64,000 nucleotides of DNA, taken from Hydrococcus rivularis NIES-593 (lineage in GTDB: Bacteria > Cyanobacteriota > Cyanobacteriia > Cyanobacteriales > Microcystaceae). Positions 1-64,000 of the stretch are shown here, piece by piece. A program made the position numbers and the translations under genes. Where the stretch lies: the NCBI RefSeq assembly GCF_001904635.1, contig NZ_MRCB01000001.1:62001-126000 (forward strand), in the 5' to 3' direction. The notes beneath the pieces were generated by a model. The model was given only the letters and a program-made list of their open reading frames with translations, was not told the origin of the DNA and made no database searches. Position 1 is the first letter of the stretch; each line of letters opens with the position of its first letter.

Positions 1-1071
1 GATAACGTAATTCCATTTGACCGCCGCCACCAGCAGAACTGGGAACGTAGCCAACAAGCCCAAAGACGCATCCAGATAGTAGTAACAGCAATAGAGTGGG
101 ATAGTGGGTTACCAGCAGGGGCTACTGAACGAGCAAAAGCTATACGTGCTGAGTATAAACGTCGCTTTAACAAAACTATTTCCCAAGAGACTCTACAAAA
201 ACACTTACATTTGTGGCATCCCACACGCTACATTTTAGACCCTTGGGCAGAAAATGGCTCAAACCCTTATCAATCAAATGAGAACGGGCAATTTTACGAA
301 TTTCAAAGCTCATTTGTAAAACACGATACTCAAAATCCTTGTGGAATAAGTAATTACGTTCATTCTTTCTATATGAAGGTTTTTTGTAGGTGTTTACCTC
401 CTGCTGCTACAGCCCCCCAAGGGCTGGAGTCAGCAGAGGTAGTTGAACAACCTGATGTTTCTCAGTCAGACTTAGCTGTCATCCAGCCTGCGGAAAATCT
501 TGAATTCATAAATTCTTCTAATACTGCTGAAATTAATTCCAGTAAAATCAGCAATCAATTAGAGAATTCAGTTCATACAAATATTTTACAATCAAATCAA
601 TTCAGTTCTGATCAGGATTTTATATACCTGTGTAGCTCCGGCACGTCGTCAAAAGTTGATAATCAAAACTTATCTAACACGGAGGATAACGGGCTGGGTG
701 TAGTTTCGATACCTGCTGCGGTTCCACTAGAACAACCACTCCAAAACCCCAACAACGGCTTGCACAGTGTATCTGTTGGTGACGAGACTGCTGATGTTTC
801 CTACCGCATTGAGGAACTCAAGCGAGTGACAAAATTGCGGTTAATGGCTCTAAACCAAGCTAGGGTTAAGGTGCGCCAATACTGCGTAATCACGGGACAT
901 ATTCTCAGCACTCAAGAACGCGATCGCTTAGAGCAACGTGCCAAAATGCAATTCTACCTCGATTCCGGTAACGAAACTCTAATTGCAGAAGCTAAGGAGT
1001 GGGCGACTGCCAATCCTGGGTGTCTACCGTTTTCCTTGGAGTTGGAAAGCGAAAAATTTTGGGAAAGATGA
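1..1071 (+). CDS. Uncharacterised protein, 5' end outside window
   Basis: The frame is open from base 1, so the first visible TTG at 211 is internal and the gene starts upstream. The visible part is about 356 residues. The N-terminal portion is basic, and SQETLQKHLHLWHP could be one helix of a DNA-binding fold, but I do not recognise a family. The middle (about residues 160-260) is Ser/Asn/Gln-rich and looks disordered. The C-terminal 80 residues are charged and helical. It may be a plasmid DNA-binding or replication-associated protein, but that is a guess from position alone. Confidence 0.7.
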   Translation, partial: DNVIPFDRRHQQNWERSQQAQRRIQIVVTAIEWDSGLPAGATERAKAIRAEYKRRFNKTISQETLQKHLHLWHPTRYILDPWAENGSNPYQSNENGQFYEFQSSFVKHDTQNPCGISNYVHSFYMKVFCRCLPPAATAPQGLESAEVVEQPDVSQSDLAVIQPAENLEFINSSNTAEINSSKISNQLENSVHTNILQSNQFSSDQDFIYLCSSGTSSKVDNQNLSNTEDNGLGVVSIPAAVPLEQPLQNPNNGLHSVSVGDETADVSYRIEELKRVTKLRLMALNQARVKVRQYCVITGHILSTQERDRLEQRAKMQFYLDSGNETLIAEAKEWATANPGCLPFSLELESEKFWER

Positions 1072-1156
1072 GGGATATCAGGCGGTAAGATGTTTGGTAT
1101 TTTAGATTTTAACTGCACAAAAAGAGGTGATTCAGCTTTACAGAAGTTATTAATTT

Positions 1157-1474
1157 GTGAGTAAAATTTGGTACAAAAATATAGAAGGAGCTATGAAAGA
1201 TATCTTAATGGAAAAACTGTTTAATCAAGCAGTTGAACCAATCTTCCAAGCCAACAATTTAACTAAATATTCAGCACTCAAACAAAGAGAGGATGAATTT
1301 AAATCACTGTTTAATATTGAATTAGCAGAATACGTGGACTCGAAAAGAGGATTTGATTTTTCTCTATTTATTCGTGATTTTTTAAGTGAAGATTGCTTGC
1401 CGTACAGGGATACTATTCAACAAAAATATGGAGAGCGGGCAGCGGATTTGATTGGGGAATTAATTTGTATTTGA
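1157..1474 (+). CDS. Small hypothetical protein
   Basis: A 105-residue frame with a GTG start. An ATG at 1193 would give 93 residues. The GAAGGAG at 1184-1190 is only 2 nt from that ATG, too close for a good ribosome binding site, so the start is undecided. The protein is charged and mostly helical with no membrane segment or known motif. It lies 85 bp after the preceding gene on the same strand and could be co-transcribed with it. Confidence 0.5.
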   Translation: MSKIWYKNIEGAMKDILMEKLFNQAVEPIFQANNLTKYSALKQREDEFKSLFNIELAEYVDSKRGFDFSLFIRDFLSEDCLPYRDTIQQKYGERAADLIGELICI

Positions 1475-1542
1475 AAGCAAAAAAAGTTAGCTGGTAGTTA
1501 GAATTTATGACTATACGGTCAGCGTTCCGTACAAATTTAACA

Positions 1543-2149
1543 CTATGTATCTGTATCTTCCTGACTTAATTGTTGCTCAAACTCAGATATTGAACCTGTA
1601 GTTACTGCTTTTTTTAACAATTGATTCAATAACTCAATATCATATAATTTATTTAATTTTTCTACTAATTCAGTAGAAACATCTTTAAATCGAATTGTTA
1701 GGATTTGAGCAATATATTTCTGGGTAGCTTCTGCTATACCTATGCGTTCTATGCTTGTCATGTATGTCATTTTTTGTTCAGCCTCAAAACGCTCCAATTC
1801 TGCTTTGAAATTTAAGTCTAACTCCGGTGGTAGAGTCATTAATCTATCTAGCAACTGGAAGATTTGCTGGATTTTATCTCTACTATAGCCTAACTCATAC
1901 ATTCGTTTAATTAAGCTCAACTTCCACTGCAATCGGCCTGCTAAATCTTGAGTTGTCGCTTGTGTCCGCAGATGCGCCATCACCAGAACGGCAAAAGGAC
2001 TATCACTTTGTTCTAATTCTGACCAACGAGATTCATAGTCCAGTAGCTTGACAATGGGAAATTGAAGACTAAGGCGACATCAACGCTTCAAAATATTGTT
2101 CTACACCTTCCTTCCAAGCACCATCGTAATCAGCTCGTACTTCACTCAT
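1543..2149 (-). pseudogene. Rpn-family recombination-promoting nuclease/transposase, internally deleted
   Basis: Reading the minus strand from the ATG at 2149 gives MSEVRADYDGAWKEGVEQYF followed by EALMSP and a stop. In another frame RLSLQFPIVKLLDYESRWSE then runs into an intact C-terminal frame of 146 residues (1543-1983). Both parts match the usual start and end of the cyanobacterial Rpn/PD-(D/E)XK putative transposases, which are normally about 300 residues. The central nuclease core of roughly 100 codons is missing, with the junction near 2070-2080 and a frame change there. The remnant should have no nuclease activity. The C-terminal part starting at 1983 could still be translated, but it lacks the catalytic region. 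Confidence 0.8.
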
Positions 2150-2457
2150 AGATTATTTCCAATCAAAATATCATAATGCCCTTTTTGAAAGTTAAATTAC
2201 TTTAAACGACATAAAATTTATGACTAATTTACATAACAACAAATGTTGGTTTAATGTGGAATTTTGTTGCTTGGCTTTTTGAGCGAGAGGTTGCATACTC
2301 AAAGTAGTTTATTCAAAATAAATTAGGAAAATTTTCTTGAGCAATATAGTTGCTGATTTTTTTATTTCATTAATTTATTGATTTTTGTTTACAAATTAAA
2401 ATTTTAGATTGACATTAATCTAACACAACAAAGTTTAGTTACTTTGTAAATAATATT
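2150..2457. other. AT-rich intergenic region before the parA-like genes
   Basis: About 310 bp without a gene. It is strongly AT-rich and presumably carries the promoter of the downstream ParA-like gene and possibly a partition site. No clear iteron, hairpin or operator was seen. Confidence 0.5.
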
Positions 2458-3366
2458 ATGACCAGAAAAAATAAAGAACAACCAGCCATGTCAAACAATA
2501 CTTCCTCCAATACTAATGATAAGCCTCAAAAGCGACTGATAATTATAACAGGTGATAAAGGTGGCGTGGGTAAAAGTACCTTTGCACGAGCAATATTTCA
2601 ACTTTACATTAATAAACATTTACCCTGTGTTGCTTATGAAGCTGACTTGAGAAATCCCCAAATAGAAAGATATTTTCAAAAAGATTACCGCCCTATAATA
2701 CGTTATATTGATATTTTTCATAGAGGTGGTGCTGACGATTTATTAATTAATCTAGATGAGAGTGATTGTCCTATCACATTATTAGACTTACCTGCGCAAT
2801 CTGGAGGTTTCTTTGAAAGTTATGTCAAAGAGCTTGCATTTTTTGAAGTTCTGAAAACTGAAATTAATTGTCGAGTGACAATGGTTTCAGTGATTAGTAG
2901 AGTTCTTGACTCTATCAATGTTTTAGAAAAACTTCGTGAACTTTGTAAAGACCAAGTAGATTATACTGTTGTCAAAAATCTGTTTCATGGTGAAGAAGAA
3001 AAGTTTGAGCGATATAATGACTCTTCCCTACGTCAGAATATGCTTGCAGAAGGTCTAATAGAACTTGTAATGCCAGATTTATTCTACAAGTCTTATGACT
3101 TTCTTGACCGCCATGCTTTAACCTTTAATGAAGGACAGACTCATAAAGAAACAAATATTGTAATTAAGTCAAGAATTAAATCTTGGCTTGCTGAGTTTGA
3201 AGCGCAAATTAAGCCAGCATTTAATTTATTGGGTTTTGATATACAACCAGATGACTGTTACTATCCAGCAGTTGTGGAAAAGTCTAAAGAGCTTAGAGAA
3301 AACGAAGAAAAAGAAAAAGCTAAAAACCAAGATGCAAATTTACCATCTCAAGATATAGCTGCTTAA
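2458..3366 (+). CDS. ParA/MinD-like P-loop ATPase
   Basis: A 302-residue protein with a deviant Walker A motif GDKGGVGKST at residues 32-41, including the signature lysine of the ParA/MinD group. A plausible Walker A'/B segment LLDLPAQSGG follows around residue 105-115. The first 25 residues are hydrophilic, and a second ATG at 2488 is possible. The charged C-terminal tail is Lys/Glu-rich. It is followed 23 bp later by a second divergent ATPase and then a membrane-anchored protein, so the three probably form one operon. The likely role is plasmid segregation or positioning. No ParB-like partner is recognisable nearby, so the exact job is inferred. Confidence 0.75.
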   Translation: MTRKNKEQPAMSNNTSSNTNDKPQKRLIIITGDKGGVGKSTFARAIFQLYINKHLPCVAYEADLRNPQIERYFQKDYRPIIRYIDIFHRGGADDLLINLDESDCPITLLDLPAQSGGFFESYVKELAFFEVLKTEINCRVTMVSVISRVLDSINVLEKLRELCKDQVDYTVVKNLFHGEEEKFERYNDSSLRQNMLAEGLIELVMPDLFYKSYDFLDRHALTFNEGQTHKETNIVIKSRIKSWLAEFEAQIKPAFNLLGFDIQPDDCYYPAVVEKSKELRENEEKEKAKNQDANLPSQDIAA

Positions 3367-3389
3367 TTGAATAGTTTGCTTGGTTGATT

Positions 3390-4196
3390 ATGTTTAAAAA
3401 GCGTTTTGTAATTACATCGGGTGATGCTCGTGTGGGTAAGTCCACAGTTTCTAGGCTCTTGCTGGAATTGTACTTGAAAAGTAATTGCAATGCGCGTGTT
3501 TTCTACCACGGTTATCGTAACAAGCTATCGATGTATAAAACAAAAGGTTTTGAAATAAACCATTTGGGATTGTCTAGGGGTGATTCGGATAGATTATTAC
3601 TAGACTTAGAAATATTTCCAAATATTGATGTAATTTTGACAGATATGCCAGGTCAAAACCATCAGGAGTTCAAGTTTTTTGATAAAGATGTTTCACTGAT
3701 AGGAAATCTTAACCATCTCGGATATCGCGTTACTTTCTTGCACCCGATATCACATCGTAAAGACTGTGTTGAAGATTATCTTGAGGATTTATACCAGCAT
3801 TTTGGTAGTCAAGTTGACTATGTTGTTATCAAAAATTATTACTTTGGCAAGCAATTTCGATACTATGAAGGTAGTAAATTCCAAGCTGATATTAAAAAAT
3901 TAAATGGCTTGGAGCTAGTTTTGGGCGGGTTGCATAACGACTTTTACCAGTTGCTTGAGGATACTGGTTTATCCTATGCTCAACTTATTGAAACTGACTC
4001 CCCTCTTAATACTATTCAGCGTTCTATAGTATTCAACTGGATAGAGAGTTTTAAGAATTCTATTGTTTCTAATGTTATTGCTTCTAATTATTTAGGGCTA
4101 AGTAAGAACTGTACAGAACTAGCTTCTGTAGGTGCAAATCAACAAAATTCTTCCAATTTTGATGTAAATGAAGATATTGAATCTGAAGAATGGTAA
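3390..4196 (+). CDS. Second, divergent ParA-like P-loop ATPase
   Basis: A 269-residue protein starting at ATG 3390; an upstream in-frame TTG at 3384 is less likely. The P-loop GDARVGKST (residues 11-19) resembles that of the upstream ATPase, but the signature lysine of the deviant Walker A is absent (Asp at the aligned position). LTDMPGQNH about residue 85-95 corresponds to the A' segment. Overall layout (LFxG...Y...VDYVVIKN) parallels the upstream gene, so it looks like an old duplication that diverged. It may act with the first ATPase as a heteromeric pair or have become a regulatory paralogue. Confidence 0.7.
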   Translation: MFKKRFVITSGDARVGKSTVSRLLLELYLKSNCNARVFYHGYRNKLSMYKTKGFEINHLGLSRGDSDRLLLDLEIFPNIDVILTDMPGQNHQEFKFFDKDVSLIGNLNHLGYRVTFLHPISHRKDCVEDYLEDLYQHFGSQVDYVVIKNYYFGKQFRYYEGSKFQADIKKLNGLELVLGGLHNDFYQLLEDTGLSYAQLIETDSPLNTIQRSIVFNWIESFKNSIVSNVIASNYLGLSKNCTELASVGANQQNSSNFDVNEDIESEEW

Positions 4197-4248
4197 GTAC
4201 TTTACCAAAATTGACAGTGAGGTTTTAAATTAACTGTTTAAACAACCT

Positions 4249-4869
4249 ATGACCAATATTGCAAAAGTTGTTGAAAAAGTTATTGCAGAATATTCTGAAG
4301 AAAAGAAAGCAGAGGTCACTGATTGGATACTTAAATTAGGTGTTCGACCTGATGACCCCTTGTTTAACCTATATGCCGAACTAGGTACAACCCAATTTGC
4401 GTTGCAGCAGCTACCTGGTAGGCTTGACTCGCTTGTCGTGGGTTGGACTGACATGGTGGATGATAAGTTAAATAGTGCTTCTAAGGTGGCAATACAACAA
4501 CAAAAAAGTGCGATCGCCCAAGCCGCTAAGGATTTAATTAAGATGACTAAGCAAGCTGGTGGGGCATTGCCTCTCTTGGGCGTAAGTAATTGGCGATTGG
4601 CACAAGTAGCGGGAGTGTTGGGTTTTGTACTGGCTTTGGGATCTGCAATTGGTGTTTTTACATACAAAACTATTGCTGAAAGTGTAACTTTTCAGCAGGC
4701 GGTTTCAGGAACTGCTATTTTACAACCTGAAGATAAAAAGCTTCTCGATTGGGCTAAATCCAATGAAGGTAAGGTAGCACGTAGTATTTATGTTAGAAAC
4801 GCTGCCATCATTAAAACTTGCCGTCAGCAGAAGAAGTATTCAGGTGGCTGCATAATTGCAGTTGATTAA
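4249..4869 (+). CDS. Single-pass membrane protein, DUF6753-like
   Basis: A 206-residue protein. The N-terminal 110 residues are helical and probably coiled-coil (LPGRLDSLVVGWTDMVDDKL). One hydrophobic membrane segment lies near residues 120-142, followed by an extracytoplasmic or soluble tail of about 60 residues with two cysteines. The arrangement resembles a cyanobacterial plasmid family that I believe is annotated DUF6753; that assignment is from memory. It follows the two ParA-like ATPases by 52 bp and may be their membrane anchor. Its stop lies 4 bp from the stop of the convergent LuxR-type gene. Confidence 0.65.
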   Translation: MTNIAKVVEKVIAEYSEEKKAEVTDWILKLGVRPDDPLFNLYAELGTTQFALQQLPGRLDSLVVGWTDMVDDKLNSASKVAIQQQKSAIAQAAKDLIKMTKQAGGALPLLGVSNWRLAQVAGVLGFVLALGSAIGVFTYKTIAESVTFQQAVSGTAILQPEDKKLLDWAKSNEGKVARSIYVRNAAIIKTCRQQKKYSGGCIIAVD

Positions 4870-4873
4870 TTTT

Positions 4874-5662
4874 CTAGGCAACCCAGCCTTTGTATCCCTT
4901 ATTACTTGTTTTAGCTGTATCCTTTTGACTATTTTGGTTGGTTTTGACTTTGGTGTGGGTTGCTTGAGTAACTTCTTCTTCGATTTTCATATCTGCAAAG
5001 CTGAGGATTCCCAGGCGGATAGCTTCCCGGATAGCGTTTAATCTATCTTTGACTCCTAACTTGATAAATGAATTATGTAAATATGACCTGACTGTACCTT
5101 CGGAAACATACATGACATTAGCAATTTCATTATTTTTCATGCCACCAGCTGCTAATTTGAGAACTGTAATTTCTTTATTAGAGAAACCACTTAACAAATC
5201 TAGTGAATTTCTATCGGCTGTGTCATTTGACCTAAGATTATCAATCAAAATGCGATTAATAGTTGGGTCAATCCATGATTCGTTATTGTATGCAGCCATT
5301 ACTGCTTCAATGAATCTTTCTCCTACTTCTTCTCTGGCGTTATTTTTACAGTAGTAGCAGTCTGCGCCATTACTAATTGCTGCGTTAATGGTATCTCGAC
5401 TGCTATTTGCAGTCATAACAACTATTTTAATTGACGTGTGCTTACATTTAATTAAACTTATGAGATCAGTGCCATTGATATCAGGTAAATCAATATTTAT
5501 CACCACGATATCTGGCTTTTGTTGGTCAACAATTTCTATTCCTTCTTTTCCGGATTTCGCAAGGCCACATACCTGGATTTTACCAGTTTCAGATAATATC
5601 GTCGCCGCACCAACCCTAGATATGTTCTCATTTTCAATGATGACAACATTAATAGGTTTCAT
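4874..5662 (-). CDS. NarL/LuxR-type regulator with degenerate receiver
   Basis: A 262-residue protein with an N-terminal receiver domain (residues 1-125) and a LuxR-type helix-turn-helix (about 160-225: FSNKEITVLKLAAGGMKNNE then IANVMYVSEGTVRSYL). In the receiver the phospho-acceptor position is Asn56 in PDIVVINIDLP; NarL has Asp in PDLILLD. The acidic pair near residue 10 is E-N rather than D-D, while the Thr and Lys switch residues are kept. It is therefore probably not controlled by aspartyl phosphorylation. The C-terminal 40 residues are a polar Lys/Thr/Gln tail. No kinase gene is adjacent. Confidence 0.85.
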   Translation of the reverse strand: MKPINVVIIENENISRVGAATILSETGKIQVCGLAKSGKEGIEIVDQQKPDIVVINIDLPDINGTDLISLIKCKHTSIKIVVMTANSSRDTINAAISNGADCYYCKNNAREEVGERFIEAVMAAYNNESWIDPTINRILIDNLRSNDTADRNSLDLLSGFSNKEITVLKLAAGGMKNNEIANVMYVSEGTVRSYLHNSFIKLGVKDRLNAIREAIRLGILSFADMKIEEEVTQATHTKVKTNQNSQKDTAKTSNKGYKGWVA

Positions 5663-5918
5663 ATTACATACTGTTTGGTTTAGTATTATCCCTGATAATA
5701 ATACTTATAGCACCTAGTTTTTACTGTTTCTTAATCTTTACAGTTACTATAAATTAATCAGCTTATTTAAAAACTTTATTTTTAATTTTAAAAAATTTAC
5801 AAAGTGATTGGATGGTTTGTGTAGTTTTCATTAAGCAATCTATTTACTAGGCAATTTTATTGATCAGTTTTAGTTTTAATAGTATTTATCAAACTTAGGG
5901 AGTAATAAACGATTTTTT

Positions 5919-6164
5919 ATGAATTTAAATCAACTTTTAGGATGGATAGAAAATATTATTGTTTGGTCTTTAATAGGAATGCTATGTTTGGTCGGGTTAG
6001 GCAGATTACCTGTTAACCCGACAAGTTTGTTTGACTTTACTGCGTCTTTTTACTATTTTTCTGTTGCGGTTGTTATTTGCCCCAAAACTCCCTTGAGTTT
6101 TAATAACAAGCTAGTTTTGGGGTTTATAGCTTTTTCGTATGGTGTGTGTTTTGGGTTGATTTAA
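5919..6164 (+). CDS. Small membrane protein
   Basis: 81 residues with three likely hydrophobic segments (about 10-27, 40-56 and 63-80). No family is recognised. It is preceded by about 250 bp of AT-rich DNA and ends 2 bp before the stop of the convergent 256-residue gene. No clear Shine-Dalgarno sequence is visible (taggga is distant), so expression is uncertain. Confidence 0.5.
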   Translation: MNLNQLLGWIENIIVWSLIGMLCLVGLGRLPVNPTSLFDFTASFYYFSVAVVICPKTPLSFNNKLVLGFIAFSYGVCFGLI

Positions 6165-6165
6165 T

Positions 6166-6936
6166 TTAATCTGTCTCTTGAACAGCATCCTGGTTTTTGA
6201 ATTGTTGTTGGTTCTGTTCGCAGCGTGCTTGTTGCTCATCGAACAGAGCCTTAAACCGTTCAAATTCATTATGGGTAAGGTTATTGATGATGATAGAGTA
6301 ATTCTCTGAGCTATTATTACGAGATGCTAGAAGTGCTTCTTGACTTGCTTCTGAATCAGGCGAATTTCTATCAAGGCTAAGAATTTGTGAATCTTCTTCT
6401 AATTTTAGACTTGCAGTATATGTCTCACTTTTATAAATGATACTTTCTGTCTCTTTGTCTGGTTTTCCAAATATATTTAAGCGGTCTAAAATTACAGGAA
6501 TAACAAATTGTTGAATTTGGAAATTAGCGATAATAGATTGTACTTGATCGTGTTGATCTTCTTCTACGAGGTTGCCGTTATTGTCGTCATTTTTATCTGT
6601 AAAGTTTTTTAGAATATCTGGTTCAATTGTATTGTCTTTAGACTGGCTTACTTCGGGTTGTAAAGATGACTCTGGACTAACTGGATTAACAAAATTGACA
6701 GTTTCAATTTCTGTGGAGCTTAACTTTACTTCTTCTTGTGCTATTTCACTGATTCTATTTATTTCTGAATTTAACTTTAACACAGCCTCTTGTCGTTCCT
6801 CAGCAGTTGGAGGATTTTTTGCATATTCTGCAAATTTTTCATCAGGTATATTAAGCTGTGCAATCAATTCTCTAAGGAGACAAGCTTGCATTGCTGGAGT
6901 TAAACCTTCTACTGGAAAATCGATTAGTTCTTTCAT
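6166..6936 (-). CDS. Acidic hypothetical protein, partner of the giant gene
   Basis: 256 residues, rich in Glu, Asp, Asn and Gln, with a short ordered N-terminus (FPVEGLTPAMQACLLRELIA) and long low-complexity middle and end. No membrane segment or catalytic motif is seen. It starts 7 bp after the stop of the 2,583-residue gene on the same strand, so the two are almost certainly one transcript. The composition suggests a flexible adaptor or chaperone-like accessory, but no function can be assigned from sequence. Confidence 0.7.
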   Translation of the reverse strand: MKELIDFPVEGLTPAMQACLLRELIAQLNIPDEKFAEYAKNPPTAEERQEAVLKLNSEINRISEIAQEEVKLSSTEIETVNFVNPVSPESSLQPEVSQSKDNTIEPDILKNFTDKNDDNNGNLVEEDQHDQVQSIIANFQIQQFVIPVILDRLNIFGKPDKETESIIYKSETYTASLKLEEDSQILSLDRNSPDSEASQEALLASRNNSSENYSIIINNLTHNEFERFKALFDEQQARCEQNQQQFKNQDAVQETD

Positions 6937-6943
6937 AGTAAAA

Positions 6944-9900
6944 TTACCTTTCTACTAAATCTTTTTTGACATCTTTGAGTGCATTATTGATGCGATCGCT
7001 CATAACTTTAAAATCTTGTAATGTTTCATCACTGATGTTACTTACTTGAGTTTTTCCTTGTTTGACATATAACAAGATATTATCCTTTTTATCTTTAACT
7101 AGATAAGTTTGGTTTTGAGTGTGAGTAGCAATCTGATATTTTTCTGTTTGGACTGACATAATGCCATTAATATCTTCTTGTCCAATTGTCTTAACTACAC
7201 GTTGAGCAAGACTGGTCATCTCATTAACTTTTTCTAATTCTTTAATATCTTGTTCCATTGCCTTAAAAGCATTCTCAAGACTAATATTTTCTTGAATATA
7301 TAAATTAGTTATCTCTTGAATTCTATTGAGATATGTGTCTGATTGACCGAGTTTTTCAGCTGCTATATACCAGTCTTGGAGATTTTGCACTGTATTAGCT
7401 TTCATGCGCTCGATAATGCTATCCATCGCTCCAACCAGCTGCATATTGGATTGAGCAAGTGATGCGAGTGCTTGGTTAATATTTGGTTGTTGGCTTTGTT
7501 GTGATGAAAAAATGCTTTTGTTTTTAGCAATTAATGAGTTATCTGATACTTGTGTATTAGCAGAAATAGAATTACTACTAATTTTGGTGTTTTCTATATG
7601 ATTAAATACAGCATATCCTTGGGAAGTTTGTTCTACTTTGTACCCTTTTTCTTGAAGATAATTTTGAACTAATTGGTCAGTTCCTTGTGCGTTTCCAACT
7701 ATAAAAGAGCTTTTCGCTGCTATTGCTTTATCAAGTAAGGGTTTATAGTGATTTTCAAATGTTTGGGCAATTTGCTCACTTGTTACTCCACGCCACGGGC
7801 CAGATCCGGACACCATAATGATGTCTTCTTTTGAGTAATTTCCTGTGTTGGCGCGTTCCCCCCATACTTGTTCGTAATTTCGTGTGCTTGAAGGTGTACC
7901 AGGGGGTGCAGCTGATTTACCGATAAACTGGGTAGCTATTTGGGCCATCGCAATGTCTTTTTTCATGTGTTCAGCGACGGCGGCGTTTATAGGTTCGAGT
8001 TGGGACAGTGGATTTGTAGGCCGCAGAGCAGTCTGTTGGGACTTGTCCTGCTGGGTTTGTACTGTAGTTTGTTGTGTTTTTGCAACTACATATATATACG
8101 CTTTGCTAAGGGCTTGAATAAATGCCGATTCTTTACCCTTACCCTGCCACTGTTGATCCTGGGCATTAGTAATGCTTGTACAGTTCTCTAACCAATTGAC
8201 TCCCCCGCGTTTGGCGATCGCCTCAGTTAGCCGGGGATGTTGTTCGAGTTTAGCCTGAAGCACTTCTACCATTAGCTGGTATTCATCAACTGATGGATAC
8301 AACTGCTTTTGATGATTAAATGCGTGTTCGGCGGATGCGTATGCTACCCCTTGAGGTTTTTGGACATGGGTTTCTACTCCATACTGCCCGGCGGGGGCTT
8401 CTGGATTATTATTGACTGAAACTTGGTAATCGTTTTGCAGGTTGCCTTGTTCTTTGGCGAGTACAGTGGCAAGACTTAGTGCTACTCCCAGCCCGTCTTT
8501 AGAGTCGGGGCTGATATTTACTGGAGTTGCAGGCTGTTTTTGGATGCTTGGGAACGGAACAATTTTGCCATTGACATAATCTCCTAGTGGCTCCATGAAT
8601 AAGCCATATACTTGACTCTTACTCGCTTGAGTTTGGGTAAGTTCTTTTGGTGAATGCTTCTCCCATCTCGCCCAGGCTTGCTGGTAACTTGGGTCTTGAA
8701 TCATTTGGGTGGTAATTTTGTATTGTTTACCCACCCGAAACGCAACTTGCTCGCCGTTTTTACCTTGGGCGATCGCAATATCTCCCTCTTTGATCCCATA
8801 AGTTTTTTGGTAGTCTACACCTCTGGTAGTATGTATCCTACCGTGTCCGCGCATAGCATCGATGGTTGTATCAACTGGTACTGTGGCAGCTTCGCCGTGC
8901 AGATGCAGCGAATAAACCATCGGTACTGGTTTGCCAGATATAGTTGGGTTGTCTGGAATCTGAGGATTAGCAGCGCGTGCCGCAGTGGAATTGCCAATGG
9001 CGATAATTTCTTCGACAGTTGGTTGGTTTGAAGGGTGTGAGGGTATGTTTTGGGTGACTTCTCTGAGGCTGGTATAACTGCGCTCTACTTTTATTTCTCC
9101 CCCTGGTGTCCATTCGTTAGCTTTAATGGTCAGGTCGTTGTTGCTTTGGACTACCGCACGCGGAGGTTGGTTTGAAGCGAGGAAGTTCTCAAATTTCTGG
9201 CGAACGCTGTTTTCTCTGCCCAGATCATTTTTAATTGACCAGATGTTGATAGACCATCTGCCAGCCTCAGTATTCAGTGCAGCGTGTTCGTTCTTGCAGT
9301 TAAAGCGGGTTACTGTACCTGACTCAAGTTTAAACTCTTGGTATGGTGCGTCCTGATTCTCTTCCCTAGTCCATGCCATTCGTTCCTTAGCAGCGCGATA
9401 GCCCCAGTCAGAATTTCCGATATTGATGCTGCGGGCCTCCGTCGCGGCGTAGGAGTCATCGCGGTGGTAGTTAATGCCAGCGCCGGGGTTCTCGGAATAA
9501 GTTACCAGCACAATATCAGCGTCGGGATATACTTGTTTGACAAGTTCCATTAGCTTGTCGTCCTGTACCCCTGGCTTGAAATCTTTATCCTTCAAATCCC
9601 ATTTTGCACCGACCCATGCGACTTGTCTCAGTGGTGCATAGTTAGATTTGTCATTTTCAAGTATGGGTTTGAGGTGGGTTTCAAGATGCGATCGCAATTG
9701 TTCTACTTTTTCCTCGCTTACCTTACCCAATATTTCGATAGCTTTAGTTGGATCGGCTTGACGCGAGTTGGGTAGTAATATTGGTTGATTCTTAGCTTCT
9801 GGTTGTGTATCCGTTAATACTTGTATCTCAACTGCGTTTTGATAGACTTGTGAAATTCCTGCAAATGTGGCGTTAGTATTTAATTGAATATTAGTTGTAT

Positions 9901-12900
9901 TCTTTTCAGATAAAGCTTTAGCAGGAACAATTGGTACTGGATAATCTTCTTGATTGAGTTCTTTTGGACGGTTGGGAAGTGCTTTTAGAGCTTTTTGGTA
10001 ATCACTATTTTCTGGAATATGGTTTAATTTTAAAAGACTACCTTCAGTTGTAACTTTTTCATTTAACTCTGTAATAAGCTGTTCGTAGCGGTCAAAACCA
10101 TCAACTTCACCAATATTAATAGGTTCTCCAAGTAAACTATTAAATTCTTTCTTAATTTCCTCACTAATTTCATTTTTATTAAAAATAAATGTAGCTGTGT
10201 TACTCTCAATAAAATAATCGTTTTCAGTAGATTTTGATTCTAACCAAGTGGCTACAAAGATTGCGTCTTGTGCAGGAACTACTAATCCAAAAGCTTCTTT
10301 AGTTTCTGTCTGCGTTCCATCGGGGGAAGTATATTGTTGATTTGGATTATAAAAATATACAGTTTGTTGGGGAATGATTGGAGTCGGTTGTGACGGTGTG
10401 TCTGCACTTTTGATATGACCACCAGCACGGTTAATAAAGGTTTGTCTTAATTCGCTACTGATAGTAGTTTCATCAAGTACGAATACGGTCATTCCTTTTT
10501 TGGCTTCTAACCGAGCTTGTGATATAGGAAGCTGTTCGTATGATACTCCTATTTTTTCGAGATACTTTTTGGTTTTTTCGGTTATATTTTCATCAACTGC
10601 TAATCCTAAAAGCCCGACTAATTTTTGTTCTTTATCTTGAAACATGATTGTAGGGCGTTCGTTAATTTTACCGAGTATTTGGTTGCGTTTTTCCTGCTGC
10701 TCGGTTATGACAGTCTTTTCATTACTTATAAGCTGGCTGCGTTTAACCCATTTGTCAGGATACTGTACTGTTTCTGGATCAATAGTTATTTTACACGTAC
10801 TTTCATTACTGGTAATCTGTACAGGGATAGTGGTTCGTTGTTGGTTTGGGCGAATAATACCCGTATCAATTAATTTTTGTACAGTGCTAGTTTCTTTCCT
10901 TTGCCACTGTTTTTGTACATTCCCTTTATTTAAATCAGCTTCGAGACGTTCATTATGCTGACCAATAATACCGAGTGATTGGTCACCAATTTTAGCAATA
11001 TAAACGTGCTTTTTATCAAATGCCCTAACTAAAGTTTCTTGAAATACTTGGTTGTTAATTTCCTGTTTTTTGTACTTTGGATTCGTAATATTAATTCGTA
11101 ACAGATTATTCTGAGATGTCTCTGCTATAGCATAGGCATTTTGTCCAGTGATGATAGTTTGAATTTTAAGATGTAACTGTTGCCCATTCCCAGGCTTTTC
11201 TGCTAGCCAGCCTTGAACAATACCTTCTTTGATTGATTCTTTATCAATATTGCCTAGTTTTTCAGGTTTATTCCCATTTTGAAGATAAATAGTATAGTCT
11301 TCCCGAATCAGGTCAACCTTTTCGATTGTTAACATTACAGGTTCATTATTAAACCTTTGGGAATTTCCAAACTTATTAACTTCGCCTACTTTGAAAGTGA
11401 GTTCTGGTAATCCGGGTACTTTGGTTGTAACAGAGGTGGTATATACTTCACCTCTTTCAACACTGCCAATAGCAATAGTACCAATTGGTAGCCGGGCATT
11501 ACTTTGTTCAATATTTCCAAATGTTTTGTAACTACCCTCTTGATTCTGGATTTCAATTACACTTTTTCCATCTTCAGCTAGATTAAATCGAATACTCTGA
11601 GGTTGATTTTTATTAAAAAACTCACTATTCCGGTCAAATCCAGTGATACTAAACTCGGTAAACTTGAGTGTATCTAACTGACTGATAATCTCTTGAGGAA
11701 AGGCAGCAAAGGCGAAATTAGAAACTTTATTTTGGCGATCGCTACTTTTATCATTACTATTCTCACGAGTAGTTGATACCGCCCAGGTGGCAGCTGCCAT
11801 TGCCAGCTTTTGGTCGTCTGGAATCGAATTATAAAAGCCCTCTGCTATCTGGTAAGCTCTTTGGTAAAGAAGTTTAATTTGACCTTCGCTTAGTTCAGGC
11901 TGGAATGATATTTTGTTAGATTTTATTTCTTGTCCAAGCGTAATTCCTATCTCTTCGAGTTTATTTTCTTGCTCCCTCGCCAGTGTTCCTAATTTTCTAA
12001 ACTTGGGTTTACCATTCTCAGTTTCATCGTTAATTTGAGCATAAACTAAATATTTATGCGGACGGTTATTGTTGCGTTTATCTTCGGATATTTCTGATAG
12101 TTTTATCGTAATTGTATTAGCTTTCCAGATAAATTCATTATCATACTGTATAATATTAGTTATACTTAATTGATTACCATTAGCAAGAGTAATATTTGCG
12201 GACGACCCTTTTTCAGTTTCTTTTTGTTTAGATAGCTCACTCGCTCGGTTGAATGATTTGTCGAATTCTTTTTTGATGAGCGTAGCTCTTAATCGCTGTT
12301 CGTGAGAAAATTCAACCCCTTTAAATAAAGCTTGAAATTGAACGATCTCACGCGATTCGAGACGAGCTTTTTTAAAATACTGATTGGTTTGAGCAATTAG
12401 TAACTCAACAGGTGAATATCCCGTCGGTTGAATTATATTGTCAATATAAACATCTTTCTTCTTATCCTTAATATAGTTGACTTCACGGTGAAGAATCCGA
12501 CTATTGCTGCGAATAATTTCAATTTCAGGTTTTTTGGCACTTTTGAAAAGGTCAACTGCAATTTGATTTTGAAATGCTGCCTCGGCAATCATTTCACGGT
12601 ACATTTGGGTATTAATGTTCATCGCCACTAGTGTATTGGTGGGTTCTTGCCCAACAGTTTTGATGAACTCTTCCATGTAACTGCGATACTTGCTTGGAAT
12701 TTCCTTCCCTTCAATACCCTTGGATTTTGCCCAGGCTTCTGTTTTGAATAAATCTTCGTAGTGTTTGGCTACCTGCTGTACGTATTCAATTTGGTCTTTC
12801 TCGCTACCAAAGCTTTTCAGAATCGTAATTTCTGACTCTAACGCCTCAATTGCGGTAAGGTGATTGTTGATAACACCCACACTAATGCCATCGCTCATGT

Positions 12901-14695
12901 GGATGGCGATTTCCTCAAATTCTGGCTGACTGCCATCTTTTTGGTAAAAAGATTGTTTTTTAAGTTTGACAGTTGGAGCGTAGGCGTTTTCAGGAAGGTT
13001 GCGCTCTTTTGCTTCGATGGTTAGGTTGGGATACTTGCTTGCCCGCTCGAAGCCGATACAATCACCATCGTAATCGCGTGCTTGACGCTCTTGTTCGGAC
13101 TCTTGAGGAAGAATTTCTAATTCATAACCAGCTGATTTTAGTTCTAAAATATACTGATTAAATTTGTTAGTAAACTCGATTTTATCTTGAGTTTCCAGCT
13201 TACTAATATTTTGGTCTAAGTAATTTTCAATACCTTCTAATCGAAGATTTTTTCCTTGAGCTTCTGGCAGGATAGATTTAATTTGCTCATTAAGACGGTT
13301 GTAAATGCGATCGCTTGTTTCGTCCGAGACAGCGATCGCACCAACGAGAGGTTGACCATCAGGCCCAAGGATATCTTCTACAATTTTGTTAGTTGAGACG
13401 CACAGACCATTTGAGTTGAGGAAAGGGGAGCGGAAGTTGAGAACTTCTTCGTCATCTTGATAATGCGGTATGGAAATTTCCCCATTTTGCAAGTCTTTGG
13501 AGGGAATGACCATTGCTCGCTCAAATGTGAGCGTCTTGCCGATGGCGATTTCTTTCCACTCGTTTTGGACGAACCGGGCGAGTTCGCGCTGTACTTTCTC
13601 AGTTTCGAGAAGTTGCCCCTCTCCTTGCAGGTCAGCTTTGATGAGTTTGTAAATAAACGAGTCAGTAGCAATGCGATCTGCGCTTCGCAGCAGCGCTTCG
13701 CTATCGCGCAAAGTTTCTAACTCTTCTGCTACTGTTGGATCTTCTGCTGCTTGTTCTTCAAGAAAGGCTTTCCGTTTCTCGTATTTTTCGCAGTAAAGTT
13801 GTGCAAGTTGCCGAGGATCATCCTGTGCTTCTTTAAGCTTTTTGGCTTCAAGTTCTAGCTGTTCAGTAAAGTCTTTCAGTCCGTTAGGGAATGAAGCGAG
13901 TAACTGCGATATAGCTGTCTTGCCGAGTTCAGATTGTGATTTTTCACCTAGCCAGATATTTTGTCGGTACAATCCAGGTTGAATTTGAGGCTTAGTCGGG
14001 CCATTAGGATTATCTTTATCAGTTCCCTTGAACGCAGATAAGGGAAGAATGAGGTCAATTTTAGTTGAGTTATTAGGGTCTTGATAATTCAGGATTTGCT
14101 CAAGGTTAGCAGGGCGTAGTGTACCTTTACCAAAGCGGTATTTGTTATCATCTCCGTCTCGATCAGTCCAACCGAAGCGGTGCTGAATTACTCGATATTT
14201 ATCACCTTTTTGATGCTTGGTTAATTCGTGATACAGTTCTTTTGATATTTGTCCGTAACAGTCTCCTGTTAGCCGATATGCTTGGTCATTACTGATAATG
14301 TCGCCATTTTCACCATTATTATCATCAACTATTAGGATGTTTAACTCTTTATTGACAGCATTTCTACATGAACCAAGAAAAATAGACCCGTAAGCACCTC
14401 TATCTTTGTTATCAGGGCATAATTGCCTAATTGTATCTAGGCATTCTTCGGGGCCATATAATAACCGAGTTTTTGACGATAATAATAATTTATGACCTTT
14501 AGGATGATTAGTTAATTGTTCCACAGTAGACTTTTCGTCCATATGCCCGAACGAAAAGTTTATCCCATGAAAGAAATGTTCTAATAGAGTATTATTAAGT
14601 TCTTCCTTTAACAGCGAATCTGGATTATTTGTATTACCATCTGTATGAATCCATTGATTTAATCTAGTGTCAAAATGTTTAGCTTGAATTGTCAT
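6944..14695 (-). CDS. Giant multidomain protein: RNA-polymerase-like DPBB motif, AlkB-like, NADAR-like and SLOG-like regions
   Basis: 2,583 residues, no signal peptide. DYDGD at residues 541-545 (bases 13061-13075) matches the DbDGD metal-binding motif of two-barrel RNA polymerases. It is preceded by NFRSPFLNSNG (about 418-429), comparable to the RNP-containing strand before the motif in eukaryotic RDR enzymes. It is followed by ISVGVINNHLTA (about 600-612), comparable to their LGxIxNxH segment. Around residues 1700-1820 there is an AlkB-like 2-oxoglutarate/Fe(II) oxygenase with H1744xD1746, distal H1804 and R1813. About 2060-2200 resembles NADAR (SAEHAFNHQK ... WQGKG). About 2290-2375 resembles SLOG (VSGSGPWRGV ... 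VGNAQGTDQL). The last 130 residues are probably coiled-coil. The stretch from about 700 to 1690 is unassigned. Domain calls are by eye; the AlkB motif is the most certain and NADAR the least. Confidence 0.8.
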   Translation of the reverse strand: MTIQAKHFDTRLNQWIHTDGNTNNPDSLLKEELNNTLLEHFFHGINFSFGHMDEKSTVEQLTNHPKGHKLLLSSKTRLLYGPEECLDTIRQLCPDNKDRGAYGSIFLGSCRNAVNKELNILIVDDNNGENGDIISNDQAYRLTGDCYGQISKELYHELTKHQKGDKYRVIQHRFGWTDRDGDDNKYRFGKGTLRPANLEQILNYQDPNNSTKIDLILPLSAFKGTDKDNPNGPTKPQIQPGLYRQNIWLGEKSQSELGKTAISQLLASFPNGLKDFTEQLELEAKKLKEAQDDPRQLAQLYCEKYEKRKAFLEEQAAEDPTVAEELETLRDSEALLRSADRIATDSFIYKLIKADLQGEGQLLETEKVQRELARFVQNEWKEIAIGKTLTFERAMVIPSKDLQNGEISIPHYQDDEEVLNFRSPFLNSNGLCVSTNKIVEDILGPDGQPLVGAIAVSDETSDRIYNRLNEQIKSILPEAQGKNLRLEGIENYLDQNISKLETQDKIEFTNKFNQYILELKSAGYELEILPQESEQERQARDYDGDCIGFERASKYPNLTIEAKERNLPENAYAPTVKLKKQSFYQKDGSQPEFEEIAIHMSDGISVGVINNHLTAIEALESEITILKSFGSEKDQIEYVQQVAKHYEDLFKTEAWAKSKGIEGKEIPSKYRSYMEEFIKTVGQEPTNTLVAMNINTQMYREMIAEAAFQNQIAVDLFKSAKKPEIEIIRSNSRILHREVNYIKDKKKDVYIDNIIQPTGYSPVELLIAQTNQYFKKARLESREIVQFQALFKGVEFSHEQRLRATLIKKEFDKSFNRASELSKQKETEKGSSANITLANGNQLSITNIIQYDNEFIWKANTITIKLSEISEDKRNNNRPHKYLVYAQINDETENGKPKFRKLGTLAREQENKLEEIGITLGQEIKSNKISFQPELSEGQIKLLYQRAYQIAEGFYNSIPDDQKLAMAAATWAVSTTRENSNDKSSDRQNKVSNFAFAAFPQEIISQLDTLKFTEFSITGFDRNSEFFNKNQPQSIRFNLAEDGKSVIEIQNQEGSYKTFGNIEQSNARLPIGTIAIGSVERGEVYTTSVTTKVPGLPELTFKVGEVNKFGNSQRFNNEPVMLTIEKVDLIREDYTIYLQNGNKPEKLGNIDKESIKEGIVQGWLAEKPGNGQQLHLKIQTIITGQNAYAIAETSQNNLLRINITNPKYKKQEINNQVFQETLVRAFDKKHVYIAKIGDQSLGIIGQHNERLEADLNKGNVQKQWQRKETSTVQKLIDTGIIRPNQQRTTIPVQITSNESTCKITIDPETVQYPDKWVKRSQLISNEKTVITEQQEKRNQILGKINERPTIMFQDKEQKLVGLLGLAVDENITEKTKKYLEKIGVSYEQLPISQARLEAKKGMTVFVLDETTISSELRQTFINRAGGHIKSADTPSQPTPIIPQQTVYFYNPNQQYTSPDGTQTETKEAFGLVVPAQDAIFVATWLESKSTENDYFIESNTATFIFNKNEISEEIKKEFNSLLGEPINIGEVDGFDRYEQLITELNEKVTTEGSLLKLNHIPENSDYQKALKALPNRPKELNQEDYPVPIVPAKALSEKNTTNIQLNTNATFAGISQVYQNAVEIQVLTDTQPEAKNQPILLPNSRQADPTKAIEILGKVSEEKVEQLRSHLETHLKPILENDKSNYAPLRQVAWVGAKWDLKDKDFKPGVQDDKLMELVKQVYPDADIVLVTYSENPGAGINYHRDDSYAATEARSINIGNSDWGYRAAKERMAWTREENQDAPYQEFKLESGTVTRFNCKNEHAALNTEAGRWSINIWSIKNDLGRENSVRQKFENFLASNQPPRAVVQSNNDLTIKANEWTPGGEIKVERSYTSLREVTQNIPSHPSNQPTVEEIIAIGNSTAARAANPQIPDNPTISGKPVPMVYSLHLHGEAATVPVDTTIDAMRGHGRIHTTRGVDYQKTYGIKEGDIAIAQGKNGEQVAFRVGKQYKITTQMIQDPSYQQAWARWEKHSPKELTQTQASKSQVYGLFMEPLGDYVNGKIVPFPSIQKQPATPVNISPDSKDGLGVALSLATVLAKEQGNLQNDYQVSVNNNPEAPAGQYGVETHVQKPQGVAYASAEHAFNHQKQLYPSVDEYQLMVEVLQAKLEQHPRLTEAIAKRGGVNWLENCTSITNAQDQQWQGKGKESAFIQALSKAYIYVVAKTQQTTVQTQQDKSQQTALRPTNPLSQLEPINAAVAEHMKKDIAMAQIATQFIGKSAAPPGTPSSTRNYEQVWGERANTGNYSKEDIIMVSGSGPWRGVTSEQIAQTFENHYKPLLDKAIAAKSSFIVGNAQGTDQLVQNYLQEKGYKVEQTSQGYAVFNHIENTKISSNSISANTQVSDNSLIAKNKSIFSSQQSQQPNINQALASLAQSNMQLVGAMDSIIERMKANTVQNLQDWYIAAEKLGQSDTYLNRIQEITNLYIQENISLENAFKAMEQDIKELEKVNEMTSLAQRVVKTIGQEDINGIMSVQTEKYQIATHTQNQTYLVKDKKDNILLYVKQGKTQVSNISDETLQDFKVMSDRINNALKDVKKDLVER

Positions 14696-15085
14696 ATATG
14701 AACAATTAAACTTATAAAATTAAATATAAATTTTCACTTTTTGGCACTAAAATACCCGTTAAATTTAATTTTACTTTCTCTTTATCAGTAATCTATTCAA
14801 CAAATTTCTAATTTAGACTAACAATTTACTAGTATTTAAAAATACTTGTTTATAGAAATATTACTTAGTTTATTCCTAATAAAGCCTTATTGAACCTAGT
14901 GCCATAATTTAAGTATGCCAAAAAATATACTGACTTATTGATTACTTCTTGCTTAACCCTGAATCAGTAGTAACATTCTTCATGTTTGCCATTATGGTTA
15001 TGTTTGCAGTTTGAGACGGAAAGCTAAATTCGTGTGGCAGCACCTTGATAATTTTATGCCTCCCTAATTTTTTACTCTCTGTACG
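14696..15085. other. AT-rich leader upstream of the giant gene
   Basis: About 390 bp of AT-rich DNA without a credible gene. It must hold the promoter of the giant gene. TTTGGCACTAA near 14740 recurs near 17037, but the match is too short to interpret. Confidence 0.4.
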
Positions 15086-15370
15086 TTTAAAATAAAGTCT
15101 TGAAATTTCTGAAGCTTGAAAGGCTTAATTTTACGTACTTATGGTTTGGCATAGGAAATAATAAAGTCATGAAATTTTAAAGAAAAATCTCTAAACGCTT
15201 CTAGATGAAAATAGTAAAGTCCTAAACTATCAAGCAGGTTTAGACTGCTTCGCAACGCCCTATCGTCGGCTTTAGCCCAGTAGACGGTAAAGTCTTTTTG
15301 TGCCAGTTAGTTTAAGACTTTATTTTAAATTTCAAGACTTTGTTTTAAATTTTGGAACTTTATTCTAAAT
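15086..15370. repeat. Iteron-like repeat cluster, possible plasmid origin or partition site
   Basis: Seven copies of a motif close to AATAAAGTCNTGAAATTT. Direct copies are at 15086-15109, 15160-15177, 15211-15226 (partial) and 15287-15296 (core only). Inverted copies are at about 15314-15329, 15327-15349 and 15347-15370. The first and the 15327-15349 copies match over 22 of 23 bases as an inverted pair. Direct repeats flanking an AT-rich block, with an opposed set at the other end, are typical of replication origins or partition sites bound by a plasmid protein. No recognisable Rep gene is adjacent, so the role is inferred. Confidence 0.55.
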
Positions 15371-15408
15371 GTACACTCTCCTGTCGTTATTCGATTTTGA
15401 GTGTCTCT

Positions 15409-15450
15409 TTTGTTCTAGCTATTATTTTTATTTAAAGTAACTAGAACAAA
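15409..15450. promoter_or_regulatory. 42-bp interrupted palindrome, copy 1
   Basis: Arms TTTGTTCTAGCTA and TAACTAGAACAAA (12 of 13 complementary) separated by 16 AT-rich bases. The same arms with the same 16-base spacing recur at 16715-16756. This copy lies downstream of the 118-residue gene's stop and beside the iteron-like cluster. A dimeric DNA-binding protein's operator or a plasmid maintenance site is likely. Confidence 0.6.
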
Positions 15451-15475
15451 AATAAAACTGCCTAAAAGCTTGACT

Positions 15476-15491
15476 GCTCAGTATACTGAGC
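15476..15491. repeat. Perfect 16-bp palindrome GCTCAGTATACTGAGC within a 27-nt dispersed repeat
   Basis: The palindrome begins a 27-nt sequence (15477-15503) that recurs at 23783-23809 just before the IS630 element, with 25 of 27 bases identical. It overlaps the 3' end of the 118-residue gene, so part of it is coding. It may be a protein-binding site or the relic of a small mobile repeat. Confidence 0.5.
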
Positions 15492-15496
15492 AAAAT

Positions 15497-15853
15497 TCAA
15501 GTAGCATTGTTATATAACATACATAATCTTGTATAGTGCTGTAGACGTTCTGCGTAATATTTAGCTTTAAATTGGTTCTCTAATTCTTCCAATTTAGATG
15601 TTTCTATAGGTTCTAAACCCAAATAATTATGATACGCCTCATTAGCTTCATTAAGAACACTATAAGATTTATATGATGCTTCATTTTTAACCATAAACTC
15701 TATCAAGCTTTCTATAGTGCTACCCTGCCAAGAATCTGAAATATTATCTTGAAATCTTCCTCTTTTAGTCGATGTGGCATCACTCCATAAATCACCAAAA
15801 GGTATATCTTGATTTTTAAATTGTTTGAGCCATTCTCTAAAACTTATAGTCAT
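15497..15853 (-). CDS. YozE/SAM-like small protein
   Basis: 118 residues. The N-terminus FREWLKQFKNQDIPFGDL strongly recalls the YozE SAM-like fold (FYxWLxxQ...DPIGDLAxD). The later SLIEFM ... ANEAYHNYL fits the end of that domain. The C-terminal 35 residues are an extra helical tail. No function is established for the family. The gene stands alone between the palindrome-bearing region and the Cys-containing hypothetical gene. Confidence 0.6.
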   Translation of the reverse strand: MTISFREWLKQFKNQDIPFGDLWSDATSTKRGRFQDNISDSWQGSTIESLIEFMVKNEASYKSYSVLNEANEAYHNYLGLEPIETSKLEELENQFKAKYYAERLQHYTRLCMLYNNAT

Positions 15854-16024
15854 TTTTCACTTCTCCCTAGTCAGTTTTTAGCCTGTTGGCATACCTATCA
15901 GAGCGATTTGATTGTAATCGTCACGTCGCACTGGTAGATAAAGCAGCTTTACACATAATCCTGTATTTCAGGATTTATATTTTGTGGCAGTAATGAAGTA
16001 AATTTTCCCATTTTGCTGGTTTTA

Positions 16025-16702
16025 TTAGTCGATGGATATAATTTCATCGATGTTGAAAACTTCAACTGTAGCATTTGGACTGTTCATATCTGTAGTTTGT
16101 TCGAGTAGACGTGTTGCTTCCTCAAGCAATGCGCTTGCGTTCTGAAGCAGTGTTCGCACCTGGGTTAACTTGTTTCGCCGTTCGATACCAAGTTGTGCTT
16201 CTATATACCGCGCATCATTATGATGGCTGAGGTGAATTACCCGTACTTGTTGTTCTTTCTCTGAAGGTGCAAATATTGCGTTTTCGGCAGTTAGTTTATA
16301 GTATGAGTACGTACCACTGGGGCGTTTAACATTGTAGATGTGGAGTTCGCAACTAGGTGGTGCAATGTACTGTCCGTCGAAGTTAGTAAGTCTAGTACGA
16401 ATATTATCTAATGTGGTGGCGATCGCCTCGACGGCAGAGACAATACCTAATGATTCTGGTGATTGTGGGCAACCGCGCCTCATCAGCATCATAATGGCGG
16501 CAGAACGGCGAGTCAGGCGAATTTGTTCTTGATACTGGCGCATTTGTTCTTCCCGGATACGAACAAGTTCGAGTTCTTCATCAGGGGTTAGTTCAACCGC
16601 ACTCCCACAAATTTTGTAATTTAAGCAGTCGCCAGGATCTATGCTTGGGTGCTGCATCATACTGGCACAGTCAAATCCAAGTCCACATTTTTTCTTGGGC
16701 AT
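16025..16702 (-). CDS. Cys-containing hypothetical protein beside the palindrome
   Basis: 225 residues. The N-terminus contains four cysteines in about 27 residues (CGLGFDC ... DCLNYKIC), which could bind metal, followed by a long charged helix (EELELVRIREEQMRQYQEQI) and a C-terminal helical coiled region. No family is recognised. Its start lies 13 bp from the 42-bp palindrome at 16715-16756, which also precedes the divergent small gene. An autoregulatory DNA-binding role is possible but unproven. Confidence 0.65.
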   Translation of the reverse strand: MPKKKCGLGFDCASMMQHPSIDPGDCLNYKICGSAVELTPDEELELVRIREEQMRQYQEQIRLTRRSAAIMMLMRRGCPQSPESLGIVSAVEAIATTLDNIRTRLTNFDGQYIAPPSCELHIYNVKRPSGTYSYYKLTAENAIFAPSEKEQQVRVIHLSHHNDARYIEAQLGIERRNKLTQVRTLLQNASALLEEATRLLEQTTDMNSPNATVEVFNIDEIISID

Positions 16703-16714
16703 GGGTTATCGTTT

Positions 16715-16756
16715 TTTGTTCTAGTTACTTTTATAATTTTATATAGCTAGAACAAA
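16715..16756. promoter_or_regulatory. 42-bp interrupted palindrome, copy 2, in a divergent promoter
   Basis: Arms TTTGTTCTAGTTA and TAGCTAGAACAAA with a 16-base spacer, matching copy 1 at 15409-15450 in arm sequence and spacing. It fills most of the 61-bp gap between the start codons at 16702 (minus) and 16764 (plus), so a bound protein would control both genes. Confidence 0.65.
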
Positions 16757-16763
16757 GAGGCTT

Positions 16764-16958
16764 ATGGGCGAGATAAACGATGTTAGAATTTTTGCGCCTG
16801 AGCAAGATATTGCGTCGTGGCAGTCGTTGTTTGAGAAGATGGAAGCGCAGGGACTGGTTGAAATTGTCCAAAAACCAGATAAATTTTATGAAGTCAGGGG
16901 AAGTGAGAAACTTAAACGAGGGTATTTCAAGATTAAGCTGTTGCGCTGTGATTTATAA
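16764..16958 (+). CDS. Small hypothetical protein, possibly prematurely stopped
   Basis: 64 residues, starting 8 bp after the right arm of the palindrome. SWQSLFEKMEAQGLVEIVQK looks like a small helical fold. The same frame continues after the TAA at 16956-16958 for a further 33 codons (ending LEIYYDSDVQILALIRSGIA) before the next stop at 17058, so the stop may be a recent nonsense change in a longer gene. No family is recognised. Confidence 0.45.
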   Translation: MGEINDVRIFAPEQDIASWQSLFEKMEAQGLVEIVQKPDKFYEVRGSEKLKRGYFKIKLLRCDL

Positions 16959-17144
16959 AAACATAACATAACTCATGACTTAGAACCAGAAAACAACCTC
17001 GAAATCTATTATGACTCGGATGTACAAATTTTGGCACTAATACGCAGTGGAATTGCTTAAAACATCAACTTAGATGTATTAATGCTTTCTACGAAGTATT
17101 CAAATTTGAACACTTCGTATTTCATATATCAACAATAGGAATTC

Positions 17145-18683
17145 TCAGTAGATTAAATTCTCTCTAGTAGCAGGTTTACTACGCTCAATACCTCTTTGCG
17201 ATCGCTGTTGATTGATTAATGCTTGTTGGGTAAAGAAACGTAAACTTTCAATCTGCTCAATTTCGTTTGTGGTTAGTCGAGTTGGTATCTCTTCGTACCA
17301 GTTTCCCTGACTGTAGCAGGTTTGCATCACAGGAGTATTATCCCCATGACGGTAAACACTCAGAGTATTGCTATCTAAGCTGGCACTCAACTCCCGTCCT
17401 TTGATACGGAAGTTATTGGTAACAAGCATATAGTCAGTGATTATAGAAGGCAAATGTTTGAGAGTAGAAGGCAGAAGGTTAAGAGAAGGAGGAACAGGGG
17501 AAGATTGCTCTTCTAGGAATTGTTTAGCAGTAAGACCATTTTCTTCTGAAATATCCTGTTGTGGGTACTGTTTTTGGGGATGCGGCTGAACTTTTTTCTT
17601 AGTGTTATTTGCTTCCGAAGTGGGGTTATCTTCTGATTTGGGTTGTATTATCGAAATCTCATCTAGATAATCACTGTTTAGTATATATGTACTAATAAAT
17701 TTTTTGGAGTTACTATCGGTATCGCCATTGCTATCACTTGTACTGCTGTTAGTAGCTTTACTGATATAAAAGGACTCTTTGTTACTTGTGCTGTTAGTAT
17801 TGATGCGGTTAATTGCTCTGGCTTTAGCTTGTTGAATTACTTCTTTATCTTTATCTGGATCATACATTATTCCATATTCAGACCGCAGTTTGTTCCAGCT
17901 ATAAGGTTTGTATACTTGATAACCTGCAATTTTGACATCATTATGAATGTAGGTAAAGCCTAGTAGTTCTTCCCCCTGCATCTTAGGCAATACTCCAATG
18001 TTATTTTCCTCCAGGCGTTCAATGAACGTAGAAACGGTGGGACTATCCTTAATGGCTTCTCCTATTGCTTGGCGAATAATTTCCTTACTTGTTGGGGTTT
18101 TGTGCTTACTGTTGACTGCTCTAATACTTTTTGATCGGTTGGGGCTGGTAAGTGTAATTATTCCGTACTCTTGCTCTAACTTAGAGGCCACAGCTTCATT
18201 TGTTGTTGGAGTTACTTCCAATCCTAGTTCCGCCGCGATGCGTCTAGTTGAGACTTGGGAGTTGAAATAATCATAGGAATCATTAACTAAGCTGCCATCT
18301 AACCGAATACGGGAGGCGATTATGTGCAGGTGTTCGTGGTTGCGATCGTGGTGGCGTACTGCAACAAACTGACTGGTAGCTGCTACAGATGATTCTTCTT
18401 TGGGCAAGTATCCCATATCCTTGAGATATTCTCTTGCTACATAACTGTACTGACTGTTGGATAAATGCTCGTGGTAGTTCGGGCGGTGTGCGATCGAGAT
18501 GATGAGGTGAGCGCACTGCCGTTTAACTGCTTTGTTGGTGTACTTGATGGTGAGAAACTGCTGGTTAAATTCGTCTGGCTTTGTTCCCATCATATTAGTA
18601 TCGACAATTGCAGCATCATCTTTGCCCAAGACATACTTGAGCGTGTCGAGAAAATTGGGTTTTTTGTAGATGACGGGAATCAA
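17145..18683 (-). CDS. MobA/VirD2-like relaxase
   Basis: 512 residues. The N-terminal 200 residues are the relaxase domain. The metal-binding three-histidine region is HHDRNHEHLH at residues 111-120, preceded by the HLIISIAHRP strand at 59-68. Tyr70, Tyr79 and Tyr81 are candidates for the nicking tyrosine. The C-terminal half is long, Ser/Asn-rich and poorly ordered, ending in a short conserved-looking segment around residues 410-460. This layout fits the MOBP-type mobilisation relaxases. It lies 42 bp after a MobC-like gene and nicks oriT to start conjugal transfer. No type IV secretion genes are visible, so the plasmid is probably mobilisable rather than self-transmissible. Confidence 0.85.
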   Translation of the reverse strand: MIPVIYKKPNFLDTLKYVLGKDDAAIVDTNMMGTKPDEFNQQFLTIKYTNKAVKRQCAHLIISIAHRPNYHEHLSNSQYSYVAREYLKDMGYLPKEESSVAATSQFVAVRHHDRNHEHLHIIASRIRLDGSLVNDSYDYFNSQVSTRRIAAELGLEVTPTTNEAVASKLEQEYGIITLTSPNRSKSIRAVNSKHKTPTSKEIIRQAIGEAIKDSPTVSTFIERLEENNIGVLPKMQGEELLGFTYIHNDVKIAGYQVYKPYSWNKLRSEYGIMYDPDKDKEVIQQAKARAINRINTNSTSNKESFYISKATNSSTSDSNGDTDSNSKKFISTYILNSDYLDEISIIQPKSEDNPTSEANNTKKKVQPHPQKQYPQQDISEENGLTAKQFLEEQSSPVPPSLNLLPSTLKHLPSIITDYMLVTNNFRIKGRELSASLDSNTLSVYRHGDNTPVMQTCYSQGNWYEEIPTRLTTNEIEQIESLRFFTQQALINQQRSQRGIERSKPATRENLIY

Positions 18684-18725
18684 ATTGAGACAGTTGAAAG
18701 TGGGGGCTATAGAACCTACAATGCC

Positions 18726-19082
18726 TTATTTATCTTGGCTTGAGGGTGATTTATCTGGAACGTCCATGTGAAATGCAGCTGCGATGGTCTGATCTACAAG
18801 TGCGATCGCCTTATTAACAGTATCCAAAATTTGCTGGTTGTTTGTTTCTTTCGCTAAATGAGATAACATCATCAGTTCGCTTTTAAGGTTTCCAGCAGTG
18901 GCGCGGATAGTTATCAAGTCGGCGGGCGGTTTTGCCGTTAGTACCCGCCTTAATCCACAGGAACGTAAATACTCAGATGCAGTTACCCCTGTAGTGATCG
19001 CTTTTTCCTCAATGGTAGTTTTTTCTTCCTCAAAGAGGTATACCTTGATAGATTTAGTTCGCTTTACGGGGTCGTTTACCAT
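18726..19082 (-). CDS. MobC-like relaxosome accessory protein
   Basis: 118 residues. An N-terminal ribbon-helix-helix-like segment (RTKSIKVYLFEEEKTTIEEK) is followed by VTASEYLRSCGL and a helical ANLKSELMMLSHL-type region, the usual MobC layout. It is the first gene of the mobC-relaxase pair and would bind oriT and help the relaxase open it. The upstream intergenic region is the expected location of oriT. Confidence 0.75.
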   Translation of the reverse strand: MVNDPVKRTKSIKVYLFEEEKTTIEEKAITTGVTASEYLRSCGLRRVLTAKPPADLITIRATAGNLKSELMMLSHLAKETNNQQILDTVNKAIALVDQTIAAAFHMDVPDKSPSSQDK

Positions 19083-19598
19083 ACCTTAGCCATCAAAAAG
19101 TCAATATAAAACAGAAGTAGTATTTATTAGAACTACATGATAAACGATTGTATTGAATATATTGTCAATTAATCTAATTTATTGCGAATAATATAAGGAT
19201 AAAATGCCCCCATTGAACATACCTTGTTTTAGTTCTGGATTGTGCGACAACAGCAATGGTTTATTGTGGAACGCGACTGATGTAAATTTATATGCAGCGA
19301 GGGTTGTAGAGTTTTGTTCCAAGACGATTGATGTTTGAAGTAATGCTGAAATAGTTGGGTCAATTTGCCCTCAGAATACCTCAATCATGGGAATTGTGAG
19401 AGTTTATTTATCAGTTAACAACATATTTTTATTTAAAAAACTAGACTTAATTTTCAATTGATTGGGGTAATTAGTGTGTGAATTGGGGTAGTTAGGAGTA
19501 AATACGGGGGTAAGTTCTTCTACAGTGTGGTTAAAGTAAGAGTATTGACAAGTAGCTTACTGAAAAGCTTGGGTTGCAGATTATATAGAAGTAAGGGT
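19083..19598. other. Candidate oriT region
   Basis: About 515 bp between divergent genes, upstream of mobC, where oriT usually lies. It contains CCCCATTGAACATACCTTGTT at 19208-19228, which recurs with two changes at 20598-20618. ATTGGGGTA occurs twice at about 19460-19490 and again near 20780. No nic site can be proven from sequence. The in-frame TTG at 19527 could extend the next gene into this region. Confidence 0.4.
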
Positions 19599-20177
19599 AT
19601 GGCAAGAACGAGTAAGCCTGCTGATTCTGTTGAGTTGGCGCGAATCATGCGGAATAAGGATACTGAAGATGGGATAGTAATTAGCTATCTCCAGTCGAAG
19701 AAGCGAGGGCAAACTGAGTTAGTATGTGAAGCGTTGCGGGCGTATTACCTACCGTTTGCACTATCGGCTGCGGGAGTATCCGGTATGGAATTGCAGTCGG
19801 CCCTCCATGATGCGATCGCGCAACTTGAAGCCCAGATAATTAAGATGAAACGGACATTTGGGATGGAGGGTTTGCCCCAGGTAGTTCTTGTTAATCCTCA
19901 TAGTGGAATTTTCTCGCAGGGTGTGATTGGCTTACAACCAACAATTGGAACTAATGGTGTGGGAGTAACTCCTGTTTCAACTAATTTAGTTCCCCCTTCG
20001 GTTTCTTTTTTTGATTCCACTGAGCCAAGTCCTGACTCGCTACCTATTACCTCAGAACCAGTCGGATCAAATATTTTGGAACAAGATTCTGAAGATGATG
20101 GATTCTTTAATGATGACGAGGATGACCCAATTGCTAAGGCAGAAATAGAAGTTGATGCAGGATTTCGTCTGGAGTGA
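19599..20177 (+). CDS. Hypothetical protein, possible ParR-like partner of parM
   Basis: 192 residues from ATG 19599; an upstream start at 19527 would add 24 residues that look unlike the rest. The N-terminal 65 residues are basic and helical and could be a ribbon-helix-helix DNA-binding domain (KKRGQTELVCEALRAYYLP). The last 80 residues are acidic and disordered. A small DNA-binding protein with a flexible acidic tail next to a ParM-like actin would fit ParR, which binds the centromere and caps the filament. However, 876 bp separate it from parM and typical parMR order is the reverse. Confidence 0.5.
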   Translation: MARTSKPADSVELARIMRNKDTEDGIVISYLQSKKRGQTELVCEALRAYYLPFALSAAGVSGMELQSALHDAIAQLEAQIIKMKRTFGMEGLPQVVLVNPHSGIFSQGVIGLQPTIGTNGVGVTPVSTNLVPPSVSFFDSTEPSPDSLPITSEPVGSNILEQDSEDDGFFNDDEDDPIAKAEIEVDAGFRLE

Positions 20178-21053
20178 AGGGATTATGGGGAATGGCTGTT
20201 AAGTATTAGAGAAAAGCGTATTCTTTGCCTTCGCTTATGCTACTTACGTAATTCCCTCCCTTGTCCTGTTTGTTGTTGTGGGCAATATTTTCTAGAGTGC
20301 GATGGCTACACCCGCAGCAGGCATCGCGTCAGGCACTGTTGCTACCAAGTGCTTTGCATTTCCTCACAAGGTGCATTTAGAAGGAGTTTTTGCCCAAGCG
20401 CCTGTATTACTCAAAGGTTTTAATGAAACCATGTTAACCATATATTTAGTCAGAGCTTGTGGTCGAATGCATTAACAGTATTTGACCGGACTGGAGAGGC
20501 GATCGCATTCTAACTCCGGCGGTGCAATTGCCTTCATGATATTTCATTTGTAAAAGTTGTAATCAACAATTTTGCAGCAAAGCAAATTTGTAATAAACCC
20601 CATTCGACATACCTTGTTATTTTATTAGACTGCTCAATTGTGGTGCTTTTAGTGAGGTAAGTGTGGGGATGATTGAGGTAATACTGGGTGCAATAATTAC
20701 AATTACATGGCTTATTTGATAAGCCAAAGACTAACTTCATTTTCTAATTCAACTTTTAGTTGATACAGAATTAGGGTGTGATTGGGGTAATTTGTTCATG
20801 ATACAGGACGTAATTTAACCAGCGTGTGTTGAAGAAATTTTTAATACATTAATTTACTTAGAATCTACAGTTTCGGTTTGGTATTAGTGTTATAGAAGAT
20901 ATAGAAGAAAATGAGCGGAATAATTTTTTCTCTACTTACTTTGTATGTAAAAAACCTGTTAACCCCTGTAAAGAAAGTGTTTTGCACTACAGCATTATTC
21001 CTATTTCAGTTAAATTAGTAACAATAGTAAAAATTAATAAAACATCAATATAT
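20178..21053. other. Long intergenic region upstream of parM
   Basis: Nearly 880 bp without a credible gene. It contains the second CCCCATT...CATACCTTGTT repeat (20598-20618) and another ATTGGGGTAATT (about 20782). A parC-like centromere would be expected here if parM is partnered, but no regular iteron array was found. A 68-codon minus-strand frame at 20534-20740 overlaps the repeat and is not convincing. Confidence 0.4.
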
Positions 21054-22298
21054 ATGCCTAAAACAAAGGAGAAAACAGACGTAAAAAAGATAGTAATTAC
21101 GATTGACATGGGTGCGAGTAAAACCAAGGTTATCGTTCAGGAGTATCCAGAAGGAAAGCCTGTTGTTTTACTTTTAGATTCAGAAATAGCGGATGTTGCT
21201 AAAGCCTCAGTTGAAAGCGTCCAACCTGAAGGTAGTCCTGAATCTCGTGCTTGGGTAGGAATCGGTGATGAGTATTTCGCCTTGGGAGAACTTGCTCGTC
21301 GTCGGTTTGGGGGTATATCGCAACTGAAGGAGCTAAAGTACGAATTGGCAATCCCCAAAATTTGCGGAGCATTTTGGCTGGCTAAGGAGAAGTTGAACCT
21401 GGGTAATGATGTTGCAGCTTACTTGAGTGTCCTGCTGCCGCCGGGTGAAGTGCAAGACAAGGAACAGTTACAAATTCGGTTGAAGGATACGTTTCGGGGG
21501 TTTGATACACCAGCAGGTAAGATGCGGGTGAAAATGCTTCGTTATGATGCAGCGTCTGAAGGTAGTGGAATATTTTTCCACCGTAGGCGAACGCTTGGCG
21601 ATCATGTACCTGTTTCGATGTATGTGATGCTTGGTTATCGCAACGCGAGTATTTTCACCTTTCGGAGTGGTTCGATTGGTGCAGGAATAACCAGCAATTT
21701 TGGTATGTCTTGGTTAGTAAATAATTTGATTTCCAAAACATCGGGACTAAGCCCTGATAATTCCAATATTATTGAGGTACTGATAGAAGCTGGAGCCAGT
21801 TATGACCCCCAGGTGATGCAAAAACTCTCACGCAAGCGCAAAGGTGATGAGATTCAACTTGATGGAGAGTTGATGTCCAAAGCTTTATTACTTGCTAGAG
21901 ACGAATATTGGCGTGCGATCGCTAGGTGGTTGCGATCAAAGATGGATGAGGACATTGAAGAACTGGTATTCTGCGGAGGAACTGCGGATTACATTCGTCC
22001 AGAAATAGATGCTTACTTCCAGAAAGAGGGGATTAAAGTATCCTGGCACGGTAATATTTTTATACCTGATGAAATATCTTCTGGTATGGACAATCGGATG
22101 GCGGATGTTTGGGCTTTCCACCAGCACATGATTATTCAGTTTGATAAGTTGACTGGTTACATACGCTCTGAGGTTGTACCGCTAACTAAATCTGTTGAAG
22201 GTAATACAAATAATACAGGTGAAGAAGTCAAACGTAAGTATAACTTTACGCCTTGTGAGCGGCCTAGTACCTTTATTGCTGTAAACGAGAATGTTTGA
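21054..22298 (+). CDS. parM: ParM/StbA-like actin-family protein
   Basis: 414 residues from ATG 21054 (MPKTKEKTDV); an in-frame TTG at 20982 lies upstream but adds an unlikely leader. The actin-fold phosphate-1 motif is TIDMGASKTKVIV near residues 15-27. The phosphate-2 region lies about residue 210-220 (GSIGAG), and an adenosine-type motif ELVFCGGTADYIRPEI is near 305-320. The family forms ATP-driven filaments that push plasmid copies apart. It shares the replicon with ParA-like genes, so two segregation systems may coexist. A bidirectional terminator follows at 22329-22384. Confidence 0.75.
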   Translation: MPKTKEKTDVKKIVITIDMGASKTKVIVQEYPEGKPVVLLLDSEIADVAKASVESVQPEGSPESRAWVGIGDEYFALGELARRRFGGISQLKELKYELAIPKICGAFWLAKEKLNLGNDVAAYLSVLLPPGEVQDKEQLQIRLKDTFRGFDTPAGKMRVKMLRYDAASEGSGIFFHRRRTLGDHVPVSMYVMLGYRNASIFTFRSGSIGAGITSNFGMSWLVNNLISKTSGLSPDNSNIIEVLIEAGASYDPQVMQKLSRKRKGDEIQLDGELMSKALLLARDEYWRAIARWLRSKMDEDIEELVFCGGTADYIRPEIDAYFQKEGIKVSWHGNIFIPDEISSGMDNRMADVWAFHQHMIIQFDKLTGYIRSEVVPLTKSVEGNTNNTGEEVKRKYNFTPCERPSTFIAVNENV

Positions 22299-22328
22299 TA
22301 GGTTCAGACAAAAATCAGTGTAGTAAAA

Positions 22329-22384
22329 AAAGAATCAGTTAGAACGAGGTGCTGCATAAAACAGTACTTTCTAACTGATTCTTT
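22329..22384. terminator. Bidirectional hairpin terminator
   Basis: Perfect 16-bp arms AAAGAATCAGTTAGAA (22329-22344) and its complement (22369-22384) around a 24-nt loop. It lies between the convergent parM and the 147-residue gene. An A-run on one side gives a U-tract in the minus direction. Confidence 0.7.
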
Positions 22385-22390
22385 GAGATT

Positions 22391-22834
22391 TTAGTATGGC
22401 TGTTGATCTAGCATTTGGGAGCAATCAACATGAGAATTGGTAATTTCTGGAATGTGTTGAATTACAGAGTTAATTTGCTCCATGTCTGCATATTGTTGTT
22501 CTCGTCTTTTGCGGAGTTCCCATGATTTACGGTTATAAGCTAACAAGTCTTCCAAACTCATGTTGAATTTGTATTTGGCAAAATTCAATAATTGTTCTGT
22601 GGTGTAACGACAATCTTCAGGACGACCAAAACAGATTTCAAACTGAGTCTTAAAAGTTTTCCAGTCGAAATTATCAGATCCTAATTGCCGTTGTGATTCG
22701 CGTCCGTAAAGATCGCGAATTGAATAGAAAATGGCATTGTACTTACGCACATCAAATGACTCAACTTTGAATTGTTCCATTGTCGAATCATCAATTGTAG
22801 TAACTTTGAGTTTATTGGATTTATTAGCAGCCAT
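22391..22834 (-). CDS. Hypothetical protein, paralogue of the next gene
   Basis: 147 residues, helical and charged with no membrane segment. It aligns with the 112-residue neighbour over its length: TTIDDSTM/SLIDDSIM, KYNAIFYSIRDLYG/KLKAVYYGLQETWG, FEICFGRPEDCRYTTEQLL/FIATFGTIENPKYTVEQMV. The pair therefore arose by tandem duplication. The C-terminal 30 residues here are extra. No family is recognised. Being small, conserved and plasmid-borne, an accessory or anti-defence role is only a guess. Confidence 0.7.
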   Translation of the reverse strand: MAANKSNKLKVTTIDDSTMEQFKVESFDVRKYNAIFYSIRDLYGRESQRQLGSDNFDWKTFKTQFEICFGRPEDCRYTTEQLLNFAKYKFNMSLEDLLAYNRKSWELRKRREQQYADMEQINSVIQHIPEITNSHVDCSQMLDQQPY

Positions 22835-22882
22835 AGTTGTCTCTTAGATAGGTTTTTCATTCTTAGCTGCGTCAGCATTAGT

Positions 22883-22913
22883 AAAAAAATCCCACTTGTA
22901 AAAGTGAGATTTT
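22883..22913 (-). terminator. Rho-independent terminator between the paralogues
   Basis: On the minus strand, AAAATCTCACTT, a 4-6 nt loop and AAGTGGGATTTT form a 12-bp stem with one mismatch, followed by a run of T. It follows the 112-residue gene by about 24 bp, so the paralogues have separate transcripts, at least in part. Confidence 0.7.
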
Positions 22914-22936
22914 CTGTATAATTAAATGACTTCTAA

Positions 22937-23275
22937 TTATTTTGCTGATAAACGTTTACGCTGTTGCCAAGTACGCTTATTGACTTCGAGTAATTCTTCC
23001 AACCCCTTGTTAAAGTGCTTAATAGAATACTCGACCATTTGTTCAACCGTATACTTGGGATTTTCGATTGTGCCGAATGTAGCAATAAATCGAAATTTGA
23101 ACTCATCCCATTGTGCTTTTGTCCAGTTAGTTTGAGACTGTGCTTGGATAATACCCCACGTTTCCTGCAATCCATAATAGACTGCCTTAAGTTTGCGCTC
23201 GTTATAGGCAGCAATTTGGTAAATACCCATTATGCTGTCATCAATTAAGCTAACTTTTCTAGTTTTAGTAGCCAT
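22937..23275 (-). CDS. Hypothetical protein, paralogue of the previous gene
   Basis: 112 residues, helical and basic, sharing about a third of its positions with the 147-residue neighbour, including the N-terminal IDDS motif and the F-x-x-x-F-G-x-x-E core. It ends with a Lys/Arg-rich tail (NKRTWQQRKRLSAK). No family is recognised. About 540 bp of repeat-rich DNA separates its start from the IS element. Confidence 0.7.
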   Translation of the reverse strand: MATKTRKVSLIDDSIMGIYQIAAYNERKLKAVYYGLQETWGIIQAQSQTNWTKAQWDEFKFRFIATFGTIENPKYTVEQMVEYSIKHFNKGLEELLEVNKRTWQQRKRLSAK

Positions 23276-23818
23276 ATTTATCTTCTGTAAAATACATAGG
23301 TTTTTCTTGAAGTAATAGTGTCAACTTCAGTGCTTTTTCTCATTTATTTGGACGTAAGTCCGTGTCAAAAAAATAACGATGGTTGTCTAAGGAAAAACAT
23401 TGTAATTTTTATAACTCCTCATTTGTGTATTAGACTGGAATTTACTTTATTATTTATTTTTTGTTTTTTAGGTTTTCATTGGGTATAAAACCACTATTTT
23501 AAATAACGGTTAATAGTAATATATAGGACTCATATTTGATTTCTAAAAAACCAAATTGGTTAGAAGCTTGCTATACAAAGGTTTATGGCTCTCCGAGTTT
23601 GGGTATGATAAATTAATACCTAAAAAAGGGTGAACCCATTTATATGGTAAGGTTTCATACAACAAAACAACAGATTTGATAAAAATAGAATTTGATTGTC
23701 TTGAATCCCTTGCCATCTAATGAATTAAAGTCATATTAAGTATTAATTTTGTATAGCAAGTCTCGGAGAGCCTGGTTTATTTCTCAGTATACTTAGCAAG
23801 ATTCAAGTACGATTCCTA
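23276..23818. repeat. Repeat-rich intergenic block with an extra IS end and crossed inverted repeats
   Basis: Contains an extra copy of the IS630 terminal repeat at 23520-23550. CTTGCTATACAAA (23567-23579) pairs with TTTGTATAGCAAG (23748-23760), and GGCTCTCCGAG (23587-23597) pairs with CTCGGAGAGCC (23762-23772). The two pairs are interleaved, not nested. A 27-nt repeat shared with 15477-15503 lies at 23783-23809. Together these suggest small non-autonomous elements or decayed IS ends. Confidence 0.55.
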
Positions 23819-24961
23819 TATATAGGAATTATATTTGATTTCTGAAAAAGACTGCGAGATAATACGGATAGAGATATCTGTGTAATAACGGACAATGATA
23901 AATCAGCATCTACAAGCAGCGATCGCAGAACTACAAAAATTTATAGATAATCGTCCAGATGCCCGTGAGGTGAGGAAAGCTTTGGCAGTAAAACTGGTTT
24001 ATCAAGGCTACAAGTATGAGGAAATTCAAACAATTTTAGATGTGTCTGTTGGTTCGATAACAAGCTGGAAGCAAGCCTACAAGGAATATGGAATTTCGGG
24101 ACTGCGCTTAAATCATAAAGGAAGAAAAAGTTACCTGAGCGATGAACAGTTCCAAGAAGTATTAAGTTGGTTGCAAACGAAAGATACTTGGGAGCTTGGT
24201 GAACTGGAGTACAAATTAGCATTTGAATATGATGTAATCTACGAATCAAAACGGAGCTATTACGATTTATTTGACGCGGCAGGAATTAGTTGGAAGAAAA
24301 CCACTTCCTTAAATCCAAAGGCTGACAAGGAGGCTGTTGCTGCAAAAAAAAACAGATTGAAACATTGTTGGCAAGCAACACAGAAGAAATAGAAGCCCGA
24401 AGGCTGAGAGTATTACTAATAGATGAATGTCATCTGCTGTGGGGAGATTTAACTGGTTATGTTTGGGGAAGAACTGACCAAGAAATAGCAGTTGGAGTCG
24501 TTAACGAACGAGATAAACAGACATATTACGGGGCGGTTGACTATCTCAATGGCAAGTTACTGCTGAAAGCTTACAACGCTGGTAATTCAGACAATACGAT
24601 TGATTATTTACATTATTTATTAGACCAGTCTCCCAATCAACGATTACTTCTTTTTTGGGATGGTGCTTCTTACCATCGTTCACATCTAGTTCAAAACTTT
24701 TTAGGCGAAATCAATCAAGGTTTACCTCAAGAGCAATGGAAAATTCACTGCGTCCGCTTTGCTCCTAATTGCCCATCACAAAATCCTATAGAAGATATTT
24801 GGTTACAAGCAAAAACCTGGGTTAGACGTTTTTGCGCTTTAATTCCAACATTCTCTCATTTAAAGTGGATGTTTGAGTGGTTTATGCGAAACACTACCTT
24901 TGATTTTCTGTCTCTCCAGATGTACGGAGTTTTTTCAGAAATCAAATACTAGTCTTATATA
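23819..24961 (+). mobile_element. IS630-family insertion sequence
   Basis: About 1.14 kb, bounded by 31-nt terminal inverted repeats: left 23819-23849 and the complement of 24931-24961, most bases identical and sharing ATTTGATTTCTGAAAAA. Ends begin with TATATA, in keeping with the TA target duplication of this family, so the exact edge is uncertain by a few bases. It carries one transposase gene split over two frames. Confidence 0.75.
23895..24952 (+). CDS. IS630-type transposase, two frames joined by -1 frameshift
   Basis: Frame 1 (23895-24392, 165 residues) carries the N-terminal helix-turn-helix (YEEIQTILDVSVGSITSWKQ). Frame 2 (24365-24952) carries the DDE catalytic domain: DECHLLWGD, FWDGASYH and NPIEDIWLQ. 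They join at a run of nine A followed by C (24344-24353), which contains the heptamer A AAA AAC in the zero frame, a classic -1 slippery site. Slippage gives a fusion of about 350 residues with all catalytic residues present, so the element may be active. Confidence 0.85.
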
Positions 24962-25423
24962 AGGTTGTTAGTAGATAAAATAGTAATATAAAGTACTTAA
25001 GTTATATTGAATTCTTTAGCAATTAGTTTATCAGTATTGTTCGGCGAGATTTCTCTAAAAATTTTTAGTTTTTTTAACATTTAAAATTCAAATGTGTGTC
25101 TCGCCAAGGGATTTATCAAGCTCTATTTTGATGGGCTGTCTTGGTTGTTCGTCATTCCCGGCTTATGATTCATCATTGCTTGGCAACACTTACATCCCGT
25201 TTGTTCTGGCTGCTGTGGCATTCGATTTGTTGGTGTTGTTCTTTGACTCGTCAGCACTTGGATTAGTTTTGCTTCGTTTATAGCCCTGACGGATTGATTA
25301 GGTGTCACAACTTCTCTGGATGTGTTTGCAAAGGAAACAGTAGGGGTTAACTACTATGTACATATAAAGTTAGAAACACAACAGTTTTGCATTTCTCGTT
25401 TTACTAATAAAACATCAGCTAAA
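24962..25423. other. Intergenic region after the IS, with a possible small Cys-rich gene
   Basis: Holds a 61-codon minus-strand frame (25308 to 25123, GTG start) whose end reads EQTGCKCCQAMMNHKPGMTN. It has clustered Cys, Met and His suited to soft-metal binding and sits downstream of the metal-handling lipoprotein gene. There is no homology evidence and the plus-strand frames here are no better, so it is listed only as a candidate. Confidence 0.3.
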
Positions 25424-26302
25424 TTAAACAGCATCGATCCAAAAATCAGCCGTGATGATTTTGCCATTGCGATTAAACTGACCCCAGAGCTTATACTTTC
25501 CTGGTTGAGGAAAGCTAGTCATAAAATGAACCTGTCCAGCAGGAGCATTTTTTAGAGCGTGAGCATGAATGTAATCTGCTGCTGTTAATGAGGTTGACTG
25601 TCGCAGGATAACTAAATGTCCTTTTTCTCCTAAGTATGGCTGCAAGTCTGTAAGCGGTTGATTCTTAGAAGCATCTTGTAATTTAAACATTAAAGTGACT
25701 TCTTTACCCGCTTTCACAGTAGGTTCATAAACAGCAAGATTAACTTTAGTATCATTGAACGTTTTACTGCGATTTAGGTTAATTCCTGGGGCTGCAATAC
25801 TGCTTCCAGAAACTTGTGTTTTCAACACTGAGACTTGTTCTGTTTGACCAGCAGGTTTGTAGTCACTAAAAAATGTGTAATTGCCTGCTTGCGGAAAACG
25901 GGCTGCAACTTCAAACTGCCCATTTTCTTTATATGTGGGATGAAGATGACTAAAAAACTGAAGATCATCACTGACAAGAATGAGGTGCATGAGCTTTTCT
26001 TGGAAAGTGTCAAAGTTGGCTATTGCTTTCCCATCCGAATCTTGAACACCAATTACTATCGGAATATTTTTATTAGGTGTAAGAATGTTTGGAACTTTGA
26101 GTTTTACCTGGGTAAATGCTTTTTTCCCATCACCTGTGCCACTTGTTGAATGTTCTCTGTGATTAATCACACCTATAGAATGTTCTTCATGCTGATTTGT
26201 AGCAGCAGATATTAGTTTTCCTTCGTCTCTAATTAATAAGGAGCAACTTTGAATTAGTATCAAAGTAGTAGTTATAGCAATTGTATTCAGAAATCTATTC
26301 AT
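25424..26302 (-). CDS. Periplasmic lipoprotein of the copper island
   Basis: 292 residues. A lipoprotein signal ends at the lipobox LIQSC (Cys20). Two related domains follow, one containing MHLILVSDDLQFFSHLHP and the other HLVILRQSTSL ... IHAHAL. HLHP and HAHA are potential metal-binding groups. The beta-rich fold with FPQAGNYTFF and FPQPGKYKLWGQF resembles YtkA/cupredoxin-like domains found beside metal pumps. It follows the 84-residue membrane gene by 43 bp, probably as one transcript. The role in periplasmic copper binding is inferred. Confidence 0.65.
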   Translation of the reverse strand: MNRFLNTIAITTTLILIQSCSLLIRDEGKLISAATNQHEEHSIGVINHREHSTSGTGDGKKAFTQVKLKVPNILTPNKNIPIVIGVQDSDGKAIANFDTFQEKLMHLILVSDDLQFFSHLHPTYKENGQFEVAARFPQAGNYTFFSDYKPAGQTEQVSVLKTQVSGSSIAAPGINLNRSKTFNDTKVNLAVYEPTVKAGKEVTLMFKLQDASKNQPLTDLQPYLGEKGHLVILRQSTSLTAADYIHAHALKNAPAGQVHFMTSFPQPGKYKLWGQFNRNGKIITADFWIDAV

Positions 26303-26345
26303 TGATTTTGCTCCATTTTTTAATGATTGAAGTTATTCAAAAGTC

Positions 26346-26600
26346 TCAAGTCGCCTGGGGAGTTAATATAGCAAGCATTAGAACCACAATTTTTAGTTGC
26401 CAAGGTGCTAATATTAAACTGACAATTAGGCAAGCAACTGTAGATAAACTTGTTAATTCTGCCATGTCGGCAGTAGAATTTTTAAACAAATAACTAACTG
26501 CTAAACCAATCGTCAGTGGAATCAGAAAAAGTAAACTCATATAAGTCACTTCTCTTCTAAAAGCAGAAGGACTTTTCTGAAATGAATATTGGTTCTTCAT
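26346..26600 (-). CDS. Small membrane protein
   Basis: 84 residues with two hydrophobic membrane segments (about 20-38 and 56-80). No recognised family. It precedes the periplasmic lipoprotein gene on the same strand and probably shares its transcript. No MerR-type operator is visible upstream. Confidence 0.5.
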   Translation of the reverse strand: MKNQYSFQKSPSAFRREVTYMSLLFLIPLTIGLAVSYLFKNSTADMAELTSLSTVACLIVSLILAPWQLKIVVLMLAILTPQAT

Positions 26601-26796
26601 TACTTGTTATGCTAAAAACGTCTAGAAATTAGCTCATATCCCTTGCTGGGCAAGAAAGGCAGCTTTTAATCTTGACGTTTTATCTTTAGGAAGAAAATCT
26701 AGGTTATAACTGCCTGAAACCCTTGATTTTAAAGGTAAATTCCTAATTTGAGTTTAAACTTTAGCATAACACATACGGAAGAGCCTGAATATTTGA

Positions 26797-26831
26797 CTAT
26801 CAGCAGTTCATTCAATGCTGACTACTGATAG
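26797..26831 (-). terminator. Hairpin after the copZ-like gene
   Basis: CTATCAGCAGT (26797-26807) and ACTACTGATAG (26821-26831) form an 11-bp stem with one mismatch and a 13-nt loop, 19 bp beyond the CopZ-like stop. The following minus-strand sequence is only weakly U-rich. Confidence 0.5.
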
Positions 26832-26849
26832 TAGAATAAACTCAAAAAC

Positions 26850-27044
26850 CTAAACAGATGGATAGCCTATGGCAGCTATTACTTCTTTAATTTTAGTTTC
26901 AGGTGCTTGAGTTTCTATACTGACAATTTTTGTTTTTGGATCAGCTTGCACTGTGGCTGTAGAATCAATTGATTGAATTGCTTTGGTGATAGTATTCGCG
27001 CAAGCAGAACAAGCAAGTTTGGGAACTGTTAGTTGCAGTGTCAT
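26850..27044 (-). CDS. copZ: CopZ/Atx1-like copper chaperone
   Basis: A 64-residue heavy-metal-associated (HMA) domain with LACSAC at residues 10-15, giving the CxxC copper site (Cys12, Cys15). The Met before the first Cys in classical MxCxxC is replaced by Leu-Ala. The rest follows the ferredoxin-like fold (GYP near the end). It would carry Cu(I) in the cytoplasm to the P-type ATPase encoded nearby. A MerR-type operator promoter lies 90 bp upstream. Confidence 0.8.
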   Translation of the reverse strand: MTLQLTVPKLACSACANTITKAIQSIDSTATVQADPKTKIVSIETQAPETKIKEVIAAIGYPSV

Positions 27045-27121
27045 AGTGTTAAATTTCTTACTGAGGATAACTAATTTTCTGAAAATCGTTGAATAGATAT
27101 ACGCTTAATCTACTCGACTAA

Positions 27122-27157
27122 AATTAGTTTAAGTTCTCCAGCTTACGGGAGAGTCAA
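27122..27157 (-). promoter_or_regulatory. MerR-type operator promoter for copZ (site 1)
   Basis: Read on the minus strand: TTGACT, CTCCCGTAAGCTGGAGAAC, then TAAACT after a 20-base spacer. The long spacer between -35 and -10 with a dyad of CTCC/GGAG between them is the hallmark of MerR-activated promoters. The dyad is shared with three further sites in this window. Confidence 0.75.
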
Positions 27158-27282
27158 TAGGTAAAATAAAAAAAACAACTAATTTATTTATCAATTGATT
27201 TCTCTCAATAAAAAATCAGCATATCAACTTAGCTTAATGCGTTGATATACTGATAAAAAAATCAAATTAACAGCTTGATTGT

Positions 27283-27696
27283 TTAATTTCTTTCAATAAT
27301 AGGACAAATTGTTTTTTCAGGATTTTCAGGTATGCTTTCCCAACCAGAAACTAATCCTGATAATTCTTGTCTCAAAATAAGTAATTGCTGAATTTGTTCA
27401 TCAATAGCTTTAATCTTATCTTCTAGTTTAATTTTTATATGCTCACAAGGTAATTCCCCTCCATCATGAACATTTAAAAATTCCTTAATCTCTGACAAGC
27501 TTAATCCTAAGCTTTGAGCGCGTTTAATAAAGTGTAGTCGCTCCAAAACATCAGAGTTAAATAATCTAAATCCACCTTCCATTCTTGCTGATGATTTGAG
27601 TAGACCAAGTTCTTCATAGTAACGAATAGTTTTAATAGGTACACCGCTAGACTTGGCAACATTACCAATGAGTTTTGGCGCTTCTTGGACTAACAT
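27283..27696 (-). CDS. MerR-family metal-responsive regulator
   Basis: 137 residues. The winged helix-turn-helix is at residues 10-48 (NVAKSSGVPIKTIRYYEELG), followed by a dimerisation helix. Cys84 (ELPCEHIK) and Cys131 (KTICPII) are the likely metal ligands. The Cys pair of CueR (112 and 120) is not in place and the ZntR set is also incomplete, so the metal cannot be assigned from ligands alone; copper is likely from context. Its own promoter and three others in the window have matching operators, so it should be the activator of the copper regulon. Confidence 0.8.
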   Translation of the reverse strand: MLVQEAPKLIGNVAKSSGVPIKTIRYYEELGLLKSSARMEGGFRLFNSDVLERLHFIKRAQSLGLSLSEIKEFLNVHDGGELPCEHIKIKLEDKIKAIDEQIQQLLILRQELSGLVSGWESIPENPEKTICPIIERN

Positions 27697-27731
27697 ACTT
27701 AGCTGCTCTCATGCTAGATAAATGTATTTAC

Positions 27732-27766
27732 CTTATCTTAAACTCTCCAGTTAGCTGGAGAGTCAA
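27732..27766 (-). promoter_or_regulatory. MerR-type operator promoter for the regulator itself (site 2)
   Basis: On the minus strand: TTGACT, CTCCAGCTAACTGGAGAGTT (20 bases) and TAAGAT. The dyad ACTCTCCAG-TTAG-CTGGAGAGT on the plus strand is the most symmetrical of the four. It lies 36 bp upstream of the MerR-family start, implying autoregulation. Confidence 0.8.
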
Positions 27767-27790
27767 GTGAGAACAGGATCATTTTGCTAA

Positions 27791-28711
27791 TTATTTGCTA
27801 CTGGATTGTGTGGCAGGTTTTACTTCCACAACACCACGATACATTTTCATACCGCAGGTGAACTGATATTCACCAGGATACTTAGGAGTAAATTCCACTG
27901 AAGTGGTTTGGTTAGGAGCAAGGTCAACGGCTAAGTCAAAGTCCGGTATTAGCAATTTATCAAAACACTTGCTCAAATTGTGACGTTGGAAGTCCAATTT
28001 TACCGGTTGTCCCGCCTCTACAATTACTCGTTCCGGTTTGTAACCCTTTTCAACCGTAACAGTCACTTCTTGAGTACCTTCTGGTGTTTTCACTGCTTTT
28101 ATTGCTGACTCTGTAGGCAAAGAAAGCTCTGGTTGGATCTGGTGAATAGCTTGAGAATTAGTTGCTGGGGTTGCTTTTGCAGTCGAGTCAGTAGGTTGAA
28201 CTTCTATCACTCCTCGGAACATATTCATACCGCAGTTGAAGGTATAAGTATCTGGTTTGTCGGATGTGAACTCAATGGGTGTGACTTCGTTGAGTGGTAG
28301 GTTTTTGGCGATATGGAAATCAGGTAGGCGTATTTCTTCAAGACAACTACTAGGGTCACGACGTAGGAAATTAAGGCGGACTCTTTGACCTGCATTGACT
28401 AGAATTCGACTAGGTTCATAGCCTCCATCTACGATAATGCCAACTTCTTGAATACCATCATGAGCTTCTGCTTTTTGCGACTTTGGTTTACTCAAGAGAA
28501 ACCACCAGATTTCTAATCCGATTAACCCCAAGCCAACTGTTGTAACTGCACCTTTTACCCAGAATGGTTGCTCAATACGGCGGAACTGAGTTGTCTGCGA
28601 TCGCTCGGTAGCTGGCATTTCATGATTCATCTGTGCAACTACTCTATCTGAGGCAACAGTGAATGCCAATCCCAAGCTTGCTATACTGCTAAGAATTACT
28701 TTACTCAACAT
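27791..28711 (-). CDS. Two-domain cupredoxin-like membrane-associated protein
   Basis: 306 residues. A signal peptide-like start is followed by one membrane helix near residues 53-72. Two homologous cupredoxin-like domains lie at about 85-172 and 210-300, each ending in a CGM motif (FNCGMNMFRGVIEV and FTCGMKMYRGVVEV), with Cys, Met and Asp-Phe positions repeated. It starts 11 bp after the P-type ATPase stop with an AAGGAGG ribosome site, so it is expressed with the pump. It probably binds copper on the far side of the membrane and passes it to or receives it from the ATPase. Confidence 0.75.
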   Translation of the reverse strand: MLSKVILSSIASLGLAFTVASDRVVAQMNHEMPATERSQTTQFRRIEQPFWVKGAVTTVGLGLIGLEIWWFLLSKPKSQKAEAHDGIQEVGIIVDGGYEPSRILVNAGQRVRLNFLRRDPSSCLEEIRLPDFHIAKNLPLNEVTPIEFTSDKPDTYTFNCGMNMFRGVIEVQPTDSTAKATPATNSQAIHQIQPELSLPTESAIKAVKTPEGTQEVTVTVEKGYKPERVIVEAGQPVKLDFQRHNLSKCFDKLLIPDFDLAVDLAPNQTTSVEFTPKYPGEYQFTCGMKMYRGVVEVKPATQSSSK

Positions 28712-28722
28712 TTGCTACCTCC

Positions 28723-30984
28723 TTATACTACTGGTTTAGCTTGAAATTTACGCAGACGTAGGGCATTTGTAACTACTGAAACCGAACTAAATGCCATTGC
28801 TGCACCTGCAATAATTGGGTTAAGTAACCAACCGAAGATGGGGAACAAAATACCCGCAGCGATTGGAATGCCAGCAACGTTGTAGATGAAGGCGAAGAAC
28901 AGGTTTTGACGAATGTTACGAATTGTGGCGCGGCTGAGTTGAATGGCAGTGACAATGCTTCGTAAGTCACCGGAGATAAGCGTAATATCACTAGCGGCGA
29001 TCGCTACATCTGTACCAGTGCCAATTGCCATTCCTACATCGGCTTGGGCTAGGGCTGGTGCATCATTAATACCATCACCAACCATGGCCACAATCTTTCC
29101 TGATGATTGTAGTTTCTGCACTGTAGCGGCTTTTTGGTCGGGGCGAACTTCAGCCAAAACACGCTTGATACCAACTTCACGGGCGATGGTTTTGGCGGTG
29201 CGGCGATTATCTCCTGTAAGCATCACCACCTCTAAACCTAGTTTTTGCAAAGCGCGGACTGCTTGTATGGAGGAAGGTTTGATGGCATCAGAAATCCCCA
29301 TTAATCCCTGAATTTGTCCGTCAACCGCAATCCAAATCGCAGTTTTGCCTAGATATTCCAAACGCTCTTTATCTTGTTGTAAGGCTTGGGTGTCGATGCC
29401 TAATTCTGACATCCAGCGTTGTGTACCAATTTGCACAAGATGACCAGAAACTATACCTTGTACACCACTACCTGCTACAGCTTCAAACTCCTTGACATCT
29501 GCTAACGTCACTTCTTGAGATTGGGCGTATCTCACAACCGCTTCTGCCAATGGATGTTCGGAATTGCGTTCCACAGATGCCGTAAGTTGCACCAACCTGA
29601 TTTCGTTACCATTAGCAGTACCATTGACGGTGACAAAATCGGTGACTGTTGGTTTACCCTGAGTGATGGTTCCAGTTTTATCTAGTATTATTGTTTGAAT
29701 CTTGTGCGCCAGTTCCAAGCTTTCGGCACCTTTAATTAAAATGCCATTTTCTGCACCTTTACCTGTTCCTACCATTACAGATGTTGGTGTGGCTAAACCC
29801 AGCGCACAAGGACAGGCGATAATTAGTACCCCAACAGTGGTGATTAGCGCTAAAGTCACGTTACCTGTAAAATTAAACCAAATGATGAAAGTGAGTAGAG
29901 CGATCGCAATTACCGCAGGCACAAACCATCTAGTTACTTGGTCTGCTAATCTCTGAATTGGGGCTTTAGAACCCTGTGCCTGCTGTACTAATTGGACAAT
30001 CTGCGCCAGTACAGTATCACTTCCGACTCGTGTCGCCCGAAATTTAAAACTCCCAGTTTTGTTAATGGTAGCTCCAATCACTTCATCGCCTGGTTGCTTT
30101 TTGACAGGCACGCTTTCCCCTGTTACCATCCCTTCATCAATTGTGGATGCTCCCTCAATTACTTCCCCGTCAACAGGAATTTTCTCGCCAGGGCGAACCA
30201 ATATCACATCTCCAATAATTACTTCTTCAATTGGGACATCTACTTCTCGTCCATTACGAATCAAACGCGCCGTTTTAGCTTGTAACCCAATCAGCTTACG
30301 GATAGCTTCTGAGGTTTGTCCTTTCGCGCGATTTTCAAATAGTTTTCCTAGCAAAATCAGGGTAATGACGACCGCAGCAGTTTCATAATATACATCTGGT
30401 GTTAACCCCTGATTGATGAAAAAGCTGGGGAATAAAGTGGGAAATAGCGAATAAAAATATGCTGCACTTGTACCCAAAGCAATTAGGGTATCCATTGTGG
30501 CAGCATGACGTTTTAAAGCTTTCCAACCATTGATGTAGAAGGAGTAACCACACCAGAACTGTACTGGGGTAGTGAGTATCAACTGCACCCAAGGATTATG
30601 CAGCCATGCTGGGATAAAGGGTAGTTGCAACCCCGTCATTATAGGCAGCGAACCTATAACCAATACAGTGCTAATGATGCCTCCCACCGCTACTTTTCGC
30701 ATTAAATCGCGGGATTCTCTTAAGCGATGTCTTTTCTCCACATCGTCTTCTCCCGCCATCAGGTTTTGTTCTTGGAGTGGGTAAGCAGAGTAACCTGCTG
30801 CATTTACCGCCTCTTGAATGGCTTCTAAATCAGTTCTTCTAGGGTCATATTTAACTGTTGCCTGTTCTGCTCCAAAATTCACAATACATTCATCGACACC
30901 GGGGACAGAATTAATCGCGTCTTCAATGCTGCTGGCACAAGAGGCACAACTCATGCCGCGCAGTTTGAGTGTGGTATTCTCCAT
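28723..30984 (-). CDS. copA: Copper-transporting P1B-type ATPase
   Basis: 753 residues, the usual length for a single-HMA CopA. HMA domain with CASC at Cys13-Cys16; actuator motif TGESVPV; CPC metal channel motif Cys391-Pro392-Cys393; DKTGTIT phosphorylation loop; [18 protein letters not shown] hinge. The CPC and the HMA place it with Cu(I) exporters (CopA/PacS/CtaA). It would export cytoplasmic copper or supply it to a compartment; export fits the resistance context. A MerR-type promoter (site 3) lies 60 bp upstream and the cupredoxin gene follows in the operon. Confidence 0.93.
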
Positions 30985-31031
30985 CTGGCTGCTCCAGTTA
31001 CTAAGTGGCGTTAACTAACAACTAACGCTCT

Positions 31032-31066
31032 TTCATCTTGAATGCTCCAGTTCACTGGAGAGTCAA
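31032..31066 (-). promoter_or_regulatory. MerR-type operator promoter for copA (site 3)
   Basis: On the minus strand: TTGACT, CTCCAGTGAACTGGAGCATT (20 bases) and CAAGAT. It has the same dyad as sites 1, 2 and 4 and drives the copA-cupredoxin operon. Confidence 0.75.
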
Positions 31067-31290
31067 GAGGCCATCTGAAGAATTTTTTTAAGCACATATT
31101 AGATGCAGCTTTGTGGGTGCTTATACTTAGAGATGTAGATGGTGAATATGCGATCAAATTGCTATCAATACCAGCAGCGTCAGTCTGAAGTTACCGTTTG
31201 CAGTGCTAAGGTTATCTTTACTGACTGCCGCATTTCCAGGCACAGTTTGCAGCAAATACTACACGGCAGCCAGCTAGCTTTGACGATGAC

Positions 31291-31659
31291 TTAGGCAGTT
31301 GCCATCGCCATTTGGCGGCAAGAATCAGCGCAGCGACGGCACATCTGAGCGCAGGCTTTCATTTGAGCATCGTCACCCATGCGATCGCACTCATCTGCAC
31401 ACCGTTGACACAGTTCAGCACAAACGCCGCAGGTACGAGAATGTAAGTCAGAAGCTCGAAGCATGAAATTAGCACTTGTATTGCAAATTTCAGCGCAATC
31501 AAGCATTAATCGAATATGAGTAGGTTCGGCGTGATGACCACCTTTTTGTAGGCAGTAAGTCACGGTATTTAAACAAATACTGTGGCAGTCCAAGCAGTTT
31601 TGAATACACTGCTGCATCTGCTGGTTCACTTGATTCAAAGTGAGTTCTTGTATTGCCAT
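31291..31659 (-). CDS. Csp-like four-helix copper-storage protein
   Basis: 122 residues with 16 cysteines in CxxxC spacing on predicted helices (QNCLDCHSIC, AEICN, CGVCAELCQRC, CAQMCRRCADSC), plus His and Met. This is the DUF326/Csp pattern, in which a four-helix tetramer stores many Cu(I) ions. It has no signal peptide, so it would act in the cytosol like Csp3. It lies between copA and the DUF305 gene. No matching MerR operator precedes it, so it may be regulated separately. Confidence 0.85.
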   Translation of the reverse strand: MAIQELTLNQVNQQMQQCIQNCLDCHSICLNTVTYCLQKGGHHAEPTHIRLMLDCAEICNTSANFMLRASDLHSRTCGVCAELCQRCADECDRMGDDAQMKACAQMCRRCADSCRQMAMATA

Positions 31660-31981
31660 TTATTTACTCTCTTGAAATTTTTTAGGTTTACCAAAGGCAA
31701 TAACGCCTTTAGACTCACCTTAAAGATTTGCGAAGGCGTTAGCGAAGCTCACCGAAGGTATCGCGTCATACCAATGAGGTAATAAATATTTCTAGCTACT
31801 GAGGTATAGGGATTTCATGTTGATATGCACTCGTACATCTGTACTACTAGCACAAACCCTGATTTCATCCTAATTTCATTTTTGACTGTCAAACTATGTA
31901 GTAAGTGCAACAGTAGCTTTGTGAATAGCTAGTTATCTGGGCAATTTTATTACCCAAGCCAAAGATAAATAACCCAAGGGG

Positions 31982-32013
31982 TTGACTCTCCAGCCAACTG
32001 GATATTTGAAAAT
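31982..32013 (+). promoter_or_regulatory. MerR-type operator promoter for the DUF305 gene (site 4)
   Basis: TTGACT, CTCCAGCCAACTGGATATTT (20 bases) and GAAAAT on the plus strand. The right half of the dyad is weaker (CTGGAT instead of CTGGAG). The promoter is 20 bp upstream of the DUF305 start codon. Confidence 0.65.
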
Positions 32014-32032
32014 GCAATCAGGAAATATTTAG

Positions 32033-32755
32033 ATGAACCCTATGCAACTTTCTACTCTGAAAAATAGCTTTTTGTCATTGACTTTGGTAGCGATCGCCTC
32101 TGTTCCTAGCGGCCTCTTAACAGCTTGTTCTACAACTGCCTCCCAAAACCAAAGCCAAACACCAAACCCTACTACTGCTACTAGCGATAAGCAACCCATG
32201 AACCATGACGGTATGATGAATCATGGTAGCGGTATGAACCACGGTATGGCAATGGATTTAGGCCCAGCCGATGCTAATTATGATTTGCGGTTTATAGATG
32301 CGATGATTCCGCACCATCAGGGGGCAGTGAAAATGGCGAATGTTGCACAGCAGAAATCGAAACGCCCTGAGATTAAAAACCTAGCAGACGAAATTATCAA
32401 AGCACAAAACCAAGAAATTACGCAGATGAAAAAGTGGCGTGCAGCTTGGTATCCCAAAGTGGGAGATAAACCAATGGCTTATGATGCCAAAATGGGTCAT
32501 GACATGGAGATGTCTTCTGAGCAAATGCAAGCCATGATGATGGATATAGATTTGGGTGCAGCTGATGCAGAATTTGATCTGCGTTTTATTAACGCAATGA
32601 TTCCGCACCATGAAGCAGCTGTAGTTATGGCGAAAGATGCCTTGCAAAAGTCTCAACGTCCTGAAATTAAAAACTTGGCTCAAGAAATTATCAAAGCCCA
32701 AGACATAGAGATTAACCAAATGAAACAGTGGCGCAAAACTTGGTATAACCAGTAA
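32033..32755 (+). CDS. Duplicated DUF305 copper-associated lipoprotein
   Basis: 240 residues. Signal sequence with a lipobox near LLTAC; then a Met/His-rich stretch (MNHDGMMNHGSGMNHGMAMD) and two tandem DUF305 domains, each with RFIxAMIPHH and KRPEIKNLA motifs (about residues 80-140 and 180-235). HH and Met clusters suit copper binding in the periplasm. DUF305 proteins accompany copper efflux genes. Expression from the MerR-type promoter places it in the copper regulon. Confidence 0.85.
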   Translation: MNPMQLSTLKNSFLSLTLVAIASVPSGLLTACSTTASQNQSQTPNPTTATSDKQPMNHDGMMNHGSGMNHGMAMDLGPADANYDLRFIDAMIPHHQGAVKMANVAQQKSKRPEIKNLADEIIKAQNQEITQMKKWRAAWYPKVGDKPMAYDAKMGHDMEMSSEQMQAMMMDIDLGAADAEFDLRFINAMIPHHEAAVVMAKDALQKSQRPEIKNLAQEIIKAQDIEINQMKQWRKTWYNQ

Positions 32756-32910
32756 TCTCAAATTTCAATTTCTACTTAGAAACGGGTACAAAGTTTGCTG
32801 ACGCAATTGAGAATTTTAGATGTCAAAGAAAGCTAGTTTCTGAATTCTCAATTTCATGCCAATTTCATTTTGAGATGAAAGACTGAGAATGAGGTGCAGA
32901 AAAATCTCCT

Positions 32911-32930
32911 AAAAAAAGCTAGCTTTTTTT
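32911..32930. repeat. 20-bp perfect palindrome A7GCTAGCT7
   Basis: A 20-base perfect palindrome in the gap between the DUF305 and RND-adaptor genes. It could act as a weak terminator (T-run) or a protein-binding site; no loop is available beyond the CTAG centre, so a terminator is not certain. Confidence 0.45.
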
Positions 32931-32990
32931 ACCAAATATAAATACCCGATCGCCTTCCTTTGCCCTCATACTTAAGGATTTCTGATAGCG

Positions 32991-34673
32991 ATGCCCAACT
33001 CTCTGCGTTTCCAACCAACTGTAACCATACGTTGTGTTTCTGGTACACTTGTCAGCCTGCTGTTATTAGCAAGCCCCATAGTAGTTTTAGCCCACGGCGG
33101 ACACGGAAATGAATTTCAAGGAGAAAGTGAAGCCACCCCAGCAACTAGTTCCATTCAAGTTGATACTCAAACTGCCCAACGGTTAGGAATTAAGGTTGAG
33201 CCAGTTAAACGCCAACAACTAGCAGTTGGTATTAAAACTACCGGACAAATTGAAACTTTACCCAGCCAAAGAGTGGAAGTGACTACCCCAATTTCAGGGG
33301 CAAAAGTAGTTGAATTACTAGTAGAACCCGGTGCAAACGTCAAGAAAGGCCAACCTGTAGCTGTTGTATCCAGCCCTGACTTGGTGGAATTGCGGGTTAA
33401 CTCCCAAGAAAAACTAGCACAAGGTCAGGCTGATTTACGGCAAGCACAAGCTGACTTGAGGCTAGCCCAGCAGAATTACGATCGCTATCAGCAAATAGCC
33501 GCAGCTGAAATAGCTCAAGCCCAAAGCCAAGTAGCATTTGCTCAAGAAAAGTATAACAAAGATAGACAGTTAGCTGATGCTGGTGCTTTGCCACGTCGTA
33601 CAGCCCTAGAATCCCAAACCCAGTTAGCAGAAGCTAAGGCTAAACTAACCACAGCTAACAGTCGCCGCGATGTGATCGAGGCTGAGGCTAAACTCAAAAC
33701 GGCTCAATCATCTGTTGAACTGGCCCAATCAAAAATCCAACTTAGTAGCACCACATATCAAACTCGCCTTTCTCAATTGGGAAACCGGGCTAATGCTCAA
33801 GGACTGGTGACAGTAAATGCTCCGATTTCCGGGAAGGTTGCTGACAGAGAAGTTACTCTCGGTCAAACATTCCAGGACGCAGGTGGCAAGTTAATGACGA
33901 TTGTGAATGACAGCCGTGTTTTTGCCACAGCGAATATTTATGAAAAAGATTTAGACAAAGTTAAGATTGGTCAACGGGTAAGCTTGAAAGTGGCTTCTGT
34001 ACCTAATCGCACCTTTAATGGAAGAATTGCCGTAATTGAATCTGTGGTAGCAGGTGATACGCGCGTTGTGCCTGTGAAAGCCGAAATAGATAACTCCAGT
34101 GGAGTTCTCAAACCTGGAATGTTTGCTGAGTTGGAAGTGTTGACAAACCAAACTTCGTCAGATGTTTTGGCTATCAACAGTGCATCTGTGGTAGAAGCAA
34201 ATGGCAAGAAACAGGTTTATGTGCAGAATGGTAACGCTTATCAACCTGTTGAAGTTACCTTGGGTCAAACTTCGCAAGACATGATTGAGGTAAAAACTGG
34301 TTTATTCGAGGGTGATTTGATCGTTACCCAGCGCGCGCCGCAACTTTACGCTCAATCTTTGCGGGGTGATACCAAGACGAAAGCAGACGAACACACCGAA
34401 ATTCCTGCACAGGTAACGGAAACTAAAACGTTTAGCTTACCACTACCCTGGTGGATTGCAGCAGGAGGGGGAGCTACTCTAGCTACTCTAGCTTTTATGG
34501 CAGGTACTTTTTGGGCGGGTCGTCGCAGCAAACATCAATATCAACTAGCCACAGGAGTTAGCTATGTCACAGAAGAAGATATCAATAGTTCCGTTCCAGT
34601 AGAGCCATCACCAGAATTTAATGATAACCATCGGGTAGCGAGTCAAGATTCAGAAATCAAGATTGAGAAATAA
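32991..34673 (+). CDS. Periplasmic adaptor of a heavy-metal RND efflux pump
   Basis: 560 residues, longer than typical adaptors. N-terminal signal sequence; barrel-sandwich (lipoyl) halves about 90-140 and 270-300 (GAKVVELLVEPGANVKKGQP; VNAPISGKVADREVTLGQTF) enclosing a coiled-coil rich in Gln/Ala (about 140-260). Beta-barrel and membrane-proximal domains follow, then an extra membrane helix near residues 478-508. HGGHGNE near the start could bind metal. Its stop is 2 bp from the RND gene start, so both come from one transcript. HlyD/CusB-type MFP family. Confidence 0.88.
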   Translation: MPNSLRFQPTVTIRCVSGTLVSLLLLASPIVVLAHGGHGNEFQGESEATPATSSIQVDTQTAQRLGIKVEPVKRQQLAVGIKTTGQIETLPSQRVEVTTPISGAKVVELLVEPGANVKKGQPVAVVSSPDLVELRVNSQEKLAQGQADLRQAQADLRLAQQNYDRYQQIAAAEIAQAQSQVAFAQEKYNKDRQLADAGALPRRTALESQTQLAEAKAKLTTANSRRDVIEAEAKLKTAQSSVELAQSKIQLSSTTYQTRLSQLGNRANAQGLVTVNAPISGKVADREVTLGQTFQDAGGKLMTIVNDSRVFATANIYEKDLDKVKIGQRVSLKVASVPNRTFNGRIAVIESVVAGDTRVVPVKAEIDNSSGVLKPGMFAELEVLTNQTSSDVLAINSASVVEANGKKQVYVQNGNAYQPVEVTLGQTSQDMIEVKTGLFEGDLIVTQRAPQLYAQSLRGDTKTKADEHTEIPAQVTETKTFSLPLPWWIAAGGGATLATLAFMAGTFWAGRRSKHQYQLATGVSYVTEEDINSSVPVEPSPEFNDNHRVASQDSEIKIEK

Positions 34674-34675
34674 CA

Positions 34676-37600
34676 ATGCTGAGTGCGATTATTAAATGGG
34701 CGATCGCTCGCCGTTGGTTAGTTATCCTGGGTACAATTATCCTCACAATTTGGATATTTCGGACGATTATCCAAATGCCCTTGGATGTTTTTCCTAGCTT
34801 TGCACCACCCCAAGTTGAAATTCAAACAGAAGCACCAGGACTCGCCCCCGAAGAATTAGAATCTCTGGTAACTTTACCAATTGAAAGCGCGATTAACGGT
34901 ACTCCTGGAGTAACGGCGGTACGCTCATCTTCAGCAGCAGGAATTTCTGTCGTTAAAGTCATTTTTAACTGGGATACTGATATTTATCAAGCTCGCCAGC
35001 TAGTAACAGAGCGATTACAACAAGCTCAAAGTAAGCTTCCCGAAGGAGTAGAAACTCCGCAAATTTCTCCCACTAGTTCTCCCATTGGCACAGTATTACA
35101 ATATGCCTTCACGTCTCAAAGCACTCCTTTAATGGAAGTGCGGCGGATTGTTGATTGGCAAGTGACAAATCGCCTTTTAGCTGTGCCTGGTGTTAGTCAG
35201 GTAGTGGCGTATGGTGGCGATGTTCGCCAATATCAAATATTAGTAGATCCAGCCAAGCTAAGAGCCTTTAATGTTACTTTGGAAGACGTAGAGCAAGCAG
35301 CCAAAGCTGCTAATGTTAACGCTCCTGGGGGCTATTTAATTACTCCTGACCGAGAAAAGTTAATTCGTGGTATTGGCAGAATTGAATCTATTGAAGAATT
35401 ACAGCAATCAGTAATTACTGCCCGCAATGGTACACCTGTCAAAATCTCAGATATTGCTGACGTGCAAATTGGTGCAGCTATTAAACGGGGTGATGGCAGT
35501 TTTAATGGTCAAAAGGCAATTGTTGTGATGATTAACAAACAGCCTCAAGCCGATACTCCTACCGTCACCCGTGCCATAGAATCGGCGATGTCAGAGATTC
35601 AAGCAGGATTGCCTAAAGATATCAAAGTTACCCCAACATTTCGTCAAGAAAACTATATCGATTCTTCTATTGAAAATGTTAGAGAGGCTTTAATTGAAGG
35701 CAGCATTATTGTAGCCTTAATTCTAATCCCTTTTTTGATGAATTGGCGTAACCTAGCTATTTGTTTAACTGCCCTACCTTTATCTTTATTACTAGGAGTA
35801 CTGCTACTAAATTGGTTGGGTCAAGGTTTAAATACCATGACTTTGGGAGGGTTAGCAGTAGCAATTGGTTCAGCCGTTGATGATGCAATTGTTGATGCTG
35901 AAAACGTCTATCGTAACTTGCGAGAAAATAAATATTCCCCTAATCCACGTCCAGTTTTAGATGTTGTATTTGACGGTTGTCAAGAAGTACGCGATTCAGT
36001 ATTTGGAGCTACTATCATTACCATAGTTGTCTTCTCCCCAGTTTTTGCTTTAGCTGGTGTGGAAGGTAGCATTTTTATCCCTATGGGATTAGGCTATATG
36101 GCAGCAGTTATCGCCTCTAGTATTACGGCATTAACTGTGACTCCAGCTTTATGTGCAATCTTATTACCTTATGGTCGCCTGCCAGAAACAGAACCTTGGG
36201 TGGCGAGATTTTTTAAGGGGCTGTATCGTCCTCTACTAACATTTTCTCTGCGGCGTTCTGGAATTGTTATAGGGGCTGCGATCGCAAGTTTAGTGGCTGC
36301 GGCTGTAATTGTCCCTTCCTTTGGCAGAATATTTTTACCAGAGTTTCAGGAGCAAACTTTGGTTAATACTCTAACTCTTTATCCGGGGGTTTCTCTAGAA
36401 GCTACTAATGCAGCTGGTGAAACACTTCAACACGCACTCAAGGGAGACTCTAGATTTCCATACGTGCAATTGCGTTCTGGACGTGCGCCAGGAGATGGAG
36501 ACGCAGCCGGGGTAAATTTAGGACACTTGGATATCGAGTTAAGCGACGCAGGAATGAAAGATAGGGAGGGGACGATTGAGAAGTTACGCCAAGAATTTGC
36601 GAAATTACCGGGAGTAGCACCGAATATTGGGGGCTTTATCTCACACCGTATGGATGAGGTGTTGTCTGGGGTGAGGAGTGCGATCGCTCTCAAAATCTTT
36701 GGCCCCGACTTAGAACAACTCCGCACAATTGGACAGCAGGTTGATGATGTCATGAAAACCGTTAATGGGATTGTAGATTTACAACTAGAACCCCAAATAC
36801 CAATTGAACAAATACAAATTAAATTCAACCGACCTGCTGCTTCACGGTATGGTTTGACAGTAGGCAAACTGTCTGAGATTATTGAAACTGCTCTGAATGG
36901 GCGAGTAGTATCTCAAGTTTTAGAAAAACAACAAACTTTCGATTTAGCGGTATGGTTAAAGTCAGATGCACGGCAAAACCTAGATACGATTCGTAATTTG
37001 TTAGTTGATACTCCTAACGGTCAAAAAATTCCTCTTGCACAGGTTGCAACAATTGAAAATGGTACTGGGCCTAATACTATAAATAGGGAGAATGTATCCC
37101 GCTTGATTGTTGTTTCTGCTAATGCTAATGGTAGAGATTTGCGTTCCATTGTCAATGAAATTAGGGAGAAAGTTAAGCAACAAGTGCAAATCCCTGCTGG
37201 TTACTATATTCAGTATGCAGGACAATTTGAGGCAGAAGAAAGAGCAACTCAGAATATCTTAATTTCGAGTGCGATCGCCTTTGTTGCAATTACAGTAATT
37301 ATGTACCTTTCTGTCAAATCTATTCCTTCTACCGCCATGATTATGATTAACTTGCCTTTGGCGTTGGTGGGGGGAGTCTTTTCAGTAGCTTTGTCTGGCG
37401 GCGTTATTTCAATTGCCTCTTTAGTTGGTTTTATCACTTTATTTGGAGTTGCTACCCGTAATGGTTTGTTACTTGTGGATAATTACAACACCAAATTTGC
37501 TGAAGGTACACCATTGAAAGAAGTTCTGATTAAAGGATCAATGGAACGTCTGAATGCCATTTTGATGACAGCTTTTACCTCTGCTTTAGGATTAGCACCT

Positions 37601-37798
37601 TTAGTAATTGAGAGTGGCCCCGGAAAAGAAATCTTACAACCACTTTCAATAGTGGTGTTAGGTGGTTTATTTACTTCTACTGCATTAACTTTAATGGTCT
37701 TACCAGCTTTATATGCTAAATTTGGTAAGTTCTTATTGCCTAAACTTACTATCTCAGTTGTAGAGGATGGCAAAGTACCAAAAGCAGTTTTTGAGTAA
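34676..37798 (+). CDS. HME-type RND efflux transporter (CusA/CzcA-like)
   Basis: 1,040 residues, the normal RND length. Twelve membrane segments are expected, with the usual large periplasmic loops after TM1 and TM7. The TM4 region reads IGSAVDDAIVDAENVYRNLR, containing the paired acidic proton-relay residues of heavy-metal RND pumps. Residues match neither the CusA-type nor the CzcA-type signature exactly and recall the HME3 group, whose substrate is less defined. It pairs with the adaptor just upstream. No outer-membrane TolC-like gene is visible here, so a chromosomal channel is presumably used. Confidence 0.9.
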   Translation: MLSAIIKWAIARRWLVILGTIILTIWIFRTIIQMPLDVFPSFAPPQVEIQTEAPGLAPEELESLVTLPIESAINGTPGVTAVRSSSAAGISVVKVIFNWDTDIYQARQLVTERLQQAQSKLPEGVETPQISPTSSPIGTVLQYAFTSQSTPLMEVRRIVDWQVTNRLLAVPGVSQVVAYGGDVRQYQILVDPAKLRAFNVTLEDVEQAAKAANVNAPGGYLITPDREKLIRGIGRIESIEELQQSVITARNGTPVKISDIADVQIGAAIKRGDGSFNGQKAIVVMINKQPQADTPTVTRAIESAMSEIQAGLPKDIKVTPTFRQENYIDSSIENVREALIEGSIIVALILIPFLMNWRNLAICLTALPLSLLLGVLLLNWLGQGLNTMTLGGLAVAIGSAVDDAIVDAENVYRNLRENKYSPNPRPVLDVVFDGCQEVRDSVFGATIITIVVFSPVFALAGVEGSIFIPMGLGYMAAVIASSITALTVTPALCAILLPYGRLPETEPWVARFFKGLYRPLLTFSLRRSGIVIGAAIASLVAAAVIVPSFGRIFLPEFQEQTLVNTLTLYPGVSLEATNAAGETLQHALKGDSRFPYVQLRSGRAPGDGDAAGVNLGHLDIELSDAGMKDREGTIEKLRQEFAKLPGVAPNIGGFISHRMDEVLSGVRSAIALKIFGPDLEQLRTIGQQVDDVMKTVNGIVDLQLEPQIPIEQIQIKFNRPAASRYGLTVGKLSEIIETALNGRVVSQVLEKQQTFDLAVWLKSDARQNLDTIRNLLVDTPNGQKIPLAQVATIENGTGPNTINRENVSRLIVVSANANGRDLRSIVNEIREKVKQQVQIPAGYYIQYAGQFEAEERATQNILISSAIAFVAITVIMYLSVKSIPSTAMIMINLPLALVGGVFSVALSGGVISIASLVGFITLFGVATRNGLLLVDNYNTKFAEGTPLKEVLIKGSMERLNAILMTAFTSALGLAPLVIESGPGKEILQPLSIVVLGGLFTSTALTLMVLPALYAKFGKFLLPKLTISVVEDGKVPKAVFE

Positions 37799-38116
37799 TG
37801 ATAAATATCATAGAATTTTATCTTTTAGAATTCTTTATGAATTGTTAGCCTTGAGTAAATTTTGAGTCATCTTGATGCTTTCAGTACAAAAGGTGTTACT
37901 AATCAGTTGCCAATGAGGTGATATTATCTCATGATCTGGCTAACGCCAAGCTGCGCTAACAGCAACGCCAAAAATACTACACCCCTTCTAAAAAATAGCA
38001 GAGTGGTGAAAATGGTCTTGTCAAGACTATTTTCCAGCTTTGATAAATATGCCCCCTCCCCCCATTAGTGTTAAAATATTACTATAAAAGACTTTTATAA
38101 CTATGCCCCTTGATAA
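37799..38116. promoter_or_regulatory. Intergenic region with palindrome before the MFS exporter
   Basis: 318 bp without a gene. TATAAAAG-A-CTTTTATA at 38083-38099 is a 17-bp dyad ending 17 bp before the MFS start codon, and its left half resembles a -10 box. It could be an operator overlapping the promoter. ATGAG...CTCAT near 37913-37932 is a weaker dyad. Confidence 0.45.
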
Positions 38117-39508
38117 ATGAATACCTTGACATTTTTCCGCAGCTTGAGAAATCCGGTATTTGCAAGGCTGTATACTGCTCAAACCACTAGTTTATTGGGT
38201 GATGCACTTACTTGGGTGGGTTTAGCCCTGCTGGCTTTTAACTTAGCTGGAAAGAATGCGGCGGTTGTACTTTCAGTAGCTTTAACTCTGCGTGTTACCG
38301 CTTTTGTATTGCTGTCCCCTCTTGCAGGTGCGATCGCAGACCGCCTCGACCGTAAGAAAATCATGGTTATTACCCACATATTCAGAATGTTAATTGTGGG
38401 TCTGTTGCCTTTTGTGACACAAATTTGGCAAGTTTACGTATTAATATTTGCACTGAACGTTTTTAATGCTTTCTTCACCCCAACTTACCAAGCCACAATT
38501 CCATTAGTCACGGGTGAGAATGACTATGCAGGCGCGATCGCTCTTTCGTCCGCTACTTACCAATTGCTTGGTGTACTTGGCCCCGGTATCGCTGGAAGTG
38601 TCGCCGCCTTCATTGGTGCAAGACAAGTCTTCTTTTTGGATGCTCTCAGCTTTGCGATCGCGGCAATCTTAATATTCACCCTACCAGGTCGGCTCGTCGT
38701 TGCACAAAATCAACAGCCTTCCAGAACAACACGCCGAACATGGGGAGACATTAAAGACGGTACAACTCGCCTGCTTACAGATGCACCTATTCGTTACGCG
38801 CTAGCGATGCAGTTAGTCGCATCAATTGCCGGAGCGCAAATCTTAGTCAATACTGTTGGCTATGTCCAAGGTTCACTTAAACTGGGAGAAGTGCAGTACG
38901 GCTGGGTGATGGCAGCTTTTGGGATTGGTGCAACTCTCTGTGCAGTTATTTATGGTACGTTCAATAGAAGTTTGTTGCGTACAACGTTTGTTTTGATTGG
39001 TGCAACTTTGATCACCTTGGCTTTATTACCTGCCAACTACGCAAATTTAACAGTATTGATGCTTTTATGGTTGGTAGCGGGTGCGGGGCAAAATTTAGTC
39101 AACTTACCTACTCAGACATTAATTGCAGACCGTATCCCGACTGCTATACAAGGGCGAGTTTATGGCGCACACTTTGCCTGGAGTCATCTTTGGTGGGCAA
39201 TCTCCTACCCTCTTGCGGGTTGGTTAGGAAGTCACTTTGCTGAACGTGAGTTTATTTACGGTAGCTTAGTGGGCTTGATGCTGCTAGTGGTAGTACAAAT
39301 TACCCTCTCGCCTCATCCACATGAACACGAACACTTTCACTATCTTAGTATGCATGAACATCAACACATCCACGATGAACACCATCAGCATAACCACGAT
39401 GAGGGGATGGCTATAGGCGAATCTCACAACCATCTTCACGAACACACGACGATTATCTATCACACTCACCCTCACACTAGGGACATTCACCATCGCCATA
39501 GTCATTGA
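38117..39508 (+). CDS. MFS metal exporter with His-rich C-terminus (NreB/NrsD-like)
   Basis: 463 residues. Twelve membrane segments with the MFS motif DRLDRKKIM after TM2. From about residue 396 the tail is extremely His-rich (HPHEHEHFHYLSMHEHQHIH and onward), ending HHRHSH. Nickel exporters NreB and NrsD share the MFS plus C-terminal His tail design; cobalt or nickel is therefore a likely substrate. The preceding genes are copper/RND types, so it is a separate resistance module in the island. Confidence 0.8.
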   Translation: MNTLTFFRSLRNPVFARLYTAQTTSLLGDALTWVGLALLAFNLAGKNAAVVLSVALTLRVTAFVLLSPLAGAIADRLDRKKIMVITHIFRMLIVGLLPFVTQIWQVYVLIFALNVFNAFFTPTYQATIPLVTGENDYAGAIALSSATYQLLGVLGPGIAGSVAAFIGARQVFFLDALSFAIAAILIFTLPGRLVVAQNQQPSRTTRRTWGDIKDGTTRLLTDAPIRYALAMQLVASIAGAQILVNTVGYVQGSLKLGEVQYGWVMAAFGIGATLCAVIYGTFNRSLLRTTFVLIGATLITLALLPANYANLTVLMLLWLVAGAGQNLVNLPTQTLIADRIPTAIQGRVYGAHFAWSHLWWAISYPLAGWLGSHFAEREFIYGSLVGLMLLVVVQITLSPHPHEHEHFHYLSMHEHQHIHDEHHQHNHDEGMAIGESHNHLHEHTTIIYHTHPHTRDIHHRHSH

Positions 39509-39559
39509 ACTGTTGTTGATAATATTGCGATCAGATATTGGTTAAAACTTATCAGAGGA

Positions 39560-39793
39560 TTAAGATGAAGCACTGTCATTATCCTTTAAACCGAATGCTG
39601 CTTGCCACCTTTGCGGATGACGCGGCACTAAAATTCTTACATCGGGGTCTGGTAATCCAATATTCGCTTCTTTCAACGCAGCAACTATCGCCTGTCTAAC
39701 TGCTGATGTCGTAGCCACAAAATCAGAACGCCGCGAATCTGTCCAAAAGCGGGTTTCAACTACAACGTCATCTTGTCCTAAATCTCGTATCAG
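39560..39793 (-). pseudogene. C-terminal remnant of a MscS-type mechanosensitive channel
   Basis: The minus strand encodes about 78 residues (LIRDLGQDDVVVETRFWTDS ... IGLPDPDVRILVPRHPQRWQ) ending at 39560. This is the cytoplasmic C-terminus typical of cyanobacterial MscS-family channels. There is no start codon or membrane domain; upstream the frame becomes unlike MscS. It is a fragment left by rearrangement, likely the edge of an older chromosomal or plasmid segment. Confidence 0.7.
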
Positions 39794-39849
39794 GCATAAT
39801 AGCTTAACGCATTGGCATATTGTCTGTTTAGCAATTTGTTAACAATAAT

Positions 39850-40749
39850 TCAAATAGAATTCCTGATTTTTTTGTAACCGAAATGAGAACGTGAATTCTG
39901 ATAATGTTGCTCTTGCCCTATGTTGTATGCTGTTGGTGAAGGCGAGGAGTAAAATTTGCTGCGGTTTTGAAATAAAATAAAACTTGCTACTGCTATAAGC
40001 AAATAGCCAAATCCTCGTTGCAACTGTCTAGGCTGTACAAACTGAGAAAGATAAGCTCCACTAATTGTGCCGATGCTGGCAGCGATTGTAAATGAAGCCA
40101 TGAGATGCCAATTCAGTGATACCTGTCCTAGATAGCCTAACAGTCCAGCAACAGAATTCATTGCAATGATTAGTAAAGAAGTGCCGATCGCTTGTTTCAT
40201 TGGGGTATTTCCCAGCAAAACTAAGGCAGGAACAATCGCAAATCCGCCACCAACCCCAACTAATCCAGTTAATAAACCAACACCTAAACCTTCACTCAGC
40301 ATCCAAAGCCAACAGTATTTACATATTGGTTTGGGATATAAGCTTAAATCCAAATCAGTCGCAGCAACTTTTGGAATTGGTTTAGCATTTTTGTTAATCA
40401 TAAATCCTGCTGCCAATAGCATCATCAAGGCAAACAGAATCATCTGGATTGTGCCGGTAATAAAAGGTAATGTTGCTAATTTAGCTCCTACATAAGCTCC
40501 TAACATTGTGGCAGAGCCAAACATGAAAGCGGTTTTTAAATTTACATTGCCTTGCTGCCAATGGGGAATGGCACCAATGAGACTGACACTGCCTACAATA
40601 AATAGAGTCATGGCGATCGCTGGTTTTGGTGTCACACCCATGACATACACTAAAATCGGTACTGCTAAAACCGAACCACCGCCGCCAATTAACCCTAAAC
40701 TGATGCCTATACAAATTGCGAGAAAATGACCAAATATCCAGACAATCAT
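39850..40749 (-). CDS. TauE/SafE (TSUP) sulfur-compound permease
   Basis: 299 residues with about eight membrane segments and the internal repeat GGGGSVLAVPILVYVMG / GVGGGFAIVPALVLLGNTP, the TSUP signature. The family moves sulfite, thiosulfate or related anions. It lies 25 bp downstream of the persulfide dioxygenase and belongs to the sulfide-detoxification operon, where it probably removes sulfite made from persulfide oxidation. Confidence 0.85.
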   Translation of the reverse strand: MIVWIFGHFLAICIGISLGLIGGGGSVLAVPILVYVMGVTPKPAIAMTLFIVGSVSLIGAIPHWQQGNVNLKTAFMFGSATMLGAYVGAKLATLPFITGTIQMILFALMMLLAAGFMINKNAKPIPKVAATDLDLSLYPKPICKYCWLWMLSEGLGVGLLTGLVGVGGGFAIVPALVLLGNTPMKQAIGTSLLIIAMNSVAGLLGYLGQVSLNWHLMASFTIAASIGTISGAYLSQFVQPRQLQRGFGYLLIAVASFILFQNRSKFYSSPSPTAYNIGQEQHYQNSRSHFGYKKIRNSI

Positions 40750-40774
40750 AAATTATGGAATTGATTAGAGGACT

Positions 40775-41473
40775 TTAACTGGTAAACAGTAAATTACCGC
40801 AACGCTCATTGGCGGGAACTGCTTCCATCATTTTTTGTGGTTCAGGTAAATCTAAACTATCCATGAACTGAATGAAGTTTTGGCGATCGCGCCCGACAAA
40901 TCTTGGATTCCAGCGTTTTTCTTCGCCAATAGTAGATACTGTCTGTCCACGATAGTCATGCCCAGGATATACCAAAGTTTCATCTGATAAAGTAAATAGT
41001 TTTTGTGTCACTGAGTCAAACAAAGTTCCCGCATCACCACTTTGAAAGTCGGTTCGTCCACAGCCACGAATAAACAAGGCATCTCCAGTTAAAACTCGAT
41101 CTTGATTAACTAAATACGCATTATGGCTATCTGTATGACCTGGTGTGGCGATCGCCTGAATTGTTATGCTTGCCAATTGTAAGATTTCTCCATCTTTAAT
41201 GTACCGATCTGCACAACTGGCTTGAGCTTTATCGGGAACAATCCCCAAACAACCAGTCATTTCTCGCAATTTGGCTGTACCTGTAATATGATCTGCATGA
41301 ATGTGGGTTTCTAAGCAGTAACGCAGAGATAACCCTAATTCTGTCAGTAGTTTCAAATCACGTTCGACTTGCTCCAACACCGGATCTACCAAAATAGCTT
41401 CTTGAGTCTGTTGATCTGCAAGTAAATAAGTGTAAGTGCTGCTTTCTCTGTCAAATAACTGTCTGAATAACAT
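40775..41473 (-). CDS. MBL-fold persulfide dioxygenase (ETHE1/SdoA-like)
   Basis: 232 residues. The metallo-beta-lactamase motif is HIHADH at residues 57-62, with GHTDSH and GHDYRG later supplying the further ligands. A single mononuclear iron site and the location beside TSUP, Blh-like and BigR-like genes identify it as a persulfide dioxygenase, which oxidises glutathione persulfide to sulfite in the cytoplasm. Second gene of the operon (30 bp after the Blh-like gene). Confidence 0.88.
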   Translation of the reverse strand: MLFRQLFDRESSTYTYLLADQQTQEAILVDPVLEQVERDLKLLTELGLSLRYCLETHIHADHITGTAKLREMTGCLGIVPDKAQASCADRYIKDGEILQLASITIQAIATPGHTDSHNAYLVNQDRVLTGDALFIRGCGRTDFQSGDAGTLFDSVTQKLFTLSDETLVYPGHDYRGQTVSTIGEEKRWNPRFVGRDRQNFIQFMDSLDLPEPQKMMEAVPANERCGNLLFTS

Positions 41474-41503
41474 AGTGTTTCCTCTTGCAACAATGCCAAA
41501 ACT

Positions 41504-41953
41504 TCAATTTGTTTGGGAGTGAGTTGAAACATAATGTTCAAGGAACTGTTTCATCTGCGGATTAGCACTACAATCAAAGCCAGCCGCAGCAGCTTTCTCA
41601 AATACTTGCTCTGGTGTCATTCCTTGTCGCGTTGCTACGTTCATAAATGCCATTAAACCCGCACGCATAGTACTAGCACAATGAATTAAAGCGGGTTTGG
41701 GTAGCTGATCAATTTGCTCAAGTACCTCTGTAGTCAGTTCATCGCTAATCTCGTTCGGCTTGACCGGAATGTTGACGTAGTGCAGTCCCAAGACTTGTGC
41801 TTGTTGCTGTTCATCGCTGAGAAAACCTTGTTCATCAGGCGATCGCAGATTGAGTACAGACTTGTAACCTTCACTAACCGCCTGCTGTAACTGCTCTGGT
41901 GTCACCTGTCCTGCTACTGTTAATTCATTGTTAATCTTTTTGACGTTTTCCAT
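41504..41953 (-). CDS. Blh-like DUF442 phosphatase-fold protein
   Basis: 149 residues with the tyrosine-phosphatase-like loop HCASTMRAG (His91, Cys92, Arg97). The spacing Cys-x4-Arg, one short of CX5R, is usual for the DUF442/TIGR01244 family, found alone or fused to the dioxygenase (Blh). It may transfer persulfide sulfur via Cys92 rather than remove phosphate. First gene of the operon, next to the palindromic operator. Confidence 0.8.
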   Translation of the reverse strand: MENVKKINNELTVAGQVTPEQLQQAVSEGYKSVLNLRSPDEQGFLSDEQQQAQVLGLHYVNIPVKPNEISDELTTEVLEQIDQLPKPALIHCASTMRAGLMAFMNVATRQGMTPEQVFEKAAAAGFDCSANPQMKQFLEHYVSTHSQTN

Positions 41954-41974
41954 TGCTGTTTTATCTCTTAATCC

Positions 41975-42010
41975 TTACTACCATATTACTATCTGGTAAT
42001 ATGGTAGTAA
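41975..42010. promoter_or_regulatory. 36-bp palindromic operator of the sulfide-responsive operon
   Basis: Perfect 15-bp arms TTACTACCATATTAC and GTAATATGGTAGTAA separated by six bases, between the divergent Blh-like (start 41953) and ArsR-like (start 42044) genes. It fits the AT-rich dyads bound by BigR/SqrR dimers, and would repress both directions until persulfide oxidises the regulator. Confidence 0.8.
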
Positions 42011-42043
42011 CTACATATAAGAAGATGTAATATTTAAGTCTGT

Positions 42044-42388
42044 ATGTTAGAATCTTCGCCTCAAGCTCTTGCTCCCGTTGCTGAATACTTTAAAGTATTG
42101 TCAGAAGTAAGTCGGCTGCAAGTTTTGTGTTGTCTCAAGTCAGGAGCGAAAAACGTGACAGAAATCATCCAAGAAACCGGACTAGGACAAGCAAATGTTT
42201 CCAAACATTTGAAAGTATTGATGCAAGCGGGTATAGTCACTCGTCAACCACAAGGAATCAGTGTTTTTTACCAAATTACTGACCCAATAATTTTTGAGCT
42301 ATGTGAGTTAGTGTGCGATCGCCTTGTTATTCGTCTGCAAGAACAAACCCAACAGTTAGAACAACTACAAGCACTACGCCAACCGTAA
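42044..42388 (+). CDS. BigR/SqrR-like ArsR-family repressor
   Basis: 114 residues. Winged helix-turn-helix of the ArsR type, with recognition helix GQANVSKHLKVLMQAGIV near residues 48-65. Cys29/Cys30 (RLQVLCCL) and Cys87/Cys91 (ELCELVC) suit the dithiol pair, one on helix 2 and one on helix 5, that senses persulfide in BigR and SqrR. The metal motif of SmtB/ArsR is absent. It faces the dioxygenase operon across the palindrome and should repress it. Confidence 0.82.
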   Translation: MLESSPQALAPVAEYFKVLSEVSRLQVLCCLKSGAKNVTEIIQETGLGQANVSKHLKVLMQAGIVTRQPQGISVFYQITDPIIFELCELVCDRLVIRLQEQTQQLEQLQALRQP

Positions 42389-42542
42389 AAATTGCTCCAG
42401 ATTGAGATTTCTTGGAGTCGATAGAATTTCATTCCAATTTCATCGTCAAGTGTGATGATGATAAATGCAATTAACTGTGATTTAACAATTACAGCTTTCT
42501 CTTAACACCGAATTGCCAGTCATCAACTCAAAGGTAACAGCA

Positions 42543-43742
42543 GTGACAACAAAAACTTTTCAAACCATCCCTCGTAATGTTTGGGTTTTGGGATTTGTCA
42601 GCTTGTTAACTGATATTAGTTCTGAGATGATTCATTCGGTGTTGCCGTTATTTTTAATTTCGGCACTAGGAGCAAATTTGCTAACAGTTGGGTGGATTGA
42701 GGGAATTGCAGAATCAACTGCTTCTGTACTGAAAGTTTTTTCAGGAGCCTTAAGTGATTATTTAGGACAGCGTAAGAAATTAGCTGTTGTTGGTTATGGA
42801 CTATCTACCTTAGTTAAACCCCTGTTCGCATTGGCAACTAGTCCTGCTTGGGTATTGATGGCTCGTTTTGGTGATCGCGTTGGTAAGGGAATTCGTGTAG
42901 CTCCCCGCGATGCAATCGTAGCAGATGTTACCGATAGCGTTAATCGTGGAGCTGCCTACGGTTTGCGCCAATCTTTAGACACCATCGGCGCATTCACTGG
43001 GCCACTAGTTGCATTCATGTTGATGTCTTTTTCAGGACAGAACTTTCGTCTAGTTTTCTGGTTAGCTGTGCTTCCCGGTATTTTAGCAGTAGCTCTTTTA
43101 GCAACTGGCGTGCGGGAAACCGGCAATAAAAACAGTCAAAGACAGAATAATCCTCTACAGTGGTCTGCTTTGCAAAGTTTGGGTAAAAGCTACTGGGTGC
43201 TAGTTGCGGTTGCACTACTATTTAATTTCGGTAACTCTAGCGATGCTTTTTTATTGCTGCAAGCGCAGCAAGCTGGAGTATCCGCCTCACTAGTACCACT
43301 CACCCTAGTTGTAATGAATATAGCTTACTCTCTCAGTGCCTATCCAGTAGGATTGTTATCTGACCGCATTGGTAGATTGGGGCTGCTAGTGGGTGGATTT
43401 TTTGTGTATGCGTTGGCATATTTAGGTTTTGCATTTGTTGATGCTCCTTGGCACGTGTGGGGACTATTTGCGCTGTATGGTCTGCATCAGGGCATGAGTC
43501 AAGGCATATTGTTAGCACTGGTAGCAGATAGAGTTCCGTCTAATCTGCGGGGTACTGCTTTTGGGTTAATTAATTTGGCTACCGGTGTAGCGCTCTTACC
43601 AGCTAGCCTGTTAGGAGGTGTTTTGTGGCAAACAATCAGTCCAAAAGCAACTTTCATCGCTGGAAGTATGTTCGCTTTAAGTGCGATCGTATTACTGCTG
43701 GTATTTGAAGGCGGAAGACGAAAATCAGTAGGTAAAGAGTAA
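42543..43742 (+). CDS. MFS transporter
   Basis: 399 residues from GTG 42543, which has an AAAGG ribosome site; TTG 42513 is a possible earlier start. Twelve membrane segments. DRVGKGIRVAPRDAIVADV is the conserved inner loop of a widespread bacterial MFS subfamily with no defined substrate. It lies 154 bp after the sulfide-sensing repressor in the same direction; whether it belongs to that unit is unclear. A peculiar C-terminus is Lys/Arg-rich. Confidence 0.8.
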   Translation: MTTKTFQTIPRNVWVLGFVSLLTDISSEMIHSVLPLFLISALGANLLTVGWIEGIAESTASVLKVFSGALSDYLGQRKKLAVVGYGLSTLVKPLFALATSPAWVLMARFGDRVGKGIRVAPRDAIVADVTDSVNRGAAYGLRQSLDTIGAFTGPLVAFMLMSFSGQNFRLVFWLAVLPGILAVALLATGVRETGNKNSQRQNNPLQWSALQSLGKSYWVLVAVALLFNFGNSSDAFLLLQAQQAGVSASLVPLTLVVMNIAYSLSAYPVGLLSDRIGRLGLLVGGFFVYALAYLGFAFVDAPWHVWGLFALYGLHQGMSQGILLALVADRVPSNLRGTAFGLINLATGVALLPASLLGGVLWQTISPKATFIAGSMFALSAIVLLLVFEGGRRKSVGKE

Positions 43743-43764
43743 AAATCTTCATTGCCAGCTATCT

Positions 43765-43797
43765 CTTTCCAAGTTCTTGACTTTTTCTCTCTACGAT
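43765..43797 (+). promoter_or_regulatory. Shared regulon promoter A, before the COG4705-RR-kinase operon
   Basis: CTTTCCAAGTTCTTGAC (43765-43781) followed, 9 bases after TTGACT, by the -10-like TACGAT. Six promoters in this window have this layout (A to F). The short distance means TTGACT is not a -35 box; a bound activator probably replaces it. Confidence 0.75.
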
Positions 43798-43850
43798 GAA
43801 CCTGCAAGTTCAGATAACGTATTGGTAGTCCACCAGCAAGTAGAGCAATA

Positions 43851-44594
43851 ATGAACAAAGTTGCAAAAGTCACAATTTTCTTTTGGATTATGAAGATCAT
43901 CGCCACGACGCTGGGCGAGACGGCAGGTGACTTCATCTCAATGTCTCTTGGGCTGGGTTATTACGTAGCCTTTGCCGTAACTTTTGCCATTCTGGCTATT
44001 CTCCTGTTTTTTCAAATTCAATCCGACAGATATCGTCCAGCCGTTTACTGGGTGGCGATCATTGCCACAACCACAGCCGGAACCGAAGTTTCAGACCTGA
44101 TGGATCGCTCTCTCGGACTGGGCTACGCAGTGGGATCGCTGATCCTGGTAGCCTGTCTCTTGAGCGTTCTTGCCATCTGGTATTACCGGGATCGAGATTT
44201 GAGCGTTTATCCAATCGTGAGGAAAGACGCAGAGACAACGTATTGGCTGGCGATTGTATTCTCCAACAGTTTGGGAACAGCCTTTGGTGATTTTCTAACA
44301 AGCAACTTAGGACTGAGCTATATCCAGGGCGCATTGGTAACAGCCAGCGTCATTGGTGTTGTCATTGCCCTTCACTACATAACAAAGTTGAGCGATGTTC
44401 TCCTATTCTGGCTTGCATTCATCTTCACACGACCCTTCGGAGCCACTTTTGGAGATTTTCTTACCAAACCGATAAAAGATGGCGGTTTATCACTGCCAAG
44501 GGGCTATGCTTCAGCGATCGCCTTTATCCTGCTGGCGGTTGTCCTATTCTTTTCCGTGCGAAAGGAGAAAAAAGTGCGTTACCCAATTGAGTGA
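43851..44594 (+). CDS. COG4705 membrane protein (copy 1)
   Basis: 247 residues. About eight membrane helices in four repeats, each starting with a Gly-Thr/Glu-x-x-Gly-Asp motif (GETAGDF, GTEVSDL, GTAFGDF, GATFGDF). This is the uncharacterised membrane-anchored protein family COG4705; the second copy is at 60932-61693. The repeated Asp in the membrane suggests ion or proton handling, but no substrate is known. It heads an operon with the response regulator and kinase, under the shared promoter A. Confidence 0.78.
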   Translation: MNKVAKVTIFFWIMKIIATTLGETAGDFISMSLGLGYYVAFAVTFAILAILLFFQIQSDRYRPAVYWVAIIATTTAGTEVSDLMDRSLGLGYAVGSLILVACLLSVLAIWYYRDRDLSVYPIVRKDAETTYWLAIVFSNSLGTAFGDFLTSNLGLSYIQGALVTASVIGVVIALHYITKLSDVLLFWLAFIFTRPFGATFGDFLTKPIKDGGLSLPRGYASAIAFILLAVVLFFSVRKEKKVRYPIE

Positions 44595-44653
44595 TACGTT
44601 TAAGCAGATAGATGACTATTTTTTGTTAAATACAAAATAAATAGTATAGAAAT

Positions 44654-45328
44654 ATGAGAATTTTAATAGTTGAAGATGATGATCGCATCGCTAAACCCTT
44701 AGCTGAAGATTTAAAACATCAACATCATGCTGTTGATATTGCTGGTGATGGAATTGAAGGTTGGGAATACGCCCAAGCAGGTAATTATGATTTAATTTTA
44801 TTAGATTTAATGTTGCCGCGCTTAGATGGAATCACTCTCTGTAAACGGCTACGTGCTTCTAATTGTAATGCTTTTATTCTGATGTTGACAGCACGAGATA
44901 CAACCCCAGATAAAATAATTGGACTTGATGCTGGTGCAGATGATTATTTAGTTAAACCATTTGAACTAGAAGAATTAGCAGCGCGAATTCGAGCTTTATC
45001 TCGAAGGAGTCCAGAAACTCGCCAATTAATTTTAATTCATGGTGAGCTACAACTAGACCCTAGTAGTTGTCATGTCACCTACGCAGGTAAGCCTCTATCA
45101 TTAACACCCAAAGAATACATGATATTGGAATGTTTTTTGAAAAATCCTACTCAAATTTTGACTCGCTCGGCAATTTTAGATAAATTATGGGAGTTTGATA
45201 AATTATCCGGAGAAGAAACCGTTAAAACTCACATTACAAATTTAAGAAAGAAACTGAGAGCGATAGGAAGTTCAGAAGATTTTATCGAAACTGTCTATGG
45301 TGTTGGTTATCGTCTGTGTCCTAAGTGA
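44654..45328 (+). CDS. OmpR-type response regulator
   Basis: 224 residues. Receiver domain with acidic pocket Glu7-Asp8-Asp9, phospho-acceptor Asp51 (DLILLDLMLP), Thr in MLTAR and Lys in YLVKPFE; C-terminal winged helix (LTPKEYMILECFLKNP; ILDKLWEF; TNLRKKLRAIG). It follows COG4705 copy 1 by 59 bp and the kinase follows 15 bp later. Promoter A drives this operon, so the regulator is the best candidate for the factor that binds the six-site motif and autoregulates. Confidence 0.9.
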   Translation: MRILIVEDDDRIAKPLAEDLKHQHHAVDIAGDGIEGWEYAQAGNYDLILLDLMLPRLDGITLCKRLRASNCNAFILMLTARDTTPDKIIGLDAGADDYLVKPFELEELAARIRALSRRSPETRQLILIHGELQLDPSSCHVTYAGKPLSLTPKEYMILECFLKNPTQILTRSAILDKLWEFDKLSGEETVKTHITNLRKKLRAIGSSEDFIETVYGVGYRLCPK

Positions 45329-45343
45329 AGGCAAATTTGGCTT

Positions 45344-46588
45344 ATGTTTGAAAAAATTCGCCGTCGTTTACTGTTGTCTTATTTAATCGTATTGTCACTA
45401 ATCTTAGGTGGATTTGCAATTGCTGTTCGGATTGTCTTTACCCATAGCCTCCATAAACAACAAACAGAGAAACTTGTTGCATTAGCACAAGTTGCTGCTG
45501 CTAATGCAGAATTTGATAATGGGAGAATTAAAATTGAAAATGACTTACCTCAAGATAAATTATTTGAAAATCATCAAGGATTAAACTGGTTTGATACTAA
45601 AGGTAATCTAATCGAAAAACAGGGACGAGATATTTTAAGTTTACCTGTTCATGTAACAGAAGGAGAACAAATTAATACAGTTGGTAAAAATCGTGTCCAG
45701 TCTGTCACTTTACCAATTATTAGTAGTGATGATAAACAATTAATTGGGTATGTAAGAGCCAGTCAATCTTTAGAAGAATTTGATGAAACTTTAAATAAAT
45801 TAGATTTGGGATTAGGTGGTGGAATAGTTGTAGCTTTGATTATTAGTAGTGTTGGCGGAATTTGGCTGACTCGTCAAGCGATGCAACCAATTGAAGAAAG
45901 CTTTGAACGCTTGAAACAGTTTACTGCTGATGCTTCCCATGAACTCCGCAGTCCTTTAATGGCGATTAAAAGTAATGCAGGGGTAGCACTAAAGTATCCA
46001 GAAGGAATACGAGAAACTGATGCAGAAAAATTTCAGGCTATTTCTAGTGCTACGAACCAAATGACTCGCCTCACTGAAGATTTACTATTTTTAGCTCGTC
46101 ATGATAATATTCCTAACCGCAGTAAAGAAACTGTTAATCTCAGTTCAATTTTAAATAACTTAGTACAACTGTATCAATCGCAAGCGATCGCTAAACAAAT
46201 TAATCTGAAAAGCCAATTAACTGAAAAGCTTTATTTATTAGGTGATACAAATCAAATAACACGATTATTTACTAATTTAATTCAAAATGCTATAAATTAC
46301 ACACCGTCAGAAGGGATAGTAGAAATCACAGCTAATCGTTCTGCTTCAGACATAGTAGTTAATGTTCAAGATACAGGTGTAGGAATTGCACCAAAAGATT
46401 TAGGAAATATTTTTGAACGTTTTTGGCGAGCAGATAAATCACGTTCTTATAATTCTGGTGGTTCTGGTTTAGGGTTGGCTATTGCTCAAGCTATTGCTCA
46501 AAATCACGGTGGATTAATTACCGTCACAAGTCAATTGGGAATTGGAAGTTGTTTTACAGTGCGTTTACCAGCAAGTTCTCTTAATTAA
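45344..46588 (+). CDS. Membrane sensor histidine kinase
   Basis: 414 residues. Two membrane segments (about 10-30 and 155-177) flank a periplasmic sensor loop of about 120 residues. HisKA domain with SHELRSPLMAIKSN, phospho-His199. HATPase with the N box (LIQNAINYTP), G1 (DTGVGI) and G2 (GGSGLGLAIA). No clear HAMP domain. It would phosphorylate the preceding response regulator. The signal sensed is unknown, but the regulon is mostly envelope proteins. Its stop overlaps the convergent DUF2127 stop by 4 bp. Confidence 0.9.
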   Translation: MFEKIRRRLLLSYLIVLSLILGGFAIAVRIVFTHSLHKQQTEKLVALAQVAAANAEFDNGRIKIENDLPQDKLFENHQGLNWFDTKGNLIEKQGRDILSLPVHVTEGEQINTVGKNRVQSVTLPIISSDDKQLIGYVRASQSLEEFDETLNKLDLGLGGGIVVALIISSVGGIWLTRQAMQPIEESFERLKQFTADASHELRSPLMAIKSNAGVALKYPEGIRETDAEKFQAISSATNQMTRLTEDLLFLARHDNIPNRSKETVNLSSILNNLVQLYQSQAIAKQINLKSQLTEKLYLLGDTNQITRLFTNLIQNAINYTPSEGIVEITANRSASDIVVNVQDTGVGIAPKDLGNIFERFWRADKSRSYNSGGSGLGLAIAQAIAQNHGGLITVTSQLGIGSCFTVRLPASSLN

Positions 46589-47028
46589 TGTTTATAAAAG
46601 TGTTTAACCAAGTACGATAGTACAGCTAGATTAACCATAAAGACTAAAAATTTGAAAATCGTTACCCCTTTAATTAACTCATAGATTTCGGGAGGTATAC
46701 TAATACCAACTAATCCAATAACTAATATCTTTGCCCAAGTTTTTTCATACCATAAACCGATAGCCTCAATGGCTGTCACAACTGCATATATTGCAGTGGC
46801 AATTCCGCTAAATTTTAAAGTTTGTGGTTTGATATTAATAATTTTTTCTAGTAACCACTCAATAACTTCGCGTTTCCCTTCCAGTATGTAAGATTCGGAA
46901 AAGACCACAAGAGTATCATGTTTTTTTAAAGCTAACAGTAGAACAATAGATGTAGCTGTAAGTAGTAAAGCAACAAAGCCTTTATAAATAACAATTGCTA
47001 TTAATCCTGGAGGACGTTTATCGATCAT
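46585..47028 (-). CDS. DUF2127 membrane protein
   Basis: 147 residues with four membrane segments (about 10-30, 68-88, 95-115 and 120-142). It matches the DUF2127 layout, including YKxxxAxLL near the start and EAIGLWYEKTWAK in the middle. Function unknown. No operon partner. Confidence 0.7.
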   Translation of the reverse strand: MIDKRPPGLIAIVIYKGFVALLLTATSIVLLLALKKHDTLVVFSESYILEGKREVIEWLLEKIINIKPQTLKFSGIATAIYAVVTAIEAIGLWYEKTWAKILVIGLVGISIPPEIYELIKGVTIFKFLVFMVNLAVLSYLVKHFYKH

Positions 47029-47394
47029 TTAATTTTCCTTACTTGTTACTTTATTGCTTGCTGAAAGCTAAATAATTTGTCAATAAAAAGGTTGACAACC
47101 TAAATCTGTGATTGATTTATGATAATTATATTCCCAGGTTGGATAATTAATTGATAATATGATAAAAATTAAGTATACTTTTTGTCAGTTTTTGTGTTGA
47201 AGCATTCATAATGTAGGTTGCTTAAATCTATATTTTTAATTTTTGTAACATCAATATATTTAATAAAAGTCAATAATTAGAAAAGATTAATTGTCAATAA
47301 TATTTTGTTTAGTACCATTAGTATAGTAAAAATTAAGGGATGGGAATACAACCCATCCCTTATGTAACTAATTTTAAGCAATCGACCTCACATT
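47029..47394. other. Intergenic region with a strong terminator
   Basis: AAGGGATGGG (47335-47344) and CCCATCCCTT (47352-47361) form a perfect 10-bp stem with a 7-nt loop. In the minus direction it is followed by AATTTTTAC, so it terminates the small secreted-peptide gene at 47395. The remaining 300 bp are AT-rich with nothing recognisable. Confidence 0.7.
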
Positions 47395-47613
47395 TTAATC
47401 AAAATGTTCTCTAATGGCTCTGACATAAGCAGCGTCAGTATCATTGAGGTTGTTAAGCTCGTTTTCATACTCAACATTTAAAGCTAATGAGTCAGATTCA
47501 GGATTAAATTTACTAGTTGCTGCTAGAACTGCCACATCTGGACTTGCTATTAATCCAAAACTAGCAACAATAAAGATGGGAATTGAACGCCTTATTGAGA
47601 GATACTTTTCCAT
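47395..47613 (-). CDS. Small secreted protein
   Basis: 72 residues from ATG 47613; a GTG at 47646 would add 11. It has a clear signal peptide (hydrophobic core to about residue 30, AVLAATS at the end) and a 40-residue acidic mature part (FNPESDSLALNVEYENELNN). No family. A strong terminator follows, and the gene stands between DUF2127 and the second response regulator. Confidence 0.55.
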   Translation of the reverse strand: MEKYLSIRRSIPIFIVASFGLIASPDVAVLAATSKFNPESDSLALNVEYENELNNLNDTDAAYVRAIREHFD

Positions 47614-47753
47614 AACTATCAAGCAAAGTTTATTGAGTATTTTCACAGTAATGAATAGTTGTGATAATACTGTGTTATCCTTGTTTCAATTGTTTGTTAG
47701 TAGATATATATACAAAAAACGGCGTTCGTTCACCAATATAATTACTAAAGAGG

Positions 47754-48452
47754 TCAGTCTTCAAATTTATAGCCAACACCATTGACTGTTTTAATAAAAG
47801 TGGGATTTGCTGAATCAGGTTCTATCTTTTTTCGTAACCGAGCTATAAGTGTATCGACTACTCGTTCATCCCCACAAAATTCACTACCCCATAATTTATC
47901 TATTAGTTGTGTGCGATTCCAAACTCGATTAGGATAGCTAACAAAAGTAGTTAGTAAGTTAAATTCCAAGTTTGTTAAATCTATTTTTTCTGAAAAATTA
48001 GGGTTCATTTGACGCAAAGCGGAGTGTTGCTCTATATCGAGCAGAAAATGTTGGGTACGGTAAACTTGATGTTGTTCTGGTTGACGCAAGCTACGTCGCA
48101 GAAGCGCCCGAACTCTGGCTACTAACTCTTTGGGGCTAAAAGGTTTGACCAAGTAATCATCAGCACCAGTAGACAAGCCAATAATACGATCTATTTCCTC
48201 ACTCTTAGCCGTCAACATTAAGATGTAGGGGTCTTTTGCACCAGGTTTTTGTCGAATTCTGGCACACAACTCTAAGCCATTGAGACTAGGAATCATCAAG
48301 TCGAGGATGATTAAGTTCGGTTGATGCTCTTGAATTATTTGGAATGCTTGAAGCCCGTCACCACAACTATGGCAAGAAAATCCTGCGTCTTCCAAAGAAA
48401 ACTGGATTAACCGAGAAATTTCAAATTTATCCTCAACAATTAAGATTTCCAT
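47754..48452 (-). CDS. OmpR-type response regulator, orphan
   Basis: 232 residues from ATG 48452 (MEILIVED); a further start at 48467 adds five. Receiver with Asp51 (NLIILDLMIP), Thr in MLTAKS and Lys in YLVKPFS. C-terminal winged helix with LTNLEFNLLTTFVSYPNRVW and DTLIARLRKKIE. It has no adjacent kinase and may pair with the hybrid or sensor kinases in this window. It is the alternative candidate for binding the shared 17-bp promoter motif. Confidence 0.87.
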   Translation of the reverse strand: MEILIVEDKFEISRLIQFSLEDAGFSCHSCGDGLQAFQIIQEHQPNLIILDLMIPSLNGLELCARIRQKPGAKDPYILMLTAKSEEIDRIIGLSTGADDYLVKPFSPKELVARVRALLRRSLRQPEQHQVYRTQHFLLDIEQHSALRQMNPNFSEKIDLTNLEFNLLTTFVSYPNRVWNRTQLIDKLWGSEFCGDERVVDTLIARLRKKIEPDSANPTFIKTVNGVGYKFED

Positions 48453-48604
48453 ATTACAAAATATCAAAACATTTTATTCTGATATGGGCTAATTTTTGTA
48501 TTATGTGAATTTAGTTGTAAATTGTAAATTTCTGGCAGTGTGAATTTTGTCAATATATTCAAGTATTAGGAATAAATTTACTTAATATTAATGATTGTTA
48601 GCAA

Positions 48605-48638
48605 AGGGAGAAGGCGAGCAACATTCGCCTCCTCCCCT
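48605..48638 (-). terminator. Hairpin terminator
   Basis: GGGAG plus AGGCGA pair with TCGCCT plus CTCCC around GCAACAT, giving a GC-rich stem of about 11 bp with small mismatches. It follows the peptidoglycan-binding gene (stop 48685). Confidence 0.5.
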
Positions 48639-48684
48639 CTTTTGGTAAACTATGCTAAAAAAGCAAACTGTATTATTTAAGTAA

Positions 48685-49116
48685 TTAGTGAACTATGGCA
48701 GACCAAGTTTTTGCTCCAACAACTCCATCAGCTTTCAAATTATGAGACTTCTGAAAAGCAATAATGGCAGAACGTGTGTTTTTACTGTAAACTCCATCAG
48801 TTGCTCCATTGTAGAGTTGTTTTGTTTTCAAGAATGCCTGAATCTCTCTTACTGCTTTGCCTCGGCTTCTTAATCGGAGAATTGGTGCTGTTTGAGGTGA
48901 ATAACTAATAAGTTTAGTTGATTTAGATGCTGCTGTGGTTGCTCGCATCGTTTTAATAGCATTGACATTTTTGGGATGATATTGCGTTGAAATATGTGCG
49001 TTTGTTTTTTGTATTTTTGCAGTAGATGCTTGGGCATTAGCTGGTGCTATAGAAGAGAATAACAATGGACTTAAGGCTGCAATAGATAAAGCAAGTTTCA
49101 CAAATTTATTAGTCAT
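48685..49116 (-). CDS. Secreted peptidoglycan-binding-domain protein
   Basis: 143 residues. Signal peptide to about residue 28 (ANAQAS), a Thr/Ala-rich linker, then one PG_binding_1 domain at about 80-140 (LRLRSRGKAVREIQAFLKTK, DGVYSKNTRSAIIAFQ, LKADGVVGAKTWSAI). It would bind cell-wall glycan in the periplasm. Promoter B of the shared regulon precedes it, with a leader of about 170 nt. Confidence 0.85.
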   Translation of the reverse strand: MTNKFVKLALSIAALSPLLFSSIAPANAQASTAKIQKTNAHISTQYHPKNVNAIKTMRATTAASKSTKLISYSPQTAPILRLRSRGKAVREIQAFLKTKQLYNGATDGVYSKNTRSAIIAFQKSHNLKADGVVGAKTWSAIVH

Positions 49117-49553
49117 AAGGGTGTATCTCCTTGTTTGGAAAATCTATTACAGCAGATTTAAAGTTAGTGAAGTATACCTTCAAGGTTTCAAAGCTAGTCA
49201 CAAAACTCATTTGTCTACTCTACCCTTCGGGAACGGCTAACACTGAACGAGAAAGCTAACGCGAACTGACTTCTGAATTCTGCTGTAATTTCAAGTTAGT
49301 TAGTAAAAGTAAAGAACTTGGAAAGATTTATCAGGATTTGAAAAAATTATTTTGTCTTCGAGAAATACTTGTGAAACCTTGCAGACACAATTTGCAAATC
49401 AGATAAAGAGAAAAATGTGACTATTTTTTTATAGTTTTGTAAAGAATTTGTCACACATGACTGATAAAGTCTAGAAAAAGCAATTTCTACAGTGCTTTGC
49501 TAGCGACAGATACAGAGCAGAGTTGCAAAATCACAATAACGGAGGTTATGAGT
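49117..49553. promoter_or_regulatory. Divergent intergenic region with regulon promoter B
   Basis: The minus strand carries CTTTCCAAGTTCTTTAC at 49309-49325 with TAACTT (49293-49298) 9 bases beyond TTTACT, the layout of promoter B. A long inverted repeat of ATTACAGCAGA (about 49144-49155) with its complement (about 49279-49289) brackets the minus-strand leader. The plus-strand gene has its GGAGG at 49541-49545. Confidence 0.7.
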
Positions 49554-50300
49554 ATGAAACCTGTTATCAATCTTATTTTGAAAGCTAGTTTGGTTGGAAC
49601 TTTGAGTTTAAGTCTATCAGTACAATCAGTTTACGCATCTCCATCACCGATTAGTGTCCCTGTCATCGAAGTTAGTGACAGTAATGATGATGTTAATGGT
49701 ACAAAGGCATTTGCAATAGTGAGCAAAGATGAACAAGTAGCAACTCTAAATCAAATCGGCGAGTATAGCAAGACTATCTACAACCTGATTAAAACCAACA
49801 ATTGGACAGAAGCAAAAAACCATTTATCGCTACTTAAAGCTCTATCAGATCACCTTAAAACAGAGAAGGGAAAAACTGATGTCAACTTAGCCAACCTTGA
49901 CTCAAGTATCACAGTTTTGCAAAGTACGGTTGCAGCAAAAAACCATCAAGCGATGTGCGATGCTAACCAAGTTAGTGCGATCGCCGATCAACTAGCAATG
50001 CAGTTAGAACCTAAAATGCCTTTGGAGGTTGCAATGCTAGACTACTATGGTCGTGAACTAGAAATTTGGGCAGCCGATGGGAATACGGCTAGATTAAAAA
50101 ATGTTGCTGGTAAAATTCGAGAGACTTGGGAAGCTTTACGTCCTTCAATCCAATCTCACGGCGGTTCACCTCAATTACAGAAGTTCGACGACACTCTAAT
50201 TGCTTTAGTTGAGACAGCTAGTTCTCCTACTGAATATAGTCTGCTTGCCGCACCTGTACAAGGTGAAGTCAATAATCTCCGAAAAGTATTTCAACAGTAG
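49554..50300 (+). CDS. Secreted helical protein, paralogue of the 56288 gene
   Basis: 248 residues from ATG 49554, chosen since GGAGG at 49541-49545 is 8 nt away; ATG 49548 is only 2 nt from it. Signal peptide to about residue 28 (VYASPS). Mature part is mostly helical, with LLDYYGRELEIW-type core shared with 56288-57088 (here MLDYYGRELEIWAADGNTAR). Resembles no family I can name with certainty. The 58683 lipoprotein has a similar helical plan. A periplasmic binding role is possible. Confidence 0.7.
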   Translation: MKPVINLILKASLVGTLSLSLSVQSVYASPSPISVPVIEVSDSNDDVNGTKAFAIVSKDEQVATLNQIGEYSKTIYNLIKTNNWTEAKNHLSLLKALSDHLKTEKGKTDVNLANLDSSITVLQSTVAAKNHQAMCDANQVSAIADQLAMQLEPKMPLEVAMLDYYGRELEIWAADGNTARLKNVAGKIRETWEALRPSIQSHGGSPQLQKFDDTLIALVETASSPTEYSLLAAPVQGEVNNLRKVFQQ

Positions 50301-50517
50301 ATTTTTTTTAAAAGGCTCATTCATCTCACTGTCAATTTTGCAGGTATGGTAGGAGATGAATGGGTAGTTTAAAAACTGTCTGTGAATCAAACTGAATCTT
50401 CAGTGTACTTAGTGGAATTCAACTATATCTAAAGTGCGTTATGTTGCCGGAAGCATCGCTTATAGCAAGGCGTAGCCCATTATTGCCCAGGTAAAGCCAG
50501 TCTAAACCTAGTAAATC

Positions 50518-52590
50518 TTAAAAACTCCGCCCTGTGAGATTTGCAATAGCTGCAATTAACTCAGCTTGTTCTACAGGTTTAGCTAAACTTTTTTGAAAAC
50601 CTGCCGACTGCGCCTGTTTTTTATCTAATTCACGGGCATAACCACTTAAAGCGATCGCCGGAATCTGGCTATATTGTCTCACTTCACTCGCTCTAATTTC
50701 CTGCATCAGCATATAACCATTTACATTTGGCATACCAATATCGCTGATGAGTAAATCTTGCTCTGAATTTGCCAGAACTTGTAATGCTTGTTCAGCCGAT
50801 GCAGCTGTAGAGACGTGCATCCCGTGTTGTTCTAAGATAAAAACAAGCAACTCCCGAATATCAGGTTCATCATCTACTACTAAAACTTTTAAGCCTGCTA
50901 AAAGTGATGAGGCACAAGTCAAATTTGAAAGGGCTTTTGAATGATGATTTTTCTCTATCTCCTCCCTATTTTGTAGAAGTGGTAGTCTGACAATGAAAGT
51001 TGCTCCTTGTCCTTCTCCCATGCTTTGAGCTTCCACAGTTCCACTGTGAAGTTCTACTAAGTGGCGAACAATTGCTAGTCCCAATCCTAGCCCACCAAAA
51101 TTCCTCGTTGTAGCGTTATCTGCCTGGCGAAAAGATTCAAAAACATGGGGTATAAACTCAGGCTTGATACCTATACCTGTATCTTTCACCTGAATTTGAG
51201 CAAATTTTTGTGTTGAGTCTGCTAATTCATACTTTTCTAAAGTACTAATTATAGATAACTCAATATCTACACGACCTCCTTGTAGTGTAAATTTGATCGC
51301 ATTAGACAGCAAATTACACAGGATTTGATGTAAACGTTTGGAGTCACCTAAAACGTAATATTTTTGTGAGGAAGTTTTGAAGTTATTTAATGATAAACAA
51401 GTATGAGAACTAAGTAATTCATTTTTATTTTCTAAATCTATCATTGAAAATGATACAAATATTGCTTTTTCTTCAGCTAGTAATCGCACCATTTCTATTG
51501 CTGACTCAATAGTAGATACTAAATTGATTGGATGTAAATCTAGAGTTATTTTATCTTGAATAATCCGAGATACATCCAGTAGGTCTTCAATTAATTTAGT
51601 TTGCAATTTGGCGTTACGTTCAATAGTTTGAAGAGCGTAATTAGTAGTCTCTCGATCTAATTTTTTGCTTTGCAGTATCTCTGCCCAACCTAGAATCGGG
51701 TTGAGGGGCGATCGCAATTCATGAGAAAGGATTGCGAGAAATTCATCTTTACTACGATTTGCGGCTTCCGCTTCTGCTCGTGCAGATTGCTCTCGCTCTA
51801 GTAACTGGTTTCTTTCTGCTTCTGCTAGCTTACGCTCGGTAATATCAGATAACATTAATAGTACGCCGTTAAAATTACCTCGATCGGTAAAAATTGGCGT
51901 ACTAGAAGCAATGACCCACAAATTAGAGCGGTCTTGAGTGGTAAAACGACAATCAAATCGTTGTCTTCTACCTTGTTGCCATTGTGCCAAGATTGTTTCA
52001 ACTTCATTCCCAACCGTTTCAGCCATCAACTCATTAAAAGAGGGATCGCTTATGTCCTCCATACCATAACCCAACATTTCAACTAATCGCTGGTTAACGT
52101 ATTCAGTTCGCAACTGTGCATTCAATAACCAGATACCTTCATAAGCCGTATCGACAATATGACGATACCGCTCTTCACTGAGTTGAAGTTTGGCTAAATT
52201 TGCTTCGGCTCGTTGTCGAGCAACTCGAAGTGCAGCATTGAGCGAACTAATGAGCAACGCAACTATACTAAATAAGACCAAATGTAGAAGATTCGCACCG
52301 TGCCGAAGTACTAAATTGTCAGCTACAGGTGTTAAGAAAAAGTTGCTAGCTAAAACTGACAAAATAGTTGCAAGCAATCCCGCTCCTAAACCACCATACC
52401 AAGCACTAAAAGTTACAGCAGCAAAAAATAGAGAGAAAACTGTTGATTTTACCAAAGACTGTAACAGCAGTGTCAGCAGTAGCGCGACTACAACTGATAC
52501 AACTGCGACAATATAGCGAGTTAAGCGATCGCGACTCAGGTGATAAAGTTGTCTAATCGGCAAGAGATTGATCAAATAAGCCATGCTCAA
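50518..52590 (-). CDS. Hybrid sensor histidine kinase with DUF4118, PAS and receiver
   Basis: 690 residues. DUF4118/KdpD-type membrane region with four helices (about 25-125), PAS domain (about 138-260, YRHIVDTAYEGIWLLNAQLR), HisKA with SHELRSPLNPILGW (phospho-His290), HATPase (DTGIGIKPE, GLGLGLAIV) and a C-terminal receiver with Asp617 (LLISDIGMP). No output regulator lies directly beside it. The signal is unknown. The orphan OmpR-type regulator at 47754-48452 could be a partner. Confidence 0.88.
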   Translation of the reverse strand: MSMAYLINLLPIRQLYHLSRDRLTRYIVAVVSVVVALLLTLLLQSLVKSTVFSLFFAAVTFSAWYGGLGAGLLATILSVLASNFFLTPVADNLVLRHGANLLHLVLFSIVALLISSLNAALRVARQRAEANLAKLQLSEERYRHIVDTAYEGIWLLNAQLRTEYVNQRLVEMLGYGMEDISDPSFNELMAETVGNEVETILAQWQQGRRQRFDCRFTTQDRSNLWVIASSTPIFTDRGNFNGVLLMLSDITERKLAEAERNQLLEREQSARAEAEAANRSKDEFLAILSHELRSPLNPILGWAEILQSKKLDRETTNYALQTIERNAKLQTKLIEDLLDVSRIIQDKITLDLHPINLVSTIESAIEMVRLLAEEKAIFVSFSMIDLENKNELLSSHTCLSLNNFKTSSQKYYVLGDSKRLHQILCNLLSNAIKFTLQGGRVDIELSIISTLEKYELADSTQKFAQIQVKDTGIGIKPEFIPHVFESFRQADNATTRNFGGLGLGLAIVRHLVELHSGTVEAQSMGEGQGATFIVRLPLLQNREEIEKNHHSKALSNLTCASSLLAGLKVLVVDDEPDIRELLVFILEQHGMHVSTAASAEQALQVLANSEQDLLISDIGMPNVNGYMLMQEIRASEVRQYSQIPAIALSGYARELDKKQAQSAGFQKSLAKPVEQAELIAAIANLTGRSF

Positions 52591-52891
52591 TCCTAATATT
52601 TTACTAATGCTATCTGCGTCATCCGTTCATATACTTTTTAAAGCTACAGATTTTTTAATCTACCTTCTCCTATGTCCTTCTAACCTGTGTATATTAAAAA
52701 CTTGTTATGACAATTATTTGCCAATCTTGTGACGTTATAAACTTAGTCTCGAAATTAAGTTCTTAGTTGGGTTATTATTTCTCAATCAGGTATTCCCTTC
52801 ATCGAAAGCTTGAGCTTGCAAGCAAGGATAAACTCAAATAAAATAATCAGCAGTCAGTGTAAACAATACATTTTTACTGACTGCTGAAAAC
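52591..52891. terminator. Intergenic region with the Omp85 gene terminator
   Basis: CAGCAGTCAGT (52848-52858) and ACTGACTGCTG (52876-52886) form a perfect 11-bp stem just beyond the Omp85 stop; the minus-strand tail ATTATTTTATTT is U-rich. The remaining sequence holds the kinase's upstream region, AT-rich with nothing else recognised. Confidence 0.75.
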
Positions 52892-54976
52892 CTAAAACCT
52901 TTCGCCAATCCCAAAATTGATGCGGTTGTCACCATCGCCATTGATGCCGTAGTCAATGCGAATTGGCCCTAGTGGCGATTGTACGCGTACACCAAGACCA
53001 TAACCGTAGCCACTACCATTTTTGTTCAGTACCTCAGCTGATTTGGTATTACTTCCGAGATCACTACCAACATCAAAAAATAGTGCGCCACTGACGACTG
53101 AGAAAATAGGGAAGCGATACTCAGCCGAGGCTTGTATGTAAGTACGTCCACTACCTAATCCTCCTTCTTGATAACCCCGAACGGAGTTACTACCACCAAG
53201 GGTAAAGGCTTCGTAAGGAGGCAAGTCACCAAGAATAGTTCCACCCTGCAAGTTAAATGCTAAGGTTTGTGGCCCTTTGGTAAGACTAATAAAGTTGACA
53301 GGAAAATATTGACTATAATTACCTCGCAACCTGGTGAGAAAAATATTGCCTAGTCCTACTGGTACTGACTGATCGACTCCGAAGCGCAGATACGAACCGC
53401 TAGAAGGTTGTAAGGGATTATTACGGCGATCGCGTTGTACCCCTAGTTGCAACAACAGCAAATCGTCTTCACCCTGTCCAGACTTGCTAAGTGGAACTAG
53501 TTCAGTAGCTATTCCATTCTTGAACACGGTTCCTTCTTTTCTGATGTTGCCATTGGCATCACGGGTGGAAACTCGTTGATATTGCAAACCTGCTGAAGCC
53601 GTCCATTCAGAATTTTTGTCAGGATTATTGCTCAGGGGACGGGTAAAGGTGATACCGCCGCCTAGACGGAGGACACGGGGGCGATCGCCATTCGTTTTTC
53701 CCGCTTCAAAGGTCTTAATATCATCATTTTTGCCATCAAAAATCAACGAAATGGAGCTACGGCGAAAAAGATTAGTGGTGTAAGAAGTTCGATAAGGATC
53801 TCCCGCAATCCAGGGATCTGTAAATCGTAAGTCAAACAACAAATCCCTCTGTCCCACCTGTACTTCTGCACCTAATTTTTGGTTTCTTCCGTTTAGGTTC
53901 TGCTGCTGATAACTAACAGTGCCATACAGTCCACTAGCAGAACTAATGCCACCTCCAACAGCGATCGAACCGCCACTACGTTCGGCCACATTCACTACTA
54001 CATCTACTTTGTTGGGGTCAGCACTAGGGTCGAGGGAGACATTTACATCTTCAAATAGCCCCAGTCCATACACCCGTTGTAAGTCTTTTTGCACAGTATT
54101 ACGGTTGAATACTTGTCCCGGCTTCAACTCCAATTCGCGCTGAATGATATACTCCTGTGTTCGACCTCTTACTGGTTGTCCCTTTTCGTCTGTTTCCTGA
54201 CCTTCTTTATTGCGAAACCGGACTCTAATATTTTCTACTACCCCTTCTGCTACTTGCAGGGTGACAACTCCGTTTTCAGCAACTTGCGGTGTTCCAATCA
54301 CGTTGGCTAGCACGTAACCCTGGTATTGATACCGCTTAGTTAATAGCTTGATACTCTCCTTTAAGTCACGCAAATTCAAGACTCTACCATACTGCTCACG
54401 AAAGACTTCATCGACAGCATTAGTAGGTAATACAGAGGGAACACCTGTGCCAGGATTAGCTTGCACTTCTACCTTAGTCAGAACAGGGTTAGGCTGCACT
54501 ACAAAGCTTACTTTTACTCCCTTGGGAGTGTCTTCTGGCATTGCTTGAACATTGGAGAAAAAGCCAGTACCAAATATAGCGTTAATATCTTCTTGCAGTT
54601 GGGAGCGCGTTGTAGTTCGTCCTGGTTGGGTACGAATGACTTTGTAAACTTGGTTTTCTAGTTCTGGTGTTAATTGTCCTGCTTGAGGTCTGACAACTAC
54701 TTCTGACACTAGCACGCGAGGTTCATTTACTTCTGGGGCTTTGTTGGTTTGAGTATTTCCTGGACTTGTGGTAAATCCAGGTATTGTCGCAGGCGGGTTC
54801 GCATTCTTTTGAGAGAGAGTGGTGTCAGAGTCTTTTTCCGGTTGCTGATTAATTGTTGGTGTAAAAACCTTTGTTGTCTGTTTTAAACTGTCAGCAGTTT
54901 GTGCATTTGCATTCTTGGATTCGCTTAAAGGAATTGCAATTACCACTACTGCTACTAATACGGGGAATAGACGCAT
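52892..54976 (-). CDS. Omp85/BamA-type outer-membrane protein
   Basis: 694 residues. Signal peptide (ANAQTA near residue 25), a Pro/Thr/Gln-rich spacer, three POTRA domains (about 87-345; motifs GTGFFSNVQAMPE, YQGYVLANVIG, VYGLGLFEDVNV) and a C-terminal beta-barrel (350-694) ending in NFGIGERF, the outer-membrane targeting terminus. The GSNSVRGYQEGGLG motif (about 605-618) is the conserved RGF/RGY loop of Omp85. Folds outer-membrane proteins. Plasmid-borne copies are additional to the essential chromosomal one. Promoter C precedes it with a leader of about 200 nt. Confidence 0.9.
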   Translation of the reverse strand: MRLFPVLVAVVVIAIPLSESKNANAQTADSLKQTTKVFTPTINQQPEKDSDTTLSQKNANPPATIPGFTTSPGNTQTNKAPEVNEPRVLVSEVVVRPQAGQLTPELENQVYKVIRTQPGRTTTRSQLQEDINAIFGTGFFSNVQAMPEDTPKGVKVSFVVQPNPVLTKVEVQANPGTGVPSVLPTNAVDEVFREQYGRVLNLRDLKESIKLLTKRYQYQGYVLANVIGTPQVAENGVVTLQVAEGVVENIRVRFRNKEGQETDEKGQPVRGRTQEYIIQRELELKPGQVFNRNTVQKDLQRVYGLGLFEDVNVSLDPSADPNKVDVVVNVAERSGGSIAVGGGISSASGLYGTVSYQQQNLNGRNQKLGAEVQVGQRDLLFDLRFTDPWIAGDPYRTSYTTNLFRRSSISLIFDGKNDDIKTFEAGKTNGDRPRVLRLGGGITFTRPLSNNPDKNSEWTASAGLQYQRVSTRDANGNIRKEGTVFKNGIATELVPLSKSGQGEDDLLLLQLGVQRDRRNNPLQPSSGSYLRFGVDQSVPVGLGNIFLTRLRGNYSQYFPVNFISLTKGPQTLAFNLQGGTILGDLPPYEAFTLGGSNSVRGYQEGGLGSGRTYIQASAEYRFPIFSVVSGALFFDVGSDLGSNTKSAEVLNKNGSGYGYGLGVRVQSPLGPIRIDYGINGDGDNRINFGIGERF

Positions 54977-55185
54977 TTTACTTTACATTCCTCATAGTTA
55001 CCACACGCGGTACTCCATAAAAGTCATTTAGCGATCGCTTCCGGCGGGGCGTAGCCCATCGCAAAGCAATCATGCTCTTATGCAAGCAACTGACCACCAA
55101 AGCCCAAAATGTTGATGAAAGCTATAGTCATAGCTAGATTAATTGAAATATTCATGTGCAAATTTATCTGAAATATAGGTTTGTG

Positions 55186-55218
55186 ATTATAAGCAGCAAA
55201 GGTCAAGAACTTGGAAAG
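55186..55218 (-). promoter_or_regulatory. Shared regulon promoter C, before Omp85
   Basis: On the minus strand: CTTTCCAAGTTCTTGAC (55202-55218), then 9 bases after TTGACC a perfect -10 box TATAAT (55186-55191). Same layout as promoters A, B, D, E and F. Confidence 0.8.
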
Positions 55219-55372
55219 ATTCAGATGAATGACTTAATTTTTTTATGACTTTATAGCTAAAGCGAACGCGGCATAATTTTTTAAATTTATGAGCGATCGC
55301 AAGAGAAAATATGATACAACTGATACACCTGCTCAATCAAACATGAATGTAATCATTTGCGTACAAATAAAG

Positions 55373-55405
55373 GAGGTTGTTGAAAATAGCTGATTCAACA
55401 ACCTC
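55373..55405 (-). terminator. Terminator of the PepSY gene
   Basis: GAGGTTGTTGAA (55373-55384) and TTCAACAACCTC (55394-55405) form a perfect 12-bp stem with a 9-nt loop. In the minus direction it is followed by CTTTATTTG. It lies about 50 bp beyond the PepSY protein's stop. Confidence 0.75.
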
Positions 55406-55456
55406 GTATTTAGCTATTTACAGCTACGCATCATTTATGACTAGTAATAAATAACC

Positions 55457-56005
55457 CTACTTACTACCTTCATTTGTTTCCCCTTCGTTATTATTCTCCG
55501 TAACTTGAATGCTACTCTTTGGACGAGAAGCTTCATCTTTATCACTTTCCTGGTTAGCATTCTCAGTGTAGAGAACCTTACCATTACCAGCGTCAACTTT
55601 CACCTCTTTTTGACCAATTTCTACAGCATAAACTAAGTTACCATCTTCATTTTCGAGTTTTACACTACTAGCTTTAGCACCGACAGAAGTTTCAGCAGCT
55701 TGTTTAGCTTGTTCTGCCGTAATTTTAGCTAAAGCTTGTAGTTTTTTGTCCTCTTGCTGTTCTTCTTGGTCATCATTAGTTTCACCATCACCATCACTTG
55801 CTTGAGCTATTTTAGTGTGATGAACACCATTCTTCATGATTTCAGGAGCTTCTGTAGCGTCATTAGCTTCGCCATCTCCATCACTAGCCTGAGCTACTTG
55901 TACACTGTTTTGAGAAGGAGAGGCACTTACAGTTTTGATCACTGCACCAACACCTAAAATACTCATTAAAGCAGCTGCTAAAGCGATTTTTTTTGAAGTT
56001 TTCAT
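55457..56005 (-). CDS. Secreted PepSY-domain protein with an internal duplication
   Basis: 182 residues from ATG 56005 (MKTSKKIAL); a start at 56041 would add 12. Signal peptide to about residue 28. Two near-identical segments AQASDGDGEANDATEAPE and AQASDGDGETNDDQEEQQ precede a PepSY domain (about 90-150; ITAEQAKQAAETSVG, NLVYAVEIGQKEVKVDAGNG). PepSY domains act as periplasmic inhibitors or sensors of proteins. Acidic composition could also bind metal or protons. Promoter D precedes it. Confidence 0.82.
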   Translation of the reverse strand: MKTSKKIALAAALMSILGVGAVIKTVSASPSQNSVQVAQASDGDGEANDATEAPEIMKNGVHHTKIAQASDGDGETNDDQEEQQEDKKLQALAKITAEQAKQAAETSVGAKASSVKLENEDGNLVYAVEIGQKEVKVDAGNGKVLYTENANQESDKDEASRPKSSIQVTENNNEGETNEGSK

Positions 56006-56100
56006 GTGTGTTAATCCTGGAAAATTTTGTTTTTTGAGCAATCTAAAACAGTTATTATTATTTGTTTTATTTACACCTGTTTTTGAGTTGCTACAGTTTT

Positions 56101-56133
56101 ACTTTAAATATAAAAAGTCAAGAACTTGAAAAG
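56101..56133 (-). promoter_or_regulatory. Shared regulon promoter D, before the PepSY gene
   Basis: On the minus strand: CTTTTCAAGTTCTTGAC (56117-56133) with TAAAGT (56101-56106) 9 bases beyond TTGACT. It is paired back to back with promoter E, 86 bp away. Confidence 0.75.
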
Positions 56134-56219
56134 ATTGGCTGAAACTATAAAAAATAATTTGATAACAGTATCTGAGTTGTAACAGAAGGATTGAAAAAGT
56201 TTTGTATACTCAGTCAAAA

Positions 56220-56252
56220 CTTTCCAAGTTCTTGACAAATGCAATCTACAGT
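56220..56252 (+). promoter_or_regulatory. Shared regulon promoter E, before the 56288 gene
   Basis: CTTTCCAAGTTCTTGAC at 56220-56236, then TACAGT (56247-56252) 9 bases beyond TTGACA. Divergent to promoter D. Confidence 0.75.
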
Positions 56253-56287
56253 AAAACTACAAATACAGATTGAAACATATAGGATTT

Positions 56288-57088
56288 ATGAATAACTCAA
56301 CAAAAATCATTCTTGTCGGCTCTTTGCTTAGTACTTTAGGTATCGGTGGTTTAGCAAAAGCTATCTCTACAAATCAATCCCAGTTACCTGTTGTAATCAT
56401 ACCGCAGCATCACAGTAGCACTCAAATGACTATTAGTAAGGATAAAGATGTGAAAATCGATGAAAACAGAGAACAGTCAGACGCAACTAACGATGATGAT
56501 ACTGAGGTAAATGATGATAAAGTACCAAGTTCTCTGGGTCAAGTGGGTGAATATGGTGAAAGCATCTACGATATGGCTAAAGCCAATGATTGGACAAAAG
56601 CCACAGCTAATCTTACCTTGCTTGAAAATGCAGCAAAAAGTCTACATACCGAAATCAAGGGTGATAATAAAACACAATTAGTACAGTTGGATTCTAAAAT
56701 AGCAGCACTCAAAGGTACTGTCACCGCTAAAAATCGCATATCTGCAATGCGTGATGCTAACCAAGTGACGTTAATCGCTGCCAATATTACCAAGGAATTT
56801 GAACCAAAAGTACCAATTGAGATAACGCTACTTGACTACTATGGACGCGAGTTGGAAATTTGGTCAGCAACAGGAAATACAAGCCAGCTGAGAACAACTG
56901 CGTCACAGATGCGCCGCACCTGGAATGCAGTCAGACTATCTATCTTAGCACGTGGAGGAACTGCACAAGTACAGAAATTTGATGGACTTGTTGCTAGTGT
57001 TGAGGCTGCGAAATCATCTAAAGATTATGGTCGTCTTGCTACCCCTGTACTAGATGAAGTGGATAATCTAGAGAAGGTCTTTAAATAG
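56288..57088 (+). CDS. Secreted helical protein, paralogue of the 49554 gene
   Basis: 266 residues from ATG 56288; an in-frame TTG at 56270 would add six. Signal peptide near residue 20-25, then an acidic Asp/Asn-rich stretch (about 50-80) and a helical domain sharing the LLDYYGRELEIW core, RDANQVT/CDANQVS and C-terminal DEVDNLEKVF/GEVNNLRKVF with the 49554 gene. No known family. Divergent to the PepSY gene and sharing its regulon, so both are probably periplasmic stress-response proteins. Confidence 0.75.
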   Translation: MNNSTKIILVGSLLSTLGIGGLAKAISTNQSQLPVVIIPQHHSSTQMTISKDKDVKIDENREQSDATNDDDTEVNDDKVPSSLGQVGEYGESIYDMAKANDWTKATANLTLLENAAKSLHTEIKGDNKTQLVQLDSKIAALKGTVTAKNRISAMRDANQVTLIAANITKEFEPKVPIEITLLDYYGRELEIWSATGNTSQLRTTASQMRRTWNAVRLSILARGGTAQVQKFDGLVASVEAAKSSKDYGRLATPVLDEVDNLEKVFK

Positions 57089-57321
57089 TAATACGTAGAC
57101 TTTCTGGTACTTGAGTACGCTCAATGCTTGAGATATTGGTATTTACAAAAACAAGCTCTAGATACACAAATTAGTTGACTATTACATTAGCAACTAATTA
57201 TAGATAGGATTGGGCTACTTTTGGAATTTTTTGGATTTGGACTGCTGTAATTACTGAACGTTTAGTCACAGCAAAATACTAATATACTTTAGTAAACCCA
57301 CGACCAAAAACTCTCACCAAC

Positions 57322-57870
57322 GTGCAAAAAAAACCTTTACGCACCCGCGTTAGTACAGAGGAGTATAGACTATTACAGCGTCTACGTGAACACAAACCCG
57401 CACAGAATCCGCCTAAGCCTCCGGCGACTCTAGGCGACAGGTTTTCCGATATAGTAGCTGATACCGTCGGTTCTTGGCGATTTATTCTCATTCAAAGTGC
57501 TTTGCTCATACTGTGGATTATTCTTAACGTCACAGCCTACATCAAGCATTGGGACTCATATCCGTTTATCTTACTTAACCTAATGTTGTCCTTTCAGGCA
57601 GCTTACACTGCACCCATCATTATGATGAGTCAGAATCGTCAAGCTACCATTGATCGCCAAGATGCGAAATATGACTATGAAGTAAATAAAAAAGCGGAAT
57701 TAGAAATTGAATTGCTACACGATAAAATGAATCTGTTACGGGAAGATGAAATTGTTGAGATTATGCGACTTCTGAAAGCCCATCAAGAACAGTTACAACT
57801 TATAGAAGGTAAATTATCAGAAATATCTGCCCAGATAATTGATAATTCATATCATCTATTATCTATTTAA
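57322..57870 (+). CDS. DUF1003 membrane protein
   Basis: 182 residues from GTG 57322. A basic N-terminus, two membrane segments (about 55-77 and 82-105), and the conserved cytoplasmic helix MMSQNRQATIDRQDAKYDYE of the DUF1003 family. Function unknown. Preceded by 233 bp with no clear regulon motif. Confidence 0.8.
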   Translation: MQKKPLRTRVSTEEYRLLQRLREHKPAQNPPKPPATLGDRFSDIVADTVGSWRFILIQSALLILWIILNVTAYIKHWDSYPFILLNLMLSFQAAYTAPIIMMSQNRQATIDRQDAKYDYEVNKKAELEIELLHDKMNLLREDEIVEIMRLLKAHQEQLQLIEGKLSEISAQIIDNSYHLLSI

Positions 57871-58062
57871 AATAAATAAGTTTAAAAAATGTGACTTTTT
57901 AGAAAAAAAATAAACTTAAAAACAGTACATAGCTGATAATATCTTGATAGCATATTACTTTTTGAATACCTTTTTATCCGAAATAAATTTCCAAAATGGA
58001 AGATAAATAGTAATTGTTGAAGCTAATAACAAGCGCAATTCAAGCTAAAAATACATTGCCCT

Positions 58063-58638
58063 ATGAGGAAATTGAATGTGTTAAAGTCAAATTCAAACTC
58101 GCCAAGCTCAGTTAGACAGCAAGCTGCTGTAAACCTTCGTACTTTTGGATGGATTGGGTTTTGGACACAGTTAGTCTTAACAGTTGCTTCTGGACTAGTT
58201 TTGCTGTTTGCTATTGCAGATCCTAATCTCAATATAAATGTTAAGTCTGGGTTAGGTTTATTTTCCGCAGCTGGTGGAATCTTAATACTTTGTTCCAGTA
58301 TCTATTGGTTTTTTCGTTATACTCGTCTTTCTCGGCAACTTGAAGCTCCTGAGTCTAGTTTACATCCAAGTCGAAAGGAGACAGTTCGTACTTTGCAAAC
58401 TGGAGTAATAATAAATTTGCTAGGAATGTTGTTAATTCTGGTAGGAGTTGAGGTCGTAATTGGAACCCTATTAGGAAAAACATTATCAGTTCCTCAAGGA
58501 GCAGCAATTTATAGGTCAAGTCAATTAATTGAACCTTTAGATATTTTTGTCGTTCAAGCAAATATTAATATGATTGTTGCTCAGTTCGTTGGGATTGGTA
58601 TTCCGTTTTGGTTAGCTACTCGTATTGACCAACATTAG
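58063..58638 (+). CDS. DUF3611 membrane protein
   Basis: 191 residues with four membrane segments (about 28-50, 62-85, 108-132 and 160-185). The C-terminal motif LIEPLDIFVVQANINMIVAQ is characteristic of DUF3611, a family found in cyanobacteria and plant chloroplasts. Function unknown. The lipoprotein gene begins 44 bp later, so they probably form an operon. Confidence 0.75.
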   Translation: MRKLNVLKSNSNSPSSVRQQAAVNLRTFGWIGFWTQLVLTVASGLVLLFAIADPNLNINVKSGLGLFSAAGGILILCSSIYWFFRYTRLSRQLEAPESSLHPSRKETVRTLQTGVIINLLGMLLILVGVEVVIGTLLGKTLSVPQGAAIYRSSQLIEPLDIFVVQANINMIVAQFVGIGIPFWLATRIDQH

Positions 58639-58682
58639 TTTTGATTAATGAAATTATTAAGATAATTTATCGGAGATTGAAC

Positions 58683-59108
58683 GTGAAAAATTTTATTTAC
58701 ATCATTCCTGTTATTGCAATTAGTTTACTGACATTGGTAGGCTGCAATAGCTCTCAACAATCTACTACCCAGACCCCTGCTACTACTGAAACGACTGGAG
58801 GGACAACAGTATCTAAAAATCCTGGTGCTACACAGGGAGGTTTTGATGCTTTGGTCAGTGTTGTTTCAAATACAAAAACTGCTGTGGAAGCAGGGAATTT
58901 TGATAAAGCCCAACAAGAGTTTGACAAGTTTGAAAACGCTTGGGTTAAGGTTGAGGATGGTGTCAAAACTAAATCTTCCAAAACCTATAATGCGATTGAA
59001 GATGCTGCAACTCAGGTGAAGGGTGCGCTGAAAGCAAAAGATAAAGCAAAAGCTCTTGAGGGGTTACAGACGCTTAACTCAAATATCGCCACTGTTTCCA
59101 AGGGGTGA
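58683..59108 (+). CDS. Helical lipoprotein
   Basis: 141 residues from GTG 58683, chosen because GGAGA is 8 nt upstream and gives a clean lipoprotein signal (LTLVGC, Cys at residue 20); an earlier start at 58641 has no such site. The mature part is a Thr/Gln spacer then helical repeats (ALVSVVSNTKTAVEAGNFDK; AWVKVEDGVKTKSSK). It resembles DUF4363-type helical periplasmic proteins. Middle gene of the DUF3611-lipoprotein-PepSY-TM set. Confidence 0.7.
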   Translation: MKNFIYIIPVIAISLLTLVGCNSSQQSTTQTPATTETTGGTTVSKNPGATQGGFDALVSVVSNTKTAVEAGNFDKAQQEFDKFENAWVKVEDGVKTKSSKTYNAIEDAATQVKGALKAKDKAKALEGLQTLNSNIATVSKG

Positions 59109-59146
59109 GAAATCATTAAGATAATTTCCACTGGAGATTTTTGATC

Positions 59147-59428
59147 ATGCGTTCATTTCGCAAGTACCACCGCACTCTGGCGATTATTCTAGCTTTACCG
59201 CTTTTTGTAACATTGTTAACTGGTATCGCAGCTACGCTGGTGGGTGAGTGGTCAGCTAACCTTGGGGTTCCACGTAGTCTATTGCTTTCAATTCATCGCG
59301 GTGAAATCTTTGGTTTACAAGGAATTTACCCAATTTTGAACGGGCTGGGACTTTTGGGGTTGTTGGTGACTGGGTTAAGTATGACTAGTTTGTTTGGTAG
59401 GAAAAAGTCAAAACCTAAGCAGGATTAG
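59147..59428 (+). CDS. PepSY-TM-like small membrane protein
   Basis: 93 residues from ATG 59147 with GGAG upstream; TTG 59141 lies two codons earlier. Two membrane segments (about 10-35 and 63-83) with the N-terminal FRKYHRTLAIILALPLFVTL start and HRGEIFG loop of PepSY-associated membrane regions, but the periplasmic PepSY part itself is missing. It follows the lipoprotein by 38 bp. Confidence 0.7.
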   Translation: MRSFRKYHRTLAIILALPLFVTLLTGIAATLVGEWSANLGVPRSLLLSIHRGEIFGLQGIYPILNGLGLLGLLVTGLSMTSLFGRKKSKPKQD

Positions 59429-59499
59429 AAAAGATATAGGTTTACTCAAGAGCGATCGCAATAATGTATTATGTCTTCGCAAGATATATGGAGGTAAAA

Positions 59500-60012
59500 A
59501 TGAGCGATCTAATCGTAGTTGGTTTTAACGATGAATTTAAAGCTGATGAAGTACTTGTCGAACTGGCAAGAATGCAGAAAGAACATCTGGTTGACTTAGA
59601 AGATGCGGTAGTCGTCGTCAAGAATCAGAAAGGCAAAGTCAAAATCAAGCAAACCCAAGACTTAGTTGCTGTAGGCGCATCTGGTGGAGGTTTTTGGGGA
59701 CTATTAATTGGCTTACTGTTTCTGCATCCACTTTTAGGCGTAACCGCCGGAATTATAGGTGGTGCGCTTTCAGGTGCATTAGACGATATTGGTATTAACG
59801 ACGATTTTATTAGAGAACTTGGCGACACTTTGGAGCCGGGTACTTCTGCGCTATTTATGTTAGTGCTTAAAATGACACCAGATAAGGTAATAGAAGAACT
59901 GCAACCTTTTGACGGTAAAGTCCTGCGAACATCATTATCAAAGGCAGACGAAGATAGTCTGAAGGCAGCTTTAGAAAAAGCTAAAGAGGTGGAAGTAACA
60001 TCTGCGGAGTAA
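59500..60012 (+). CDS. DUF1269 protein
   Basis: 170 residues from ATG 59500, preceded by GGAGG at 59490-59494. DLIVVGFNDEFKADEVL start and a Gly-rich membrane-like centre (GASGGGFWGLLIGLLFLHPL, GALSGALDDIGINDDFI) are the DUF1269 signatures. Function unknown, often linked to stress responses. An internal hydrophobic hairpin suggests membrane association. Confidence 0.82.
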   Translation: MSDLIVVGFNDEFKADEVLVELARMQKEHLVDLEDAVVVVKNQKGKVKIKQTQDLVAVGASGGGFWGLLIGLLFLHPLLGVTAGIIGGALSGALDDIGINDDFIRELGDTLEPGTSALFMLVLKMTPDKVIEELQPFDGKVLRTSLSKADEDSLKAALEKAKEVEVTSAE

Positions 60013-60259
60013 AAGTAAAATAATACTAACATTACCAAAGGATAGCTTTTAACTCAATCTGAGAACAAAAAACATCTGGCTCTTCAGTTCCTTTTATGGA
60101 GTCGAATAATAAATAAAATCTAATCAGAGGCTATATTCCTTGCTATGACTGGATTTTAAATTTTTGAGCCTTTCTATAAAACGGCTATTTTAATGCCGTA
60201 CCATAAAACCAACGCAAGAGCCAGACTTCTTTGTTTTACTAAATAAAATTCAGAAATTT

Positions 60260-60739
60260 ATGGTGTTCAAAAAGATTTTAGTTGCAGTTGACCGTTCAAA
60301 TCTAACATCTGTGGTATTTGAGCAAGCTTTGGATTTAGCTGAGAAAGATCAGGCTTGCCTAATGATATTTCACTGCTTTACAGAGGTAGTGTTAGAACCT
60401 CTAATTGAGTCCGGAACTGGATTAGATTGGTATCAGCCAGATGTAGGAGTATTTCATCCTCTTGAAACAGAAATTATGCAAACAGAAATCGAAGGAATTA
60501 AACAATGGTTGCAAAGTTACTACCAAAAAGCACAAGATAAGGGGGTAATTTCACAATATGATCATCAGGCAGGAAACCCGGATTCAACAATTTGTAAAGT
60601 AGCTAAAGAGTGGGGAGCAGATTTAATTGTCGTCGGTCGTAAACATCATAATCAATTAACAGAGCTTTTGACAGGAAGTGTTAGCAATTATGTTGTCCAT
60701 CATGCTCATTGTTCAGTCTTAGTAGTTAAACAGGTATAA
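60260..60739 (+). CDS. Universal stress protein (UspA family)
   Basis: 159 residues. One Usp domain with VAVDRSN at the start and GRKHHNQLTELLTGSVSNYV near residues 128-148. In the ATP-binding loop G-x2-G-x9-G(S/T) the second Gly is replaced by His, so nucleotide binding may be altered. A 20-codon copy of its C-terminal part occurs at 61697-61759. General stress role. Confidence 0.85.
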   Translation: MVFKKILVAVDRSNLTSVVFEQALDLAEKDQACLMIFHCFTEVVLEPLIESGTGLDWYQPDVGVFHPLETEIMQTEIEGIKQWLQSYYQKAQDKGVISQYDHQAGNPDSTICKVAKEWGADLIVVGRKHHNQLTELLTGSVSNYVVHHAHCSVLVVKQV

Positions 60740-60849
60740 AGTTTATTGAAAACTATTTTTGATTTTGCATACCCCCGGAGAAACAGAAATGCTATAAGTT
60801 CTTGAATTTATGTACAAAGTTCTGTCTTTGCGTCACATACCCTACAAAA

Positions 60850-60882
60850 CTTTCCAATTTCTTGACATTTGTTGTTTAGAGT
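60850..60882 (+). promoter_or_regulatory. Shared regulon promoter F, before COG4705 copy 2
   Basis: CTTTCCAATTTCTTGAC (60850-60866) with TAGAGT (60877-60882) 9 bases beyond TTGACA. One base differs from the other plus-strand copies. Confidence 0.75.
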
Positions 60883-60931
60883 CAAACAAGCCCAAATCAC
60901 TACTCTAAAAAAATCAAGTAGGACAAATATC

Positions 60932-61693
60932 ATGAAAAAAGTTTTAAACAGGGTTCCAGAGGTTACAGGTTCTTTCTGGATTATTAAAGTTCTGGCAACC
61001 ACAGTAGGTGAAACTGCGGCTGATTATTTGTCAGTAACTCTGAACCTTGGTTTAGGCATTACATCCTATATTATGAGTGGCTTGTTACTCATTGCGCTTT
61101 GGAATCAGTTTAGGCTAAAACGGTATGTCCCGGTGAGTTACTGGGTTGTAGTCGTTTTTACAAGTATCACTGGCACACTGATTACTGATAGATTGGTAGA
61201 CGAGCTTGGAGTTAGTTTGATGACAACTACTATAGTTTTTAGTGTTGTCTTGCTAGTAGTTTTTGCGCTTTGGTATTTAAAAGAAAAGACATTAGCTATG
61301 CACTCCATCAACACAGCTAAAAGAGAGCTGTTCTACTGGGTGGCTATTTTATTTACGTTTGCTTTGGGTACGGCAACGGGAGACTTACTAGCAGAGGCTT
61401 TGAAGCTAGGTTATGCCCAATCAGCACTAATATTTGGTGTTTTAATTGGGATAGTAGCTGGTGGTTATTATTACTTTAGAATGAATGCGGTCTTGGCATT
61501 TTGGATAGCATATATCTTGACTCGTCCGCTTGGCGCATCTGTAGGTGATTTACTATCTCAACCTGCTAAAAATGGTGGCTTTGGTTTAGGTACAGTCGAA
61601 ACTAGTATGCTTTTTCTTTCTATAATCGTAAGTCTGGTTATTTACTTAAGCCTTAAGCAGAAGCAACCAGCGCCGATTGACCAACAAGATTGA
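60932..61693 (+). CDS. COG4705 membrane protein (copy 2)
   Basis: 253 residues from ATG 60932 (MKKVLNRVPEV), which has AGGA 8 nt upstream; an earlier TTG at 60869 lies inside promoter F and is not the start. Same four-repeat plan as copy 1 (GETAADY, GTLITDR, GTATGDL, GASVGDL). Copy 1 is at 43851-44594. Preservation of both copies, both under the shared motif, suggests a useful but unknown role. Confidence 0.78.
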   Translation: MKKVLNRVPEVTGSFWIIKVLATTVGETAADYLSVTLNLGLGITSYIMSGLLLIALWNQFRLKRYVPVSYWVVVVFTSITGTLITDRLVDELGVSLMTTTIVFSVVLLVVFALWYLKEKTLAMHSINTAKRELFYWVAILFTFALGTATGDLLAEALKLGYAQSALIFGVLIGIVAGGYYYFRMNAVLAFWIAYILTRPLGASVGDLLSQPAKNGGFGLGTVETSMLFLSIIVSLVIYLSLKQKQPAPIDQQD

Positions 61694-61696
61694 TTG

Positions 61697-61759
61697 ATGA
61701 TGGCGACGATTTGCCATATTGCTCAACAGTGGGATGCTGGTTTAATTATCTTAGGTTAG
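61697..61759 (+). pseudogene. Fragment of a UspA-family gene
   Basis: Twenty codons, ATICHIAQQWDAGLIILG, matching STICKVAKEWGADLIVVG of the intact Usp at 60260-60739, then a stop. It is the remnant of a lost usp copy between COG4705 copy 2 and the VIT/CCC1 gene. Confidence 0.5.
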
Positions 61760-61858
61760 TGTGACCACTGTGCGATCGCATAATTTTCATAGACAGCGTT
61801 AACAACTATATGCCAGTTGCGTAAGTCCTGTAATTGTTAGAAAGGAATAACATTAGCT

Positions 61859-62554
61859 ATGCCCGCGACACAACATACTGAAAAGCACTTTACGGCATCG
61901 GAAATTGTTCGTGATATCGTTATTGGTATGTCTGATGGTCTGACTGTTCCTTTCGCACTAGCAGCAGGTTTATCAGGTACTTTGTCATCTACCAATGTGG
62001 TTGTTACAGCCGGAATGGCAGAAATTGCAGCAGGATCAATTGCAATGGGTTTAGGTGGATACCTTGCTGCTAAAACTGACTTTGAACACTATCTGACAGA
62101 AAGAAAGCGGGAGTTACGCGAAATTAGAGAAACCCCAATACAGGAATCGGAGGAAGTTGCACAAGTTTTTCGTCGATATGGGTTAAATGATCAACTTATT
62201 GCTCCCCTTGTCGCAGCCATTCGTGCTGAACCTACACAATGGACAGATTTTATGATGCGCTTCGAGTTGGGACTTGAACCACCCAATCCTATTCGTGCGC
62301 GACAAAGTGCTTTTACCATAGCAGCTTCCTACATTGCTGGCGGATTAATACCGCTTTCACCCTACATATTCATCAGTGACCTGACAATAGCACTCAAAGT
62401 ATCAACGATAACAACACTAGTTGCATTATTTGCTTTTGGTTATGTAAAAGGACACTTTACTGGAGTAAATTCATTGCATAGCGGACAGCAAACAGTTTTA
62501 GTGGGAGGGCTAGCAGCAGCAGTTGCTTTTGGTATTGCTCGGATAATTGGATAG
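61859..62554 (+). CDS. VIT1/CCC1-family divalent-cation transporter
   Basis: 231 residues. The N-terminal membrane motif GMSDGLTVPFALAAGLSG and the cytoplasmic metal-binding helices with Glu-rich segments (ETPIQESEEVAQVF) are typical of VIT/CCC1 Fe/Mn transporters. About five membrane segments. Probably transports Fe(II) or Mn(II) out of the cytoplasm. Confidence 0.85.
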   Translation: MPATQHTEKHFTASEIVRDIVIGMSDGLTVPFALAAGLSGTLSSTNVVVTAGMAEIAAGSIAMGLGGYLAAKTDFEHYLTERKRELREIRETPIQESEEVAQVFRRYGLNDQLIAPLVAAIRAEPTQWTDFMMRFELGLEPPNPIRARQSAFTIAASYIAGGLIPLSPYIFISDLTIALKVSTITTLVALFAFGYVKGHFTGVNSLHSGQQTVLVGGLAAAVAFGIARIIG

Positions 62555-62598
62555 TATTGAATATACATCTATAAAGATAAGTTAGAAATAATATCTAG

Positions 62599-63390
62599 TT
62601 AGATGAGGGGAGACTTGGCCTCACTTATCCGCCTGTTGAGTAATGTTAAGCTGGTGTAAGCAACAAGCATACTCAGCAACTCTAAATTAATAGATGCAAT
62701 AAATGTAGCGCCTCTGAAACCGTTAAATATATCCCACAAAGCATGGAGTAAAACAGCTGTTAAAAAAGCTCCTAATACTTGCCAATTTAAGACCGCACGT
62801 CCTGCTTTCTCTCGTTCTCTCCATAGTACAGCGCAGACCAGCCCAGTCCAAGCTGCGTGTCCAGCAGGAGATAACAGTCCGCGAGCAAATAAGACCCCAT
62901 CAAGGACAAGTAGATTCCCCTGCGATCGCAAAAGTGTAACGAAGGCATAACCCATCGTTTCCAGTGCAGCAAAACCCATTGCAGAAGCAGTTCCTAAAAG
63001 TATTCCCGTTGCCTCAGAACGCAGGCGACCTTTAAGATAAAATCCTAAAGGGAAAATTAACTTAGCACTTTCCTCAATTAATCCCACGCCAAGCATTGGT
63101 AAAAACCCCAGTGTTTTTAGAACATTGTACTCAAGGGTTCCTGCTACAAGTGTTCCTACTGCTCCCCCCCAAAGAAAACAGATAGCCATTGCAGGAAAAG
63201 ACACTTCCCAATTTGGTAGAGTTTCGTAGAGGTAAGTTACAAAGGTAATAGGTATTAAAAAAGACCCAAGTAAAATGACGCTGGGGACAAAGTTGAGGTT
63301 GTTGGTTGCTATGAGCGTTTTTTCCATTGCGTATAGCAGAACAAGCCCGCCAATGAATATTTGAAACCACTTGCGTCTAATAAAACCCAT
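62599..63390 (-). CDS. PrsW-family intramembrane metalloprotease
   Basis: 263 residues with about eight membrane segments. GLIEESAKLIFPLGFYLKGR supplies the EExxK catalytic motif, GHAAWTGLVCAVLW a conserved His and HALWDIFNG a third, as in PrsW proteases that cleave anti-sigma factors. No anti-sigma gene is seen nearby. Might connect with the envelope-stress theme of this region. Confidence 0.82.
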   Translation of the reverse strand: MGFIRRKWFQIFIGGLVLLYAMEKTLIATNNLNFVPSVILLGSFLIPITFVTYLYETLPNWEVSFPAMAICFLWGGAVGTLVAGTLEYNVLKTLGFLPMLGVGLIEESAKLIFPLGFYLKGRLRSEATGILLGTASAMGFAALETMGYAFVTLLRSQGNLLVLDGVLFARGLLSPAGHAAWTGLVCAVLWREREKAGRAVLNWQVLGAFLTAVLLHALWDIFNGFRGATFIASINLELLSMLVAYTSLTLLNRRISEAKSPLI

Positions 63391-63469
63391 ATTAAAACGA
63401 TCAATATTTTGACAACTTAACTAATTAAATCAGATATAGTGATAGATAAGTATATCAACATAATTTTAT

Positions 63470-64000
63470 TTACTTAATTACACTAGCAATCTCCGTATAA
63501 CCAAAGTAAAGTGCTAAGACAATTAAAAAAGTGCTGTACAAGCGACTCAACATCAGACCTGGCAAATGGAGGGCAAGTTTACTTCCCAAATAGGTAGATG
63601 GAAAAACTCCCACGGCTAGCCAACCAGTCAACTCCCAGTCAATATGTCCCAAGAAAGCATGAATTATTGTTGAAGGGATTGCCATGAGTGTAACGGTTGC
63701 GAGGGAGGTTGCTAAGGCTGCTCGTAACCCCAACCCAATACCCAATTGATAAAGAGGGACTAACAAAAGTCCGCCACCATTGGCAAGCAAGCCATTGATT
63801 AATCCCAACAAAGGCGACCAATAGGGAATGATTGCCTCATGCAGTTGTACTTTCGTTTCAGGTAAGCTGCGATTTCGGAGTCCACTTAAACCGTAAACTC
63901 CTACGGACAGGATAAACCCTGCCGTTAAAAGCATCAGGATTGTCCCTGGAAGAAATTCAGTAATCCAGGCTCCGAGTAAGACACCAGGGAAGCCCCAAAG
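63470..64000 (-). CDS. TauE/SafE (TSUP) permease, 5' end outside window
   Basis: The minus-strand frame is open to base 64000, so the internal ATG at 63934 is not necessarily the start. Visible part 176 residues: LWGFPGVLLGAWITEFLPGT and GLLANGGGLLLVPLYQLGIG-type segment are TSUP motifs, matching the second half of the permease at 39850-40749. It probably moves a sulfur oxyanion. Confidence 0.8.
   Translation of the reverse strand, partial: LWGFPGVLLGAWITEFLPGTILMLLTAGFILSVGVYGLSGLRNRSLPETKVQLHEAIIPYWSPLLGLINGLLANGGGLLLVPLYQLGIGLGLRAALATSLATVTLMAIPSTIIHAFLGHIDWELTGWLAVGVFPSTYLGSKLALHLPGLMLSRLYSTFLIVLALYFGYTEIASVIK

Follow-up and report, generated by a model that had tools for sequence, protein, structure and literature searches.

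The giant gene and its plasmid neighbourhood

The window, which is the whole 64,000-nt stretch of DNA that we analyzed (Hydrococcus rivularis NIES-593, NZ_MRCB01000001.1, positions 62,001 to 126,000), contains at 6944-14695 on the minus strand a real open reading frame that starts with ATG and encodes a protein of 2583 aa. A preliminary description of this DNA had reported a 2,583-residue frame with DYDGD at residues 541-545, and both are correct; the segments that it placed on either side of the motif are also present, NFRSPFLNSNG at residues 420-430 and GVINNHL at residues 607-613. The whole 2583-aa protein gave no usable match in Pfam, NCBIfam, or PHROGs. The gene and its neighbours are listed here in window coordinates.

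6166-6936, minus strand: 256-aa gene, 7 nt downstream of the giant gene and probably co-transcribed with it; the same order is annotated in AP018310
6944-14695, minus strand: whole gene for the 2583-aa multidomain protein, matched over its full length on ten plasmids at 86-97% identity
15497-15853, minus strand: 118-aa upstream gene, a conserved neighbour in 7 loci
16025-16702, minus strand: 225-aa upstream gene, a conserved neighbour in 11 loci
17145-18683, minus strand: MobA/VirD2-type relaxase, upstream on the same strand (PF03432, E = 1.6e-21)
20982-22298, plus strand: ParM/actin-like plasmid partition protein (weak PF17989 match; orthologue ParM/StbA in NC_007412)

The same gene order is found on plasmids of Aulosira laxa NIES-50 and Trichormus variabilis ATCC 29413, and these closest plasmids are typed as conjugative, with MOBP and MPF_T. 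Of the 59 family loci with at least 4.5 kb of upstream sequence, which are related by descent and are not 59 independent cases, 43 carry, at most 5 kb upstream, either a ParM-like gene or a relaxase (relaxases of two types occur), and a relaxase is present in 29; ParM is commoner than relaxase in the shorter clade. This relaxase linkage may reflect only the order of genes on a plasmid backbone. Four other members have a conserved, divergently transcribed gene of ~180-200 aa directly upstream of the polymerase (L002 2371-2976, L003 2395-2970, L004 2419-2949, and L005 2429-2962), and the window lacks this gene. Elsewhere on the same contig, at window positions 25424-46588, there is a metal-handling cluster with a heavy-metal P-type ATPase, an RND pump and adaptor, cupredoxin-like proteins, MFS transporters, and a sensor kinase.

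Conserved motifs and predicted structure of the polymerase-like core

The features that bear on a polymerase core are given below in their order along the protein chain.

12236-14695, minus strand: constant polymerase core, residues 1-820, common to all members, among them proteins of 924-1368 aa that stand alone
13856-14368, minus strand: putative first double-psi barrel region, residues ~110-280, placed by the lysine motifs with K190 (KGT) and K223 (SxxKG)
14126-14128, minus strand: codon of Lys190, invariant by conservation
14027-14029, minus strand: codon of Lys223, invariant by conservation
12836-13537, minus strand: predicted second double-psi barrel region, residues ~387-620, from an AF2 model with Foldseek and VIA-align matches
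13424-13432, minus strand: RSP motif, residues 422-424, with R422 and P424 invariant; aligned to RSP of YonO
13061-13075, minus strand: DYDGD catalytic-loop motif, residues 541-545, by its invariance; aligned to D-DGD of YonO
12863-12877, minus strand: GVINN motif, residues 607-611, with G607 invariant; aligned with IGEYSN of YonO
12536-12556, minus strand: VDLFKSA motif, residues 714-720, with D715 and K718 invariant; compare IDFAK of YonO and VDQSKQG of QDE-1

The DYDGD pentapeptide by itself would be weak evidence for a polymerase because the window protein has a second D.DGD sequence, DRDGD, at residue 178. We therefore place weight on conservation, for which we used 17 diverse relatives that are 23-61% identical to the window protein. 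K190-G191-T192, S220, K223-G224, R422, P424, and N436 are invariant in 17/17, as are D541, D543, G544, D545, P556, K580, G607, Q711, D715, and K718, and the motifs follow one another along the chain in the order KG, SxxK, RSP, DxDGD, GxxN, DxxK. In the cyanobacterial-plasmid relatives, D[YF]DGD, K190, K223, RSP, VGxxN, and VDxxK are invariant or nearly so down to ~23% identity; in members L013-L015, the loop reads P.DAE.YHQADFDGDQ. Because of this conservation, we judge that DYDGD at residue 541 is not a chance occurrence. The preliminary description had raised the prospect that DYDGD would prove to be non-conserved in homologues, which the invariant Asp triad and G544 contradict, and it had looked for a conserved Lys pair, which K190 and K223 supply upstream on the same chain with a putative role in barrel one. 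The dN/dS ratio is 0.08-0.17 in the core and is low in every module, and thus the whole protein is under purifying selection. One member of 924 aa, on plasmid pLBX of Leptolyngbya boryana (L012 7479-10253), has NFGGD in place of DFDGD, so that two of three catalytic Asp are gone, and we take this to be a natural inactive or repurposed copy.

Directly before DYDGD, residues 482-537 (window 13085-13252) form a clade-specific insert that many relatives do not have, and this insert gives a weak match to SUKH_5 (E 0.001-0.015) that is under the cut-off of that family. In an AF2 model of residues 352-737 (mean pLDDT 72.8), strands flank the insert on both sides, and strands also follow DYDGD. The alignment for this model contained the window protein, 49 family rows, and 16 YonO-like rows, and because of the YonO rows, the barrel-two model supports the fold but is not independent proof of it. 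The top PDB matches of the model in Foldseek are the largest subunits of RNAP (Pol IV, Pol II, archaeal, and Synechocystis beta-prime), with a probability that is mostly >0.75 but with a best E of only 5e-3. VIA-align gave Z of 8-9, with 3.1 A over ~102 residues to ASFV RNAP, and it gave Z of 8.1 over 184 residues at 6.4 A to QDE-1 (2j7n). Because Z of ~8 is near background level, the weight of these comparisons lies in the match list being almost wholly RNAPs. An AF2 model of residues 1-1150, made with 49 sequences (the window protein and its Nostocales relatives), had a pLDDT of ~25-35 in both barrel regions, which we count neither for nor against the fold. The second AF2 run was limited to 352-737 because, in longer mixed crops, MAFFT did not align the first barrel of one family correctly with that of the other. 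The structure prediction proposed in the preliminary description thus bears out barrel two, as an RNAP- and QDE-1-like fold with YonO rows helping, but did not yield the fold of barrel one, which we place from its lysine motifs.

Profile comparisons link this core to YonO. With hhalign, a 14-member family profile (A1) matched five YonO-like proteins with a probability of 91.7 and an E of 7.9e-7, and RSP, D-DGD, and VGxxN are in register in that alignment. E-values from hhalign with -glob or with deep profiles are uncalibrated, and misleading levels were reached by shuffled or reversed controls, so for the deeper comparison we used raw scores against shuffles instead. When 43 family sequences were compared with 14 YonO-like sequences, the raw score was 193.5, against 135.6 +/- 2.1 (maximum 140.6) for 60 column shuffles, a z of ~27. 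A shallow profile of Nostocales sequences only (A4) gave no significant match to YonO. SxxK aligns with SQFK of YonO in a forced global profile alignment, and identity between the family and YonO is only ~18-24% over the DPBB2 region. The same family profile scored 135.7 against cyanobacterial RpoC1, where shuffles scored 137.2 +/- 2.7 and the RpoC1 profile was shallow.

The eukaryotic RdRP family is reached from two sides. The Pfam RdRP family PF05183 has matches in L013-L015 where DxDGD lies, with the full-length members L014 and L015 exceeding the curated cut-off, and it matches 7/17 members of alignment A6 (best E 9.4e-7); a PF05183 scan gave five matches in 194 cyanobacterial genomes and 0 in 14 control genomes. 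The window protein itself has no PF05183 match and is below detection, and a profile of L013-L015 finds it in its own genome with an E of 6.7e-16. A YonO profile searched against the PDB has cellular RdRPs as its sole matches, and in QDE-1, aligned through that profile, DGVG, KG, RSP, GGDYDGD, LG..TN, and VDQSK follow one another as the motifs of the family do. When family profiles A1, A3, and A6 were themselves searched against PDB sequences, no RNAP was matched. On sequence evidence, the YonO/RDR link is stronger than the link to beta-prime, and the preference for RDR and YonO over beta-prime in the preliminary description is supported by the motif set, by PF05183 in relatives, by the YonO profile against shuffles, and by the predicted second barrel. 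We are highly confident that the core is a single-chain homologue of the two-barrel polymerases and belongs to the YonO/RDR group.

Exchangeable modules and spread of the family

Beyond the core, the protein is made of the following parts.

10946-12208, minus strand: post-core region, residues 830-1250, with no known fold, present in most members at 25-58% identity
9206-9778, minus strand: 2OG-Fe(II) oxygenase (AlkB)-like module, residues 1640-1830 (Pfam 2OG-FeII_Oxy E 0.13, weak)
8651-8923, minus strand: putative ASCH/PUA-like module, residues 1925-2015, named by eye and shared in 24 members
8081-8488, minus strand: NADAR-like module, residues 2070-2205 (PF08719 E 0.019, below the cut-off), in 20 members
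7580-7828, minus strand: putative SLOG/DUF2493-like nucleotide-binding module, residues 2290-2372, named by its motifs GSGPWRG and GNAQGTD, in 17 members
6947-7438, minus strand: conserved C-terminal tail, residues 2420-2583, in 45 family members

Several of these names we infer from motifs and weak scores. The AlkB-like module has the HxD...H...R pattern at H1744, D1746, H1804, and R1813, and the pattern is kept in 8/8 module-bearing members; the ASCH/PUA-like module (residues 1925-2015) gave no library match. The core is constant among members and the post-core region nearly so, and a variable cassette sits between the post-core region and the C-terminal tail, in which modules are absent, present, or reordered; for example, SLOG comes before ASCH in a Pseudanabaena member (L008). 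In a member on plasmid pP742402 of Gloeothece citriformis (L006 3878-12295), an RNase H at residues 2188-2316 (PF00075, E = 2.5e-37) is fused to the core, which places an enzyme of RNA:DNA hybrids and a predicted RNA polymerase in one polypeptide. The phage matches of the window protein are to the AlkB-like module only, and Nodularia phage vB_NpeS-2AV2 has an unannotated stand-alone protein (L222 2528-3118) that is 31% identical to this module.

In a tblastn search, the protein matched 77 plasmid records, nearly all of them to relatives, and ten matches span the whole protein at 86-97% identity; four of the 77 records, from Variovorax, match the NADAR-like part only. These last are plasmids of ~0.8 Mb from linuron-contaminated soil (LR594690, LR594667, LR594672, and LR594660), with a distant relative of the NADAR-like module at ~33%. 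Many of the large cyanobacterial plasmids that carry the family are conjugative; by typing, 32 of the 77 plasmid records are non-mobilizable. A query with the polymerase region finds more distant plasmid proteins of ~900-1300 aa. A match was found in 28/386 whole cyanobacterial genomes, and 202 confirmed relatives came out of 84,980 scanned prokaryote genomes; the 80 of these that were retained are all cyanobacterial. Three scans of viral contigs with the family gave no phage homologue of the core. Plasmids and cells can carry several different family copies: one genome (G408) has 12 matched places, and one Pseudanabaena plasmid (L008) has two family members a few genes apart, at 1251-6140 and from 7858 onward.

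The preliminary description held that a single-chain polymerase within a far larger protein on a cyanobacterial plasmid would be unusual. The gene is no lone oddity, being matched on 77 plasmid records, and YonO-like proteins in cyanobacterial genomes were already mentioned in 2017 (PMC5467207). Between the window gene and the Nostocales copies L048 and L050, dS is ~0.13, whereas synonymous sites of rpoC1 are saturated between these hosts (pS ~0.8), and within the host's own family, no copy in another genome exceeds 45% identity. From the low dS of the gene against saturated rpoC1, together with the distant copies in the host's own family, we conclude that there was recent plasmid transfer between families, a contaminant contig being the less likely explanation.

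Known systems and the proposed role

YonO of Bacillus phage SPbeta, like the window protein, belongs to a mobile element and has on one chain KG, SxxK, RSP, DxDGD, (I/V)GxxxN, and DxxK in the same order; unlike the window protein, it has 839 aa, no appended enzyme modules, and a phage late-gene context. Eukaryotic RdRPs (QDE-1, RDR2; PF05183) resemble the family in that members match PF05183 and QDE-1 also has DYDGD in the same order, but the window protein comes from a bacterial plasmid gene, has different flanking domains, and had no silencing partner in our search of the host genome for Piwi/Argonaute domains. RpoC1 (beta-prime) shares the DxDGD loop and, on the model, the barrel-two fold, but the family profile scores against it at shuffle level; moreover, the Lys and Asp motifs of the window protein are on one chain, whereas multi-subunit RNAP divides its barrels between the beta and beta-prime subunits. 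Mobile elements also have a branch of two-barrel RNAPs, the NCGL1702-like proteins, which was mentioned in 2021 (PMC7824862).

The polyvalent proteins (PMC5512222) are likewise very large and multidomain, with shuffled enzyme modules on mobile elements, and some hold an RNAP or primase; their RNAP is T7-fold and N4-like, whereas that of the present family would be two-barrel. In that survey, Toprim or PrimPol primases are the enzymes of conjugative elements and an N4-like RNAP occurs in phages only, few of the proteins are in cyanobacteria, and no AlkB, NADAR, SLOG, or double-psi domain is mentioned (PMC5512222). The present family has shuffled modules on a mobile element in a context of transfer genes (relaxase or ParM-like, MOBP, MPF_T). 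Pfam over the whole window protein gave no ArdC-N, MPTase, Toprim/PrimPol, or N4-RNAP match, and the likely modules of the protein are also below Pfam detection. The literature searched, with key older papers outside its coverage, contained no description of these plasmid proteins as a family, of their great length, or of their exchanged modules, and no biochemically characterised bacterial single-chain two-barrel member besides YonO. What is known is thus a YonO-type polymerase, and what appears to be new is a set of giant plasmid proteins with exchangeable enzyme modules.

Our best overall explanation, for which we find belief and doubt evenly balanced, is that a YonO/RDR polymerase core serves plasmid transfer or establishment. 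The core itself is probably an active polymerase. The catalytic Mg would sit at DYDGD (541-545) in barrel two, K190 and K223, contributed by barrel one, would stabilise the nucleotide being added, and the core would synthesise RNA from plasmid DNA in the way that YonO transcribes phage DNA; incoming plasmid DNA would be transcribed or primed, and the appended modules would protect or process DNA. That the protein acts at plasmid transfer or establishment seems to us slightly more doubtful than probable, and we propose it because of the relaxase neighbour on conjugative plasmids and the fused, exchangeable modules of repair and conflict types. In a more specific form, which we consider unlikely, the protein would represent a third type of polymerase carried by conjugative elements: the two-barrel polymerase would be made or delivered with the transferring strand and would transcribe or prime ssDNA in the recipient, while dealkylation, NAD/ADP-ribose-type, and RNase H modules would counter host responses and process products.

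It is also possible, if rather doubtful, that the protein is a plasmid-borne DNA-dependent RNAP that transcribes certain genes of the plasmid in the cell where it resides and plays no particular role in transfer, and that its modules act on transcripts or DNA. The homology to YonO favours such a role, given that YonO of SPbeta is the DNA-dependent RNAP of one gene cluster and that its 3D>3N mutant is inactive (PMC5467207), but resident-cell transcription alone does not explain the fused modules and the neighbourhood of mobility genes. That neighbourhood also speaks against an RNA-dependent RNA polymerase that defends against phages or competing plasmids by a process like RNA silencing, as do the DNA dependence of YonO, the nearest characterised relative (PMC5467207), and the lack of any Piwi/Argonaute domain in the host genome. 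Relatives do match the eukaryotic RdRP family, which would suit a silencing role.

NADAR- and SLOG-like modules, of the kind found here, also occur in conflict systems, but nothing in the analysis points to the defence that the preliminary description had listed, beside transcription and priming, as one possible role, and we regard the silencing role as quite improbable. The barrel-like core could instead have lost polymerase activity and become a nucleic-acid-binding scaffold for the modules, as L012 without two of three Asp might suggest; this is very improbable for the family, in which the Asp triad and the Lys pair otherwise do not vary and purifying selection is strong. Finally, DYDGD could be a chance motif or another Asp loop (e.g., Ca-binding) with no relationship to polymerases, and the second D.DGD at residue 178 is what such a reading would draw on, but with the whole motif set conserved, PF05183 matches in relatives, a YonO profile score far above shuffles, and the structure matches, it is scarcely tenable and has been largely refuted.

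Single-chain two-barrel polymerases connect cellular transcription with eukaryotic RNA silencing, and we find here a large family of such predicted proteins in cyanobacterial plasmids, from multicellular hosts and others, with plasmid C of Trichormus variabilis ATCC 29413 as one example. A two-barrel polymerase in a conjugative position, if true, would be new; until now, this niche has belonged to Toprim or PrimPol primases. The family offers a concrete, expressible polymerase candidate with which to ask whether plasmids supply an RNA polymerase of their own when they transfer or become established.
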